Assembly: GCF_019059575.1 (NCBI RefSeq)
Contig: NW_024881611.1
Span: forward strand, 1,023,200 to 1,087,199
From: Amphibalanus amphitrite
Lineage: Eukaryota; Arthropoda; Thecostraca; Balanomorpha; Balanidae
Length of the DNA stretch: 64,000 bases
Direction: 5' to 3'
This document shows, piece by piece, positions 1 to 64,000 of the stretch (its first letter is position 1; each line of letters begins with the position of its first letter). The notes beneath the pieces were generated by a model. That model saw only the letters and a program-made list of their open reading frames with translations, was not told where the DNA came from and ran no database searches. The position numbers and the translations under genes were made by a program.

Positions 1-3000
1 CATAGGACAGGGTCAAATTTGTGATACAAACTCAGGCGGTGTCATATGGGTGCCTCTAATCGAACAGCGCAATCACCACTGGTTGGCAACCTTTGTCGAG
101 CCAACTCCTGATCAGCCGCACGGCACGACTCGTCCGAGACGCCGCACAGAGCCATTGAGTACAGATGCATCGCACCGCGTGCAGCCGACACGTGCCGACG
201 GAGGTGGGAGGACAGTCGGACGGCAGGGGCCCAACTGGCCTCGCGTATTGCACGGACTTGTCTGCACGGTAATGGCGTATGGCGGCGGTGCAGAGCCGAC
301 CGACAGTCGTGTCGGAGCGGGTGCTAGGAAACAGACGCCGCTCTGTCCTCACAGGTTCACAGGCGGGCCGCGGCAGTGGGCGAGCCGATACATATCACGG
401 CTCCACGCGCAACTGCACAGTGCACACACTCGGATCCATGTAGTGATAAGGGACAGCGACGGCCGGTTCAACCACGGAGAGCGGCAGGGGTGACAACGTC
501 CGAAGTGCGCAAAAATATCCAGTTGACATATGTTTCAAGTAAATCTGAGCACTTGAACAAAATAGGATGATACGATATATATCTACCGATTGAACCGATT
601 GGAGTGGTACCGAAGTGGATCACTGCCGGTAGCTTATCCAACCCAGCCCAACGTTGCTGACGTCACATGAACTCGCCGTATCTACCCCACACTCCACCGA
701 GCCCACGCGGTGGAGTGGAGGACCCCTCACACCAGCCGGTCTGTGTGAGCGGGGACAAACAGCCGGCATCGATCGCGCGCTCACGCGGCTCCCCTCCCCA
801 CTCCCATCGGAGTCGACACCGGCCGGCCCACGCACACTGTGGCCCGGTCCGCCTGCGGCCATGTGCACTGCGTACGGGAGGGAGGGCACAGCTGATCGGG
901 CGGTGTGGGGTAACGATTGTAAATTGAGATACACTCCTTAAATTTAATGTATAACTTGATGCCATGCTATGCTGCCATAAATAGAACAATTCAATAGTGG
1001 CTTTAACTTGATAACTCATATGTCACTCACAAAAATCTATTGTCTATCTTTGGAATGCAACGTCACCATACTGTACCCTTTCTTTCAAAACCGTTGCCCA
1101 CTGCACGTGTGAAGCATCGATGAAAGGGAAGCACAGCCACTCTGCAATATGCATTGCAAGGCCCACACAGCTCATGCAGTGCAATGATTAACGTCCGGTC
1201 ACGTGTGACCTATTGGCAGTCCACATGTGGCGGGCCGAGCGACCTACTCCACCCAGCGGGGCACACACGTGGGGTCCAGCAAACCCTTCTCTAACCAGTA
1301 TCAGGGAATAATTCCTGAAATTAGTGACACTACGTCTACACTACCTCCAATGATACTGAGAGTAACTGCCGCTGAGGCACCCTGAATTTCACGCGACAAA
1401 TTCAACAAAAGCCGTCTCGGTGCGTGTGTCTGATGGGAGCCACACAGCCGCCCGACAGCTCATCAGGAGGGCAGACGAGCCGCGACCTCCCGTCACGTCA
1501 CGCGCCGGCGTCACGTCACTTCCGTCATCGTCACGCACTTCCCCGATCAGCTCCGGCGTCACCCCTGGAGGCGTCCCTCGGAGATGTGGCCTCGCTCAGA
1601 TCAGAGACGCCGCGCCGCGCCGCGCCGGTCCTCCGTGATTCATCGGCAGGGAGGAACGTCCGCTCGATCTGCCGCAGAGCTCCCCTCCGGCGACCGAGGC
1701 GCGAGCCTCTCAGGGACCCATCGAGGCCGCGAGACGCACTGAAAGGTCGTCCGTCCAGCCAGCGCGGTGGTCCGGGGGTCGACTGTTCATCTCTCCTCAT
1801 ACCTGTGGAGAGATCCGCTCGCAAGCTGGCGTGGGACATCCTCGCCTCTACGTGAGGGCATGGTTCACTCAGCGGCCGATCGGACCGCCACGCCGACCTG
1901 TGCACTGAGCAAAACATGGAACTTCCAATCTCGATCCGTTTAGCGGCCGATCGGATAGAGCACAGACCCACCCTGGCCGCCGTCCGGTCAGCCAAGGCCG
2001 GTGCTGTTGACAGTCCAATCGGCTCGGTCACGTGACAGGGACGGCATACTGTCGGCTCGGTCACGTGACGGGGACAGCATACTGTCGCCGAGCGCCGAAC
2101 GGTCACGCCGTTCGTTTGTCTCTCATCGGTCTACATGAGCAGCTTCCTCGGCTGCATCCGGTCCGTCCCGGTCTACCACAGCTGGGTCCGGGACAGACAC
2201 CACGGCTAGAGGATAGTCGCCAACAGGAACGGGGAAAGGATGAAGGAAGGAATGACTGAGTCCGGCAGACGGCCAGGCAAACTCTGATAGGCATGATTCA
2301 GCAGGTGATTGACGTTCAGATGATGCAAACGCCTCTCAGAAAGACTCCTCGCCTCGTGGTCTGGTCATTGCCACTGGGTGTTCGGGTCAGACTGATAGAG
2401 CGTCGAGTGAGGGTAGCACAAGGGCTGTCGGGCGGCTATCGTCCGCGGACCGCGCCGTTCCCAGGCCTGGCCGGCGGTCCCCCGCCGCGCTCCGGATCGG
2501 GTGTCGCTGCCGACGTCGCCGCCGACGCCGCCCAGGGACGCGCCCGCTGCGCAGGCTGGACAAACAGACCGACGTCTCTGTCGCAGTGTCACCAACCCGT
2601 CCCCTGGGAGCCCCGCTGGGTTTCTGTTCGCAGCCTGACGCGACAGCAGGCTCATCAGATCAGCCACAACTTGGCACACCTCAGCTCTATCATCCCCAGC
2701 CCAGCCTGAGGAGGAGTCATCCCATCCCACCCAACAGAGCCATTCCGTGGTTCGTCAGACTGCCCCGCTCCCGGCGGCTGCGGTTGGGCGGCTCTCCCTC
2801 CCAGAGACCACTAATTACCGACACGCGGCGTCCTGCAGGGGTCACTGGCTGCGCCCGCCGGGAACGACCGAGGGCGAGCCACCGCGACACGCCGCCGCCC
2901 CTGCTCGCTGATTTATGCTTCGCCGAGCGCGACGCGAAGATGAACAGAGGCCAAGCACGAAGATAAGTGTTATCCGTGGCCTGAAAATAGCTCCCCCGTG

Positions 3001-4168
3001 CAAGTTTCGAAGGGTTGGACGATCAGCGCCCGTCGGGTCGATTGAGCGGTCCCTCGGGAGGGTAGACAGAGCTGGGTTTCTGCCAGCTTGCGGGTCTGAA
3101 TGGGGAAGGGGAAGCTGAGGATCCAGCGCCGAACAAGGGTCGTCACCGTCGTCTCGATTACGCCAGCAAAATGTTTTCCAGGCGAGTCGGGCGATTGGCA
3201 AATATTCCAACTCAGTCGTCCCAGTATCAGTGACGCAAATGTCCACCTTCCCGGTACCCTCGACTAAACAGATGAGAAAGCGCAGCCGTTTTTCCTTCTT
3301 CGAACTAATATCGCATCACATTCCTTTTCAAGAGTTTAATTACGCTGAAAATGGACACCCATCCTTATATTCTCCTGTAACTATAGCCTAACCAGGCTGA
3401 ATGCGGGATCCTCTGTTCAGCTCGTCTCGTCTCCGTGTTGGACCAGACGGGACGACATTCCGGCTATTGTCCGGTCACAGCGGCGGGTCACCTCCAGCGC
3501 TCACAAACAGCGCAGGTCGCCGGCGCGCCCCTGGGCCGCGCGCCGCCCGCCGGCCGGCCGTTCATGAGCCGGCCATTGTGCGCGCAGCGGCGGACGGAGG
3601 GCGCCGGGGGCGGCACGGGGCGCCGCGTGTCAGCCGCCCGGGGAGCCAGACACACCGCCTGCCGTCCCAGGCCTCCAAGGACGGTAACGGCCGCACTGAG
3701 ACGGCCACAGACCGCACGCAGCCACAGGGGAAGTCATTCGATACACCACATCAGCCGCAGGCTGAACGCAGACCAGCAGTGCGGGCTGATCGGCGAAAAC
3801 AACAAAAACAAAACAGGTTACCACACCATTGAGCGACGGCGCCGTGCGAGCGTTTGAGCTCGACTCGCTGAAGACTCACCTGCCGTCATCAGCACATGGC
3901 TCCAGTTGTTCTTGGGCGGCGCGATACACTGAAAGAGGCTGCTGCCGGAGCTGTGGCGGCCCCTCTCGGAGCGTGGCTCCCTCATGGCGGCGTCCGGCGC
4001 GCGCCACGCACACTCCCCTACCTCCGCGACCGTCTCCACACAACTGACGCGCCGGCGAGCGGCGAGCGCGGCGGCGACGGAGATGACCCTGCCGCCTGGC
4101 GGCCGGTTGCCGTACTACCCTCGCCGTGCAGATGGCAGCACCCTCCTGCCATCCCCGCCTGTCGTTAT
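1..4168. other. GC-rich stretch without a recognised gene
   Basis: I see no exon with a recognisable protein family here. Open frames are numerous only because GC-rich DNA has few stop codons, and their products are arginine-, proline- and alanine-rich with no domain. The block could be intergenic or a large intron of a gene outside the window. Only short repeats stand out (see 2021-2086). Confidence 0.5.
2021..2086. repeat. Two tandem 33-bp units, each with a perfect E-box palindrome
   Basis: Two adjacent 33-bp copies (2021-2053 and 2054-2086) differ at only a couple of positions. Each contains the palindrome GTCACGTGAC, whose core CACGTG is the canonical E-box bound by bHLH factors such as USF, MITF/TFE and CLOCK-CYCLE. 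The repetition is directly visible; a regulatory role is inference. Confidence 0.6.
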
Positions 4169-4172
4169 CTGG

Positions 4173-5974
4173 GGGGCATTCCACGTCAAATCGAACAAAA
4201 ATCGGCTGTTTTGCACCTTACCGTCAGCGATTTCATTATAAATTTGTGAGCGAGTTCCTCTGTGGCCCCGGACATTACATTGATGTTTTTTGCACATTCT
4301 GACCACAGGTCTTCTAAATATAGGGCATCGAATTTTTGCAAAATGTTGCATCTTTATATTTTTGAACGACCATAACTTTGGTTGTACTTGTTTGATTTGA
4401 ATGAAATAAACCTTACTGTTAAGGTAATTTCTTAAGCATTTGTTTAGAATTGCACCTACTTAAATATATGACCTTGAAATTTGCTTAACTCTGTTCTTAA
4501 GCACAAATATTGAAATAGCAAAAAACACGTCACCTTCGATTTGGCTCATTTTCATATATTTTATTGCCTACCATATTCTTAACAACCTGTGAAAAAATTA
4601 GAGTGGGCCATTCATAAGTTTTGAAGAAAATTGCACATATGCAAACGTATGTTAGCACGCGCAGTGGAGGGGGAAGAGCGAATTTCGCCCACCCCTCCTG
4701 TTTTTCGCCAATATTTCATAAGATTAATGCGAAATTAATTATGGCTACCTGTCAAGAATTGAATTGGACATCTCATCGTGCAATCAATAAGAAAATCGGT
4801 TCACAACTGTTCTAGTAATAGCGGTGTAAAGTGAACATCCTGTCGCCGCAGCGACGCGGCGACTCGGCAGCCGGCGCCGACCGCTACGCGCCGCCTGAAT
4901 TGTAGACTGTGCCGGGACGGAACGGAACGGTTCTGTCTTTACATCGCGCTCCCTACCGCTGATTACGTTCGATTCGCGTCAAATTTTGTGAGAAGACTAA
5001 GAAATGTACAGGCAATCTTATGGTGAAAGAATTTTGAAAATCGGTTGGTAAACAATTTAAATATGAACGTGTAAACACAAAATTGTGATTGTTGCGTTTC
5101 CCGCATCGGCCGAGCCCGCCTCAGCCGGCGACATGTAACTCTTAGCAGGCCTCTAGGCTCTAACTGCCATATTTATTATTGGATTAACTAGAAATTCCCC
5201 ATACATACTAAAAAATGTATGTTCTTTCGTATAGTGAAGATCAAAAGACGTGAAGATATCGTTGCGTGATAATGTTTTCGTTGAATTTACTTCATGATGC
5301 ATTTCCACACGGCTCAAAATTCACCGCAAAATACCGTTTGCCTGAGACACTTTTACTATGGAACGTGAATGCTTGACTACGATGAATATGCATTTCCATT
5401 CTCGCAGAGTTTGGGATATCACTAATCAACAATCATTCATTTCAGAAAGTGTACACAAGCAAGCATGTCTTGACTCTGTCTTTCAAGGTCACGCGCGGTT
5501 GCGTGATGTTGATCCATGAAAACGGCGTTTGCCGCGAAAGTTATGAATGGCCCACTCCAATTTTTTCACAGATGGTTAGGAACATTGTGACGGACATAAT
5601 ATGTAAAAATTACCCAAATCGAAGGTGACGTGTTTTTTGCTATTTAAATTTTTCTGTTTTAATTCAAGGTCAAATGCATTTCAAGGTCACTTCAATTTAA
5701 TTTTATAATTAAAATCAAAGCCTTATCAATTGCCTATAAGACCCTGTTAATATTATTTTGATACCAGAAAAGGAACCAGAGTTATAGCCATTTAAAAAAT
5801 TGATGTGTGGCATTTTTCGCTATATTCGATGACCTATATCTCAGCGATACGTTATCAAATTTCGAAAATATTATACGTAACTCAGTTTTGAACCATGCCC
5901 AGTCTGCCTACAAATTTTCAGAAAAATCGAAGGGGATGACGGATTTCGGTGTTTGATTTGACGTGGAATGCCCC
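4173..5974. mobile_element. Non-autonomous DNA transposon, 1.8 kb, copy 1
   Basis: The ends are inverted repeats beginning GGGGCATTCCACGTCAAATC, with the complementary end at 5955-5974. The four bases CTGG flank both sides (4169-4172 and 5975-5978) and look like a target-site duplication. A second copy of nearly identical sequence lies at 59846-62992 and is flanked by a different 4-bp duplication, AGCA, which supports both the boundaries and the 4-bp duplication length. The interior is AT-rich apart from a short GC-rich patch (about 4840-4910) and has no long open frame, so it is non-autonomous. Four-bp duplications occur in Sola, Ginger and Academ transposons, but I cannot assign the superfamily. 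Confidence 0.85.
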
Positions 5975-8900
5975 CTGGATTTCGGCTCGCGGCGGAGCGG
6001 GCGCCGCGGGAGAGTTGGGACCTTGGCAACGGCTGGCTAGCCCGGCGGCTGGCCAGCCGGCCACGCGAGCAGGAAGTCAACAGCCACTCAACGTCGCGGG
6101 TACAAAGACGACCGCCGCCGTAACGTGTGGCTCTCGACACCACGCGATGTTAAACAGACGCCAGCGACGCGACATTTCGCCGCCGACGTGCGCGTCACGC
6201 ATACAGGCCCTCACTCAGCGGTGAGCGGGTAGCTGAGTGAAGGGTTTCACAGTCCTCCCCAGGCGACCAAACAGGCTCGCTTCGGCACAAAATAGTCCTC
6301 TCCATCTCCTAAACTGACCCCGTCATCTCCTCGACATGCCGCGCGGTGAGAAAAGTGACTCGGCCCCGTCCACGAACTGTCTGAGGATGACTAAGTACCG
6401 GCCCGGTGTGACTAAACGGCACAGACGATTACTCAGCGGCCACGATAGTGATCAGGCGTCACAGCAGACAACGACGCCGTGTCCCTCACGGCCTCACCAT
6501 CAACAAGGACTTAACAGCTCTCAGACGGCCATCAAGTATCAACAAAGGCCTCATATCACTCAATACGCCTTGCGCGTGCGTCACTCAATTTGAGTAGGGC
6601 CAACTAACGGAGAGCAAACTAACAAACAAACCTCTCGGCTCTCATAGATTGCAAGATATCATGACACGTCGTGGAACGAGGACGCACTCTAGCTGCTCTA
6701 ATAATGCTAAAGCCAGTCCAAGATCGCGCATACCATTACCTTTCAAACAGCCGCATTCTGTTTGCGTTTCGGCACCATTCTGTCATCCGTCAGCCCCTTG
6801 CACGGCGTCAGCGGGTATTTTCTCACCGAGAGGCGGCGGCGGTGGCTGCAGCTCGCGCTAAGTGCGGACCGCCCGCCTGGCTCGGGCGACTATCAGCCAG
6901 CACGGGCCTCTCGCCGTGTCACGCGAGCTCATAACGGAGCACGGGCACCGCCAGCACCGCCCCTCTGCTCAGATGAGGACGGCACGCCGCATTTACGGAC
7001 AAGAGCAAACAAAAGAGACCGTGAACATGTGGACGAGTTTCACTTACGAAGGACCAGAGACCGAGCTAATAATGTCAAGGAGGTCGGTACAGCGTTTTCC
7101 GGCCGCCAACCCCTGCGCACCGCCCCACGAATACACAGCATTAGACGGTGGGGCCAGCACAGGAGCAGAGGGTAATTAGCGGAAGTGAGTCCCGGTCGCA
7201 TGCAAGCAGGGCGTGAGACACGAGAGCCGAGTAACGTAACATGTAAACGGCCATAATTTATCCGACAGCGTGAGCACTCATATGAGGGAGGGCTTTCAGA
7301 CTAATGAAAATATCGTGTGTTTGTCATCTTATGTCGACCATTTGCCCTCAATGTCACTCCCGTGACCCGACTGGTCCACTCGCGTTCCGTAATCCATATT
7401 AGCACAATGGGCCTCACGTGTTATCTCAGTGCAGTCAGTCATTCATAACGGGGAAAGTCTACACACCCGGCGTGGTTACCGTCGATTATCATCGCAAATA
7501 AAACAGGATAACAGGCCGGTACACGACCCGCAGACACCAGACTCATTTCTCGCGCTGATCGAGCCCGAGTGTTTGCCGAGCTGCCGGGCTCAGTTTGTCG
7601 AACCGGGCGTGCTAATCTCGCCGGCTGATCGGCGTTTCCGGCCCCTGTCTCGGTTCACCGTGTTCTCTCGCGTTTACCCCAGCTCGGGCCGCCGCGCCGG
7701 TCGAATGCGCCAGCCTCTCTGCGTCTCTGAGAGCACGAGTGACCTCGCTGGACACCGAGATCGGCCTTGGGTACGGCCGATGCACCGGAAATGCTGGACA
7801 CCACTGAAACATGAAGGCTCGGCCCGGCGGCGTGACCAGCACGTCAAGTGCACAACCGCCGCGGTGAGACTCCAGTCGGCCTTCGAAACTCACCCACCAT
7901 ACTCCGACAAAAACGCCATCCGATCCGATCGCTCTCAGCGCCAAGAACGGCGAGCATCAAAACGCACGCTATTGACGTTTCATGTACTGGGTCATGGATT
8001 CCACCGTCCAGCACTATTATTGGCGGACCGTCACGTCCACCAGCCGAGTCAGACACACGTTCCAGACAGCACCCCGTCGTGCAGCGCCCGCCGACAATGT
8101 ATGCCATTGCACGGCGCCGACGGCCGCCGGCGCATATATTGCCGCCGCGCCGCGCGTCAATGCCAGCTGATGACGTCACCGTGTCTGACTGGCGAGGCAT
8201 TAGCGGCGCGGATGGCGACTCTTCAGGCACTAATGGCGCAGCTTCACACGGCGCTGGTGGCTGATCTCGTGTCTAAGGCATCGACTAGGCGCCGGGATTC
8301 TGTCACAGATCACCCGGCTTACAGCATTTCCGGGGCTCACCCAGCCTCGGCGCAACGATTTTGCAACTCACTTCATGGAAGTCCAACAACACAAGGACTC
8401 CTGTCCAAAGGACACGGACTCAGGACTTACGCATCAAGCCAATGCAGACTCGGGGACTCTTGGAAGGTCATCTGGACTCTGGAGTGGAGATAGCCGCGCG
8501 TCGAGCGTCGTCTTCCTGTTGTACCCCGACCGTGGCCACTATCTGCCCTGCTTCCGGCGCTGGAGAAGCGTCCCTGCAGGAGCTATGTCCACAGGCCCGG
8601 CCGGGAGGGCTAGGAGACAGGCCCGAACGGACCAGGAGGCAGGCCTGGTCGGGCTAGAACGCGGGCCGGGTCGGAGTAGAATACAAGCCGGCTGACTGGG
8701 CGGTCAGACGCCGAACTCTGGAGTCTCGCTCGAGGCTGACGGAGGCAGTGCTGGAACTGGCGGCAGGGTCGAGGGGCGGAGCTGGCGTAGCGGGGCCGGC
8801 CGGCCAGTCCGGCTGGTGACCGTGGCCGGTATATATCAGTGAACTGTCGGGCTTCCCAGAGCTGACCGCATTCCACGCCGCCGGATCGGTTTCATGAAGC

Positions 8901-11900
8901 TCGGACCTCATCAGAATGCAGCCCGAAGCAGGACGCCAGCTCTGTGCATGATCCGAGCTCGCATAACTGAGGCCTGTGCTACCGGGCTGACTTATTTATG
9001 TTACATAAATGAAGCTGAACGATTTACATGCAGTTTTGGGCTCAAAGCAATGCGCAAAGTCAGCATGAGTCCCATATCCAAGCGCAACATTTCATAGCAA
9101 CATCATGAAACGTTTAATGATACGCAAAGCTAAACGTGTACGAAACTCGCGAGAACGATTCCTACCACTACACTAGCGCTCGTCCGCATCTTAGTAACCA
9201 ATACTTCTATCATTTTCTCTTTGTGCATTGACAACTTGTTGTCATCCATTGTCAATGTCAGCGCGCGCCCACTAAAATCCAGCCGACCGGCGAAGGGTTT
9301 TCCGCCGTGGCGAACCAGCTATCCAACAGCAGGTTCCTGCCTGACAGGACACAGCATAACAGGTCACTGTCCGGCAGCAGGTCACCAATCAGCGAGTAAC
9401 AGCGCCATCCACCGGGCTCTGACAGTTGTGTGCCCTCGCCGCGACCTTGCAACAGGCCGCCCTCGGCGCGCGGCCGCTCTCAATTATCGCCCGAACGGGA
9501 AACGGGACCGCAAAAACCCGCCAGCCACCATACAAACAGATTAGCGCAGAGGTCTGCTTCAGTTCAGATCAGCTGCAGTGCAAACTGCAAGAGGTCCGCT
9601 GGTGAAGATAACAATCGGCAGTAAAATTACGACAATCTAACTAAACTAAAAATGACGCTGTCACTACTACCGCATACGTATTCGTTCACAATGTCCGTGA
9701 AACAGTGGGAACATTGCTAAGACCTTGAAATATTCCATTCGAAAGATGACGACTATTCAGTATTGAGCATTCCTCGTGATGTACCATAGGTAGTCCTGCA
9801 AAGAAGGATATTTCAGCCGAGGAACATCGGTACCTACCACGATCCACACCCTGTCGATGTCGGCAGTTTCTGAAAGCCATGGCAGATGATATCATAATGA
9901 TAGGGCTGGAGAGCGACGGACGAGAGCACGGCGGGGCGAACACAGCCGCTCGAGCACGGCGGCGGGGAGCACGAGATGCGGCAGGACACGCCATCGCCGT
10001 GTCGCCGGCTGCGGACCGCGCCCCACCAATTTCAGCCCCGTCTGCCCACCGCCGTTCGAGTCGCTCGGCTGACTCAGGCCGGCCGTATAATACGGGCGGG
10101 CGGCGTCCCTGAGTCAGACCGGCCGGTCCAGGAACGGCCGGCCGGCGGTGACGGAGCAGAAACGAGCGAGCTCGAGTACAGACCGGCTCTGTGATCGGGC
10201 TGCTTTGGCCGGCGGTCAGTGGCGAGCGACGGACGACGGCCGAGAGGCCACACCCGGCGCATCGGCCGACGAGACGGTACGCCGCAGTTCAATATCCAAC
10301 ACTCACACACAGCAACAGACCCCGCCAGAGCCACACTCATAGCAGCACTGCCCACCAACACTGCCCGCTGTCCAGCTAACCATACCCAAAGCAGAACCGC
10401 CCACCACACTCAAGGCAGCGCCGCCCACCACAGCATCTGCCGCGCAACCGACCAAGAAAACAAACAGTAGCCGCCGGCGGTACCGTCATCAGTCGCCGGC
10501 CAGGAGACGAGGTCATAGTTCACCCCACCCACCAGCGTCGCTGCAGACGGTGACCACAGCTCGGTCGGAGTTCATGGTGTGCCGGAGGGGAGGAGGCGAA
10601 TCGTCTACGCCCCGGTCACACCCGGCCGTAGCGGCAGCACGGCAACGGTACTCGGCGTGCTCGGCTAAAGCCAGACGCGGCCGGGAGAGACAGATAGGGC
10701 CCTCAGTCGGCTGTCAGTTGGACGAGATGATCTGCAGCCAGGGAAGTATCAGCCGATAAGTCGTATTACCCAGAACGAGGCGAGAGTGAGCAGCGACCGC
10801 TGCAAGACACGCAGCGACTCTCTCCTGCAGAGAAACCTGCATTCCTCTCTCATCGGACTGCATCCGAGCAGCAAACACACACCCAGTGAACAAATCCCTG
10901 TGAATTCAGTTGATCCAAGATCACCGAGCACCACTGAGGATCGCCCATCTAAAAATATAGCAGCTATTTCTGAGCCGTCAACACCTAACAGCATGACGCT
11001 CTTTGAGAAATAACACCTCAGATACTGCACGAAAACAACGCTATGAAGGACCTTTCGTGCGGTGTACGCTGAGCTGCATCGTCACACACGAAACCCACGG
11101 AATCACGCGAGGAGCGGAGCGGCGGGGCGACTGCACGGCACGCCGGACACCAGCCATGATCACAGCGGACGCCCTCGGACTGTTGGTCAGCATTTTTCGC
11201 CGCCGTGCAGCCCGCCAGTGCCGTGGCCGCCTTGATTCCTCTGACATCACCCGGCTCGGCAGTCGTCCCTCCGTCCGGTCCGCGCCGTCTGCAGGGGACC
11301 AGCGGGCGTCATGAGGACACATGGCCCGGCACTGCGGACCGCTGCGGCCCACCGGACCACGCGTCAGACCGGCTGTGAAGAATGGTCAGCCTCCGCACAA
11401 GCCGGGTCACCGGATTGTGACGACGAGTGGTGCTTTATGGGTAGCTCACCAACCGCCACAACGAAAACAGACTGAGCATGGACGGTGGCTCGTGGTCGAC
11501 TCGTGGCTGTGGTTTCACGGCAGCACACAGTCAGTCGAGCTGAGCGGCAGACTCCCGTACCGGACAGCGGAAAGCAGGGGCACACTGCACAAGGGCAAGT
11601 CAAGACTGCAGTGCAGCATACTGTAGCTGGATAGTCGGATAATTGAGAACTGAAAACAACCAGAGATCTGTGAGCTAATGTAAAGTCTGAACAAGACTGA
11701 CTTCGACAAATCAAGCTAATTCGCCAAAATCTGAACGGAAGAGGCGAGCACCGGAGCAGCAGGCCGTACCACTAAAACGGTATGAAACGTATGAGCGAAT
11801 GAAACTGGCACCTGGCAAGAAAGTCGCATAGCCTTACACCCAGAGCAATGGGCAGCAGGAGAGCAAGGCAAGGGCACTTTGAAGGCAGCAGAACAATGCC

Positions 11901-14900
11901 TTCATCAGAATCAGGTGGACCGCAGGATAGTAAATCAGGCGGACAGTGGAAGAGCAGGAGGGGCTCGATCAAATGTCGCTCCCGTTCCCAGCGATATTCG
12001 AATGTCGGGTCATCTGTCAGTCCGCCCACGCCATCCGTCCTCGCTGATGATTGAGAGGCCCCAGGGATCGCCCGTGCAGGGCGGCAATATAGATCACTGC
12101 AGGACCAGCAAATCTTTGGGGTCTAGCTAGTCTTTTGCTGTCTTCGACCGAAGAAATTGCTGGGAGTTATGAACTTGAAATACTCAGCAGTACCTAACCT
12201 AAGCATGGTTTGCGCATTACAATACAAAGCGTAGTGCTCGATCCTCGGATTTCGAAGAATCATTCACAGAAATGAGTAACAGTACATTGAAGCAAAGAAA
12301 TGTTTCATCGACCTGCACATATCTAGACCATTAACCGGAGAATCATCCCAAATCCTTCACGCACCGGTTAGATCATCTCTGACCCAGAAATACCTCCGTG
12401 ACGGCCGCGGTTTTCAGACTCTCATGACGTCATTCGACGATCCGCAGATGACGAAACTTCCCACTCTCCGGGAGCCGCTGCGGTTCTTTCCGGAGTTCCG
12501 TCGCTGCACGGGAATAAAAAAAGACCTTGGATTCCTCTACTATCGTCCTGCGCATACCGCACCCGGCATAGTTCCTCCTAGTTCTGCCAGTAGGTGCGGG
12601 TTTGGTGGCAGCAATGTAGGGACCCGGACAAAACAGTTCACGGTGCACCTGCATAATTTTCCAGGCGGTTTGGAAAACAAGAAAAAGACAAACAGGATCT
12701 CCAAGTTTGTTTTATCAACAAAAGTCATCAATAAAAACTTTTCGAGTTCCACTGCGCTTTAGCATTTCCTCCTTGGTATTTTTCCACATCGGGGAATTCG
12801 CCGGTTTCCGTAATCGTGAGCGGTTTCCGCCGTTTCTTTTTTCACCCGACACCAATCACACCTTCATCGTGACCATACCGACAGTCACGCCCCGCCGGAC
12901 CGGTCCGGACCGGGTGCTGGCGGACGGCGCCGCGTCACGTCGGACACCGGCGCGCCGCGCACGTCGACGGCTCACGACTCTATCACAGCGAGCCCAGCCA
13001 GGACCGCCTACCGCGCTCGCCGCGCGACTCGCTTCATCGCGTGTTCACCAGCGGAATGCTCGCCGCGGCGGGTACACAAGGCGGACACGGCGGGCGGAGG
13101 ATGGTGAAATACGTCTTCAGTTACCTTTCATCGGTGAGGATCGTATCAGCTTCAACGTGCTGGGCTGGGGGTTGTCGGCGGTGGAAGGGATGTTAGGGCA
13201 GATGGGGAGGCGATGGCGAATGCACGCCGCACTGTGATTTACTCGTCATCACGCGCGTGTCAATGGCTGTGATCGGGCGCTGGTATGAGGCGGCACGGAG
13301 GCGGCGCGGCGACCGGATCCGGTCCGGCTGACGGCGACACCTCCACGCGCGCGCGCCGTCCCGGCCCCGGCGCGGCGGCAGAGCAGCCGAGCGCCGCTCA
13401 AAATCGATGCCGGCTCCCTCGGCGGCGGCCGGCGCAGGCTTCTCGAGCGGCCCGGCCGCGCTGCCACCCGGAGCTCGGCGCTCGGGTCCGGCCGCAGTGG
13501 CGGCACGAGTTCACGGAAACACACCGAGCCGGGGAGGCGGCCTGTGGTCGGCAGATGAGCGCTCAGGTGTGGGCTGAGTGGAAAGGCAGGTGAGCCTCAC
13601 TCAGTGCTCATGAAACCTGCAGGGGCGTGTCCCCACGTCGATATTCACGGAGTGAGTCACCGCGAGAGGGGAGAGACGCCCCGGCAACACGTGCAGACAA
13701 CGTATTACGGTCTGACATTGATGGATCTACCGCGGTAGACCAGACAGTTCGCAATGGCGAGGACAGCGAGCAGTGGCACTTACGAAACGTAAACATCAGA
13801 TCTACGCCAATACGCAAATCGACGAATCAGTCAAACTCCATCTGATATCACCAAAAATGAATCAATGAATCATCGTGCCACCGGATCACCTGTGGCGTTT
13901 TAGTCATTTTTGGCAACTGAGCTCAATGCACTACATCGCACTTCATTCAAAGACAAAAGCGCAACTTCTCACATCCCTCCGCGTAAAGCTGCGACGGCCA
14001 CCCCGATTAGAACTCACCTTTGACCTGTGTCTCCAGGCCCAGGTCCCTCCTACCGCGCCGGTCCGAGGCCATGGCGCTCTCTGAAACAAAGGGGACCACA
14101 GGGGTGAGTCAGAGAGCGGCCCGGCAGTCCACCGAGCGTCGATCACGCGGCGGCCGGGCGATGGGGGAACCGGCGTCGAGCGTCGAGCGTCGGCGTCGAG
14201 CGTTTCACGACAGCCGGTGAGCGGCGACGGGAGGGGACAAGACAGGAAGGCGAGGGACACGTAGATTAGAGCATCACTCATCCTCAGTAACAGCGAGGAT
14301 GTCCGTCAGGCGCGTCCCTGGAGACGAGGGACGCCACAGACACGGGACACGGCGCCGGCCCGGAGACAGCCCTTCTCCCGTCTGTCTCCGTCTCGCCAGG
14401 TCCCGTGGGGGAGTGTCGTATAGAAGACGTGCCGGAACAGCCGGTCGCCGAGCGCAGGACGCCATCGACACAGGAAGGAGGGGGTCTGGTCCGGAGCGGC
14501 GTGTTTATTGTTGTGGCGCTCGTCCGGGCCACGGGGCACGGCTCCGAGGACAGTACGGCAGCTCAGAGCCCAGCCCGGTCCCTGGTCAACCTGGACTGTT
14601 CTTGTCAGAGGAACACATTGGAACCCAATGCAGAAAGTATTCCCACGATAATGCTTTGGAGGACATCACCAGTTTCCTGTCTTGTGTTACAAGTAGACAG
14701 ATAACTGGTAACAAGACAGGAAACGGCAGCACTGGCGGCGGCTGTAGCAGTTATAGCATATCAGTCAGCCTTCAAGAGTCATATTGCTCAGCCCTTCGCG
14801 GGGGAGGGGTAGCAGTGGCCCCTGTCTACCGCCATCTACCCTTCCCCTTTCACCTACTAACCCCCAGCCAACACCCTACCGCCACGACCCCAATAGCACA

Positions 14901-17209
14901 GGAGGAGGCCGGATAAACCGTCAGCCGGCCATGACGTGAGCCGGCGCCGGCCGCCGCGAGACATGCAGTGTTGGCAAGGCCGCAGCGGTCCGTTCTCGCG
15001 CTGCGGCGACCGTGGTCAGCCCGCAGCGGAGCCGCGGCCCGCAGCATGACGTCAGAACCGGCTCCTAGCGCGCCGGCCGCCCGACCACGGCGCTCACCAG
15101 AACAGACGGCACGGAGACGAGCAGCGGAAAATGAAAGTACCGGGCGGACGGACGGGTCGTGGACGGCTACCGCGTTCAGAGGACTCGCTAGTGCTACAGT
15201 TGTGAAAGATTCGTCCAGTTTTTATGATTCAAACAGACAAGAAATAGTTGGATGCCGATGAGTGGAAATTTCCGGTGACTACTGAGTACTGAACTACTAC
15301 TGACAATTCTTAGGTCAAAGATATTTCAAACTGACGTCATCTGAGACCAACAAGCGCCCTAAAATTGGCCGAGTTTCGTGATCCTACAGCCCACGCCTTC
15401 CCGAACGGCGCACATTTCTCCGCTGGCTACCCTCGATAGACGGCCACAGCGCCGGCCGGTAGCCGAGCCGCCGAATAACTCGGCGTGGAGCAGCCAATGG
15501 GTCGGAATGACGCCCTGTCGTCAGCACGCCACGCGAATTGATGGACCGGCCGCCTGCAGGGCGGCGCGCGGCCCCCCTGGCCTTGGCCGGTCCCACTAAC
15601 CCGGCCAGTAGTCACCACGGTCGCGGCTCACAGCTCTACGGAGAGCCTGGCGCGGCGTGGGGGCACGGAGGGAGTAGTTCAACGTCAGACAACCATTGTC
15701 AGGTCACCTGTCTGACACAATGGGCCACCTGCCAGTCATCTGGCAACAATACATCCAGCAGTGATATACCAACCAAACGTGATCACGATGGGATTGTCAC
15801 AGGCGATATAGCTATGATATGTGCTCGAGACGAGCTATCGTCAAACGGTCCGTATTTGATACAAAGAGAACAAAAGAACACTGTCACGAAAGCCATAATA
15901 TCCAATGAACATCATCACACGACGCTCTTCCATCATTACTAATCGAACATGGGAAATTCCACCAGCCCAATCACAACAAACACCTAAGCAGGACCACAGG
16001 ACAGCACACCACACACGATAAGCACAACAACCGGTCAGCTTATAAGGCAGATTCCGGGGCAAGCTTAAAACCGACCGTGTCCGCGTTCATTGGATGATGT
16101 CATTCTACATCATAATGTTAAACCGGCTTGGATGTTACTGTACCGAAACGGAGCATTGTGCACCTACAGTCCGTGAACAATGCACTCAAATCTCAATTGA
16201 TCACATGACATAGACACAAGGGTCCAGACGCAAACATAACTACCCAAACGCGACGCACTTCAGCAGTCACGTCCGTCCTTAAAAACGGCATCAATTGATG
16301 CCACCCGGCAGCAAATACGGAAACAACTAGCAAAAACGGAACAAAAGAACACCCATCCTAACTGAGCCAGACGCTGAGTCAGCTGTACCTAAACACGGTA
16401 GAACAGGCGAGTCCGACCAGAGAGCACACAGACGACAAAACACACGACGGAGAAAGGCGACGTAGGGCGCGGATGGAACTGGACGCGGCAACACACACAC
16501 ACCCGTCTCTTCGACACCATCGGCCACCCAGGAGCGAGGAGCCCCGCCCGACGTAGGTGGTCCGTCCGAGTACGGCCCTCACTACACCCATCGCAGCGCA
16601 CAGCAGAATCGCTGTCTCGCAGCATGCTCTTCATCAGCACGCCGCCACACCCGCTGAATAGCGGACGGTCGGTCTGGCCAAGAGTTCTCGAGTCTGCCAG
16701 CGCCGGAGCTGTGCAGTGAGCAGAGCGGCGCAGAGCCGCCGCCGCTGACTCTCCGCCGGCCAGTTCGATCTCCGGCTCTAAATATAGCGCGTCCAGGCGC
16801 GCCGCGCCGGCCTAACACAATCAACGCCCGCGCACACGCGCTCCGTGCCGTCTCATCGCTACGTCGCTGTGGACATGAGCGCTCTGGGACGAGCTTGGGC
16901 GAGACGGGGACGAGGCGGGGACGAACACAGTGCCCTTGGCGGCTACCGTCTGTTGCGGGCCTATAAATCGAGCCATCAGCCGGCGGCTCGCGGCGCGCTT
17001 CCACCTCACCTGGCGGCGGCTGACGGAGCCGGCCCGGTGCAGAGGGAAGGGGTGCGCTGCGCCGCGCCGGGCGGGCGCCCATGCCGTGACCATGCGCGGA
17101 CAGAGGGGACCAGAAGGGAGGGGAGGGCAGAGGGGACGCGCCGCGCGTCATCGGCGCCCGTGGGAGCGCCGGCAGCGGCGCGGGAGGCAAACAGAATAAT
17201 GGCCGCCGA

Positions 17210-17343
17210 ACGGCCGTGACGCCGCTCTGACACGGCCGTGACGCCGCTCTGACACGGCCGTCACGGGCGCTGTGACACGGTTGTGACTGATGCTCTGACA
17301 CTGCTGTGACGGGCGCCGTGACAGCCTTATGACGGCGCTGTGA
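17210..17343. repeat. GC-rich minisatellite, period about 22-23 bp
   Basis: About six degenerate units of the form ACGGCCGTGACGCCGCTCTG follow one another; the first two are nearly identical and later ones diverge. Every unit carries one or two GTGAC or GTCAC cores. No coding role is apparent. Confidence 0.7.
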
Positions 17344-19899
17344 AGGGAGAAGGACCTGCCGAGGCCGGGGGAGGGGGGGGGGTGACGGCCGACGGGTGAC
17401 CGCTCGCTACTCCCACTCACCGCGCGGCCGGCCAAAGGTCGGCGGGTGACGGGTCGGCCGGAGCTGCTCCAGACCGCAGTCTCAGCGTCGACTCCCTGTA
17501 GATCCCGGTACCAGTCGGAGCGAGTAGTCCGGGCTAAGAACACCAGCCACCACACACAGTAAACACGACCCACAGCACAGCAGCCCGCCTCTCGCAGCGG
17601 CGGAGACACGGAGCGGCGAATGGTCTCACGGCGTCCGCGACACTCACCCCGCCTCGGCGGCCTCCGGGGACCGACTGCGCGGGCCGCGCCGCCGCCGCCG
17701 CGCGGGGCCCACCCCCCGGCCGGCCGGCCGGCCGTGACTCAACCAGCCGACGCAGCCGGCGGCGGCGCAGCGGCAGAGCACAGCGAACCACCGCCGCCGC
17801 TGCCAGCTACCGTGCCCAGACCGGTCAGTCGGGTCACGCAGCCACTGCCGCCTACGCATACCGGACACAGAACGAAGTTCCAGAGAAATAACAGGTTGAA
17901 ATAGTAAAACTACTTACAATTCACAGAGTGGTCTTTGGTTGCCCAAGCCTTATGTCGCACGAATCTGCTTGGTTTCTCAACCCTGGGCAAAAGATATGTC
18001 GATAACAAATAGGTATGTCGAGAGAAAGCACCGACGCTGAACGTTACACGAAAAACAATTCCCCACTGCACCGGAACAGCGCCGGCGCCAGCGGTTGCCC
18101 TTGACCTTGTACGAGATCCCGCCGGCGGCTCTGTCATGCATGATGCATCGTGTCCCGAGCCGACACAATACACGGAACAAAGGGCGCACAGCCGGGCCGA
18201 GCCGGGCCACAGCTGAGGGGGAGGACCAGCACCAGCCGTCCACTAGACGTGCTGTGTGTCAGTCTGACCGAGGCACAACAGGGTGACAATGAGCGGCGAC
18301 ACCGCCCGCCCGATCAGCAGCTGATGGAGGCGACACGGCGCGCGCCAACCGGCATTGGCCAATGTCACGCAGGGCCGCCGCCGGGCCTCGGCAGCTCAGC
18401 TGCGCCGAACAATGGGAATCGTGGAGCAGGTGTGACTACTATCACACATTCACACGGCCAGACACAGCAAAATGTCAATGGTGCATCACTCGAAGCGCTG
18501 ATAGGCAGATGCAGCAGGAAACAAGTGTGCGATGTAAGACGGTAGCCGCATCACAGCTCTAAAACTGGAGTAGATATTTTGTGTGTTTCAATTTTATTGA
18601 GGCAAGGGAAACTCTACCAGTTCCTGGTAGCCCAAACACTTTCCTAAAGATAAGCCAGTCCAGGACATGAACCATAATCCTTTCACTTGCACTGGAAGTC
18701 CCATCGCTTCATCTATTCGTTCTCCTGATGCTGTGATACGCCTGGAGGAAAGGTCATGACTGGCTCGCTATTTCCAAACACAAACCATGACCGGCAATGT
18801 TTACTCAATGGCGACGGGCGGACTGAATGAATGAAACCGAACACCTCGGTCGGGTTGTGCAGACTACAATAGCCCACTCGGCGGGGCCGATCCACTCCTC
18901 TCCACGGCACGGCCATGGCACGACGGCCTTGCCGCCAGCACAACCGGCTCTCCTCAAGTGGAAAATTACACCGGCTCAAGACGCAACCGTGACGGATCGG
19001 CAGCTGGCCAGGCAGCTGCTGCTGACGCGCTTACAAATGCTCTGGCACGGACCGCTGCGAAACAACACGGATCGCTGTCGATACCATAGAGAGCTAGCCT
19101 CAGCAGTCGGCACAAGGGAGAACGGTTTTATAGAGACATGTTCGCTGTCTCACTCCCGAGAAAAGAAGATATGATGTGACACGACCGCCCACCAAGCGAT
19201 ACATAATTCAGCAATTATTCATCCCACGACGGTTAGTCTAAACGAACTAAAGCGGTGCCTGGTCAGTGAGGTCTTTAAGTGGCACAGCCTGTGTGGCCTC
19301 AACCGGCAAACTATCCCAAAGCAATCACGAAATAGGCGGAGGTTCCTTGCGTAAACGGTGGATAGCAGTCGGGCTTCGGAATGTGGACTTTGATGATCAT
19401 GGACAATCAAGGGGAACAATGGCGAGGGTTTTCGAACCAAACAGCGTCCCGCACTAATGTAAATATTAGCGAAGGACAGCACACACTATGTTACTGGCCA
19501 CAGGTGAATGGCAAAAAGCTTGTGAATGATTAAGGAACACGACAAAAGAGTCCATTGTTTGAGTCGAAGCCGATGACTCGGCACTTAACGGATGACGATT
19601 CGCAATTACGGTATGCTTGCAATGCAACTTGGTAGCGCTCCTCAACCCAATGGGGAAAATAATTTCTTTGGAGATCACCAGGCACTTGTACAACGATTTT
19701 CCTCTCTAAAAACTCCACAAACCGACATCCTAGCCCCATCCGTCTCAGACAAACAGCTGTTAATTTGACCAAGGAGCCAGTTTTTGCGGGGCTCGCCGCT
19801 CGGGCGGCAAGCCTGGGCTGGCGCTATCACAGCAATCACTCCGCCGTAAATATACACTGACCGGCATTAACCCGGTGACGCAACGGGCACCGAGGAGAC

Positions 19900-19972
19900 G
19901 GCCTGGTGACACCGCCTGGTGACACCCCGGCTGGTGACGGCTGCCTGGTGACGCCGGTCCGGTCACCGAGGC
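19900..19972. repeat. Short GGTGAC direct-repeat cluster
   Basis: CTGGTGACxCC-type units recur about five times with spacing near 15 bp and end in an inverted GGTCACC. This is directly visible; no function is implied. Confidence 0.5.
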
Positions 19973-21537
19973 CTCTGCGGGTCTCTGGACCGCCCGGCGC
20001 CCGGAGCTGGTCGCACCACCATGGCGCGGCGCTGTGGTATGCACGGTGCGGTGCGTTGATGTCGACAGTCGAGAGCACGCCCCCGACAGGCAGCACGCCC
20101 CGCAGCACGCCGATAGGATCTGGTTACGGAAAACGAACGGTCGGGAGTGGCGTCTGCGGTCCGCTCAACGGTGCGATGGCAGGCTCAATTTCAGCAATAC
20201 GGTGCTGCCCATAAACGGCGGTAATAAAACGCAATCAATCACCAGGGTCCAGGGCTAGATTCGCATGATTTGTTGCTTGGGACGCACTGTGGAAACGTAT
20301 AACCGAGCCAAGAAGGCATTGCTTATTAATCAAATACACAATCAAACATCGACCTGCCTCGAAGTTCATACTGAAGCCACTGCAAAGCACTAGCGCTGGT
20401 TAGGGTATGTATGTCTGAATAAAGCAGGGACGCCGCCGTGCCAGGTGCCGCCCGGGGTCGAGGTGCAGATAGAGCGCGTGGTCGCAGACGAGCGTGCCGT
20501 GCAGTGCGCGCACCCTATCCGATTACCGTCACCGCGGCTCACCGGCCCGGTGCGGGGTTACGCATCACTCGGCATCGATTTGTGAGTGGTGTCACCAGCA
20601 TATATCAGGACAGCAAGCTGAGATGAGTGAGAAGGCAGCAGCCCCGTGCAGCGTGCTTCTTGTCTTGCCACTTTGCTAGCGAATAGTTCGAGGTAACCGA
20701 CAGCCAAGACACTTGTAAGCAATGAAAAGAGGGGAGCATAGCAAATCATTACCATCATGCATGGCTTCTTTAGCTTCCCTTCATGAACATTGAACAGAAC
20801 AAAAGCTGGACAATGAACGAAAAGAGACATCAATACAGCCGCTAGCAATAGATTATCAATCACAGCGGATACACCAGGATATGTTATCGACCTTCATTGT
20901 CCAGCGGCCGTCACGTATCTGAGCGAAGCGACCCACCCAGATCATTGGCAAACACGCCCAATCCTGCGTACTCAGTCTTGTGCAAACAGCTCAATGGAGG
21001 TCACGCGCGCTACCGACGCACCGCGGTGGCAAAAAATATGCTCGCATAGGAGTTAGCTTAAAGAGGCGATCGGCGCTCGCGACTCGAACGAACCACATGA
21101 GATCGGGGGCGAGCTGACGCAACACATCACCGATACTGCAGAAGTGGGGAGCATGAATAGATCCATGATCAATGCATCTGGCATCCAGTGGGCAATTGGG
21201 ACAGCAGCATGCATTTGTTAAATCTTAACCATGCTAGCAGTTGAAATGTGCACATACAGCTGGTATGGTTATATGGCTACAGAAGTGCTTGGCACTATCA
21301 CTTTACAAAATAGCAAATGCATTATCTTCCCCCTTCCATGAAAATATCAGACAACAGAAGCACGAACTGAGACCATTGATTCAGCACTTTCACTTTCGGA
21401 ACCAGAAAAAGCTAGGCTACAAATCAAAAAGCTGATCTAAAGCAGATATCATGGGCTTCAAAGGTCATTTGCGATGGTCCATATTATGTCTGATGAATTC
21501 AAGTAACTAATACTGCAATGAAAATGTTAAGAAAAAT

Positions 21538-23315
21538 CGGTATCGGTAACCCTGGCGTCACCGGTAGCGTTTTCGTTCAAGGTAAAGGTTTCCTGCATTA
21601 GGCAGCATTACTTAGGCCACCGTGTCAAGCCGTAGCATGCTGTGACGTCACTCATCACTGGGTAAGAGAACGTACCACGCTATCAGTATCAACTGAGACT
21701 CAGATAGACTCAGTCACTCAGAACGACTCAGGCAGACTCAAACTGACTCAGACCGACTTAACCGACTCAAATAGATTCCGATCGACTCAGATCGACTCAG
21801 AACGACCCAAACTGACTCAGACCGACTCAACCGACTCAAATCGATTCCGATCGACTCAGACCGACTCAGAACGACCCAACCGACTCAAATAGATTCCGAT
21901 CGATTCCGATCGACTCAGATCGACTCAGGCAGACTCAAACCGACTCAGGCAGTTTGAGTCGACCGACTCAAACTGACTCAGACCGACTCAAACTGACTCA
22001 GACCGACTCAACCGACTCAAATCGATTCCAATCGACTCAGACCAATTCAGAACGACTCAGGCGGACTCAAACCGACTCAAATCGATTCCGAGCGACTCAG
22101 GCAGACTCAGAATGACTCAGGCACTCAGACAGACTCAGAACGACTCAGGCAGACTCAAACCGACTCAGGCAGACTCAAACTGACTCGACCGACTCAGAAC
22201 GACTCAAACTGACTCGACCGACTCAAACTGACTCAGACCGACTCAAACTGACTCAGACCGACTCAAACTGACTCAGACCGACTCAACCGACTCAAATTGA
22301 TTCTGATCGACTCAGACCGACTCAGAACGACTCAGGCGGACTCAAACCGAATCAAATCGATTCCGAGCGACTCAGACAGACTCAGAATGACTCAGGCAGA
22401 CTCAGACAGACTCAGAACGACTCAGGCAGACTCAAACCGACTCAGGCAGACTCAAACTGACACGACCGACTCAGAACGACTCAAACTGACTCAGACCTAC
22501 TCAAACTGACTCAGACCGACTCAAACTGACTCAGACCGACTCCACCGACTAAAATCGATTCCGAGCGACTCAGACAGACTCAGAACGACTCAGGCAGACT
22601 CGGGCCGATTCAGATAGACTCAGGCAGACTCAAACCGACTCAGGCAGACTCAAACTGATTCAGATCGATTCCGAGCGACTCAGAAAGACTCAGAACGACT
22701 CAGAACGACTCAGACAGACTCAGGCGGATTCAAACCGACTCAAATCGAGTCAGTTTGAGTCTGCCTGAGTCGGTTTGAGTTTGCCTGAGTCGTTCTGAGT
22801 CTGTCTGCGTCGATCGGAATCGATTTGAGACGGTTGAGTCGGCCTGAGTCAGTTTGAGTCGTTCTGAGTCGGTCTGAGTCGATCGGAATCGATTTGAGTC
22901 GGTTGAGTCGGTCTGAGTCAGTTTGAGTCTGCCTGAGTCGTTCTGAGTCTGTCTGAGTCGATCGGAATCGATTTGAGTCGGTTGAGTCGGTCTGAGTCAG
23001 TTTGAGTCGTTCTGAGTCAGTCTGAGTCGATCGGAATCTATTTGAGTCGGTCTGAGTCAGTTTGGGTCGTTCTGAGTCGGTCTGAGTCGATCGGAATCGA
23101 TTTGAGTCGGTTGAGTCAGTCTGAGTCAGTTTGAGTCTGCCTGAGTCGTTCTGAGTCTATCTGAGTCTCAGTCGATACTGATAGCGTGGTACGTTCTCTT
23201 ACCCAGTGACGTCACAGCATGCTACGGCTTGGCACGGTGGCCTAATACTGCCTAATACAGGGAACCTTAACCTTGAACGAAAACGCTACCGGTGACGCCA
23301 GGGTTACCGATACCG
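21538..23315. mobile_element. Foldback-type element: long inverted repeat filled with GACTCA repeats
   Basis: The element begins CGGTATCGGTAACCCTGG and ends with its reverse complement, with AAAAAT on both sides (21532-21537 and 23316-23321) as a candidate 6-bp target duplication. Outer arms of about 160 bp (21538-21700 and 23155-23315) are near-perfect inverted copies. Between them lie roughly 1,050 bp of about 10-bp units (GACTCAGACC, GACTCAAAC, GATTCCGATC) in one direction. Around 22748 the same unit switches to the reverse complement for about 410 bp. Flanking arms plus inverted internal tandem repeats are the architecture of foldback (FB-like) elements. No transposase frame is present. 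Transcription through it would give a very long double-stranded hairpin. Confidence 0.85.
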
Positions 23316-23321
23316 AAAAAT

Positions 23322-24223
23322 CCACAAGAAAACTATGATGGTAAGTACATAAATAGGCATAAAATCACAATAAATGCAACTTCCATTTTTGGCCATCTTG
23401 ATCACTATCTTCCTTGACAGTTTGGCTCAAACACATCCTTAATATTACTCGTTATTGAATTAGCATATATTGCTGTGTCGATTAACACCAAATAAATCCA
23501 ACATACAGTTTTGGTTTTAATCCTACAACAAACAGTGCACACCATCCCTTTCCCCAAAAGTACTTCAGCTCACCTGTTCAGCGTTACAAGCTTGAATTGA
23601 TTAAAAATCTTAGCTTCACTGCGCTGTCATTATTATTTAATTCCAGCCAGCCCCTCAACTTGCACGGTCGTCAGCCACAACCTCAATCTTACAAACACGC
23701 TCACACCTCGATTCAAAATTCCCATCTTCACCCATTCAGCGAATTCAACAATCAATTTATTTTGCAAGTCTTGATTTATTAACCAAACCTCCGATTTTGA
23801 TTGGACACCGAATGCTATCGCTGCTCGCTAGTATTATTCAAAAGGGTTGAAAGCAGGAAATTCAATCTGAATCAGTAAATATATTTATTTCAAAGCTAAG
23901 AAATTTATTTCTATTAACTATTTGATTCGACGGAAAAAGCGTTAAAAACGCTAAAATAAATATTTAACCAACGGGTTTCGCTAATGACGTCATAGAATCT
24001 TGCACTTCGGAATCACAATATCAATGTATCAAAATATACGATGCATACTTTGAGGCTTTTGTGGCGCACCACTGCAAATGTTTAGAATGGTTTAGAAACC
24101 AAGGTCCTATATCAATATCAACTCTATATACCGTGAATATCAATATCAATATAGTTTAGAAACTAGTGTTTTTGGGTTTTATGTGGATATATAGCTCTTT
24201 CAAGAAGGCAGTGGAGAAATATT
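23322..24223. other. AT-rich upstream region of the NR2C2AP gene
   Basis: No coding sequence was recognised. Degenerate ATATCAATATC repeats occur near 24100-24150. A perfect CRE palindrome lies at 23985-23992. The likely promoter and 5' untranslated region of the downstream gene fall here, but no clear TATA box or initiator could be assigned. Confidence 0.4.
23985..23992. promoter_or_regulatory. CRE palindrome TGACGTCA upstream of NR2C2AP
   Basis: A perfect TGACGTCA (CREB/ATF site) lies about 230 bp before the start codon at 24224. The position is suitable for a proximal promoter, but the same 8-mer also occurs at 36297-36304 and 49189-49196, so chance is possible. Confidence 0.3.
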
Positions 24224-25422
24224 ATGGTCATTAGTATTTTGCCTGATGCACGGATAACTGTCAGTTCAGTTTTGAATAGGGATGTCAAGCAGTTTGGCAG
24301 CAAATACTTGACTGATGGTGATGAAGAGACATGCTGGAACTCTCATCAGGTGCTTATTTTTCTATTTGTATTGCAAAGCAAAAATGAATGGTGCGCTGAA
24401 CAGGTGGTTACATCTGCCTTTCTCCTTCCAATCATAACATACTGAGTTGGCTTTCATTGGACCCTTGCCTTCTCCTTGAATGCTCAGATTTTTTTTGGTA
24501 TGAAATTTCATCAGCTTCGGAATCAGGGGTGTTCACAGGGGCCCTGTGTGCGGGAGGACCGTACACAGCCTCCAAGCTCTACCCACTGTGTTCCTAAGTC
24601 AGCCTTCCATCACCGCAGTTCACACACAGCGATCACCGTGGTCAGTTGGGTCTGGCCACAGCATTGGCTGTGTGCGGTCCACCACACCAACACAGAGCCT
24701 TGTGACGTCGTACTGACTGCCTACCCCTCCCCTACCCCCACGCCTGCTGCACACACTGCACGCAGTAGTGTGCGGTGCCCGTGAACAGCCCTCAGAAATG
24801 AAATTCCTTGCACTGGCACAGTGCACTGTTACCACTGCTCAAACTGATACTACTTACTCATTTGTTCTGCATTTCACTTTTCAGTAGCCATCTACATTGC
24901 ACCATGGGGTGAAACCTGTTTTTCATGAAAGCTGGCTGATTAAATTTATAAGGTTAAAAAAATAAATAAGAAAAAATGGTTGAGTATCATTGTGTGTACT
25001 GTCTCTTCATAATATGCACAATCAAGTAGATAAATAATGGGATTTTTAAGCGAGAATTTAAAAATGATTCTCACCTGTCTGAACTGGCTCACCCACAGGG
25101 CAGTCCCCAGTACATCTGCGCCCGTCTGGCGGCGCCGCGCCGTCCCACCGAACTGCAGCTGCAGTTCCAGGGCGGGTTCGCCGGCGGCGACTGCTGGCTG
25201 GAGGCGGGCGACGCGCCGGACCAGCTGCGCCGACTGCACGCCTTCTATCCGGAGAACGTCAACCGGCTGCAGACGTTCCCGGTCGACTGTCCAGAGCCCG
25301 TCACCCACGTCAAGGTAGTGTTCAACACCAGCACGGACTTCTTCGGCCGCGTGGTGGTTTACAAGTTCGACCTGCTCGCCGACGAGTCACCGAAGACGGC
25401 GGCTGACGACCCTGCTACCTGA
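24224..25422 (+). CDS. NR2C2AP: Nuclear receptor 2C2-associated protein (TRA16-like), two exons
   Basis: Exon 1 is 24224-24349 (42 codons) and exon 2 is 25099-25422 (107 codons plus TGA), giving 149 aa; the human protein is about 139 aa. The donor CAG|GTGCTT and acceptor CCACAG|GGC join in phase 0. Family signatures recalled from NR2C2AP are present: SSVLNRDVKQFG and DEETCWNS in exon 1, then LQLQFQGGF, FYPENVNRLQTFP and TDFFGRVVVY in exon 2. The fold is a discoidin-like (F5/8 C) domain filling the whole protein. In mammals it is a cofactor that binds and represses the orphan nuclear receptor TR4/NR2C2. The ATG used is the first in frame after AT-rich non-coding DNA. Exon 1 is AT-rich while exon 2 is strongly GC-rich, an unusual contrast inside one small gene. 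No break is seen. Confidence 0.93.
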
Positions 25423-25651
25423 CCTTTGTTGTAGTAGGAATTGTTGAGGAATTGAATGTCATGCCGTCAGAACCAATGTCAAATTGCTGGATGGTGACTG
25501 GTGAGCTATGATGTCCGGTGATGTCGAGAACGGTTTTGTTAAATGTCTTCTTGCCGTTATATTATGACGAAGGTCATGCCGATTCCCACGAATATTGAAT
25601 ATTTTCAGTGCATTTTATTACATTCGATGACCTGTTATAGGGCCAATGTGA

Positions 25652-25657
25652 AATAAA
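25652..25657 (+). promoter_or_regulatory. Candidate polyadenylation signal of NR2C2AP
   Basis: AATAAA occurs about 230 bp after the stop codon at 25420-25422 and is the first clear canonical hexamer on this strand, a normal distance for a short 3' untranslated region. Confidence 0.5.
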
Positions 25658-25659
25658 GG

Positions 25660-27957
25660 GGCCTGTATGTTTGCATCCCGCCTGTTGTACGCAAACGTTA
25701 TAGGTGGGCCATGTGCGAAAAAAAAAACACGCAAGGGCATCAAGTAAGCAATCGGTTATTTGATGTTTGGTGTGCGGGGACAGGAAGTCGCAACAACAAC
25801 TCACCACTCGCATGAAATGCAGTTGGTACTTGGTTCCAGGTAAAAGCTGTTATGTCCCATAAAACCGACCCCTTCTGGCTTCCCTTTCAATGTCGCTAGG
25901 CGAAGCTAACTAGACAGCTTCATATCATAGGCGGTGGAACGGGGAGGGCACCGGGGCACCATGCCCCCTTTGATTTTGGCATTTTAACATTAGCCCTATG
26001 GGCGTTGCATGGAAAGAATGGGACCAAAAGTCAGCAGTGCCCCCCCCCCCCCCTTAATTGAAGGTGTTCCGCCGCTACTGCTTCACATTCGACCTCGTCA
26101 CCAGAGGACGGGTATGTATGATATGGAATATGGATCGCCAATCGCCAGGCCCCCGGAACGGAAAGCATGAATAAGACTCTGCTGCAGTATATTTTCGGCG
26201 CGTTGGTACCCATCGGCTCTACCGGTGCACTGGAATACAATAGGTATGTCATGCAAAGAAAAACAAACATCTAAAACAACAGCCGGAACAAAGATCCACA
26301 AAAACCCAAAACGGTCCATTAACAAACGCTTATCAAGCTGGGGGAGGGGGAGGGGGCGGGGGGGACGCATGCCTTTCGCAGATGATCACAGCGGTGACAG
26401 ACGACGTTTACAAAGTCCGACAATCGGCGTAACTGGGGAGGGTTCTGGCGAAATGACGGCTGCCTGCAAACACCAGTCAAGCAGAGAAGCTACCGCGTGG
26501 GATGATTCAAAGCTCTCGATGTAGTAACGGTGCGGGGTCGTATGCGAGCGTAACTGGCTGCCTATGGCACATGCACTGGAATGTAGACGCAGCAGCCGTC
26601 ACTATGCGCTGCCATTGGAAGCTAGCGGGGGCCGTGAAATTATACACGGTGACCGCGGTACGCAGCGGTCCCCGGCTATGGCAGTGTTGAACAGCATGGC
26701 ACGTGCGTTTGGCTGGCACGCACTGCGCGAGGGCTATCCCTGGCCGTCACAGGTGCGTGTTGTGCGGTGTCCCTCCTAAACTCTGATAAAACCCCCAATG
26801 GTGTAAGCTATCGCTCAACAGTAAAACCACGCGCGATCTGGCGACTAGGTCTGCAACTGGGGCTTCGCATACAGCACGCCGTTGATCAGAGGAACTAAAC
26901 ATGCGGAGACTATTGGTGCCCTGAATTAACCTTCAACAGTGGCAGCGCGCTATAGCTGCGATTGCTGAACTAACAAAAGGAACACAGACCGGTGCGAGCT
27001 CGCCTTGGCTTTCGAGATTACCAGAGCGGTTACATGATCCCAAACAGTCTACAAATCTCACGCCCATCACACCAAACATTTCCATCTCGTTACCCTCACC
27101 TACCGACAATCTGGCAAAAGATTCACACGGTAAAGCGACCGGCTAAATAAGTCAGAAGTGTCATGTTCTGCAGTAATGGCTGAATCTCGGCCAATAACCA
27201 CATATAGCAATCAGCTTATTGCTCACCAGTAAGGAATGTGTCGCGATAAAAGGTCATCAAATCATATGAGCTGCCTGTAAAAGTAAAAGTACCATCTAAA
27301 ATGATAAAAAGGGATACAAGCCAGTCATCAATCAGCTTCGCGTCCAATGAAATTCAGTCATGAGATGGTTCGCCATCACGATAATAAATGCCTTTGCGAG
27401 ATCAGTCAGAGTGTAACACTTCTGACCGGATGCCATGCTCTGAGATTCCTGAATAGTTACCATCCGTTCCATAAGCTCACTGCTACTACCCTGCAGGTAA
27501 AGCGGTGTCCTGGGCTGAAGTGGGGGCGAATCCGGTGCCAAAGTTTTCCACCAGCGAGCTCGTCTCGAGGTGACATAAACACCATACTGGCAGTTCCTGC
27601 TTAAAAGTAAACAGCTTTAAATGAAGCTTCTCGAGCGCCTCGCAAATCTTGTTGCGAATGGCGACAGCAGCAGGCAGGTTTTGTGCGTGCTTCAAGCTGG
27701 TTGTCACCGCAGCTGACCGCCTTACTCCGCCAAACACGCATTCATGACTGGCTTTAGCTAGCAGGCCCATTAAACAAGCCAGCAACTGGCAACAAGCGGG
27801 CCGCTGTCCCTGGTGTGAAGCGGAAGCTCTCCCGGCGCCGGGCTGTGGCAGCCGTGTGCGCGGGCAGACCGGTCCGGTCCGGCGGACGCTGGTCTACTGG
27901 ACCGGCAGGGACCAGACTGGCGGACCAGACGGACCAGACAGACCGACAGACCGGCGC
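25660..27957. other. Intergenic region between convergent NR2C2AP and abLIM genes
   Basis: No exon was recognised. It holds a dispersed GC-rich repeat near 25925-25975 (inverted relative to one at 36016-36066), a poly-C run at 26041-26054, and the 3' ends of the two flanking genes, which converge here. Confidence 0.5.
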
Positions 27958-30900
27958 TCAGTATAAGTGCACAGCCCGCTTCAGCTTCTTGCGCCGCCAC
28001 TCGGGCAGTTTGTAGAACTCGGCAGAGCTCATGTTGAACACACTGACGAACTCGTCCTCCGTCAGGTGGCGCTGCAATAGAGCGGGCATTGTTCGGTCAG
28101 GGAGTGAAGCAACGGGGTACCGGTAAAGCAGCACCCTGAGGTTGGCGAGAGGCAAGTGAAATAGTTCAATTATTAGCAACAAAAACATACGATAAAGTAG
28201 GGAACAATGAACAAAAAAAAAAAAACGTGAACAGGAGCCATAAAAATGAGCCCTTCTAATACTTCGAATTGTTCATCAGAAATAACCGAACATATGCGGC
28301 ATGACAGCCAGTAACGATGGAAACCGAGCTCGGTAGCTGACAGAGCTCCAGTCCACCAGTCACCCACCTCCAGCTGTGTGCCATCCACGTCCTCTGGCAG
28401 CGTGCGATTCCTGTCGCGCCGCAGTCGCGCCGCCGGGTACTTGCTCTCCAGGTTGGGTGTGTAGAGCGGCGCGTGTCGCGAGCGCCGGTAGAACGGGCTC
28501 TGGGGGTCCGTCTGCGGCGGCATGGGCACACTAGAGAAGGAAACGGCTGACGGGTCGCGCCCCGAGCTGACCGGCGCCGCCGCCAGTGCCAGCCGGTCGC
28601 CGTCGAGCAGCGAGGCCAGAGAGTCTGCCGGAGGGACACGGCGTCAGCGGGCTGAAGCCTGAAATGGCAGGCGATAAGGTAACCAATTGCACAGGTGGTA
28701 GGGATGAAGGATGCCATGGTACCGGAGAGGAGCGTTCAACTGTTTCGTTGAGAAGTGATGAATCATAGCTGTGAAAGCAATTAGCGATTAGATTGAGGGA
28801 CACTTTGACAACGGGCACTGGGTTTCACGCAAAGTATACTGATTGCTAAGAAACACACATGTCAGATATCCGCCGTTTTCCGTAAAAAGCGACCGCAAGC
28901 ACGTCCTAGAAAACAATTCAATCGGCACACACCACACCCAATGCGTCCACTGTGGAATAGCTTACCCTCCGACTGGGTGTCTCCCATCTGGCGGTGACGA
29001 ATGGAACTAAACGTGTAGTCGCGGCCGTCAGACTGAAAAATCAAACGGTGACGGCCGAACGGGTTAAAATGAGAGGCGACAGCAGCATGGAGCGGTACCG
29101 TGCCAAGATATCACCATCAAGCACAAACTGAGAGAGCGCATTCATGAGCAGCAAACACGACAAAGCAAGGTCATCAGCAAGTAGACACTGACAAAATGGT
29201 GACCAAAATACAGATAATTGACCGGGACCGATTGAATTGCAAAATGAATGTAAAGGTTGAGCCTCGATCACTCCAACCAGTTCGTCTACTATTGTCATGT
29301 CATTTCTTTGATAAATTTGTGTACATCTGTGAGACGTCGTAAGCCCAGCCTGAAACTACCGGTAAATGGGGCGCCAGCTGCAAGATGCCTTTATCAGAAT
29401 AGGACCATTATTCAGCACGAACTATTTGTAAACAATGAACGCACAACACAAATCAATATCGTCAGGGCAGCATGCCATGCGAATTAGGAGTAAATGACCA
29501 TACTAACATACGCAGTATGCCTAATCTGTCAAAACATACAACGATAAATCTATGAAATCTGACTCGATATGCATGGCAGTATGTAATGAAATCGGGCAAA
29601 ACATCACCAACTATGGGGACGGATCAACAAAGAACACTGACGGGCTGGGGTGCTCGTGCGTCAAATTTGTCAGAATATACGTCAACATCGAGGTTCGGGA
29701 TAACACGCTAACTCTGCGATATGCTACATCAGCCATATACACCGGCACAGTCCTCCCAGCCACCAGTCAATGCACACCTCACACCGCCGGTTCCCCGGTG
29801 ACGCCGTGTCCTCCACCACTCAGCGGATCTGCAGCCAGCACAGCGCTGCCACCAGCACAAGCAGCGGTGCTGTGCCCCCCCCCCCCCCCCCACACACACA
29901 CCCACTCCAAACACCCGCACACGGAGAGCACGTCAACACGCACACGTCAAAAGCACGCCTCACTCAGACACTCACAGCAGACATCCGTTCATTGCCAGCA
30001 CTTACTGAACACCAGCACACAAACATGACACGGCTACACTGCACACAACACCGCCATCTCCGGCCGGCCCGGTGTTCCGTCGCTCTGCCGCGTCCCTGCG
30101 CCGCCCTCCTCTCCCCAGGCAGTGGGACATGCAGCAGCCAGACCGAGCCGGCCGGCCGCCACTCACGGACAGATGCGGCGTGCTGCGCGCGCCAGTCACG
30201 TAGCCCGCCAGCGACCCACTGGCCGCCAGCCCGTAGCCCGGTTTTGGACAGGGCCGCAGCGCGCTGACCACTGACAGCAGGGCCGGAGACGGGCGGGTCA
30301 CGACGGGGCGGGTCACGGGGGACGCTCACCGTCACAGAGGGAGCCGAGCCGCCGCCGCCGCCGCCGCTCAGGAGGCCGCCGTACCTGCCGGCCGCCGGCA
30401 GCGTGCAGAAGCGGCGCTCCGGCGGCGCCAGTCGACCTGATCAGCGGGTTACAGCGGGCGTTACGGTGAGTTACAGCGGACGTTACGGCGGGGTCTGTGG
30501 CTGGCTCAGCGGGAACCCAGCAGGGTTAGGGTGGGCCCCAGAAAATGTTAGATTCAGCAGGTATATCGAGGCAAGAGCTATAGCTGGGTAAAACACTGAT
30601 TGAGGACCTTAGCATGGGTTTAAGTAAGTTCAACGAGGGTTTGGGCAGAGTCTAAAATGGGTTGTGACATGGTACGCAAGGGTGAAAGTGAGTTTATCGA
30701 GACTTTATAAAGAGCCAAGCGGAGAGTTGTAAGGGTTCAGCATGAATCATTTTTCGGGATTCGACAAAGTTTACAGTGACAAGATGTTTCAAAACTGTGA
30801 TATAATAGTGCAATGATTAGGTGCAGTGTGAACAGCTGTGAGTCATAGCACAAGGGTAGGAGTGAGCAGGGTCCAACATACGTCACGAAGCGGATCAGCA

Positions 30901-33900
30901 CTGGCTGCAGCTAGGTTCGGTAGGAGCTATGACACAGCATCACTGAATTCAGCACATCAAGAGCAAACGATGATGGGCTGTCAACCACCCACGCCCCTCG
31001 CCGCACACAAGTAGCCGACGATGAATATAATCAGACATGATATACCGGAGCCCTGGCACCCTCACGACCACTGCATGGCCGCTGCTGCAGCAAAGCGTGG
31101 CACCGCTGCGGATGGGGAGCGCACGTACCGTGACGATATGGACGGGTTCAGCTCAGGTCAAGACGGGGTTTGAGAAAGCTGCCGGATCCATCGGATAACG
31201 GTGGGCAAAGACAGGAGACAGCAGGATTTAGTTGAAACAAGCACTAAAGTCTGACACCAAAACGACAGGTCACCACTGAGATATGAGCTAACAGGATCTC
31301 GCCGTGCTGCTACGAAGAGACAAGCTGGACGTGGCTATTGATCTGCTGCGTAACTGCAATTATCACAGTTAAATTAAATCAACGGCCTAGCCCGTTCGTT
31401 TAACACTGGGCTAAGCGTTAGTAGCCGAACGGATTCTGCACCTCACCGCCTTCATAAAACGGCTGCGTCAGGACCAGAGTGAGGTCATTATCAAGTTGCC
31501 ATAGCACTGCTATGTTCGGACGGCCGACACGTCGTATCAGATGAAATAGTCATACAGAACACGACAGGCTCCGTGCTGTAACCGTACTTTCTTGTTCCGC
31601 GCTGTCTCAGTCAGAATGGCTACAGCGTAGCTGGTATTTCATGAGCTAAAGGAACAGCGGTCGCTGCCGTATGGGTGATGCTAGAGCGGTCTAAGCTGGA
31701 GTTAGGAGTATTTTGCGAAAGCGTCAGCAGGGGCAAGCAGTCAAAATATTGACTTAATGACAAGGCACGGGCAATGGATCAAATTTAATGACGGTCTTCA
31801 TCGTATTCGTCAAAAGTTATGAAAAACAGAATTAATTTCAGCAAAGCACATTATGGCAAGATCAGTTAGAAACTCCCAAGCAAAGCGTCCAATTATGCGG
31901 GACCTACCGTAACATGAGTGGTTCCATCCTGTAATCCCGTATTACCCATCAAAGTTCAGTGCGTCCAGCCCAGTTTCCATGAGGCTCTGCCCCACGTAGC
32001 TCAGTTCCTTATGACTGTCTTTGACTCCCGAGTCTCCAAGCTCTCCCCCCCCCTCACACACACACACATGCCCCTGCCGCACAATGACCCCATGACGTAC
32101 TGTTGTATGTGGAGGGCAGTGTGCTGTGGTCGCGCGTGGCCCATCCCACCGGCGGGTAACCGTGGTACCGGTAATAAAACAGGTCCTCGTCCAGACTGCG
32201 GTTGTGCAGGAACCGAGACGGAGCTGACGAACAGAAAAGTCGGCCGGTTAGACGACACCAAGCCAGCTAGGTTGTTAACATGGATCAGACAGCAAATATG
32301 AGCAGATTTGGCACAGCTTTCCATTTTCCAGCAACTATCCAGATTCAAGATTAAGATATCCGACTGAGCAGAGCTGAATAGCCCAGTCCCCTGTCAAGAC
32401 CGCAGACAATGTCCGGTTCGTCCTGCCCACTCACAGGCGTTCACCGGGTTCTGGTAGCGCATCCCATAGCGGGGCTCCCGGTTGGCGGCCGGGGTGCGGG
32501 ACGTGCTGCGCGGGTCCGGGTGCGTCAGCTGCTGGTGACGCTGCTGCTTCCGCGCCTGCAGGTCGTGCAGGAACACCTTGCCGATGCCGGATGCGATCTT
32601 GGTGAGCTCAGCCTCCTCACGCTGCGGAAAGGACGTCAGTCAGGGACAAACAGGAGCTACACTCGTATCGATTTGTCAATTCGGAGCAGCCATCCCAATG
32701 TCAGGATGGCCGAGCGGTCTAAGGCGCTGCGTTCAGGTCGCAGTCTGGTTCTCCAGGCGTGGGTTCGAATCCCACTTCTGACAGATACTTTTCGCCCGTA
32801 AAGCTTCGAGTACGTGTTAAACCACCATTCAACACAGACCATTCAGACATTTACATTCTGGCAGAATGCCAGGGACCTGCCCATTTTCTTCCTTTCCACA
32901 CAAAACCTCTTTTGATCATCTGAGTCATGACTATTGAGTGGTGGCAGCCAGCAGGCAAACCGCCTCACAAAACGTTTTCGTTCGTGCTTCAATAACGCAC
33001 TGTGGAAATTGGGAACGTCACTCTTCCCAGCCACTTAAAGCAAGTTAATTCTAAGGACGGTACGACACTGCGCCGTAAGGCGACAATAACCGACTCACAA
33101 TCCATTAAAACAGTCACGGTTCCGTGCAGCACAACCATCGTGCTCGGTGCACTGCTTGGCCTCAGTGCCCTTGTAGCTGACACCCGGTATTGACCTAGCG
33201 CCCTCCCCACCCCTTCAACACGGTCGGTGCCACACCCACCTTTAGTTTGGGGTCCTCCTCCCTGTCGGCATCCACCTCGTCCTCGTCGTCGATGACGTCG
33301 TCGGATCGTCCGGACAGCCGCCGGCGCCGCTCGGGGTCCGAGTAGGCGTACGGCGGCGCCGGGAAGTCGTCCCGCTCGATGGCGGCCGGCAGCGACGGGT
33401 TCGGCACCTGCCAGTGGCGTCACAAGGGGACTCAGCGCACAGTCACAGTCACGCGCGGTCACACAGCGGAGCAGCGACGGATGTGTCCTAGGACTGAGTC
33501 GTCTCCGGCCAACCATTTGAAGATCGTGAGATAAACGATTAAATACGTAATATTCTACATGCTCGCACATTGTAAAATGCATGACATATTATCGTGCGGC
33601 GACAGTGGTGGCCACTAGCCATTCCATACTTTTATCATTCAGTGAATGATCATCCTGTACAAAATGTTTCGCTGTCAATCAGTTTATCAGTATCACGTCA
33701 TTCCAACTCCGCTGAATCCGGCAGCGAGCACCAGTCCGTGACATTCGAAAGTCACGTTTATGAAGCCAGAACTGAATGAATATTGAATACAATAGCACAA
33801 CCGATCGCAGCAGCATAGGGTGACTGTGCTTCCGGTGAATCGGAAAAACAATGTCGAAAAGCACCAGAACCCAGAACTTGAACGAACTGCGATACCACAG

Positions 33901-35510
33901 CTCAGATCCCACTGAGCCCAGTCATCAATGATTCGCCGAGAGAAAGCATAACAAATCACTCACTGTCACACCCAGCCCCCTGCCCCCTCTCCACAAGCAG
34001 CAATGTCCGAGCAATGCAGTAGTCCTGTCCCAATGCCTCCTCACACATTGCTCCCTATACCCGCCTTGCCGTTATGATGGTGTTTGAAAGTTGAATATCA
34101 TCCCGCCATAATAAGCCCCTGCTCTCCCTCCTTTCACTTTTCCTTTTAATGCACCGTGGTTATCAAATTCCGTCCAAGTTCAGACAAGTTCAACCCTTAG
34201 GCTTTTATCGCCGTTCCACGGGATTCCTAGCGATTCTCCGCGTTAACGGCCATTTTCGTGAGGAATTCCTCAGCGAGGAAATTCCACGCGAAAAACGGAC
34301 TGTCCGCACGCAGCCTGGTGTCTTATCATAATCCCGTCCAGTCTGAGTCCACCCCAGACCCACGATGGAGTCTATGTTGTATGTGAGTCCCACCTTGGCG
34401 TCCGGGTAGTGGGCGAGTTCGATGGGCTCGTCGGCGCTGACCGCCGAGCCGGGGCTCTGCGAGCGGGACCGCGAGAACGTCTCGTACATAGAGCGCTGCG
34501 CCAGCTGGTCCACCAATGTCAGCATGCCGGGCCGGGAGACGGGCCGCCGGCCGCTGCCGCTGCCGCGCGACACAGAGGCGCCGCGCTGCTTCTCTGCAGG
34601 GTGAGGGGTACGTGTCAAACGGCCTAAAGTGTAGGCGCGCGATAACAGCCGCGGCGTCAACAAACACCGCTTATGTGCGAACGCACGGACCTGCGCGGGC
34701 GGCCTCGCGGACTGTGCGAGCCAGCGGTGGGATACAGAGCTGACCCACACTGGTGCCAGGGCTTCAGCAAAAATGTTTGCTGTTTGAAAAAAGTGTGCAC
34801 TATGCATCCCTGTTGATCATGTCAAATTACCTAATGCCATAAGAATGAAAAAAGTAGGCATTATTCTTAACAAAATGAATTATGAAAAACAGTATCTTAT
34901 TACAGAAACACTATTGTTGATGAAACACCACAAGTCACAACACCTGAACACAAAACACATGGGTGGGAAGCTGAGGAAATTTCAAACCTAACTTCCAACC
35001 AACATACCTTCTGGTACATGAAAATGTTTTGGCCTCCCTTCTTGTCATAGGGATGGATAGGCTTTTTCATGTAGTGCAGGTCGTCCTGTATGTAGCTGTA
35101 GAGCGGAGTGGCGGCCACATCCAGGTAAAAGTCAGGCTCATAGTAGCCAGTAGTTGGTGTGTTACAGCTCAGCTCTGCATCGGAGGGCTGTGAGCAGAGG
35201 GCAGGGTTAGGCCAACACAGAACACCAAGCACAGTCACAAGGTGACATACCTGTGGATATGTAGGTACCTATATACACAGCTTAAGTGAGCTGACAGCTA
35301 TTTTATAGTAACATAAGCAGATACTGAACATGAAATGTGACAGCAGAGTCAATATTATTCAATACAATCTATTGTTAATACAATATTGACATTTAACAAA
35401 TATGAAACCCGATTACATTAGATTGACTTACAGCAATGTTTGTCTCACTATCCTGTTCCATGTTATCTTGCAATATTGCTGGCACAGTGCGGCTATGGCA
35501 CTGTATTAAC
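27958..35510 (-). CDS. ABLIM: UNC-115/abLIM-type actin-binding protein, C-terminal exons (partial)
   Basis: Exons in transcript order: 35510-35432, 35187-35008, 34593-34394, 33407-33240, 32621-32435, 28624-28368 and 28071-27958 (TGA at 27960-27958). The last two encode a villin headpiece: TLPEDVDGTQLE joins RHLTEDEFVSVFNMSS and the protein ends LPEWRRKKLKRAVHLY, matching the actin-binding C-terminus of abLIM and dematin. Upstream, ERDDFPAPPYAYSDPERRRR, an acidic DEDE stretch and ELTKIASGIGKVFL correspond to the abLIM middle region. All junctions keep phase except 35008 to 34593: the first ends in phase 0, but the best acceptor (TGCAG|AG) needs phase 1, so either the weaker acceptor two bases on (CAGAG|AAG) or an unseen exon is used. 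Exon 35510-35432 begins in phase 2, so earlier exons exist. No LIM domains were found in the window. Family role: linking actin filaments to signalling in axon guidance. Confidence 0.85.
30330..30436 (-). CDS. Candidate additional or alternative exon of the abLIM gene
   Basis: On the minus strand ATCAG|GTCGAC opens a 107-nt stretch closed by GTGACG|GTGAGC. It encodes CTLPAAGRYGGLLS followed by a run of six glycines. The entry phase matches the end of exon 32435, but the exit phase does not fit exon 28624, so another exon or a different donor would be required. The acceptor has a weak pyrimidine tract. It may be an alternative exon or a chance open stretch in GC-rich DNA. Confidence 0.3.
32700..32783 (+). 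tRNA. tRNA-Leu-CAG: tRNA-Leu (anticodon CAG)
   Basis: The 84-nt sequence folds as a class II tRNA. The acceptor stem GTCAGGA pairs with TTCTGAC and is followed by discriminator A. Box A (TGGCCGAGCGG) and box B (GGTTCGAATCC) are canonical. The anticodon stem CTGCG/CGCAG closes a 7-nt loop TTCAGGT with anticodon CAG, reading CTG leucine codons, and a variable arm follows. There is no intron. It lies antisense in the intron between abLIM exons 33240 and 32621. Because every stem pairs and a T-run terminator follows, it looks like a functional gene and not a SINE head. Confidence 0.96.
32789..32792 (+). terminator. RNA polymerase III terminator of tRNA-Leu
   Basis: A TTTT run starts six bases after the discriminator base of the tRNA, the standard Pol III stop signal. 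Confidence 0.8.
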
Positions 35511-37509
35511 CTGAAAGAGGCTTAGAGGGGTGAATTGCAGCTGAAATGCAAAATATTCAACTCATCAAGTGAGTTGAATCAATTGCAAGTGAACTTTGAC
35601 CTACAATTTCAGCTTTTGACACAGCATTTCATTTTTTCAATTTCAATTGATTTCAATTTGTTAGCAAATAGCAATGGTTTCAAATTGAGGGTGCGTCAAC
35701 AGCAGAACTTTATTTAGGTTACATCCACGGACATGTCCGACAGGTTCGTGAAGATAGCGTCAGCAACAGCAACGAATACAGCGTCGGATTCAGAATTGCT
35801 TCTAAAACTGTCATCAGTTCAATTGGGGGACGGAGAACACGAATATGACTTATTTTGCCCTAGATCCCTTCCTTCACCCCTTAATCGTCACTTAGAGGAC
35901 GGGGCGCGTCAAAAGTGCTCCAAGGCTCTGTCTGATCGCCAAAATAATGGTCGCAATCGATTCCTTCAGACACAGGCAAGGCTATATAAACCGACACAGG
36001 TCAAGGTGAAATCAAAGGGGGCACGGTGCCCCGGTCACCGGTGCCCACCCCGTTCCGCCGCCTATGCCATGTCATATTGAGGTTATTATATGATAAATGA
36101 TCAATATGTAATAAACGAGCTAAAATTGAGAACCTAACGCCCTCAACTCACAAAAATCAGCCGAACTCAAACTGTGTTGTGTTATGAAATTTTGCAAGTT
36201 CAAGTTATGTTTTGTTTCGGCCAAGGTTTGGGCTAAAATTTTTAGGCATGAGATTGGTTGTCCTCGTCTTTCCACCAGCTGACTTTTTCGTACTAATGAC
36301 GTCATTTAGAAACGCGATGAGAGCGCGGACGGCGCGCGTTTTGATAAAGATTATTATCTTTAGGGTGTGAGTTTCGACTCTTATAGATTAAAAACACTGA
36401 AGGGATAGCAAAAGTAACTTTGACAACATATAGCTGATAGGGATTTCATCGGTACCTACAGTACCAGCTCAACTGACATCGTTTACCAACTCAAGATCGA
36501 GATCCACAGTTGCGATCCGCCTACGCCTAAACGTCTACCATTTGCCTAACGTTTACCTGACCTCCATGTGGTCCTTGGCAGTTAACCTGCCGCCGCAGGG
36601 TATATTGAGTGAAGTCCTTTGACCTTACTGTCTTTTAGAGGACTACACTAGCCCATTCGCATTATTTCTCACACTTCCTTATTCAGACTATCTACAAGAA
36701 CCACAATCCTGAATCTTGACCCAGACTGACGGGTCAACCCATCAGATAACCGGTGGACGTGGTGACCTCTCGAGGTGACCATTTCAGTGGCAGTACAGGC
36801 TGTTCCATCACGGCACTCCCTTCCCATTGGGACAACCTCTGCCACTGCGACGCACCAGGCAGCACCGCTCAGTCCAATGTCTCCCTCTCGGCTCTCCCTA
36901 CGGCTATACAACGGTCTTATCAGAGCGAAAGAGCTTGCTTCCAAAAAGCAAAAGTTTCAATACCGCAACATTTCGAGGAAAGGCCAGCGCGTCGGCAAAG
37001 CGCCTGAGAAGGAAGGATGGAACGATGGCACCGATAACCGTACATATATTGTCTGAAGCCAGCAACATAACATGGAACAGTATACATGACGAGCAGGTGA
37101 GCCGGCCAGCCGCCACAGCACGGGTGTGGGATGGCCGAGCGAGCAGGGACGCGTACATCGCGGCGCCGGTCCCCTGCCTCTGAGACACAGCAATGGCACG
37201 AGGAGGGCACGTGGACGATCGGGTAGCGCCCGGCATGATGAAAATTTATGAGAGGCGTAAATAAATACGAAAATATATGCTTGGCATAATTCTTAGCAAT
37301 AACCAGCAGGTGAGAGCAGCACCTGAATCACGTCGGTCGCTGGAATGCGATAAAGCGATACTTTTACCAAAGTGGATTAAATAGAATAACAACTATAGTA
37401 CATCACACAACAGCTTTCAGCGCTTGACGAATCTCCATAAGAGATTCGTAGCTGGTACGATAACTCATATGACAAACAAACACACGCATACTGCCGTGCA
37501 AAGTAAAAG
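35511..37509. other. Upstream intron/intergenic DNA of the abLIM gene
   Basis: No exon was recognised on the minus strand although the abLIM reading frame must continue upstream. A copy of a dispersed GC-rich repeat is at 36016-36066 and a CRE palindrome TGACGTCA at 36297-36304. Short open frames around 36700-37236 lack recognisable domains or a matching splice donor. Confidence 0.45.
36016..36066 (+). repeat. Dispersed GC-rich repeat fragment
   Basis: The segment AAAGGGGGCACGGTGCCCCG and its continuation to about 36066 matches, on the opposite strand, 25925-25975, with a few differences. It probably represents the end of a dispersed transposable element too short to classify. Confidence 0.5.
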
Positions 37510-40500
37510 AAGCGTAACTCACTTTTTACGATTTTCCAGGAGAGCCGATTTACTGTTTGGAGACATTGTCGCTAGTGTATCATTCCAATATGGGAGTTGC
37601 ATACATCATTGAAATTGTTGAGAAACGGATATATTTGTGGTATGCAGTAACGTTCCAACAATAGTTTAAGTTAAATGTAAATTGGCAAAAGGTTTTTTTC
37701 CTTTGACTTTTTGGGCGAACCGCTTGTACCGCCAAAAGGATGAAAAGCGTAACTCCAAACAGCGCCATGGTAAAAAAGCGTAACTCATTACTGCGCCACG
37801 CGATGCTTTAAAAAAGAGCGTAACTCGCAAGTTACGCTTTTCTTATCTGAAAAAGGGATATTTTTTCATTATGCGCTTATTTTGTACAAGGTGAATGCTT
37901 TATACCATAATATTTTATGGACCTCGCACGCCCGAAATAACAGCGAAAGCAGCCATCAGGCCCATCAAAACATTGTCAATGAGAAATCCGACGAGGATAA
38001 TCGGTTACCAATACGCCCACCAGGAATCATATTGCCCGTGAGTAGCTGTGTGTTAAAAGCGCAAGTTCAAACCAGACGCCACCGACCCTTCTGTCTCCTG
38101 AGGCTATCGCTACAAGCTTGACACTACATAGATTTACCGAACAAGTGGCCGGCGATCGCAGCTCGCCGTGGTCTTAGTCTACATATCTACCCGGTCAGAT
38201 TCCTGATGCCCGGTTTCACCGACTGCATAGGACGTAGAGCGGCGATAATCAAGTAAGCCTAAGTTTGTTTCATCTCAGAAGGGTTGTTCTTTGGGGCGTC
38301 TTGTCAAAGGTAGCCTTCATCAGGAGGCACAAAGTCGTTTCTTCGCACGACTTCGTTACAAAAAGGTCTTCTTCGACTTCTTCACAAAGACGTCGAGCGA
38401 AGATTGCTTTTATCCCCCCCCCACCGCCCCCAGTACTTGGATAACCCTGAAGTCCTTCATCAGAGTTCAATTCAATCTTAGCTGGCAACCACAGTTTTGT
38501 TTCGCTCCCCTATCATCGAAATGGAAGAAGTCGTCATCCTTAAAGATATTCAGTTTTCGTCTGTTTTCTTCAATCATCCTAATAAAACCTCCGAAGCTAT
38601 CCACTACAGTTTCTTTTACGGACACTCATTTGGACAACTGATGCGGGCAGCGCGTTTACTGAAACGCAGCTGTCACAGGCGGAGGTCACCGGGTACGATG
38701 CCTTTGGCGAGTGCGATAACAGCATCACCGCTTCTGGAGAAGGACGCTGAGTCGCTGGCCTGTTGCTGTGGCGCTGAGGCCAACTCCCTGAGCGGCATAT
38801 CTTCTGGGACAGCCAGGGCACTGCTTGCATTGAGGTAGTATTTCGTGGTCCTCCCAGCCGGCCACACGAGGTCTCGGCGCCGCCGCCAGGGTGGCAACTG
38901 GCTGTCCCGGTACATCCCGGCCCACGTCGTGATGGTGGAAGCAGGACGGGCCTCGGTAGCTGAGCGTTTGGTATAGCTGCGCGCCTGCTGGTCAACGTGG
39001 CAAATAGGGCCTCAGCCAAAGTCCTTCCCCTTCCAGACGCTGCGAGCGATAGCGGAGAGGTGTAGCGGAGACCGTGCTCCTCCATCCCTGCAGCCTGTAT
39101 GGAGGAGCACGGCCGAGAAACTGTGGGACAGCGTGTCGAGCTCGGAGTACATACATCTTCCGAGCCGCTCCTCTGCCTGAGAGACCCGCCATGGAAGCTG
39201 TCGCCACCAATCACCATTACTGAACATCGGAGCCCCACCTATACCGGCGGCCAGCGAAGAAAGGAGAATGGACACAGCCTTCTAACACCTGGCAGCACTT
39301 CTGCACAATGCACATGGACGTGGAACGAAGAGGCGCCGAGCCCTCGTGTGGCCGGATGGGAGGACCACGAAATACTACCTCAATGCAAGCAGTGCCCTGG
39401 CTGTCCCAGAAGATATGCCGCTCAGGGAGTTGGCCTCAGCGCCACAGCAACAGGCCAGCGACTCAGCGTCACTCGTGGCTGCCGCGATGTCGGCCGAGAG
39501 ATGCTGGCTACTCCCAACCTGCATGGCCCCGCGATGACGCATTTACCACGAATCGAGCCCGCGCTAGCCGCCTCTCTGCGCCCTGGAAGTCCCGCGCGGA
39601 GAACACCATCGACTAGAAGATCTTCCCTCCCCCCCCCCCCCCCCACACACACACACACGACCCCGGCTGCCTCCGTAGTGAGTCCGCGGCGAACCTGTGA
39701 GCGTCCACAGAGGAACGACTCCGCAACAACCGAGGAGCGGACTACGTTACATGTGTCTCGTATAAGAAGATGGCTCGGTGGGGGGGGGGGGGGGACGGAA
39801 TCCGCGAAGGTGGAGGATCTTCTCTGATCTTCCTTTCGGACAGAGGAGAAGGAATGACGGTAAGGGTTGCGGCGGGCTCCCTCTGCTCCATAACCAGGGC
39901 CGAGCTCTCAAGACGGCGCTTGATGACATCAGCAGGATCGATCATAACCATGACCAAGGCCCAAGACCAGCGCTTCTGCCTCATCTGGACCGACTTCTAC
40001 GCGGCGCTGCAGACCGTGGACAGTGGCTTAGCGGCAAGGACTGTCGCCAGGGCCACCCGCGGAGAATTGCGAGCGGACTGGTCGGCAGGCGGGTATAGCT
40101 CCATCTACGAGCTCCATCTACAACGCCGGCTCACTACCAGCGCCTGCCAGGGCGGACAACAGGGAGGTAACGGTGGACGTCCACCAGCTTCGGGCGGAAC
40201 ACTGCAACGTAGCAGCCCAGTACCTTCACCGGACAGGCGGGCCGACGGGGCATGGCTGCCTTGGCCGCCGGGTATAACAGCTAACACCAGAGCAAAACGT
40301 TTCCCGGGCGCTGATCTGGGCCGATGGAATAAACGACAAGAACAACAACAAAATATGAATCCCAACGGGTCGGCTGTGTTCCGGCTTTCGTGTCGGATGC
40401 TCGCTGTCTAGGAAGCACCGATCTAGCTGCTGGAGGACTTGTCGCACGACGAGGGCCCAATCGACCAGGCCTGACAGCAGGGGCTGGCATGTCCGATGTC

Positions 40501-41314
40501 CATCTTCAGTGGGTGCCATCGTTCTGAGATCCTAATGGCAGCGAGACAGTCGACAGCATCGCCGAGGAAGCCAGCGCCCTCAACCCAAACACTCAGTGGA
40601 CTTTGGGCGATCCACCGAGCCTCTGCCAGAGTGACGAGAGCCCGCTCCCTCCAGGCCTGGTCGACCGGATGAAGCCGTCGGGTGGTGGGCTGGCCGCAAT
40701 CCCCAGCCGTTACCGGCGGCGAGTGGGCGGCCGCGCTGTGCATTCATGAGTCCTGAGCCGGCCACGGGACCGGCTATACCCAATGCCAACGATGGGTCGG
40801 CTGCCACCCTCCCTCCTCCCCGGTTGGCGAAGTGCGAACAGTCTGATGGGCGGCTCTGCGGATCTTCCCGGCTGCCGAGAGGAAGCTAACATCGGGATAC
40901 CCCATACCATGATATGGAATACCCCACGTCCCATACCATGGCGCTGCTCCGCACTGGTGCCCACACGAGATCGGTGTGGCTCCTTGCCATTGCTCTGAAT
41001 GGCAAGTTGGGACAAAGGGCATTGATTAAATATGCTTTGATAAAACCGTAACTCAACAACATTTTCCATAAATCCATGCAAGAAAAGCGTAACTCGTGAG
41101 TTACGCTTTTTATCGCCCATTATTATGAGTTACGCTTTTCTTCTTTTGTAAAGTTAGCTCACTTGAGAAGATACGCTTCCTCATAAAAATAAAATTTAAA
41201 ATAACTTAAAATATATTCAGCATTAAGGTCTATAAATTGGTATATAGATTCCCTATTCGATTCTCCGTCGAACGATACCATTATCTCAAAATGGCCAAAA
41301 AGTGAGTTACGCTT
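37510..41314. mobile_element. 3.8-kb element with inverted ends and repeated subterminal motif GAGTTACGCTTTT
   Basis: The left end AAGCGTAACTCACTTTTT (37510) is matched inverted by the right end finishing at 41314. Within about 300 bp of each end the core AAGCGTAACTC recurs in both orientations: left near 37744, 37773 and a palindromic pair at 37813-37840; right near 41046, a palindromic pair at 41084-41110, and 41128-41140. Clusters of this kind next to inverted ends resemble transposase-binding sites of hAT or CACTA elements. The middle contains open but unrecognised frames (for example 39770-40411 +) and an internal foldback. No target duplication was identified, so the boundaries and class are tentative. 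Confidence 0.6.
38740..39475. repeat. Internal inverted repeat, arms about 145 bp
   Basis: Sequence 39330-39475 is the near-exact reverse complement of 38740-38890, separated by about 440 bp. A second, smaller perfect hairpin (13-bp stem CGTGCTCCTCCAT) sits between them at 39073-39111. Poly-C/(CA)n and poly-G runs flank on the right (39631-39658 and 39779-39794). Confidence 0.75.
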
Positions 41315-41549
41315 GTTTTGGTTTGGACGGCAGCATATGTATAAGCGAAAAATAAATATTCCTTCCAAAGCTTCACCCTCACCTCAAGCACCTCAGCAGC
41401 GGCACCCAACACATTCGCGGCCGTCAGAGCTGCTCTACGCATCGATCCTTTCCGTCAGCATCCATTTGGGACTTGGTGATCCATTGTCAAACTGCAGGCC
41501 AGCGATGCCGACCAGCAGGTCCTCCAAAAGCAGCGGGTCACGGGAGTGT
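41315..41549. other. 3' flank of SNX4
   Basis: Non-coding DNA between the transposon end and the SNX4 stop codon. It presumably contains the SNX4 3' untranslated region; no clear polyadenylation hexamer was found on the minus strand here. Confidence 0.4.
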
Positions 41550-44500
41550 CTAGGGCGACCCGATCTCCTGCGGCGGCGGCACGGGCGGCGGCTGGCCCTC
41601 CAGGCTGTCCACGCAGTCGCGGAAGTGTCGCCACGTCTGCAGACCCTGAAAGAAGCGGCGACCACAATCAGCGGCCAGTTTAGCTGCGGGACTGCATGCA
41701 GGCGTGTGGACAAACACTGCGTGTTTCGATATTCTGTGATGGCGCTGATGAAAAAATGAAAATGAAAAACAAACATTCAGTATCTGTGCAATTCGTTTTT
41801 TAAATTCAGAAATATTATGTCTTGAATCATCAAACGCTTTGCTGCAGAACCCCAGCAGTACAGATATATTTGAACTTTGACGGCCTCCAAAGACCCCAGT
41901 ACATGACCTTAATCCTCTGGGAAGTACTCATAAATGGATATCTTCTTGGAAATATTCGTTTATAGCTATCGATCACTTTATACAGCCTTAACATTTATAT
42001 ATACTTTTAAGAATTAAAGGTGCGTTGAGTGGTGTGGCAAAATACATCCTCTCCCTCCCCCACCATGGCCAGGTTGACTGAGACCCCCATCCGCACTATG
42101 ATAAATTGAGCGAAACGAAGACAATGGGTGGAGACTTCCATTTCGCGTCTAGCTAGACGCGTCTAGCTGGACGGCGGCTGCGTCTATTTGGCGACAGCGC
42201 GTCTAGCTTGGAAGTCTCCGTCCAATAGTACGACACCAAGTTCGACGCCAACTTGGACGTCTGCTCAATTAGACGCCAGTTGGACGCCAGTGGAAGTCTC
42301 CGCCCAATAAAGCTTGCTTACCTTTTTGCAGATACGAATCTGCAGCTTCATGTAGTTGACAATAGTCTCTCGGAGATCTTTAACTTTTCGGGAATGAAAC
42401 CGCTGGACGTCCTCCAGAGCCTTCTCCACAAACTCACTGCAAGGGAGGTCCGATGTAAAACAAATGTTTGACTTTTTCATCGGGCTGCACCTTCAGCTTT
42501 CACAAAGGCAAGTAATGAATTGATGCATAAATATCAATAACTAAAGACATTTCTACGGACAATCCGGTGGTCATTACCGTATTATTTATATATAAAAAAT
42601 ACGCTGTAACCCTGAAGAATATTATATCATTGTCATAACCACGCCCGATCTACCCACCGTTCCAGCCATCGTGCCGAATCCCACCCACCTGAGTTGCTCG
42701 GTGTGCTGCCGAATCTCACCCTTCTAACCCATCTTACCCATCTACCCCACCTAACCCAAAACCCACCTGACGCTGCTCAGTGTGCTGCCGAATCTGTTGT
42801 TCATCCACCTAACCCACCAAACCCACCTGAGCACCTGAGCTGCCGGATCTGCTGCAGGCTCACCCACCTTAACTCACCTAACCCATCTACCCCACCTAAC
42901 CCAGAACCCACCTGAGCTGCTCGGTGTGCTGCCGAATCTGCTGCTAACCCACCCAACCCACCAAACCCATCTGAGCACCTGAGCAGCCTGCCGGATCTGC
43001 TGCTGCTCACCCACCTTAACTCACCTAACCCATCTAACCCACCTAACCCATCTAACCCACCTGAGCTGCTCGGTGTGCTGCCGGATCTGCTGCTAACCCA
43101 CCGAACCCAGAACCCACCTGAGTTGCTCAGTGTGCTGTAGGCTCACCCACCTTAACTCACCTAACCCATCTAACCCACCTAACCCATCTAACCCACCTGA
43201 GCTGCTCAGTGTGCTGCCGGATCTGCTGCTCGGTGTCGGTCACCTGCTGGTCGATGTCCGCCACCTTCATCTCACGCACCTCGTCCGTATCAACACTGCC
43301 CAGCAGCCGCCACATCAGACTGGGCTTACCTGGGAAATGGGGGATGGCACCACGCGGTCACCAGACGAGCGATCCGGGTCGGGGCAGGGGTGTGGGTAAG
43401 TGGGTGAGGTGTTAAAATGGGGTACTGGTAAACTGTGGGAGGAACTGTAGATCAAAGGATGTAAGAATACTCTAAGGTGTAAGATCACACTCATCGACCT
43501 GAGGCGCAAAACTTTAGGTAAACAAATAAGTGATGCGATATATATTTCGGTTACGTTGGAAATATGAATGACGATTAATTAGCACGATTTATTAGCTACA
43601 AATGAGTCGGCCAGTCTGTATCCTAGAGAGCGGTCGGCGGTCTCACCCTGCAGTGCGTTCTCCCGGCGCTGCGACAGCTGCGAGAGCGTATCGTCCAGCC
43701 GTTCCAGCTGGTACTGCCGCATCGTGTACTTGTGGCAGACGGCTTGCAGCGCCGCTGCGTAGTACATGTACTCCTTCAGCTGGTCAATGTACACCTGGCG
43801 ACGCGGCAGACACAGAATCGTCACATCAGTCCGGGTGCGCCAGCTGCGCAGGGCAACCAAATGGCGAAAACACAGAAAAATGAGCCATGGCCGGAAGCCA
43901 AGAGCTATCCCTGGCGCTTCATGGGCCTCGTTTACAAATTTACTAAGGGGTCAATGAATTACTTTACTTTCCCCTGCCGCCTTTCCCCACAAATCAAATT
44001 ATCTACATACGAGTATCTCCCTCTGCCTCCCTCTCCCAGCCGTCCCCTCCCTCCGCACCTCCTCCTCCTCGACGAAGGTGTCAATGCTGGCGGCGTGCGC
44101 GTCCATGTAGTGGCCGGCCCGCTGCAGCCCGTCGCCCATCTGGGTCTCCACGGCCGACCACTGGCTGAGCACGCGTCCGTAGCTGGCGTGCTGACGGCGC
44201 ACCGCGTACGTGGCGTCCGTCAGACGCGCGCGCGAGCGCAGCACGCTCGATAGGTGGGTCTGCCGACGCCGGGGTGCGTCAGAAACAAAACAGCACACAT
44301 ATTAATCGGTCATGAATGTGAAGATGTGGGTTAATTAGTCCAGCTGGTGTTGGCACAAAAGGAGTCGTAATAATACCACCAATAACCTGAGTAGTAGCCA
44401 GGTAGTAGCCAGCACTAACAGGTAGTGGTGCAGGTAGTAGCCAGCGCTAACTAGAGAGCATACCTACTTTGGTGTGCTTTGAGACAGTTATAGGCTACTT

Positions 44501-47500
44501 GTATAAAAAGTGGTGGCAAAACACCGGCTAAATACGAGACACGTTGGCCGAGCATGACGATGCAGTTAGTCATGTTTCAGCGAACTAAAAATTGAATATG
44601 AATCCCACGGACTCCCAGCCATTACTTCTTCCCGCTCCCATCCACCACAATTCCACCCCTCACATCTCGCGCACCGCGCAGCGCTCACCTCCAGCTCCCG
44701 TCCGTAAGTGAGCAGCTCGTCGAACCGGCTGTCGCCCTTCTTGACGCGAATGGTTGCGTTCAGCGACTTCAGCTGGCGCTCCACCTTTTCCAGGTAGCCT
44801 GCAGCGCAGACGGCAGAGACGTGAGAGTGAAACGGCGTTCTTGTCGCAGGCACAATGCGTGGCGACAGCTCGGCTGTGTGCGATCGGAACATTAAGATCC
44901 CATACAGCACAGAAGCACGAGTGTCCATAATGCTCCATACCATAAAGTTAAATTAGCATGAAGGTTTGGCATGATAAAGCATATGAAACAAAAACTTATA
45001 GGTTCCGGGAAAGACCAACGGCGACGTCCACTCACACAAAGCAAACAAACACTAGTCAGTGATTGGGAGCACATACTGTACGAGTATGTCGTGTTACTTT
45101 TCTGTTGATCTAAATAAGCATCACCCAGCTAACCGACAATCGACTGACCGGGTCACTTTGTGCACCAATCCCCCAATACAGGATGGTAAGTCAGGGTATT
45201 GCAGCTGTCAGTAGAGAGAGAGAACTTGCAATGTTCACAGAAAAACAGCTAGGTACCATAGCCAGCTGGGAAACATCTATAGAAGAACTTACCTGTGCCA
45301 GTGACGATTTCCTTCCAGTCCCTTTCATCCTGGATGAAACGTAGAAAAATCGAGTCCCAAGACAGGATCGGATGTGAAGCTACACGCAGCAAGAAGCTCT
45401 GAAAATATATTCAAATCAAATTGTTGGAACCATCAAATACCGCTGTATGTCATCAGCGCCGTTTAAATGCATGATTATGAGCTAAGACCGACTACCTGAT
45501 ACAGTTACACTACAGAGTCTGCCAAAAATTTCACACTATAATAGCGCTGAACAGCAACTGAACCACAGAATTTCAAGGCGTGTGACAATGACATACATGG
45601 CGTTATTTAACCCTCGCCCGTATAGGGGGGGGGTCGAACGGACCCCCCCCCCCCATGGTTTTTCGCAAATAACTCGCGTAAAAAGCGGCCGATCGCGACG
45701 AAACTTTCAGTACCCTCGCGGTTATCAATTTTACACCTACCCTAAAAATTTCATGACCCTGACCCCAATGACCTTTGACCTGTGACCTACTTTTCGAGAC
45801 CATGTTTGGCCGGAATCGCGATTCGGCGTATGTCGGCTCGCATTAGCCGCGCGTTTGCAGTCTTTTCGTGGTTTCAAGCGTTCAAACATGTGATATGATG
45901 TTGCCCCCATGCATTAGGGTGGGTGTCAAGGTCATCTGAAGGTCAGGTCAGGTCATTGACCTTTGGTGACCTCGGTTCACTTTTTCGAGTTTTACATGTT
46001 TCTAGGCCAGTGTTTGGAGCTGAATTCGAATTTAGCAACCATATGAACATTTACGAAGTAGTTTTGGTGCCTTCGTAACATGTTACGAAGCTGTCACGGG
46101 CGGTTGACACCTACTAGGAATACCCGGCAGGACCCCTACTGGTTGACCTGACCTGACCTGACCCAACCTGGACCTAATGCATAAAGACATCATCTGTGAT
46201 CAAAACTAATATGATATTCGTGATCAGCGCCCCGAAAAACCCCATAGCAGCCACACTTTACGACGTTCTAACAGGTTCCGATTTTCCCGACTTTTGGGTC
46301 ATTGACCTGACCTGCAAGGTCAACCAATGACCTAGGACCTTAAAATTAGGTATCATCGGATTCCTCTCGTCACGGGCAACACGCTCGTTTTTTCCGCGAA
46401 GCTCTAGCTCGATCAGGGGCGAAACGGCAAGGGGGAGGTCCAACGGACCCCCCCCCCCCCCCTTATACGTTCGCGGCTGGAAAAACACCAATACGGGCGA
46501 GGGTTAAGCAGTGCTTGCAATACCACGCCAATAACATGAAAGAAATTGGTTAAACATACTATATCATTGTCAATTCTTTATCATTGACGACGATGTGATC
46601 TCTCGGACGTCTCACCTCCAGTCCAACACGGCGCCGGTCTATGAACTCGGAGTCGAACGGGTCCGTGGCTAGCTTCTGCCAGACGTGCGAGGCGCGCTTC
46701 TCGGGCAGCGGCGGCGTCACCACGTACGGGTAGGCCTCGCCCAGGTAGCCGGCCAGCGTCTCGAACTCGCTGTAGCGCCGCCACAGCGCGCCCTGGCGGC
46801 TCAGCGCGCCGCCGAACGTCGGCTCGGTGACGCGCGTCTCGATCAGGTAGGCCGTGTAGTACTCGGTCAGATTCATCGAGCCGTTGTAGCGCCGCTCTGA
46901 CTCGGACACAGAGATCTCCATCACTGTGCACAGCGGCTCCTGTAAAAGAAACAGCACGCAAGGACCGATAAAGACGGACCATTAAGGATAGCATTTGACA
47001 CAAACCAAACTAACCCGGTCCCGTAGCTCTGTCGGTAGAGCGTTGAACTTCGCGTGGTGAGAGCACGCGTTCCCGGTTATAACAGTCCAGGTTCGAAGCA
47101 CAACTGGCGCTTGACATTTACGAGCCTCCTGACAGGTATGGTTACGGTTGGTGGCAGGCCGTAGCCAGGCGAAGTCAGCGAGGGGGCCCGGGACCGGCTG
47201 TGCGTGGCTACGTGTGCACGTGCCACGTTAAGTTTTACACTCCAAATTCTGCCATAGAACCAGAACTGCGAGATCGGAGGATTGAGGGCAGGGTCAATGC
47301 AACAAGCTTTGCTTAAAGGGGGCTCTGTCCTTGTGAATACTTCCATTCAAAAGGTTTGAACCATTAAGGAGTAACATAAATTTATAAAAGAAGTCACCAG
47401 CTATCACCAGGGATCTTGTATGCCAAGGGCAAAAAATATAGGTAAAAAGTAGCTACATTTTTTTGTTCATAACCAGCCTTAACATATCTGATGGTAACAA

Positions 47501-47736
47501 AAGTCACAATAAGTAAACATGTTGGGCCAAGAAACATAACACTTCCAGATTCAAGAGAGAATAAACAGGTACTAACTAACAGAAACTTAACATTTGACAC
47601 ATAATCATACCTTCTTGAAGTCTTTTTCTGCTGCATCAGCTCCTGGAGGTTGGGGTGTTTCCAGAGCCCCTGTGCCATTGGCTTCTGGTGGCAGATTATT
47701 TGAAATGCCATTCTCTTCAGCATCATGATCATCCAT
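41550..47736 (-). CDS. SNX4: Sorting nexin 4 (PX-BAR protein), nine coding exons
   Basis: Coding exons in transcript order: 47736-47611 (start inside a larger exon from 47754), 46939-46616, 45398-45293, 44798-44689, 44259-44059, 43794-43647, 43329-43197, 42436-42322 and 41645-41550 (TAG at 41552-41550). All have GT-AG borders and all phases agree, giving about 452 aa; human SNX4 is 450 aa. Exon 2 carries the PX domain, with MEISVSESERR, the phosphoinositide-binding RRYSEF, then PPLPEKR and RRRVGLE. Later exons form the BAR coiled-coil region: RVASHPILSWDSIF, LKSLNATIRVKK, SYGRVLSQWSAVE with GDGLQRAGHYMD, and YIDQLKEYMYYA. The end LQIRICKKGLQTW matches the family and is followed by a proline-rich tail. 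The ATG at 47736 (ACCAATGG context) was chosen because it gives the family length. SNX4 drives endosome-to-recycling transport and autophagy. Introns contain a piggyBac-like MITE, a SINE and a donor-site minisatellite. Confidence 0.93.
42123..42308. mobile_element. Small MITE in SNX4 intron, TIR TGGAAGTCTCC
   Basis: An approximately 186-bp element has ends ATGGGTGGAGACTTCCA and TGGAAGTCTCCGCCCAAT (inverted). An internal extra copy of the end (TGGAAGTCTCCGTCCAAT, about 42212-42229) and repeated GTCTAGCT/GACGCC motifs suggest nested or tandem rearrangement. Its right end is only about 13 bp from the splice donor of the exon ending at 42322. Confidence 0.6.
42660..43196 (-). repeat. Minisatellite built from the end of an SNX4 exon plus its splice donor
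   Basis: Degenerate copies of the last ~30 nt of SNX4 exon 43329-43197 together with the donor and first intron bases recur about seven times immediately downstream in transcript order (near 42690, 42767, 42827, 42910, 42967, 43060 and 43111 in plus coordinates). On the minus strand most copies read roughly CAGCACACCGAGCAGCTCAG followed by GTGGGTT. Spacers are ACCCACCTAACCC-type repeats. The copies lie at the start of the intron. Confidence 0.85.
45950..45962. promoter_or_regulatory. Perfect IR-1 ecdysone-receptor-type palindrome in MITE
   Basis: AGGTCATTGACCT fits RGGTCA-N-TGACCY, the EcR/USP inverted-repeat-1 element. It is preceded by overlapping AGGTCA direct repeats at 5-bp spacing. The site is conserved in the second MITE copy at 55133-55145. 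The match is seen directly; binding is inferred. Confidence 0.45.
46296..46308. promoter_or_regulatory. Second IR-1 palindrome in the same MITE
   Basis: GGGTCATTGACCT also satisfies RGGTCA-N-TGACCY and is conserved at 55480-55492 in the other copy. Confidence 0.4.
47018..47350 (+). mobile_element. tRNA-derived SINE, copy 1 (SNX4 intron)
   Basis: The head GTCCCGTAGCTCTGTCGGTA resembles a tRNA 5' half with Pol III box A, followed by a degraded box B (CAGGTTCGAAGC). The body continues to a shared tail, CAACAAGCTTTGCTTA then CCATTCAAA. The same organisation is found inverted at 56003-56306. The tRNA fold is broken here, so this is a SINE and not a tRNA gene. Confidence 0.75.
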
Positions 47737-49739
47737 TGGTGCAGCTAGGAAATCCTGAAAATTAATTGGCAGTGAGGTCCTACCCCATATACCTACCATT
47801 CCTACTCAACAACACCCAGGTGTGCTGACATGACATTGTCATAAATGGCAGAGAAGGAGGCATTCATTTTTGGACAATATTTGGTGTGTAACTGACTAAC
47901 TGTACTATGACCTTTAGCTGCTCTTCAATGATATTCTTTTCTTTCCTGAAATAACAAAGAATATTGAAACTGCTAATAGAAGCTAAAAAATATACACAAT
48001 AAAAAACTACTTAAATGCACTGTAAAAAATGATGGAAACAGTGGAAACCTAGCAACTGGTTGGCGACTCGCTGTCCTGTAAATAATCTGTTTACAATTTA
48101 GCAAGGCCCTAAAACAGTATTAGTAGAGCAGACACACAAAGCTTATCCAACCAAGCAGAGGCGCTATACCTGCCACCCACCACCCGCAGATGTTTCTTTC
48201 AAACTAAACCAAAACAAACCTAACTGACCTGACCTGACCTGACCTAACCTAACCCAACCTAACCTTAGGTACCTTACCTTACCAATTTGATGGCCACTAT
48301 GCCCCCTATGGCCTGTACGGTCCCGATCACATCAAGCTCCTGAACTGACGACTCTCATGGAAGCTAATCTAGGATGGAGTATCTGCCCAATCCCGGTACC
48401 TATCCCATTCCCAGTAACCAGTATCCTGGGTCATTTCCCTCTTTTGCATTCTTTCAAAATGGAAGAAATTCACAAAACAAAATCATGAAAAAAATGAATA
48501 GTCACATCCTTCTAAGGTAAAAAGGAGAGATCACACATAGCATAGATATTAGATACTTATGATACTTTTTACACAAAACATTTATAAGATACACCCAACC
48601 AGCAACCACTTGTTGAGTTGGGTAAGGTTATGTGGTATACAAGTGGATTAAGGTTGTAGGTTAGGTTGTAGGTTGGTAGGTGTAGGTTAGTAAGTTGTAG
48701 GCTGGTAGGTTGTACGACACCTAGTACGTCCATGACGTAACATATTGCAACAACACTAGCGCCAGCCTCAAGGCCACAGCCCATCATACTAGCTCATCCA
48801 GCCATATACACAGAAGTGTGACGCCTGCTTTACGACTACCCTACAACCTACAAAAACAGCCTAGCCTCAGCCTACAAACCTATAAACCTAAAACCCAGGC
48901 TCTATTAAAACCTACACCTACAAACCTACAGCACCTCGTTGGTTCAGGTTGGAGGTTTACCCGTTTACCTCCGTGTGACGTCTGCTCTACCAATACTCTA
49001 AATCGATATGAAATACAAATCATTATCAGTTATCATCCTTTAATTTATCACACTTTTGTTTATCAATTTAACAAAATTTTAACAATTTATCCACAGCATC
49101 TATCGAATAATCTAAACCGACATCTAAACCGACAATTTGTTTTCATTTGTGGCATTCATGGGTGTACTGTTTAAAAATGTCTCTAAAATGACGTCAAAGA
49201 AAATGCCCCGACAGCAGATCACAGTTTACTGTGCGTGCGTTCGACATCCGGAAAATGAGGGAAAATTATCCGGGACCACCAGTGAAAATTTGGTAACCTA
49301 CACCCTTTTTATCTATGATGAAAACCGCTAAAACGTCTTTATTTCTATAGCTAAAACCAAGGCAGGCTGCTAAAACCACGCTAAAACCATGGATAACAAT
49401 CCATGCTAAAACCTAAGCCGCCAAACATTGATGACGCCATCAAATACCATACTGACGGATCAAATACATTCGACAAAAGTTTTGACCTTGACAATTGAAG
49501 CCAAAAGTGGCGATAACGGCGCAGTATGTTAGGCGGTTGGATATATTATTTTATGCCATTTTCAAGGTTTTTTGGCTGTTATTTCTTAGATTTCATTGTG
49601 ACGTTGTTAAATGTTCACCACGGAGTTTTCTTTCCAGTGATAAAAAAAAATCTCACCAAAATTTCACGGCATTCGGCCAAAACTTCCCTCACCCGCACGA
49701 GTAGTAAAGTAATCTTGCGCACATTGACATGAGGGGCTG

Positions 49740-49925
49740 GTTGCCAAATGCCATCCCCCCGCAGGTAGTTTTTCTGCTCTGCACTGAACATTTTTAAAGC
49801 TAGAAGCCTGATTTTTTGTATAGCTGCTTTCCTATCCTTTTTCAGCATGCACTGAAAATTTCAAGTTTCTGTGGTTTATGATTTCAGAGATATGACCTTG
49901 TTTTTCAGGTCATGTCATGACCCAA
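49740..49925 (-). repeat. Decayed reverse copy of the 51188-52110 MITE end
   Basis: Read on the minus strand, this segment (GGTCATGACATGACCTGAAA onward to the AGAAAAACTACCTGC region) matches 51896-52060 with scattered changes. It is an older, truncated family member lacking the G/C-run hairpin and terminus. Confidence 0.6.
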
Positions 49926-50451
49926 ATCCATACTGCAATGACCATTAGGTCGATGAGGCGCACCAGGCGAGTTCAAAATCCGCACCATCCCTTCATTAAG
50001 AGGTGGAAAATCTGCACCAATGCCAAAGGAGACTACAAAAAAACACACCGAACCAAAAATATGACCAGTTAACATCTGCACTGACCACAATTTGTGATAT
50101 GAGCTGTGAGCCTGCCCTGCCCTCTCAATAGTATGGAAACGAAGCAAAAAATACGTACCACACAACTCAAACAAAAAAGCATGTCACAGGACCTATTTTA
50201 ACATGTTAGCTGGAGGGGCAAATGCCCCAGCACTCAACAGAGTTGCCCCGCCCCCCCCCCCCCCAGTTGTCAAGATTTGCCCACTATAAAAATGGGCATA
50301 AAGGAACAGGGTGACAAACATACTACTGCGAGTTGTCTTGTAATGGATGTCAAATGAGTCAGTCTGCAAGTAATGACCAGTGGTGGATCCAAGGGTGGGT
50401 CCTATATATCAGTCATATGGGTCATGACCTCCCGCCCCTTTGGGGCTCGGG

Positions 50452-50935
50452 GACACCATAGGCCTGCCATGGGCACCACAGGCCTGCCATGGGCACCACA
50501 GGCCTGCCATGGGCACCACAGGCCTGCCATGGGCACCACAGGCCTGCCATGGGCACTACCGGCCTGTCAGGGGCACCACAGGCCTGTTGGGAGCACCATC
50601 GACCTAGCAAGAGCACCATAGGTCTGCCAGGGGCACCACAGACCTGCCAGGGGCACCATAGACCTGCCAGGGGCCCCACCGGCCTCGCAGGGGCACCACT
50701 TTGGGCCTGTCAGGGGCACCACAGTCCTATCAGGGTCCAGGGGTACCAGCGGCCTAGCAGGGCCACCACAGGCCCGCCAGGGGCACCACAGGTCTGCCAG
50801 AGGCACCACAGGCCTGGCAAGGGCACCACGGACGTGTCAGCGACACCACGAGCCTGTCGGGGGCACCTTAGGCTTGTCAGGGCCAAGGGACACCACAGTC
50901 CTTTCAGGGGCACCACAGGCCTGTCAGAGGCACCT
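50452..50935. repeat. 20-bp minisatellite, about 24 copies
   Basis: Unit GGGCACCACAGGCCTGCCAT is perfect at the left (50456-50560) and diverges progressively to the right. Because 20 is not a multiple of three, open frames through it are periodic artefacts with no protein meaning. Confidence 0.9.
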
Positions 50936-51187
50936 GAATTTTGCATTGATCTGTGCGTTTTGAAGCTTCACCCAAATGACTCACTTCACGAATAGAACCT
51001 CCCAATTCCCGATGCCCTGGAACCGCCTCTGATAAAGGTATCAACTTGAAAATTTAAGGGGATGTGCCCAGTTTAGTTCTAAGAAAAGTCTGCAAATTTC
51101 AGCATCCTAGATCCAGCCGTTTCGAAGATATTTTCGAAAAAACCGAGGGGTGGATAACTCCCCCCCCACCCCCTGCCACTAATAGGG

Positions 51188-52110
51188 TTAACCCTCGCCC
51201 GCACATGCCATTTTCCCATCCTAGAACGCACATGGGGGGGGGGTGGTTGCCACCCCCCCCCCCCGCGCCATTTCGTTCCTGTTGGAGATAGAGCTTAGCA
51301 GTGAAGACCAAAAAGATTCTTTGGGAAGAGACGAATCCAATGATACCCAGTTTTACCTTCTCAGGTCAGTCATTGACCTTCCAGGTCAGGTCAAACTAAA
51401 AAATGTTGCTGTTTTGGGTCACCGTTGGATATCAAGTGCGCTGCTTATCAAATACCGATGACGATGCTATTTTCTGGTGCCAAGCCAGCTAGAACCTCTT
51501 TGTCACACTATCCGACCAGAATTTTGCTGCTGAGGTCATTTCAGGTCAAGTTAGGTCAAGGTCAATTACATGTGTTTGTATGTCTGTGTGTGTCTGTGTG
51601 TATACTGATGTGTGCACCGATTGTTTTTGGGTCCATATCACATGAAATCATGATCTGAGAAGCTTTTACCAAAAATGCAGTCAAAAAACTTCACAAAAAG
51701 TAAATTCAGCTTGCCTAAAACGCAATTATCTTAGATGACCTAGGTTGACCTTGACCCTGACCTTGACCCCTGTACATCGTCGAACAACATGTTCCATGAT
51801 AGGTGGGAGGTAAGACTGGCAAAAAAGGCCGAAATCAGGGTGTCAAAAGCTCACAAGGCCCATGGCAAACGCAAGATGTTGAGAATTGGCCATTTGGGTC
51901 ATGACATGACCTGAAAAACAAGGTCATATCTCCGAAACCAAAAATCACAGAAACTTGAAATTTTCAGTGGACATCAAGAAAGGATAGACGAGCAGCTATA
52001 CGAAAAATCAGCCTTCTAGCTCTAAAAATGTTGAGTGCAGAGCAGAAAGACTGCCTGGGGGGGGGGGTGGCAACCACCCCCCCCCCCCCCCATGTGCGGG
52101 CGAGGGTTAA
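51188..52110. mobile_element. piggyBac-like MITE, related family (A2)
   Basis: TTAA lies at 51188-51191 and 52107-52110, with termini CCCTCGCCCGCACATG and CATGTGCGGGCGAGGG. The first ten bases equal family A, but the interior is different. Each end again carries a G-run/C-run hairpin (GGGGTGGTTGCCACCCC-type). The interior has AGGTCA repeats. Its left TTAA is shared with the end AATAGGG|TTAA of another, decayed element to the left (about 51003-51187), so two elements abut at one target. Confidence 0.85.
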
Positions 52111-52612
52111 GCGTCATTGTGCAGTGTGGACATGGACAATAACGTGCACAAATGTTTTTTTTTTTTGCGCACGGCGGAGCTGCGTTTCGGTACATGCCCC
52201 ATACACGGACGCACAGTAGCGTACCACAGACAAGGCTTTCATGACGGACCTTGGGATGACATACTCGTAGACTATAGGCATGACTTTAAGCTTTCAGAAT
52301 CCCAGTACATTTACATGACATGATGCCGATGTGAGTTTCAAAGTTGAAATGTGGGTTGAGTCATGAGTGACACTCTAGGATTTTACCACTCCTGAATCTG
52401 GGATGACGTTTGCGTCAAATTTGAGCATGGAACGAGCATTGATGGCGTCCCGATCTCCAACATCTGCGAGAGAATGTATTATTTTTATTTTTACATCGAT
52501 GCCATTGTGAAATGCTCTTGAACTTGTTTTGCTATCTGCTCGACTAATTGTATGTGATATGGTATAGGTAGTGAAATAAAGGATGAACTGACATGACATT
52601 GGGGCCCAGCCC

Positions 52613-55600
52613 ATGCCAACAGCTATGTCTGAACCACCGCCTCTCATGCGGACTGCGTCAGCGACAACGGTAGAACCAAAGTGGCTTCGGGAAGACTCTG
52701 CTGGAAGGGACGAGGAATGGAGTCCGTCAGGGTGTGTGAGGAGGACCCAGAGCGGCTCCTCTCCCGTAGACAGTGGTTCCGAGAGCGTCTTTCAGCCAGT
52801 TGGCAAGGACGAGATCAAGATTGAAGTCCATTCACCAAAGGTAGGTGCACAAATGCATGGTGTTCATTCGTGTTGAGAGTATATTTTTCTGTTGGGTTGA
52901 TATATATAACGGAAATGCAAGTAAGAAATGGGTTTTGATTTTATATCCATAGTGGAATGAACAGTAAAATGTCTTATAGGTAGTTTTGATGACTATTGCT
53001 GGTTTCTTTATTTTGGTCTAGGTTGAGCGGCCGTCGTCTCCCTCGGCGTCGGACGACGATCCTTTGTCAGACCGCGCTGCGCAGTCTCTAGTGAGGAAGG
53101 AAGTGTTCCGGTGTCGGTCGCCGTCACCGTCTGAGGACTTCATCGGGTTCACTGAGGTGGACCGGGACAAGTAAGCAAGGGCATGGCCTAGTGTACCTTT
53201 GTGTTGAAATTCGATCAGGTTTTTTTTCAGACATTGTCCTAGACACAAGAACACCATCTTGCTGACTGCTTATATTCTTTTTTCAGTGCTTGTTACATCT
53301 CCAATGCAAAAAGGAGTCTGTTATTGCGTGACCAGTCGGACATTCGAGACTCTGCGGAAGGCAAGTCGACAGAATTCAGGCAGAAAAAAAAAAAATACGC
53401 AGGTCGCGTCTACCCAGGGGCTCCGCCACTGAGGGGGGGGGGGAGGTGTTGCGTGGTCCATACCTTCCCAATAATTCAGTCCCGTAATGCTGCCTAAATG
53501 TATAATAGAGGTGTCCATTTTTGGGTCATACCCCTTATATTCAGAGTTTCAGACCGTGGCGGAGCTCCTGTTATTGCCATAGTACTATCAGCCTTGCACT
53601 ACTGTATACTTCTCCCAGAGAAATTACCGGTTTGTTATACATATCATTAGATCTGGACGCTGCAAAGAGATTCAATGGTCTGACTGCATTCATTATATTG
53701 AATCGGCACCTTAACTAAATGCAAAACGATCAATTATATCTTATTATTCTATTTTTGCAGTCTTTGCTGAAGGAGTGAGCATCGACAGTCAACGTTTCGT
53801 CATAAACTACCGGGACGTGGCTGGTCTCGATGATGGCAACATATGTGGGTATATCCCTTCCTCTGACCTGTTTCAGCGCCTGCAGGCAAAATTATTCACT
53901 GGTGGCTCTTCGGCTTGTCAGCTTTTCCTGATGATAGGTTGTTAAAGAAAGAATCTGGAAGAGAGGATGACTTTTTAGGTTGAACAAGAACTTCTTGATA
54001 ATGAACGAAAATGTTCTTAAAGTTGCAGTCATAAAAACCATCACAGACACACTTTTACGTCTAATAGAATAGTAGATTCTATTAGACGTAATAGTAATAA
54101 TTTAGTAAATACCTAATCAACTACGCTCTCGATCAAGTCCTTAAGAATCATTTATCATTCGCCCTACTCTCCGACAGTTTGTGACGTATGCTGCCGTGAT
54201 TTGGACGGGGAATGTCGTATCCATGGAGCTCTGAAGGTCATATCCGACACCAAGGTAAGGGACGGGTCGGCTTGGTATTCTCCACACATGTTCATTCAAT
54301 TTTCTTTTATGACATGGGTGGTTGGCTAATTAGACGTCATGCTTATTGCTTAGATCACAAAAGGGTACCAGGGGCATTATAAAGCCTTCGGCGTCTTTCT
54401 GCCTATTGATGTGGCACTATTTATAGATATTGTCTGCGCTGCAGCAGTCTTCAACCAGTCTTGACACACCTAAGCAAGATCAGGTTCTAGGACAGCTCTA
54501 TAGCATATATGTTCGCAAATCATGCTTGACTGATCTTCAAACAGGTCAGGTCCATTCGTACGTTACATCATCCGTGGTCGACGTTTTGCGCTATATGTAT
54601 GTGCGCTTATATTCCAGGCACGACCCGGTATCGGAGATTCCGAAAGGGATGTCAAAACGCTGCCGCCTTCTCTTAGCTCGGCTCAGTCAAGAAATCCAGT
54701 ATCTGGCACCGGTAGGTTGACAAGGCAAAACGATGGCATTACATAACGTACGTTAGTGGACATTGTTGCAAACATGTATTGATGGTGTTTGTTAACCCTC
54801 GCCCGTATAGGGGGGGGGGTCGAACGGACCCCCCCCCATGGTTTTTCGCGAATAACTCGCGTAAAAAGCGGCCGATCGCGACGAAACTTTCAGTACCCTC
54901 GCGTTGATCAATTTTACACCTACCCTGAAAAATTCATGACCCTGACCCCAATGACCTTTGACCTGTGACCTACTTTTCGAGACCATGTTTGGCCGGAATC
55001 GCGATTCGGCGTATGTCGGCTCGCATTAGCCGCGCGTTTGCAGTCTTTTCGTGGTTTCAAGCGTTCAAACATGTGATATGATGTTGCCCCCATGCATTAG
55101 GGTGGGTATCAAGGTCACCTGAAGGTCAGGTCAGGTCATTGACCTTTGGTGACCTCGGTTCACTTTTTCGAGTTTGACATGTTTCTAGGCCAGTTTTTGG
55201 AGCTGAATTCGAATTTAGCAACCATATGAACATTTACGAAGTAGTTTTGGTGCCTTCGTAACATGTTACGAAGCTGTCAGAGGCAGTTGACACCTACTAG
55301 GAATACCCGGCAGGACCCCTACTGGTTGACCTGACCTGACCTGACCCGACCTGGACTAAATGCATAAAGACATCATCTGTGATCAAAACTAACATGATAT
55401 TCGTGATCAGCGCCCCGAAAAACCCCATAGCAGCCACACTTTACGACGTTATAATAGGTCCCGATTTTTCCCGAGTTTTGGGTCATTGACCTGACCTGCA
55501 AGGTCAATCAATGACCTAGGACCTTAAAATTAGGTATCATCGGCTTCCTCTCGTCACGGGCAACACGCTCGTTTTTTCCGCGAAGCTCTAGCTCGATCAG

Positions 55601-57004
55601 GGGCGAAACGGCAAGGGGGGGGTCCAACGGACCCCCCCCCCCATTATACGTTCGCGGCTGGAAAAACACCAATACGGGCGAGGGTTAAACATGTATGATG
55701 GTGTTTGTTAAACATGTATTGATGGTGTTTGTTTTGAGATTGTAAATGCCAGGATATTGTGTGCCCATTTATGTGAAACGAAGGCCATCATCCATTCATT
55801 CTGATTCCAGGAGTCTGGACTGAAAAGGATGTTCCGGCGCGCCAAAGACTCGGTCCTTACGAGGGCACCCTGACCACCGAGCAGGCTCGGGCCCGAACGC
55901 CCGGGTACAAATGGCAGGTTAGTTTGTGATTGCTGTCGAATCTCCATGCGAGTCTGACACTATTCGCTCTTCTGGCAAAACTGTTTTTTTATAAATTTAG
56001 CTCGAATGTTTGAATGGACGGATGGACAGTGCCGGAGCCTACGCTAAGCAGAGCTTGTTGCGTAGACCCCGACCCCTACCGTCCGGTCGCGCAATTCCAC
56101 GCAACGGGAGAATTTAGATGCCAAAGTTTAACGAGCCTTAAAGCCGGACATGGCCTGTCCCACTCAACTGACTTCAACTGGCTGCGGCTGCTCCCACCAA
56201 CCGCAGACCATCCCCGTCAGGAGTCTCAAATATCGAGCGCCGGAGCGACTCGAACCCGGGCTCTCACTACCGGGAGTCCAACGCTCTACTAACTGAGCTA
56301 CGGGACAGTCTGTTATGTTGACTGTTATGCTGGTTTTGTAGTTATATCTCGAACAATAATATAGCTGAAGTTCCATCACTTGAACATTGGCGCTTCTTGT
56401 TTTTATTGTTTGTTTTTTTTTCTTTTTAGTTAAGTAGGCTATAAAAATATCACTAGATAGGAGATAACCAAAAATTGAAATTTGTCTAGGATTGATGTGC
56501 GAATTGTTTTGCATTTCAGATCAGGAAGGGCCAACGCGTGCATCACTTGGTGAATACAGAAGACCCGAGCTGCAGCAACTGGCTCAGAAGGGTCAACTGT
56601 GCCCGCTCAGAGGAAGAACAAAACCTAGTGGCCTTCCAGTACCGGGTCAGATATACTTCAGGTGTGTTGTAGTCTAAAAATCCATGGAAAAAATTCCTAT
56701 CTGTAACGTTTTACATTCTATGTACGTTATTCCTTGCGCCGCCTGCAGCCCTTACCGCTGATTCTTCTCGGTTATCAATGGCTAGTTTTCTTGTCCCAAA
56801 ATGTGCAATGCTTTTATCATTTATTTACATATTCATTATTGCTTTGAAATATATTTATCGACTTTTGCAGGACGTCAAAGCCCATTCCGGGGGGCTCAGA
56901 GCTGCTGGTGTACTACGGAGACGAATCGGCCCGGGAGCTGACCGTCCACTCGGAGACGTCTGGGGAGGCTGTGACCTCCTCTTCCGCCGGACCGTCATCG
57001 TCAG
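52613..57004 (+). CDS. PRDM9-like PR/SET-domain protein, nine exons, frameshifted (partial)
   Basis: Exons: 52613-52840, 53022-53170, 53287-53360, 53761-53844, 54178-54254, 54618-54711, 55811-55917, 56520-56661 and 56871-57004. Phases agree throughout, apart from a one-base shift within exon 8. The middle encodes a zinc knuckle, CDVCCRDLDGECRIH, with C-x2-C-x7-C-x2-H spacing like that before the PRDM9 SET domain. SET follows: GVWTEKDVPARQRLGPYEGT, NWLRRVNCARSEEEQNLVAF and GSELLVYYGDESAREL; this resembles PRDM7/9 more than PRDM11. In exon 8 the frame ending FQY (to 56642) is followed one base short by GQIYFR (from 56645), the frame needed for exon 9. This is a one-base deletion, an assembly error or pseudogene decay. 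Intron 3 uses a GC donor (GAAG|GCAAGT). No KRAB domain is apparent and no C2H2 zinc fingers were found downstream. The start at 52613 is tentative. PRDM9 methylates histone H3 and places meiotic crossovers in mammals; function here is unknown. Confidence 0.85.
54055..54091. repeat. Perfect 16-bp hairpin in a PRDM intron
   Basis: TTACGTCTAATAGAAT is followed by loop AGTAG and its exact reverse complement. It may be a MITE remnant or an intronic RNA hairpin. The stem is shorter than a typical microRNA precursor. Confidence 0.65.
54792..55688. mobile_element. piggyBac-like MITE, family A copy 2 (PRDM intron)
   Basis: TTAA borders at 54792-54795 and 55685-55688, with the same inverted ends and G/C hairpins as 45607-46507, in the same orientation and only slightly diverged. 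It inserted in a 20-odd-bp local repeat (AACATGTATTGATGGTGTTTG), copies of which flank it on both sides and follow at about 55688-55733. Confidence 0.88.
55133..55145. promoter_or_regulatory. IR-1 ecdysone-receptor-type palindrome in MITE copy 2
   Basis: AGGTCATTGACCT is identical to the site at 45950-45962. A second conserved palindrome, GGGTCATTGACCT, lies at 55480-55492. Confidence 0.45.
56003..56306 (-). mobile_element. tRNA-derived SINE, copy 2 (PRDM intron)
   Basis: On the minus strand it begins GTCCCGTAGCTCAGTTAGTA, followed by box B GGGTTCGAGTC, and ends CAACAAGCTCTGCTTAG then TCCATTCAAACATTCG. The head is better preserved than at 47018. The A-box region resembles a tRNA but the 3' acceptor half is absent, so it is a SINE. 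Confidence 0.8.
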
Positions 57005-58595
57005 GTCAGTACCTCGTTGGCGGTTCTGATCATTTGGTATCCATTGAAGGGATCGACCTTGTACTGGCATTCGCCTGTCTTCCGATAGCTGCCGTCTTGG
57101 CCGTTCCGGTTGGTTGGAAGTCTTTATTTTCTGATGGGATCTGATGGAGATCGGGACAGGGGGATACGTCCAAAGAACAACTGGATTAGATGCTAATCGG
57201 AGCATCAGTCTTGCAAGTTAGGTACCATCTACAAATGTTTTGGCGCAGTTCTGAATGTACAACACCGGTAATGCATTGTATTCACCAAGGGGTATAGATT
57301 GGGTTCGTTGAGATGGTATTTCAGCTTGCGATTTAAGCATCGCGTTTGCAGGGGGTCCGATGGACTACCCCGGGTTTTCGGTCATGCCCCCCTCCCCCCC
57401 CCCCCACACACACACACACAAAATCAGCGAAACGCGTAGCTTCATATCTTTGGACACGTTTGATATTTGAGGCTTACGAAAGCAGTGTAGTGTAATAAGA
57501 CGTCCTAAATCATGGCCCATCGCAACCTGAACAGAGGCTTGGCCATGCTGTCATTCCAACTAAAAAAAGACGCCAAAACAAATGGTGAAACAAGCCGTTC
57601 GCCTTCTGAAACACACGCCAGAGCACCTGCACTACCGTAGGTAGACGGGGAAGGTGGTTTGGTCGGATGAGTCGCCGTTTATTATCCGCTGAGTTAGTTG
57701 CATTATCACCTGAACCGTCAAAGGCCGTGTGTGCGTGCGACCAGTAGCTGACGTGCCGGCCGTCACCAGTGTCGAATATCCGGTCTGGATCCAAGTCTGA
57801 GGAGCATGTTGACTGATCAGATGTTTTGCGATGTCCCAGCTGCCTTCCTTTGAAGTCAGATAAAAGCACCATCAAGGAATCAGCGACGAGTAATACCGGA
57901 ACAACATCCTACCCGACGAATGTATAGAGGCGCTCAACCGGAGGGTAGAATAGAGCTTGGTTTCTGAACGTGCATTGATGCCTCATTCAAGTCCAGTGTC
58001 TCAAAAATTTGTCGATTTGGGTGGGACACGATTCCAAATAAAAATAGTTTTCTCCCCCACCTCTAATTTTCAAGCGTAATCTCTTTATCCCATTTTTGCC
58101 CAGAAAGAACATCTGCACGTGTAGTCGAATTACGTCGCATAGGCTACCACTTTTGTGTAGAAGTCTATGCTGTTATCCTTTTTCCACACTTTTTTAGGAG
58201 GGGTCTTATCAGACCAGGAGTTTTCCACTCTCATCCCCCTCAACGGTTATAACTCAACTGAACAGCTGTTAGATACCATTCGTGACCTGAGATGACCTCA
58301 GGAGCATAAACAGGGGTCACGGATACCATTTTCATGCTCAGCGTGTCTAAATTACTTGTAATTCAATGTTTGGGAGTGTTTATAATGGCTTTTGTCCAAA
58401 ACGGGCGCCTTTCAATTTTTCCCCATTGACTTATAATGTGGAGGTCGCAAGATTGACCTGACATCATCGATATCAAAATTCTGAGATAAACATTTTGTAC
58501 ATACTATTGTTCTTAGCAATCGCTGAAAAATTTAAAGCGACGGGTCACTCGGTATAGCTATGGCAGACATTGAATTTTTTATGTGGTGAGGTCAC
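57005..58595. other. Downstream of last visible PRDM exon
   Basis: I searched for C2H2 zinc fingers (C-x2-C-x12-H-x3-H) and further splice-bounded frames and saw none. A poly-C/(CA)n run lies at 57390-57420. The right half (58130-58595) has AGGTCA-type motifs and may be decayed transposon DNA. Confidence 0.45.
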
Positions 58596-59590
58596 TTAAC
58601 CCTATTCCTGGCGGGGGGGGGGCCTCAGGAGCCCCCCCCTGAGGTTTTTTGGTTATTTCTCCCAAACGCGTTGAGCTAGGAAGCTCAAATTTTCTGACTT
58701 TTCCTAAAAGGCTTCTACGCAACATGTCTGAAAATTTTGAGTTGATCTGACCTCAGGTCAGGTCACCAGAGGCGGTTTGGTGACCCTACCTCAGAAAAGT
58801 TTGCAATCACGCCAGAGCTAGAGTTTTTGACCGATCAATTTCTTCTCTTCAGGCTTTAGTTAGGGTACCAGTATGTGCAATTTGTATATCTCGGAATTTT
58901 GATATCGGTGACCTAAGGTCAGGTCAGTTTCGCGACCTCCCCATTATAAGTCAATGGGGGAAAATCAACTCCCTGTTTTTACCACTAAAACGGGTCGGAA
59001 TGGCCCCATATACCATACATGACTTCATATACGATCAACCTTCACTACCTTGAGGTCTGTTTTGCTGTTGGGCAGCTGTGAGGTCATGTGACGTCATCAA
59101 AGGTCACCAAAGGTTTTTGGCCAATAACTCCGTACAGGAACAAGATACAGACGCGTGGATGGTCTCATTGTGTTCAGCTCGTCAAGACGCATCGAATGAT
59201 ATACATGATGACCTCGAGGTCACGTGACCTGAGGTCAACCTTTGACCTTGACCTTTCGAGGTCAACATATATATCATTCGATGCGGATTGACGAGAGGAT
59301 CACGATGATGCCCTTAGTTTGTTCCTATCTTGACTAATTCGAAAGTTATTCGAGAAAAACTCTCCATATCTAGCGCCGCCATTTTGACTTTTTCGACCCC
59401 TGTGACGTCATCTTTGACCTGACCTGAAAATGACCTTAGTAAAAATTGTAGATCTTGACCGTGCGTATCCGATGCCGTTTACCGTTTGTCGCTGCGATGT
59501 GTAGTTTTTGAGATCTGAAGGGGGGGCCGAATCGCCCCCCCCCCCCCGCCAGTTTCTTGTCCCGGCGGAGCCCGCCAGGAATAGGGTTAA
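58596..59590. mobile_element. piggyBac-like MITE, family B
   Basis: TTAA lies at 58596-58599 and 59587-59590; inverted ends are CCCTATTCCTGGCGGG and CCCGCCAGGAATAGGG. Inner G/C-run hairpins and dense AGGTCA/TGACCT motifs repeat the plan of family A with a different sequence. A palindrome AGGTCACGTGACCT near 59216-59229 fuses two half-sites with an E-box. No open frame of note. Confidence 0.85.
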
Positions 59591-59845
59591 GGTAACCTGG
59601 TGACCTGACCTTAAATGAGCTTGGTGTAAAATTTGTTCACCATCTGTAGAATTGATGTATGATAAGATACGCCGCCGTTTTTGAAATATTTGCGAAAAAC
59701 CGCAATGGGTTTGGGGGTGTTCAGACGCCCCCTCCCCAGCAGGGCATGGGTTCATCCATGTGCCAAGGAAAACCTTACCGCGATTGATTCAGCGTGAATC
59801 ATCCCCTCGGTGACACACCCTAATGCGAACCCATATGGGATAGCA

Positions 59846-62800
59846 GGGGCATTCCACGTCAAATCGAACAAAAATCGGCTGTTTTGCAACTTACCATCAG
59901 CGATTTCATTATAAAATTGTGAGCGAGTTCCTGTGTCGCCCCGGACATTACAATGATGTTTTTTTGCACATTCTGACCACAGGTCTTCTAAATATAGGGC
60001 ATCAAATTTTTACAAAATTTTGCATCTTTATATTTTGAACGACCATAACCTTGGTTGTACTTGTTTGATTTGAATGAAAGAAACCTTACTGTTTAGGTAA
60101 TTTCTTAAGCATTAGTTTAGAATTGCACATACTTGAATATATGACCTTGAAATTTGCTTAACTCTGTTCTTAAGCACAAAAATTGAAATAGCAAAAAACA
60201 CGCCACCTTCGATTTGGCTCATTTTCATATATTTTATTGCCTAACTTATTCTTAACAACCTGTGAAAAAATTAGAGTGTGCCATTCATAAGTTTTGAAGA
60301 AAATGGCAGATATGGAAACGTATGTTAGCACGCGCAGTGGAGGGGGAAGAGCGAATTTCGCCCCACCCCTTCTGTTTTTCGCCAATATCATAATATTAAT
60401 GCGAAATTAATTATGGCTACCTGTCCAGAATTGAATTGCACATCTCATCGTGCAAGTAATAAGAAAATCGGTTCACAACTGTTCTAGTAATACGGTGTAA
60501 AGTGAATATCCTGTCGCCGCGGCGACGCGGCGACTCGGCAGCCGGCGCCGACCGCTACGCGCCGCCTGAATTGTAGACTGTGCCGGGACGGAACGGAACG
60601 GTTCCGTCTTTACATCGCGCTCCTTACCGCTGATTACGTTCGATTCGCGTCAAATTTTGTGAGAAGACTAAGAAATGTTCAGGCAATCTTATGGTGATTT
60701 TTTTTTTAATCGGTTGGTAAACATTTGAAATATGAACGTGTAAACACAAAATTGTGATTGCTGCGTTTGCCGCGTCGGCCGATCCCGCCTCAGCCGGCGA
60801 CATCTTACTCTTAGCAGGCCTCTAACTGCCATGTTTATTATTGGATTAACTAGAAATTCACCATACATACTCAAAAATGTATGTTCTTTCGTATAGTGAA
60901 GTTAAGAAGACGTGAAGATATCGTTGTGTGATAATGCTTTCGTTTACAGGGTGCCCCATAAGTTCGTTCTCACATTATGTTTGCATGTGAAACAGAGTAC
61001 ATTGCGTTTTAATATATTTATGACCCCTCAATATGCTCCTCATTTAATAGGCAAACACATGAATACATGCTGCAGCATGCCAACCGGCATGTTTGGCTGC
61101 AAAGTAGGCTTAACCCAGACTGACTTGACATGCGCCGTGAGCTCCTCGAGGCTGGAACAGCGCTACGCTTCGACGAGCCTCAATTTCAGCATAACCAACA
61201 AATTTTTATGAAATTTTGATCCAATGAGGTGCCTGGCATGTGATCTTGCCACAAATGCCTGTCACAGTCTCCTTGCACCGCTTTTAAGCTTTGCTTGACC
61301 TGTGCACTGATGCACTGTCTTGCCTGAAGATGGGCCTACGGGCTACGACCTCCCGGATGCCATTTTCTCCTCTATAAATATGTTCATACTCGCGGTTTGA
61401 GTTCAGCTAGAGGGCTGAAACTCCTCCTAGATGTTCTTGGAAAAGCATTCTGCTTCCCAAAACTGTTTCTGGGTTGCCACTTGCAACTTGGTCAACTCCA
61501 GAACGCCTATAATCCCACAACACAGTGACCCTGACCTTTTGCATAGGAACATAACGGGACGTAACGGAGGCCTCCTCCTTCGCCCTTATGGGGTTGTTTT
61601 CGGGTTTGGACGGGTGTTTCCTTTCCAACGTGGACTAGTTAGTCCTGATGACCTGGTTGATGTCATCAGCCCTCTGTTTTGTTTAGCCTCAGGCATAACG
61701 AAACTCATGTTTGGCCATTTTAAGACGTTTTTGACTGTTTTGAGCCCTCCGGTAAGCAAAGCTTAAGTCACCTTGAGTTATGTACCCCGAAAGAACACTC
61801 TTAGACAGCTGGTAATCCATCCTGAAAAGTCTGCTTACCAACTTTGTAACCCTTTGACCTTTTTGATGGCCACTTTGGCGCCACACAGTTTTGGCCACTT
61901 GGCTCAATCCTGAGGGCTGACTGGAAAGAGGATAAACTTGCAGTGACTGACTCCCGACAAATCATCGGTGTCACTTGCTGACTGTGCGTCCAGTTAGCGA
62001 TGGACATTGGCTACAGACTGGTAGGCCTCAATCACCCTCAATCGTCGCGAATGGTCACGTGCTGACTAAATACTGAGACGTACCCGTATCGGAGACCTCT
62101 ATGTTGCAGCGTTAGCCGTCTCTGTAGGAAGCGGGCTCTATAGCAAAAACTATTTTGTCTACAGAAGTTAGCTACTGTGGAGCATATTTTTACCAGCCAT
62201 GGCAACCACGTAAGCTCAGTTACGAACCAATTTCAGCGTGCTTTTAAGCAAGAGAGCCTAAAAACGTAAAATTTAGGTGAGAACGAACTTATGGGACACC
62301 CTGTAATTTACTTCATGATGCATTTCCACACGGCTCAAAATTCAACGCAAAATACCGTTTGCCTGAGACACTTTTACTATGGAACGTGAATGCTTGACTA
62401 CGATGACTATGCATTTCCATTCTCGCAGAGTTTGGGATATCACTAATCAGCAATCATTCATTTCAGAAAGTGTACACAAGCAAGCATGTCTTGACTGTCT
62501 TTCAAGGTCACGCGCGGTTGCGTGATGTTGATGCATGAAAACGGCGTTTGCCGCGAAGGTTATGAATGGCCCACTCCATTTTTTTCACAGATGGTTAGGA
62601 ACATTGTGACGACATAATATGTAAAAATTACCCAAATCGAAGGTGGCGTGTTTTTTGCTATTTAAATTTTTCTGTTTTAATTCAAGGCCAAAGGCATTTC
62701 AAGGTCACTTCAATTTAATTTTATAATTAAAAATCAAAGCCTTATCAATTGCCTACAAGACCCTGTTAATATCATTTTGATACCAGAGAAGGAACCAGAG

Positions 62801-62992
62801 TTATAGACATTTAAAAATTGATGTGTGGCATTTTTGGCTATATTCGATGACCTATATCTCAGCGATACGTTATCAAATTTCGAAAATATTATACGTAACT
62901 CAGTTTTGAACCATGCCCAGTCTGCCTACAAATTTTCAGAAAAATCGAAGGGGATGACGGATTTCGGTGTTTGATTTGACGTGGAATGCCCC
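59846..62992. mobile_element. Non-autonomous DNA transposon, copy 2, carrying a nested insertion
   Basis: Same inverted ends as 4173-5974 (GGGGCATTCCACGTCAAATC and complement), with AGCA duplicated at 59842-59845 and 62993-62996. The sequence is collinear with copy 1 except for small indels and one 1.36-kb insertion at 60947-62303. Without the insertion the length is about 1.79 kb. Confidence 0.9.
60947..62303. mobile_element. mariner/Tc1-like element, decayed, nested in another transposon
   Basis: 27-bp terminal inverted repeats start CAGGGTGYCCCATAAGTTCG (one mismatch between ends). TA flanks both sides (60945-60946 and 62304-62305), and the empty site in copy 1 (near 5282) confirms insertion. 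The 1,357-bp length equals a complete mariner. No intact transposase survives; short minus-strand frames are interrupted by stops and shifts, so a decayed transposase is only suspected. Confidence 0.85.
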
Positions 62993-62996
62993 AGCA

Positions 62997-63951
62997 GCCT
63001 AACGGCTGCTCCATTTGCGCGGCACGGATTGCTGACCGATCACATTTCACCAGACAACTGGCGTACCGACTGTAGAGACCGACACAGCAATACTAAATGC
63101 CGGATCACCTTCTTTCACCATTGCATATGTCAGCAGACAGGGGCGGGGAGCTACACGGCTGTGCTATCTTCCCGGTGCGTTTTTCAGCAACAATGTAGGA
63201 TCATGCTGCTCGTCATCACACACTACTACTGTTTTATGCGGTTAATATCGATCCACTGGGCTGCGCTGTTGTGTTATCAAGCTTATACATGACCACGATT
63301 TTATATCTGAAGTTGGTATGGAGACTTCAACTGTAACACCTTTTTACATTTTGTGTTGTGTGATATCAAATTTGTATGCGCTCTGTTTTGGCTGCTTTTT
63401 ACTGGTGACATTTTAATATCTTGTCTTCAGTTGAAGGGAAAATAAGGTTCAAAAGTGTTTATTGTAAAAGTGTTGACTGAAGCTTCAATTTACCCCGTAT
63501 CCGTGGTCAAATGTAATAGTGCAAGGGGTCAGATGTTGCAATTACAAACAAAGGTGGTTTACAATGCAACATGTGTATTCTGGCAAATAGGATTGATTAC
63601 CAATAAGAGGATTGTTGTCATAAATGCAGTTCGAGCCAAAGCGGAAGCCTTCTTCGCTTTACATAATTAGCTTTTTAAAAACAGAAAGGCGAAAAAGGTC
63701 CTGTGGACGGATATGTGAATGGAATGAAACGCTCAATGAAACCTCCAAGAAACGCTCATAGCTGGTTTTACCTAGCCTTAGTTCAGAAACACGGCACAAG
63801 TCAATGGTTTTGGTCGCACGACAATTCCTTGCCTCTACAGCGGTTTGGGGTAGAGCTCGTTCGATCGTCTGGGGAGTTGGCCGTTTCTTTTTCACTCTAC
63901 AGGGTGATTTTTTTACTTGTTAAAAAGTAATGAGGTTAAACGGCGCTAAAA

Positions 63952-63954
<3 letters not shown>
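62997..63954. other. Right-end unique DNA without a recognised gene
   Basis: Open frames such as 62981-63292 and 63455-63670 (+) are short, lack domains and have no splice support. Nothing else was recognised. Confidence 0.4.

Positions 63955-64000
<46 letters not shown>
63955..64000. repeat. (TA)n microsatellite at the window edge
   Basis: A nearly pure AT dinucleotide run extends to the end of the window; its full length is unknown. Confidence 0.95.

Follow-up and report, generated by a model that had tools for sequence, protein, structure and literature searches.

A PRDM9-related gene family of Amphibalanus amphitrite with a putative repertoire of alternative 3′ zinc-finger arrays

The window, that is, the whole 64,000-nucleotide stretch of Amphibalanus amphitrite DNA analysed here, contains the N-terminus, zinc knuckle and PR/SET domain of one unit in a large PRDM9-related gene family; together these form the unit's constant 5′ part. 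Going by the sequences, we consider it probable that this family couples a PRDM9-related methyltransferase to a repertoire of finger arrays used as alternative 3′ ends. PRDM9 is the vertebrate protein that chooses the sites where chromosomes recombine; its single finger array changes fast and destroys the very sites it targets, a situation known as the hotspot paradox. In the family described here, splicing would join the head to just one array in each transcript, the arrays serving as alternative 3′ terminal exons, and a single histone methyltransferase head would thereby be steered to many DNA sequences.

The PRDM9-like gene recognized by an earlier, sequence-only reading of the window is real. 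It consists of nine exons on the + strand, from 52613 to 57004, that encode a PRDM9-type zinc knuckle and a PR/SET domain, and the motifs named in that reading (VNCARSEEEQNLVAF, LLVYYGDE and the C-x2-C/C-x2-H knuckle CDVCCRDLDGECRIHG) are present there, spread over the nine exons. The eight introns begin with GT (seven) or GC (one), and all end in AG. Exon 1 (52613..52840) runs from the first ATG through the N-terminus up to ...EIKIEVHSPK and has a phase 0 donor, gtaggt; it has relatives at L009, L010, L011, L012, L014 and L021, and weak ones at L016 and L017. Relatives are also found for exon 2 (53022..53170; VERPSSPS...TEVDRD; donor gtaagc) in other family-A copies, and for exon 4 (53761..53844; VFAEGVSIDSQRFVINYRDVAGLDDGNI) and exon 6 (54618..54711; the linker to PR/SET, ARPGIGDSERDVKTLPPSL...) in other copies. 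Exon 3 (53287..53360; ACYISNAKRSLLL...DSAE), with the GC donor gcaagt, is 100% identical to its copy on contig C138, and exon 5 (54178..54254) holds the zinc knuckle, which aligns with that of PRDM9. The PR/SET domain is divided among exon 7 (55811..55917; GVWTEKDV...GPYEGTL...), which keeps the equivalent of human Y276; exon 8 (56520..56661; NWLRRVNCARSEEEQNLVAFQY..), which has Phe at the place of human Y341 in the C138 frame; and exon 9 (56871..57004), with LLVYYGDE and the equivalent of human Y357. In the C138 frame, exon 9 ends with TCA G at a phase 1 donor, gtcagt.

C138 is a near-identical contig that overlaps the window (99.6% over 11.8 kb); their alignment shows 7 mismatches and 26 gap openings. 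Compared with C138, exon 8 of the window, which contains VNCARSEEEQNLVAF, lacks a single G near 56647; the window copy is consequently out of frame after ...AFQYR and reaches a stop at codon 342. This one-base frame break is probably an assembly error, and the C138 reading frame was used for the PR/SET and knuckle queries of the window gene.

The start of the 3′ intron region (57005..64000, + strand) contains no array up to the contig end. In six frames, the whole window gives 21 loose C2H2-like strings, two of which fit a stricter pattern, and none, as judged by eye, belongs to an array of the PRDM9-like family, in agreement with the earlier observation that the visible part lacks one. The array is missing because the window stops at the contig end, its last base being the last base of the contig. 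That reading's suggestion that the fingers might lie far downstream was right: outside the window, C138 carries four C2H2 arrays, 14.7–35.6 kb beyond the SET exon and on the same strand as the head, starting at 977711, 979543, 986193 and 998621, with no fingers on C138 up to 976000. Its other suggestion, a different DNA-targeting module, finds no support. On C138, as in other copies, the 3′ exon holds a tandem C2H2 array of 84-bp units. AATAAA or ATTAAA occurs within 1 kb past the array in four of seven arrays looked at, which proves nothing.

Genome-wide, SET exons occur in at least 60 places (35 of family A, 21 of its sister family B and 4 others) and array starts in at least 167, the latter being the union of two array searches with the best 150 matches each; both haplotypes are partly present in the assembly, and haplotype copies inflate the counts of heads and arrays alike. 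Among the 167 array starts listed, 110 lie downstream of a family-A SET on the same strand with no opposite-strand element between, 1 is in a retrocopy and 35 are unlinked. Thirty-two family-A units have from one to six listed arrays per SET, and 29 of them have two or more, spread over about 0.8–109 kb 3′ of the SET; family B has exactly one listed array per SET in 21 of 21 units. The SET-exon count and the copies read are the basis for assigning a single head to each set of arrays. In the titles and abstract openings of the papers surveyed, no report appears of several arrays per PRDM9-like head.

The borders of these exons are compatible with splicing of one head to any of several arrays. 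All 30 array exons checked (22 non-first and 5 first arrays of family A and 3 of family B) have an AG 17–20 nt before the first Cys codon, and the acceptors leave 2 nt, completing the TCA G of the SET donor; the tract before the acceptors is weak, with 7–10 pyrimidines in 15. A decayed retrocopy on contig C150 (L020) preserves one junction: the matches to exons 8 and 9 abut (5856/5858), and exon 9 continues into an array start where the border was expected, one additional base aside.

The KRAB zinc-finger genes, too, form large tandem clusters of arrays whose contact residues change, but they have one effector domain per array, the repressor KRAB, where the present family has SET. As in mod(mdg4) and lola of insects, a single 5′ head precedes several DNA-binding 3′ exons, here with acceptors that fit it; the head of those genes, however, is a BTB domain, whereas that of the window's family is a knuckle-PR/SET methyltransferase with no Pfam family in its N-terminal pieces, and the lola fingers are not known to form long tandem C2H2 arrays. 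In mod(mdg4), shared 5′ exons are described together with numerous alternative 3′ regions, the majority of which contain a FLYWCH zinc-finger motif, and lola is named as the other documented case (PMC4667647); in the excerpts of that source, mod(mdg4) differs in having no long tandem C2H2 arrays and in having some 3′ exons on the other strand. PRDM9 itself has the same succession of zinc knuckle, PR/SET and a tandem C2H2 array contained in a single 3′ exon, with fast-changing contact residues, but the window's family has several array exons per head and dozens of heads, Phe at the Y341 position in family A, and neither KRAB nor SSXRD in view. Salmonid PRDM9 likewise has its SET on three exons and its array on one; there, however, the excerpts describe one array exon per gene and far fewer copies, from 6 to 14 per genome in a gene family that includes truncated members (PMC11703093). 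PRDM9 fingers have also been reported in Nematostella, Lottia and Capitella (Oliver 2009), and a PRDM9 gene of Penaeus vannamei is seen in ovary, not in eyestalk or hepatopancreas (PMC11048709).

Fast change of contact residues is seen in family B and between arrays 2 and 3 of C138; the remaining comparisons show it less strongly or not at all. The two C138 arrays, with dN/dS of 0.12/0.51 at structural and 0.58/0.40 at contact positions, appear to be under constraint at structural sites and to have diversified where they touch DNA; in two of the three C138 comparisons, contact dN is not above dS (0.49/0.65 and 0.35/0.46). The family-B arrays of L016 and L017 differ at 15 of 24 contact sites and at 11 of 154 sites elsewhere (Fisher 2e-9). 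Contact-site diversity in family A is modest, at 0.25 of the total in 55 pooled fingers versus 0.17 if even, the contact share being 0.28–0.31 in three arrays and 0.19–0.22 in three C138 arrays.

What would such a repertoire be used for? By analogy with PRDM9, which in mammals deposits H3K4me3/H3K36me3 (Baker 2017), the SET domain may mark H3K4, perhaps also H3K36, where the fingers bind. Narrowly the likeliest use would then be a choice of meiotic recombination sites based on a repertoire instead of one motif. The main rival keeps the architecture and gives it another job, to recognize repeats or transposable elements or to regulate genes, in the arms-race style of KRAB zinc fingers, and we regard it as a serious possibility. 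The heads and arrays outnumber the PRDM9 copies of salmonids, and change at contact residues suits an arms race as well. Neither KRAB nor SSXRD was matched by the exons or anywhere else in the genome, in searches whose positive controls likewise found nothing; the earlier remark that no KRAB is visible agrees with the two N-terminal pieces, which match no Pfam family. In swordtail fish, PRDM9 without KRAB/SSXRD does not direct recombination, according to excerpts of Baker 2017. Against a role in repeat or gene control stand the closeness of the head to PRDM9, with the Y276 and Y357 equivalents kept, and the presence of a ZCWPW1/2-like gene: the genome contains a zf-CW exon whose closest solved structures are ZCWPW1 (37.8 bits) and MORC4 (26.8), with PWWP-coding pieces just downstream, and thus a candidate reader of PRDM9-type marks. 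Under the recombination reading, it is tempting to propose that dozens of SET heads, each splicing any of several arrays, could supply some hundred specificities for the recombination mark, such that erosion of one motif would hardly matter; we offer this tentatively.

Alternative use of the arrays must itself be weighed against the use of the nearest array only, the further ones being leftovers of tandem duplication, that is, future pseudogenes or donors for gene conversion. We think this unlikely, even though the clusters must stem from tandem duplication, one of the 30 array exons checked (L042) has an in-frame stop ahead of the first finger, array 4 of C138 has a frame break, and the array start of the retrocopy is, judged by eye, similar to the type that lies closest to the head in L011 and L012. 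Open frames of at least 200 aa are kept in 74 of 78 non-first arrays among the best-scoring matches listed, a choice in which decayed arrays are under-represented, and AG and phase are kept at all 22 non-first family-A acceptors checked. The apparent purifying selection at structural sites of C138 arrays 2 and 3 argues in the same direction. In some units, moreover, the nearest array is the shorter one: its open frame is 169 aa at C138:977711 versus 417 and 554 aa further on, and 132 aa at C1144:67993 versus 449, 271 and 435 aa.

Repertoire or not, the affinity of the head is probably with PRDM9. The joined PR/SET of the window gene matches Pfam PF21549 (E 1.6e-38), and an NCBIfam search, in a library of prokaryote models, gave no match. 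Knuckle and SET together align end to end with PRDM9 in the PDB at 137 bits, far beyond chance, the next best being PRDM11 at 71; among PRDM families, within solved structures only, the SET scores 126–137 bits with PRDM9 and at most 71 with the others. The knuckle lies directly 5′ of the PR/SET, as in PRDM9, and the PRDM9-like placement made from sequence alone is supported by these scores and this order. Of the catalytic tyrosines (human numbering from Baker 2017), Y276 and Y357 are kept, while the Y341 position is occupied by Phe both in the window gene, when translated in the C138 frame, and in the family-A copies read. The three family-B copies read (GQMYYR) retain the full set, as does C161 (IWYRT), a second SET gene of the genome. 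This C161/C56 gene (L001, L002) has no fingers in 7.4 kb of C161, 4 kb of it on the downstream side. The trees put the window SET with PRDM9, PRDM11 and C161, with weak values (79/91, 60/89 and 61/90, not starred). It is improbable that the head should be assigned to PRDM11 or to some other PRDM family. AU tests give p-AU 0.255 for grouping with PRDM9 alone and do not reject PRDM11, PRDM1 or PRDM2 (0.081, 0.066 and 0.125), and PRDM11 also has the knuckle; yet the PRDM9 score is about twice that of PRDM11, and diversified contact sites in arrays are a PRDM9 trait (Oliver 2009).

That the clusters are mostly an assembly artefact, with haplotypes and near-identical tandem copies laid out repeatedly, is very improbable: C8/C391 and C467/C836, compared by scores, do match in order in a haplotype-like manner, and gap openings exceed mismatches between C138 and the window, but several arrays per head recur on seven contigs (C352, C998, C1144, C192, C138, C195 and C276), and the C138 unit has arrays that diverge at numerous sites and vary in number of fingers, which duplicated assembly could not produce.

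The source was read as a probable arthropod, and at least 150 R&R cuticle-protein matches in the genome are in keeping with this; a query with cement protein 20k, run with no positive control, gave no match. An arthropod relative of PRDM9 in which each methyltransferase head has many arrays would offer a natural test of whether a repertoire relieves the hotspot paradox, and the same system would test whether PRDM9-type steering works without KRAB/SSXRD. If repeat control is the true job, the family would instead be a SET-based counterpart of the KRAB zinc-finger clusters.

The PRDM9-like gene is present on the forward strand as a head of nine exons (52613-57004) that encode an N-terminus, in which no known domain was found, a zinc knuckle, and a PR/SET domain spread over three exons. 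In C138, a near-identical contig of the same assembly, these exons form an open frame of 363 residues ending in phase 1; the window copy has one G fewer in exon 8, leading to a stop at codon 342. Across 11.8 kb the two contigs show just 7 mismatches but 26 gap openings, and of 60 genomic SET-exon matches all but two, a fragment and the copy in the window, extend to the end of the query. The likeliest source of the frame break is an error of sequencing or assembly close to the contig end, with a null allele a possible one.

Three stretches of about 0.9 kb with inverted ends TTAACCCTCGCCCG...CGGGCGAGGGTTAA, located exactly at 45607-46507, 51188-52110, and 54792-55688, look like non-autonomous DNA transposons. 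They are rich in AGGTCA/TGACCT words, and the last lies inside the gene, within the intron that separates exon 6 from exon 7. A tRNA-derived SINE-like sequence, recognized by eye and without an ARAGORN call, occupies about 56010-56310 on the reverse strand, in the intron that follows exon 7, and is found in the C138 copy too. Upstream of the gene, a PX domain (PF00787) is encoded in an open frame of the reverse strand (46559-46981), probably one exon of a gene for a sorting nexin, and a tRNA-Leu (CAG) gene lies at 32699-32784 on the forward strand. The sequence-only reading took the host for a probable arthropod, and an arthropod it is, given the abundance of R&R cuticle-protein matches: at least 150 (the best 150 of 705 candidates), with none in 14 control genomes. 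A barnacle cement protein query, run without a positive control, had no match in the genome.

The joined PR/SET domain matches PF21549 with an E value of 1.6e-38. Its proposed closeness to PRDM7/9 holds by score, since among solved structures the knuckle and SET reach 137 bits with PRDM9, 71 with PRDM11, and 67 with PRDM1; in SET trees the grouping is shared, the gene falling with PRDM9, PRDM11, and the genome's second PRDM9-like gene at weak support (79/91 and 61/90). Groupings with PRDM11 (p-AU 0.081), PRDM1 (0.066), and PRDM2 (0.125) are none of them rejected at 0.05. Baker 2017 names three residues, Y276, Y341, and Y357. With places counted by eye in the alignment, equivalents of human Y276 and Y357 are present in the window's SET, and Phe stands in place of Y341 both there, in the C138 frame, and in the copies read of family A, the SET type of this gene. 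The second gene (L001, C161:218659-222012; L002 on C56) has an uninterrupted knuckle-SET frame and keeps all three catalytic tyrosines; no C2H2 fingers were seen within the 7.4 kb of C161 examined.

The window ends where its contig, C114, ends. C138, 99.65% identical to window 51530-63364 and 98.5% to its last 0.64 kb, then continues, and the fingers that had been suspected far downstream are there: behind its SET exon (962989), four C2H2 array exons start on the same strand at 977711, 979543, 986193, and 998621. More than one array thus lies behind the C138 head. Arrays 1-3 contain 5, 14, and 14 finger matches in open frames; in array 4 a frame break splits the matches 5 + 8, and the contig end cuts the array.

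The same arrangement recurs across the genome. The window SET exon found 60 places: 35 of type A (77-100% identity) and 21 of the sister type B (65-71%). The other four are a retrocopy, a fragment, and the gene on C161/C56, a third kind, in two copies. Two array queries, the first taken from the start of an array and the second narrower, gave at least 150 places each (the best 150 of 1712 and of 205 candidates, respectively), and the analysis used their union, so that this assembly has at least 167 array starts. Many places seem to be present as both haplotypes, and a haploid genome may therefore have about half as many. Downstream of an A-SET, on the same strand and with no opposite-strand element intervening, lie 110 of the 167, and strand agrees with the nearest A-SET for 127 of 139 arrays on A-SET contigs. 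Among the 32 A-SETs with arrays, one has six, five have five, ten have four, ten have three, three have two, and three have one; each of the 21 B-SETs has exactly one among the matches listed. One further array is that of the retrocopy, and 35 have no linked SET. Three A-SETs, including the window's, whose contig ends, have none among the matches listed. C276:197359-325515 has fourteen array exons on one strand, and the search found no SET exon between them and the opposite-strand arrays upstream; these may be orphan arrays, or their head may be too diverged for the query.

Splice compatibility was assessed in 30 array exons: units on C352, C192, and C1144 supplied 20, C138 four, loci L009, L011, and L012 three, and family B three. 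All 30 have an AG 17-20 nt ahead of the first Cys codon, and in all 30 the two bases after it complete the codon opened at the SET donor, TCA G/gtcagt. The tract ahead of the acceptors is weak (7-10 pyrimidines in 15), and at C192:256340 a stop in frame directly follows the acceptor. A decayed, intronless (processed) copy in L020 (C150:594000-603999, at 5566-6650) keeps a portion of exon 7; its exons 8 and 9 adjoin (5856/5858), and exon 9 continues into an array start, one base beyond prediction. Because SET exons are here joined to an array, head-array splicing occurred once; the junction documents one such splice and does not demonstrate several arrays per head.

Over the first five fingers, C138 arrays 2 and 3 differ with dN 0.12 and dS 0.51 outside the contact positions and with dN 0.58 and dS 0.40 at them (-1, 2, 3, 6). 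Over four fingers, dN/dS is 0.11/0.19 outside and 0.49/0.65 at contacts for arrays 2 vs 4, and 0.11/0.56 and 0.35/0.46 for 3 vs 4; contact dN does not exceed dS in either pair. Inside arrays 2 and 3, the contacts have a pN/pS of 1.38 and the other positions one of 0.38-0.45. Differences among three family-B arrays are concentrated at contacts (15/24 vs 11/154, 17/24 vs 16/202, and 9/24 vs 5/154 elsewhere, with the final fingers of the longer pair entered as elsewhere). In 55 pooled family-A fingers, the four contacts hold 0.25 of diversity, against 0.17 if even; the share is 0.31, 0.28, and 0.31 in L009, L011, and L012 and 0.22, 0.22, and 0.19 in three C138 arrays.

The arrangement, the frames, the splice compatibility, one fossil junction, and selection on some arrays are matters of observation. 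On that base, we lean toward a reading in which one head would be joined to different arrays through the choice of an alternative 3′ exon and would methylate H3 where the fingers bind. Genes in which a common head precedes many 3′ exons with zinc fingers are already known, namely mod(mdg4) and lola (PMC4667647). In the open-licence literature searched, no report joining a PRDM9-type head with multiple alternative finger exons was found. Vervoort 2016 is reportedly a survey of PRDM genes in animals.

As to function, control of repeats or genes is a close rival to recombination, against which stands the missing KRAB/SSXRD: neither profile had a match genome-wide, nor did the same profiles in the controls, and Baker 2017 ties loss of the hotspot role to their absence. 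PRDM9 with fast fingers is known in cnidarians, molluscs, and annelids (Oliver 2009), and salmonids carry 6 to 14 PRDM9 copies (PMC11703093). A ZCWPW1/2-like gene (L048-L050, C122:706125-712403) has a zf-CW exon, nearest ZCWPW1 among solved structures, followed by frames that jointly match PWWP (E 2.5e-12); a second zf-CW copy lies on C433. ZCWPW1 reads PRDM9 marks, as stated in PMC12828234. Because the head is akin to PRDM9 and the genome has this ZCWPW-like gene, recombination is slightly ahead, and the system of one head with alternative arrays would be used in meiosis.
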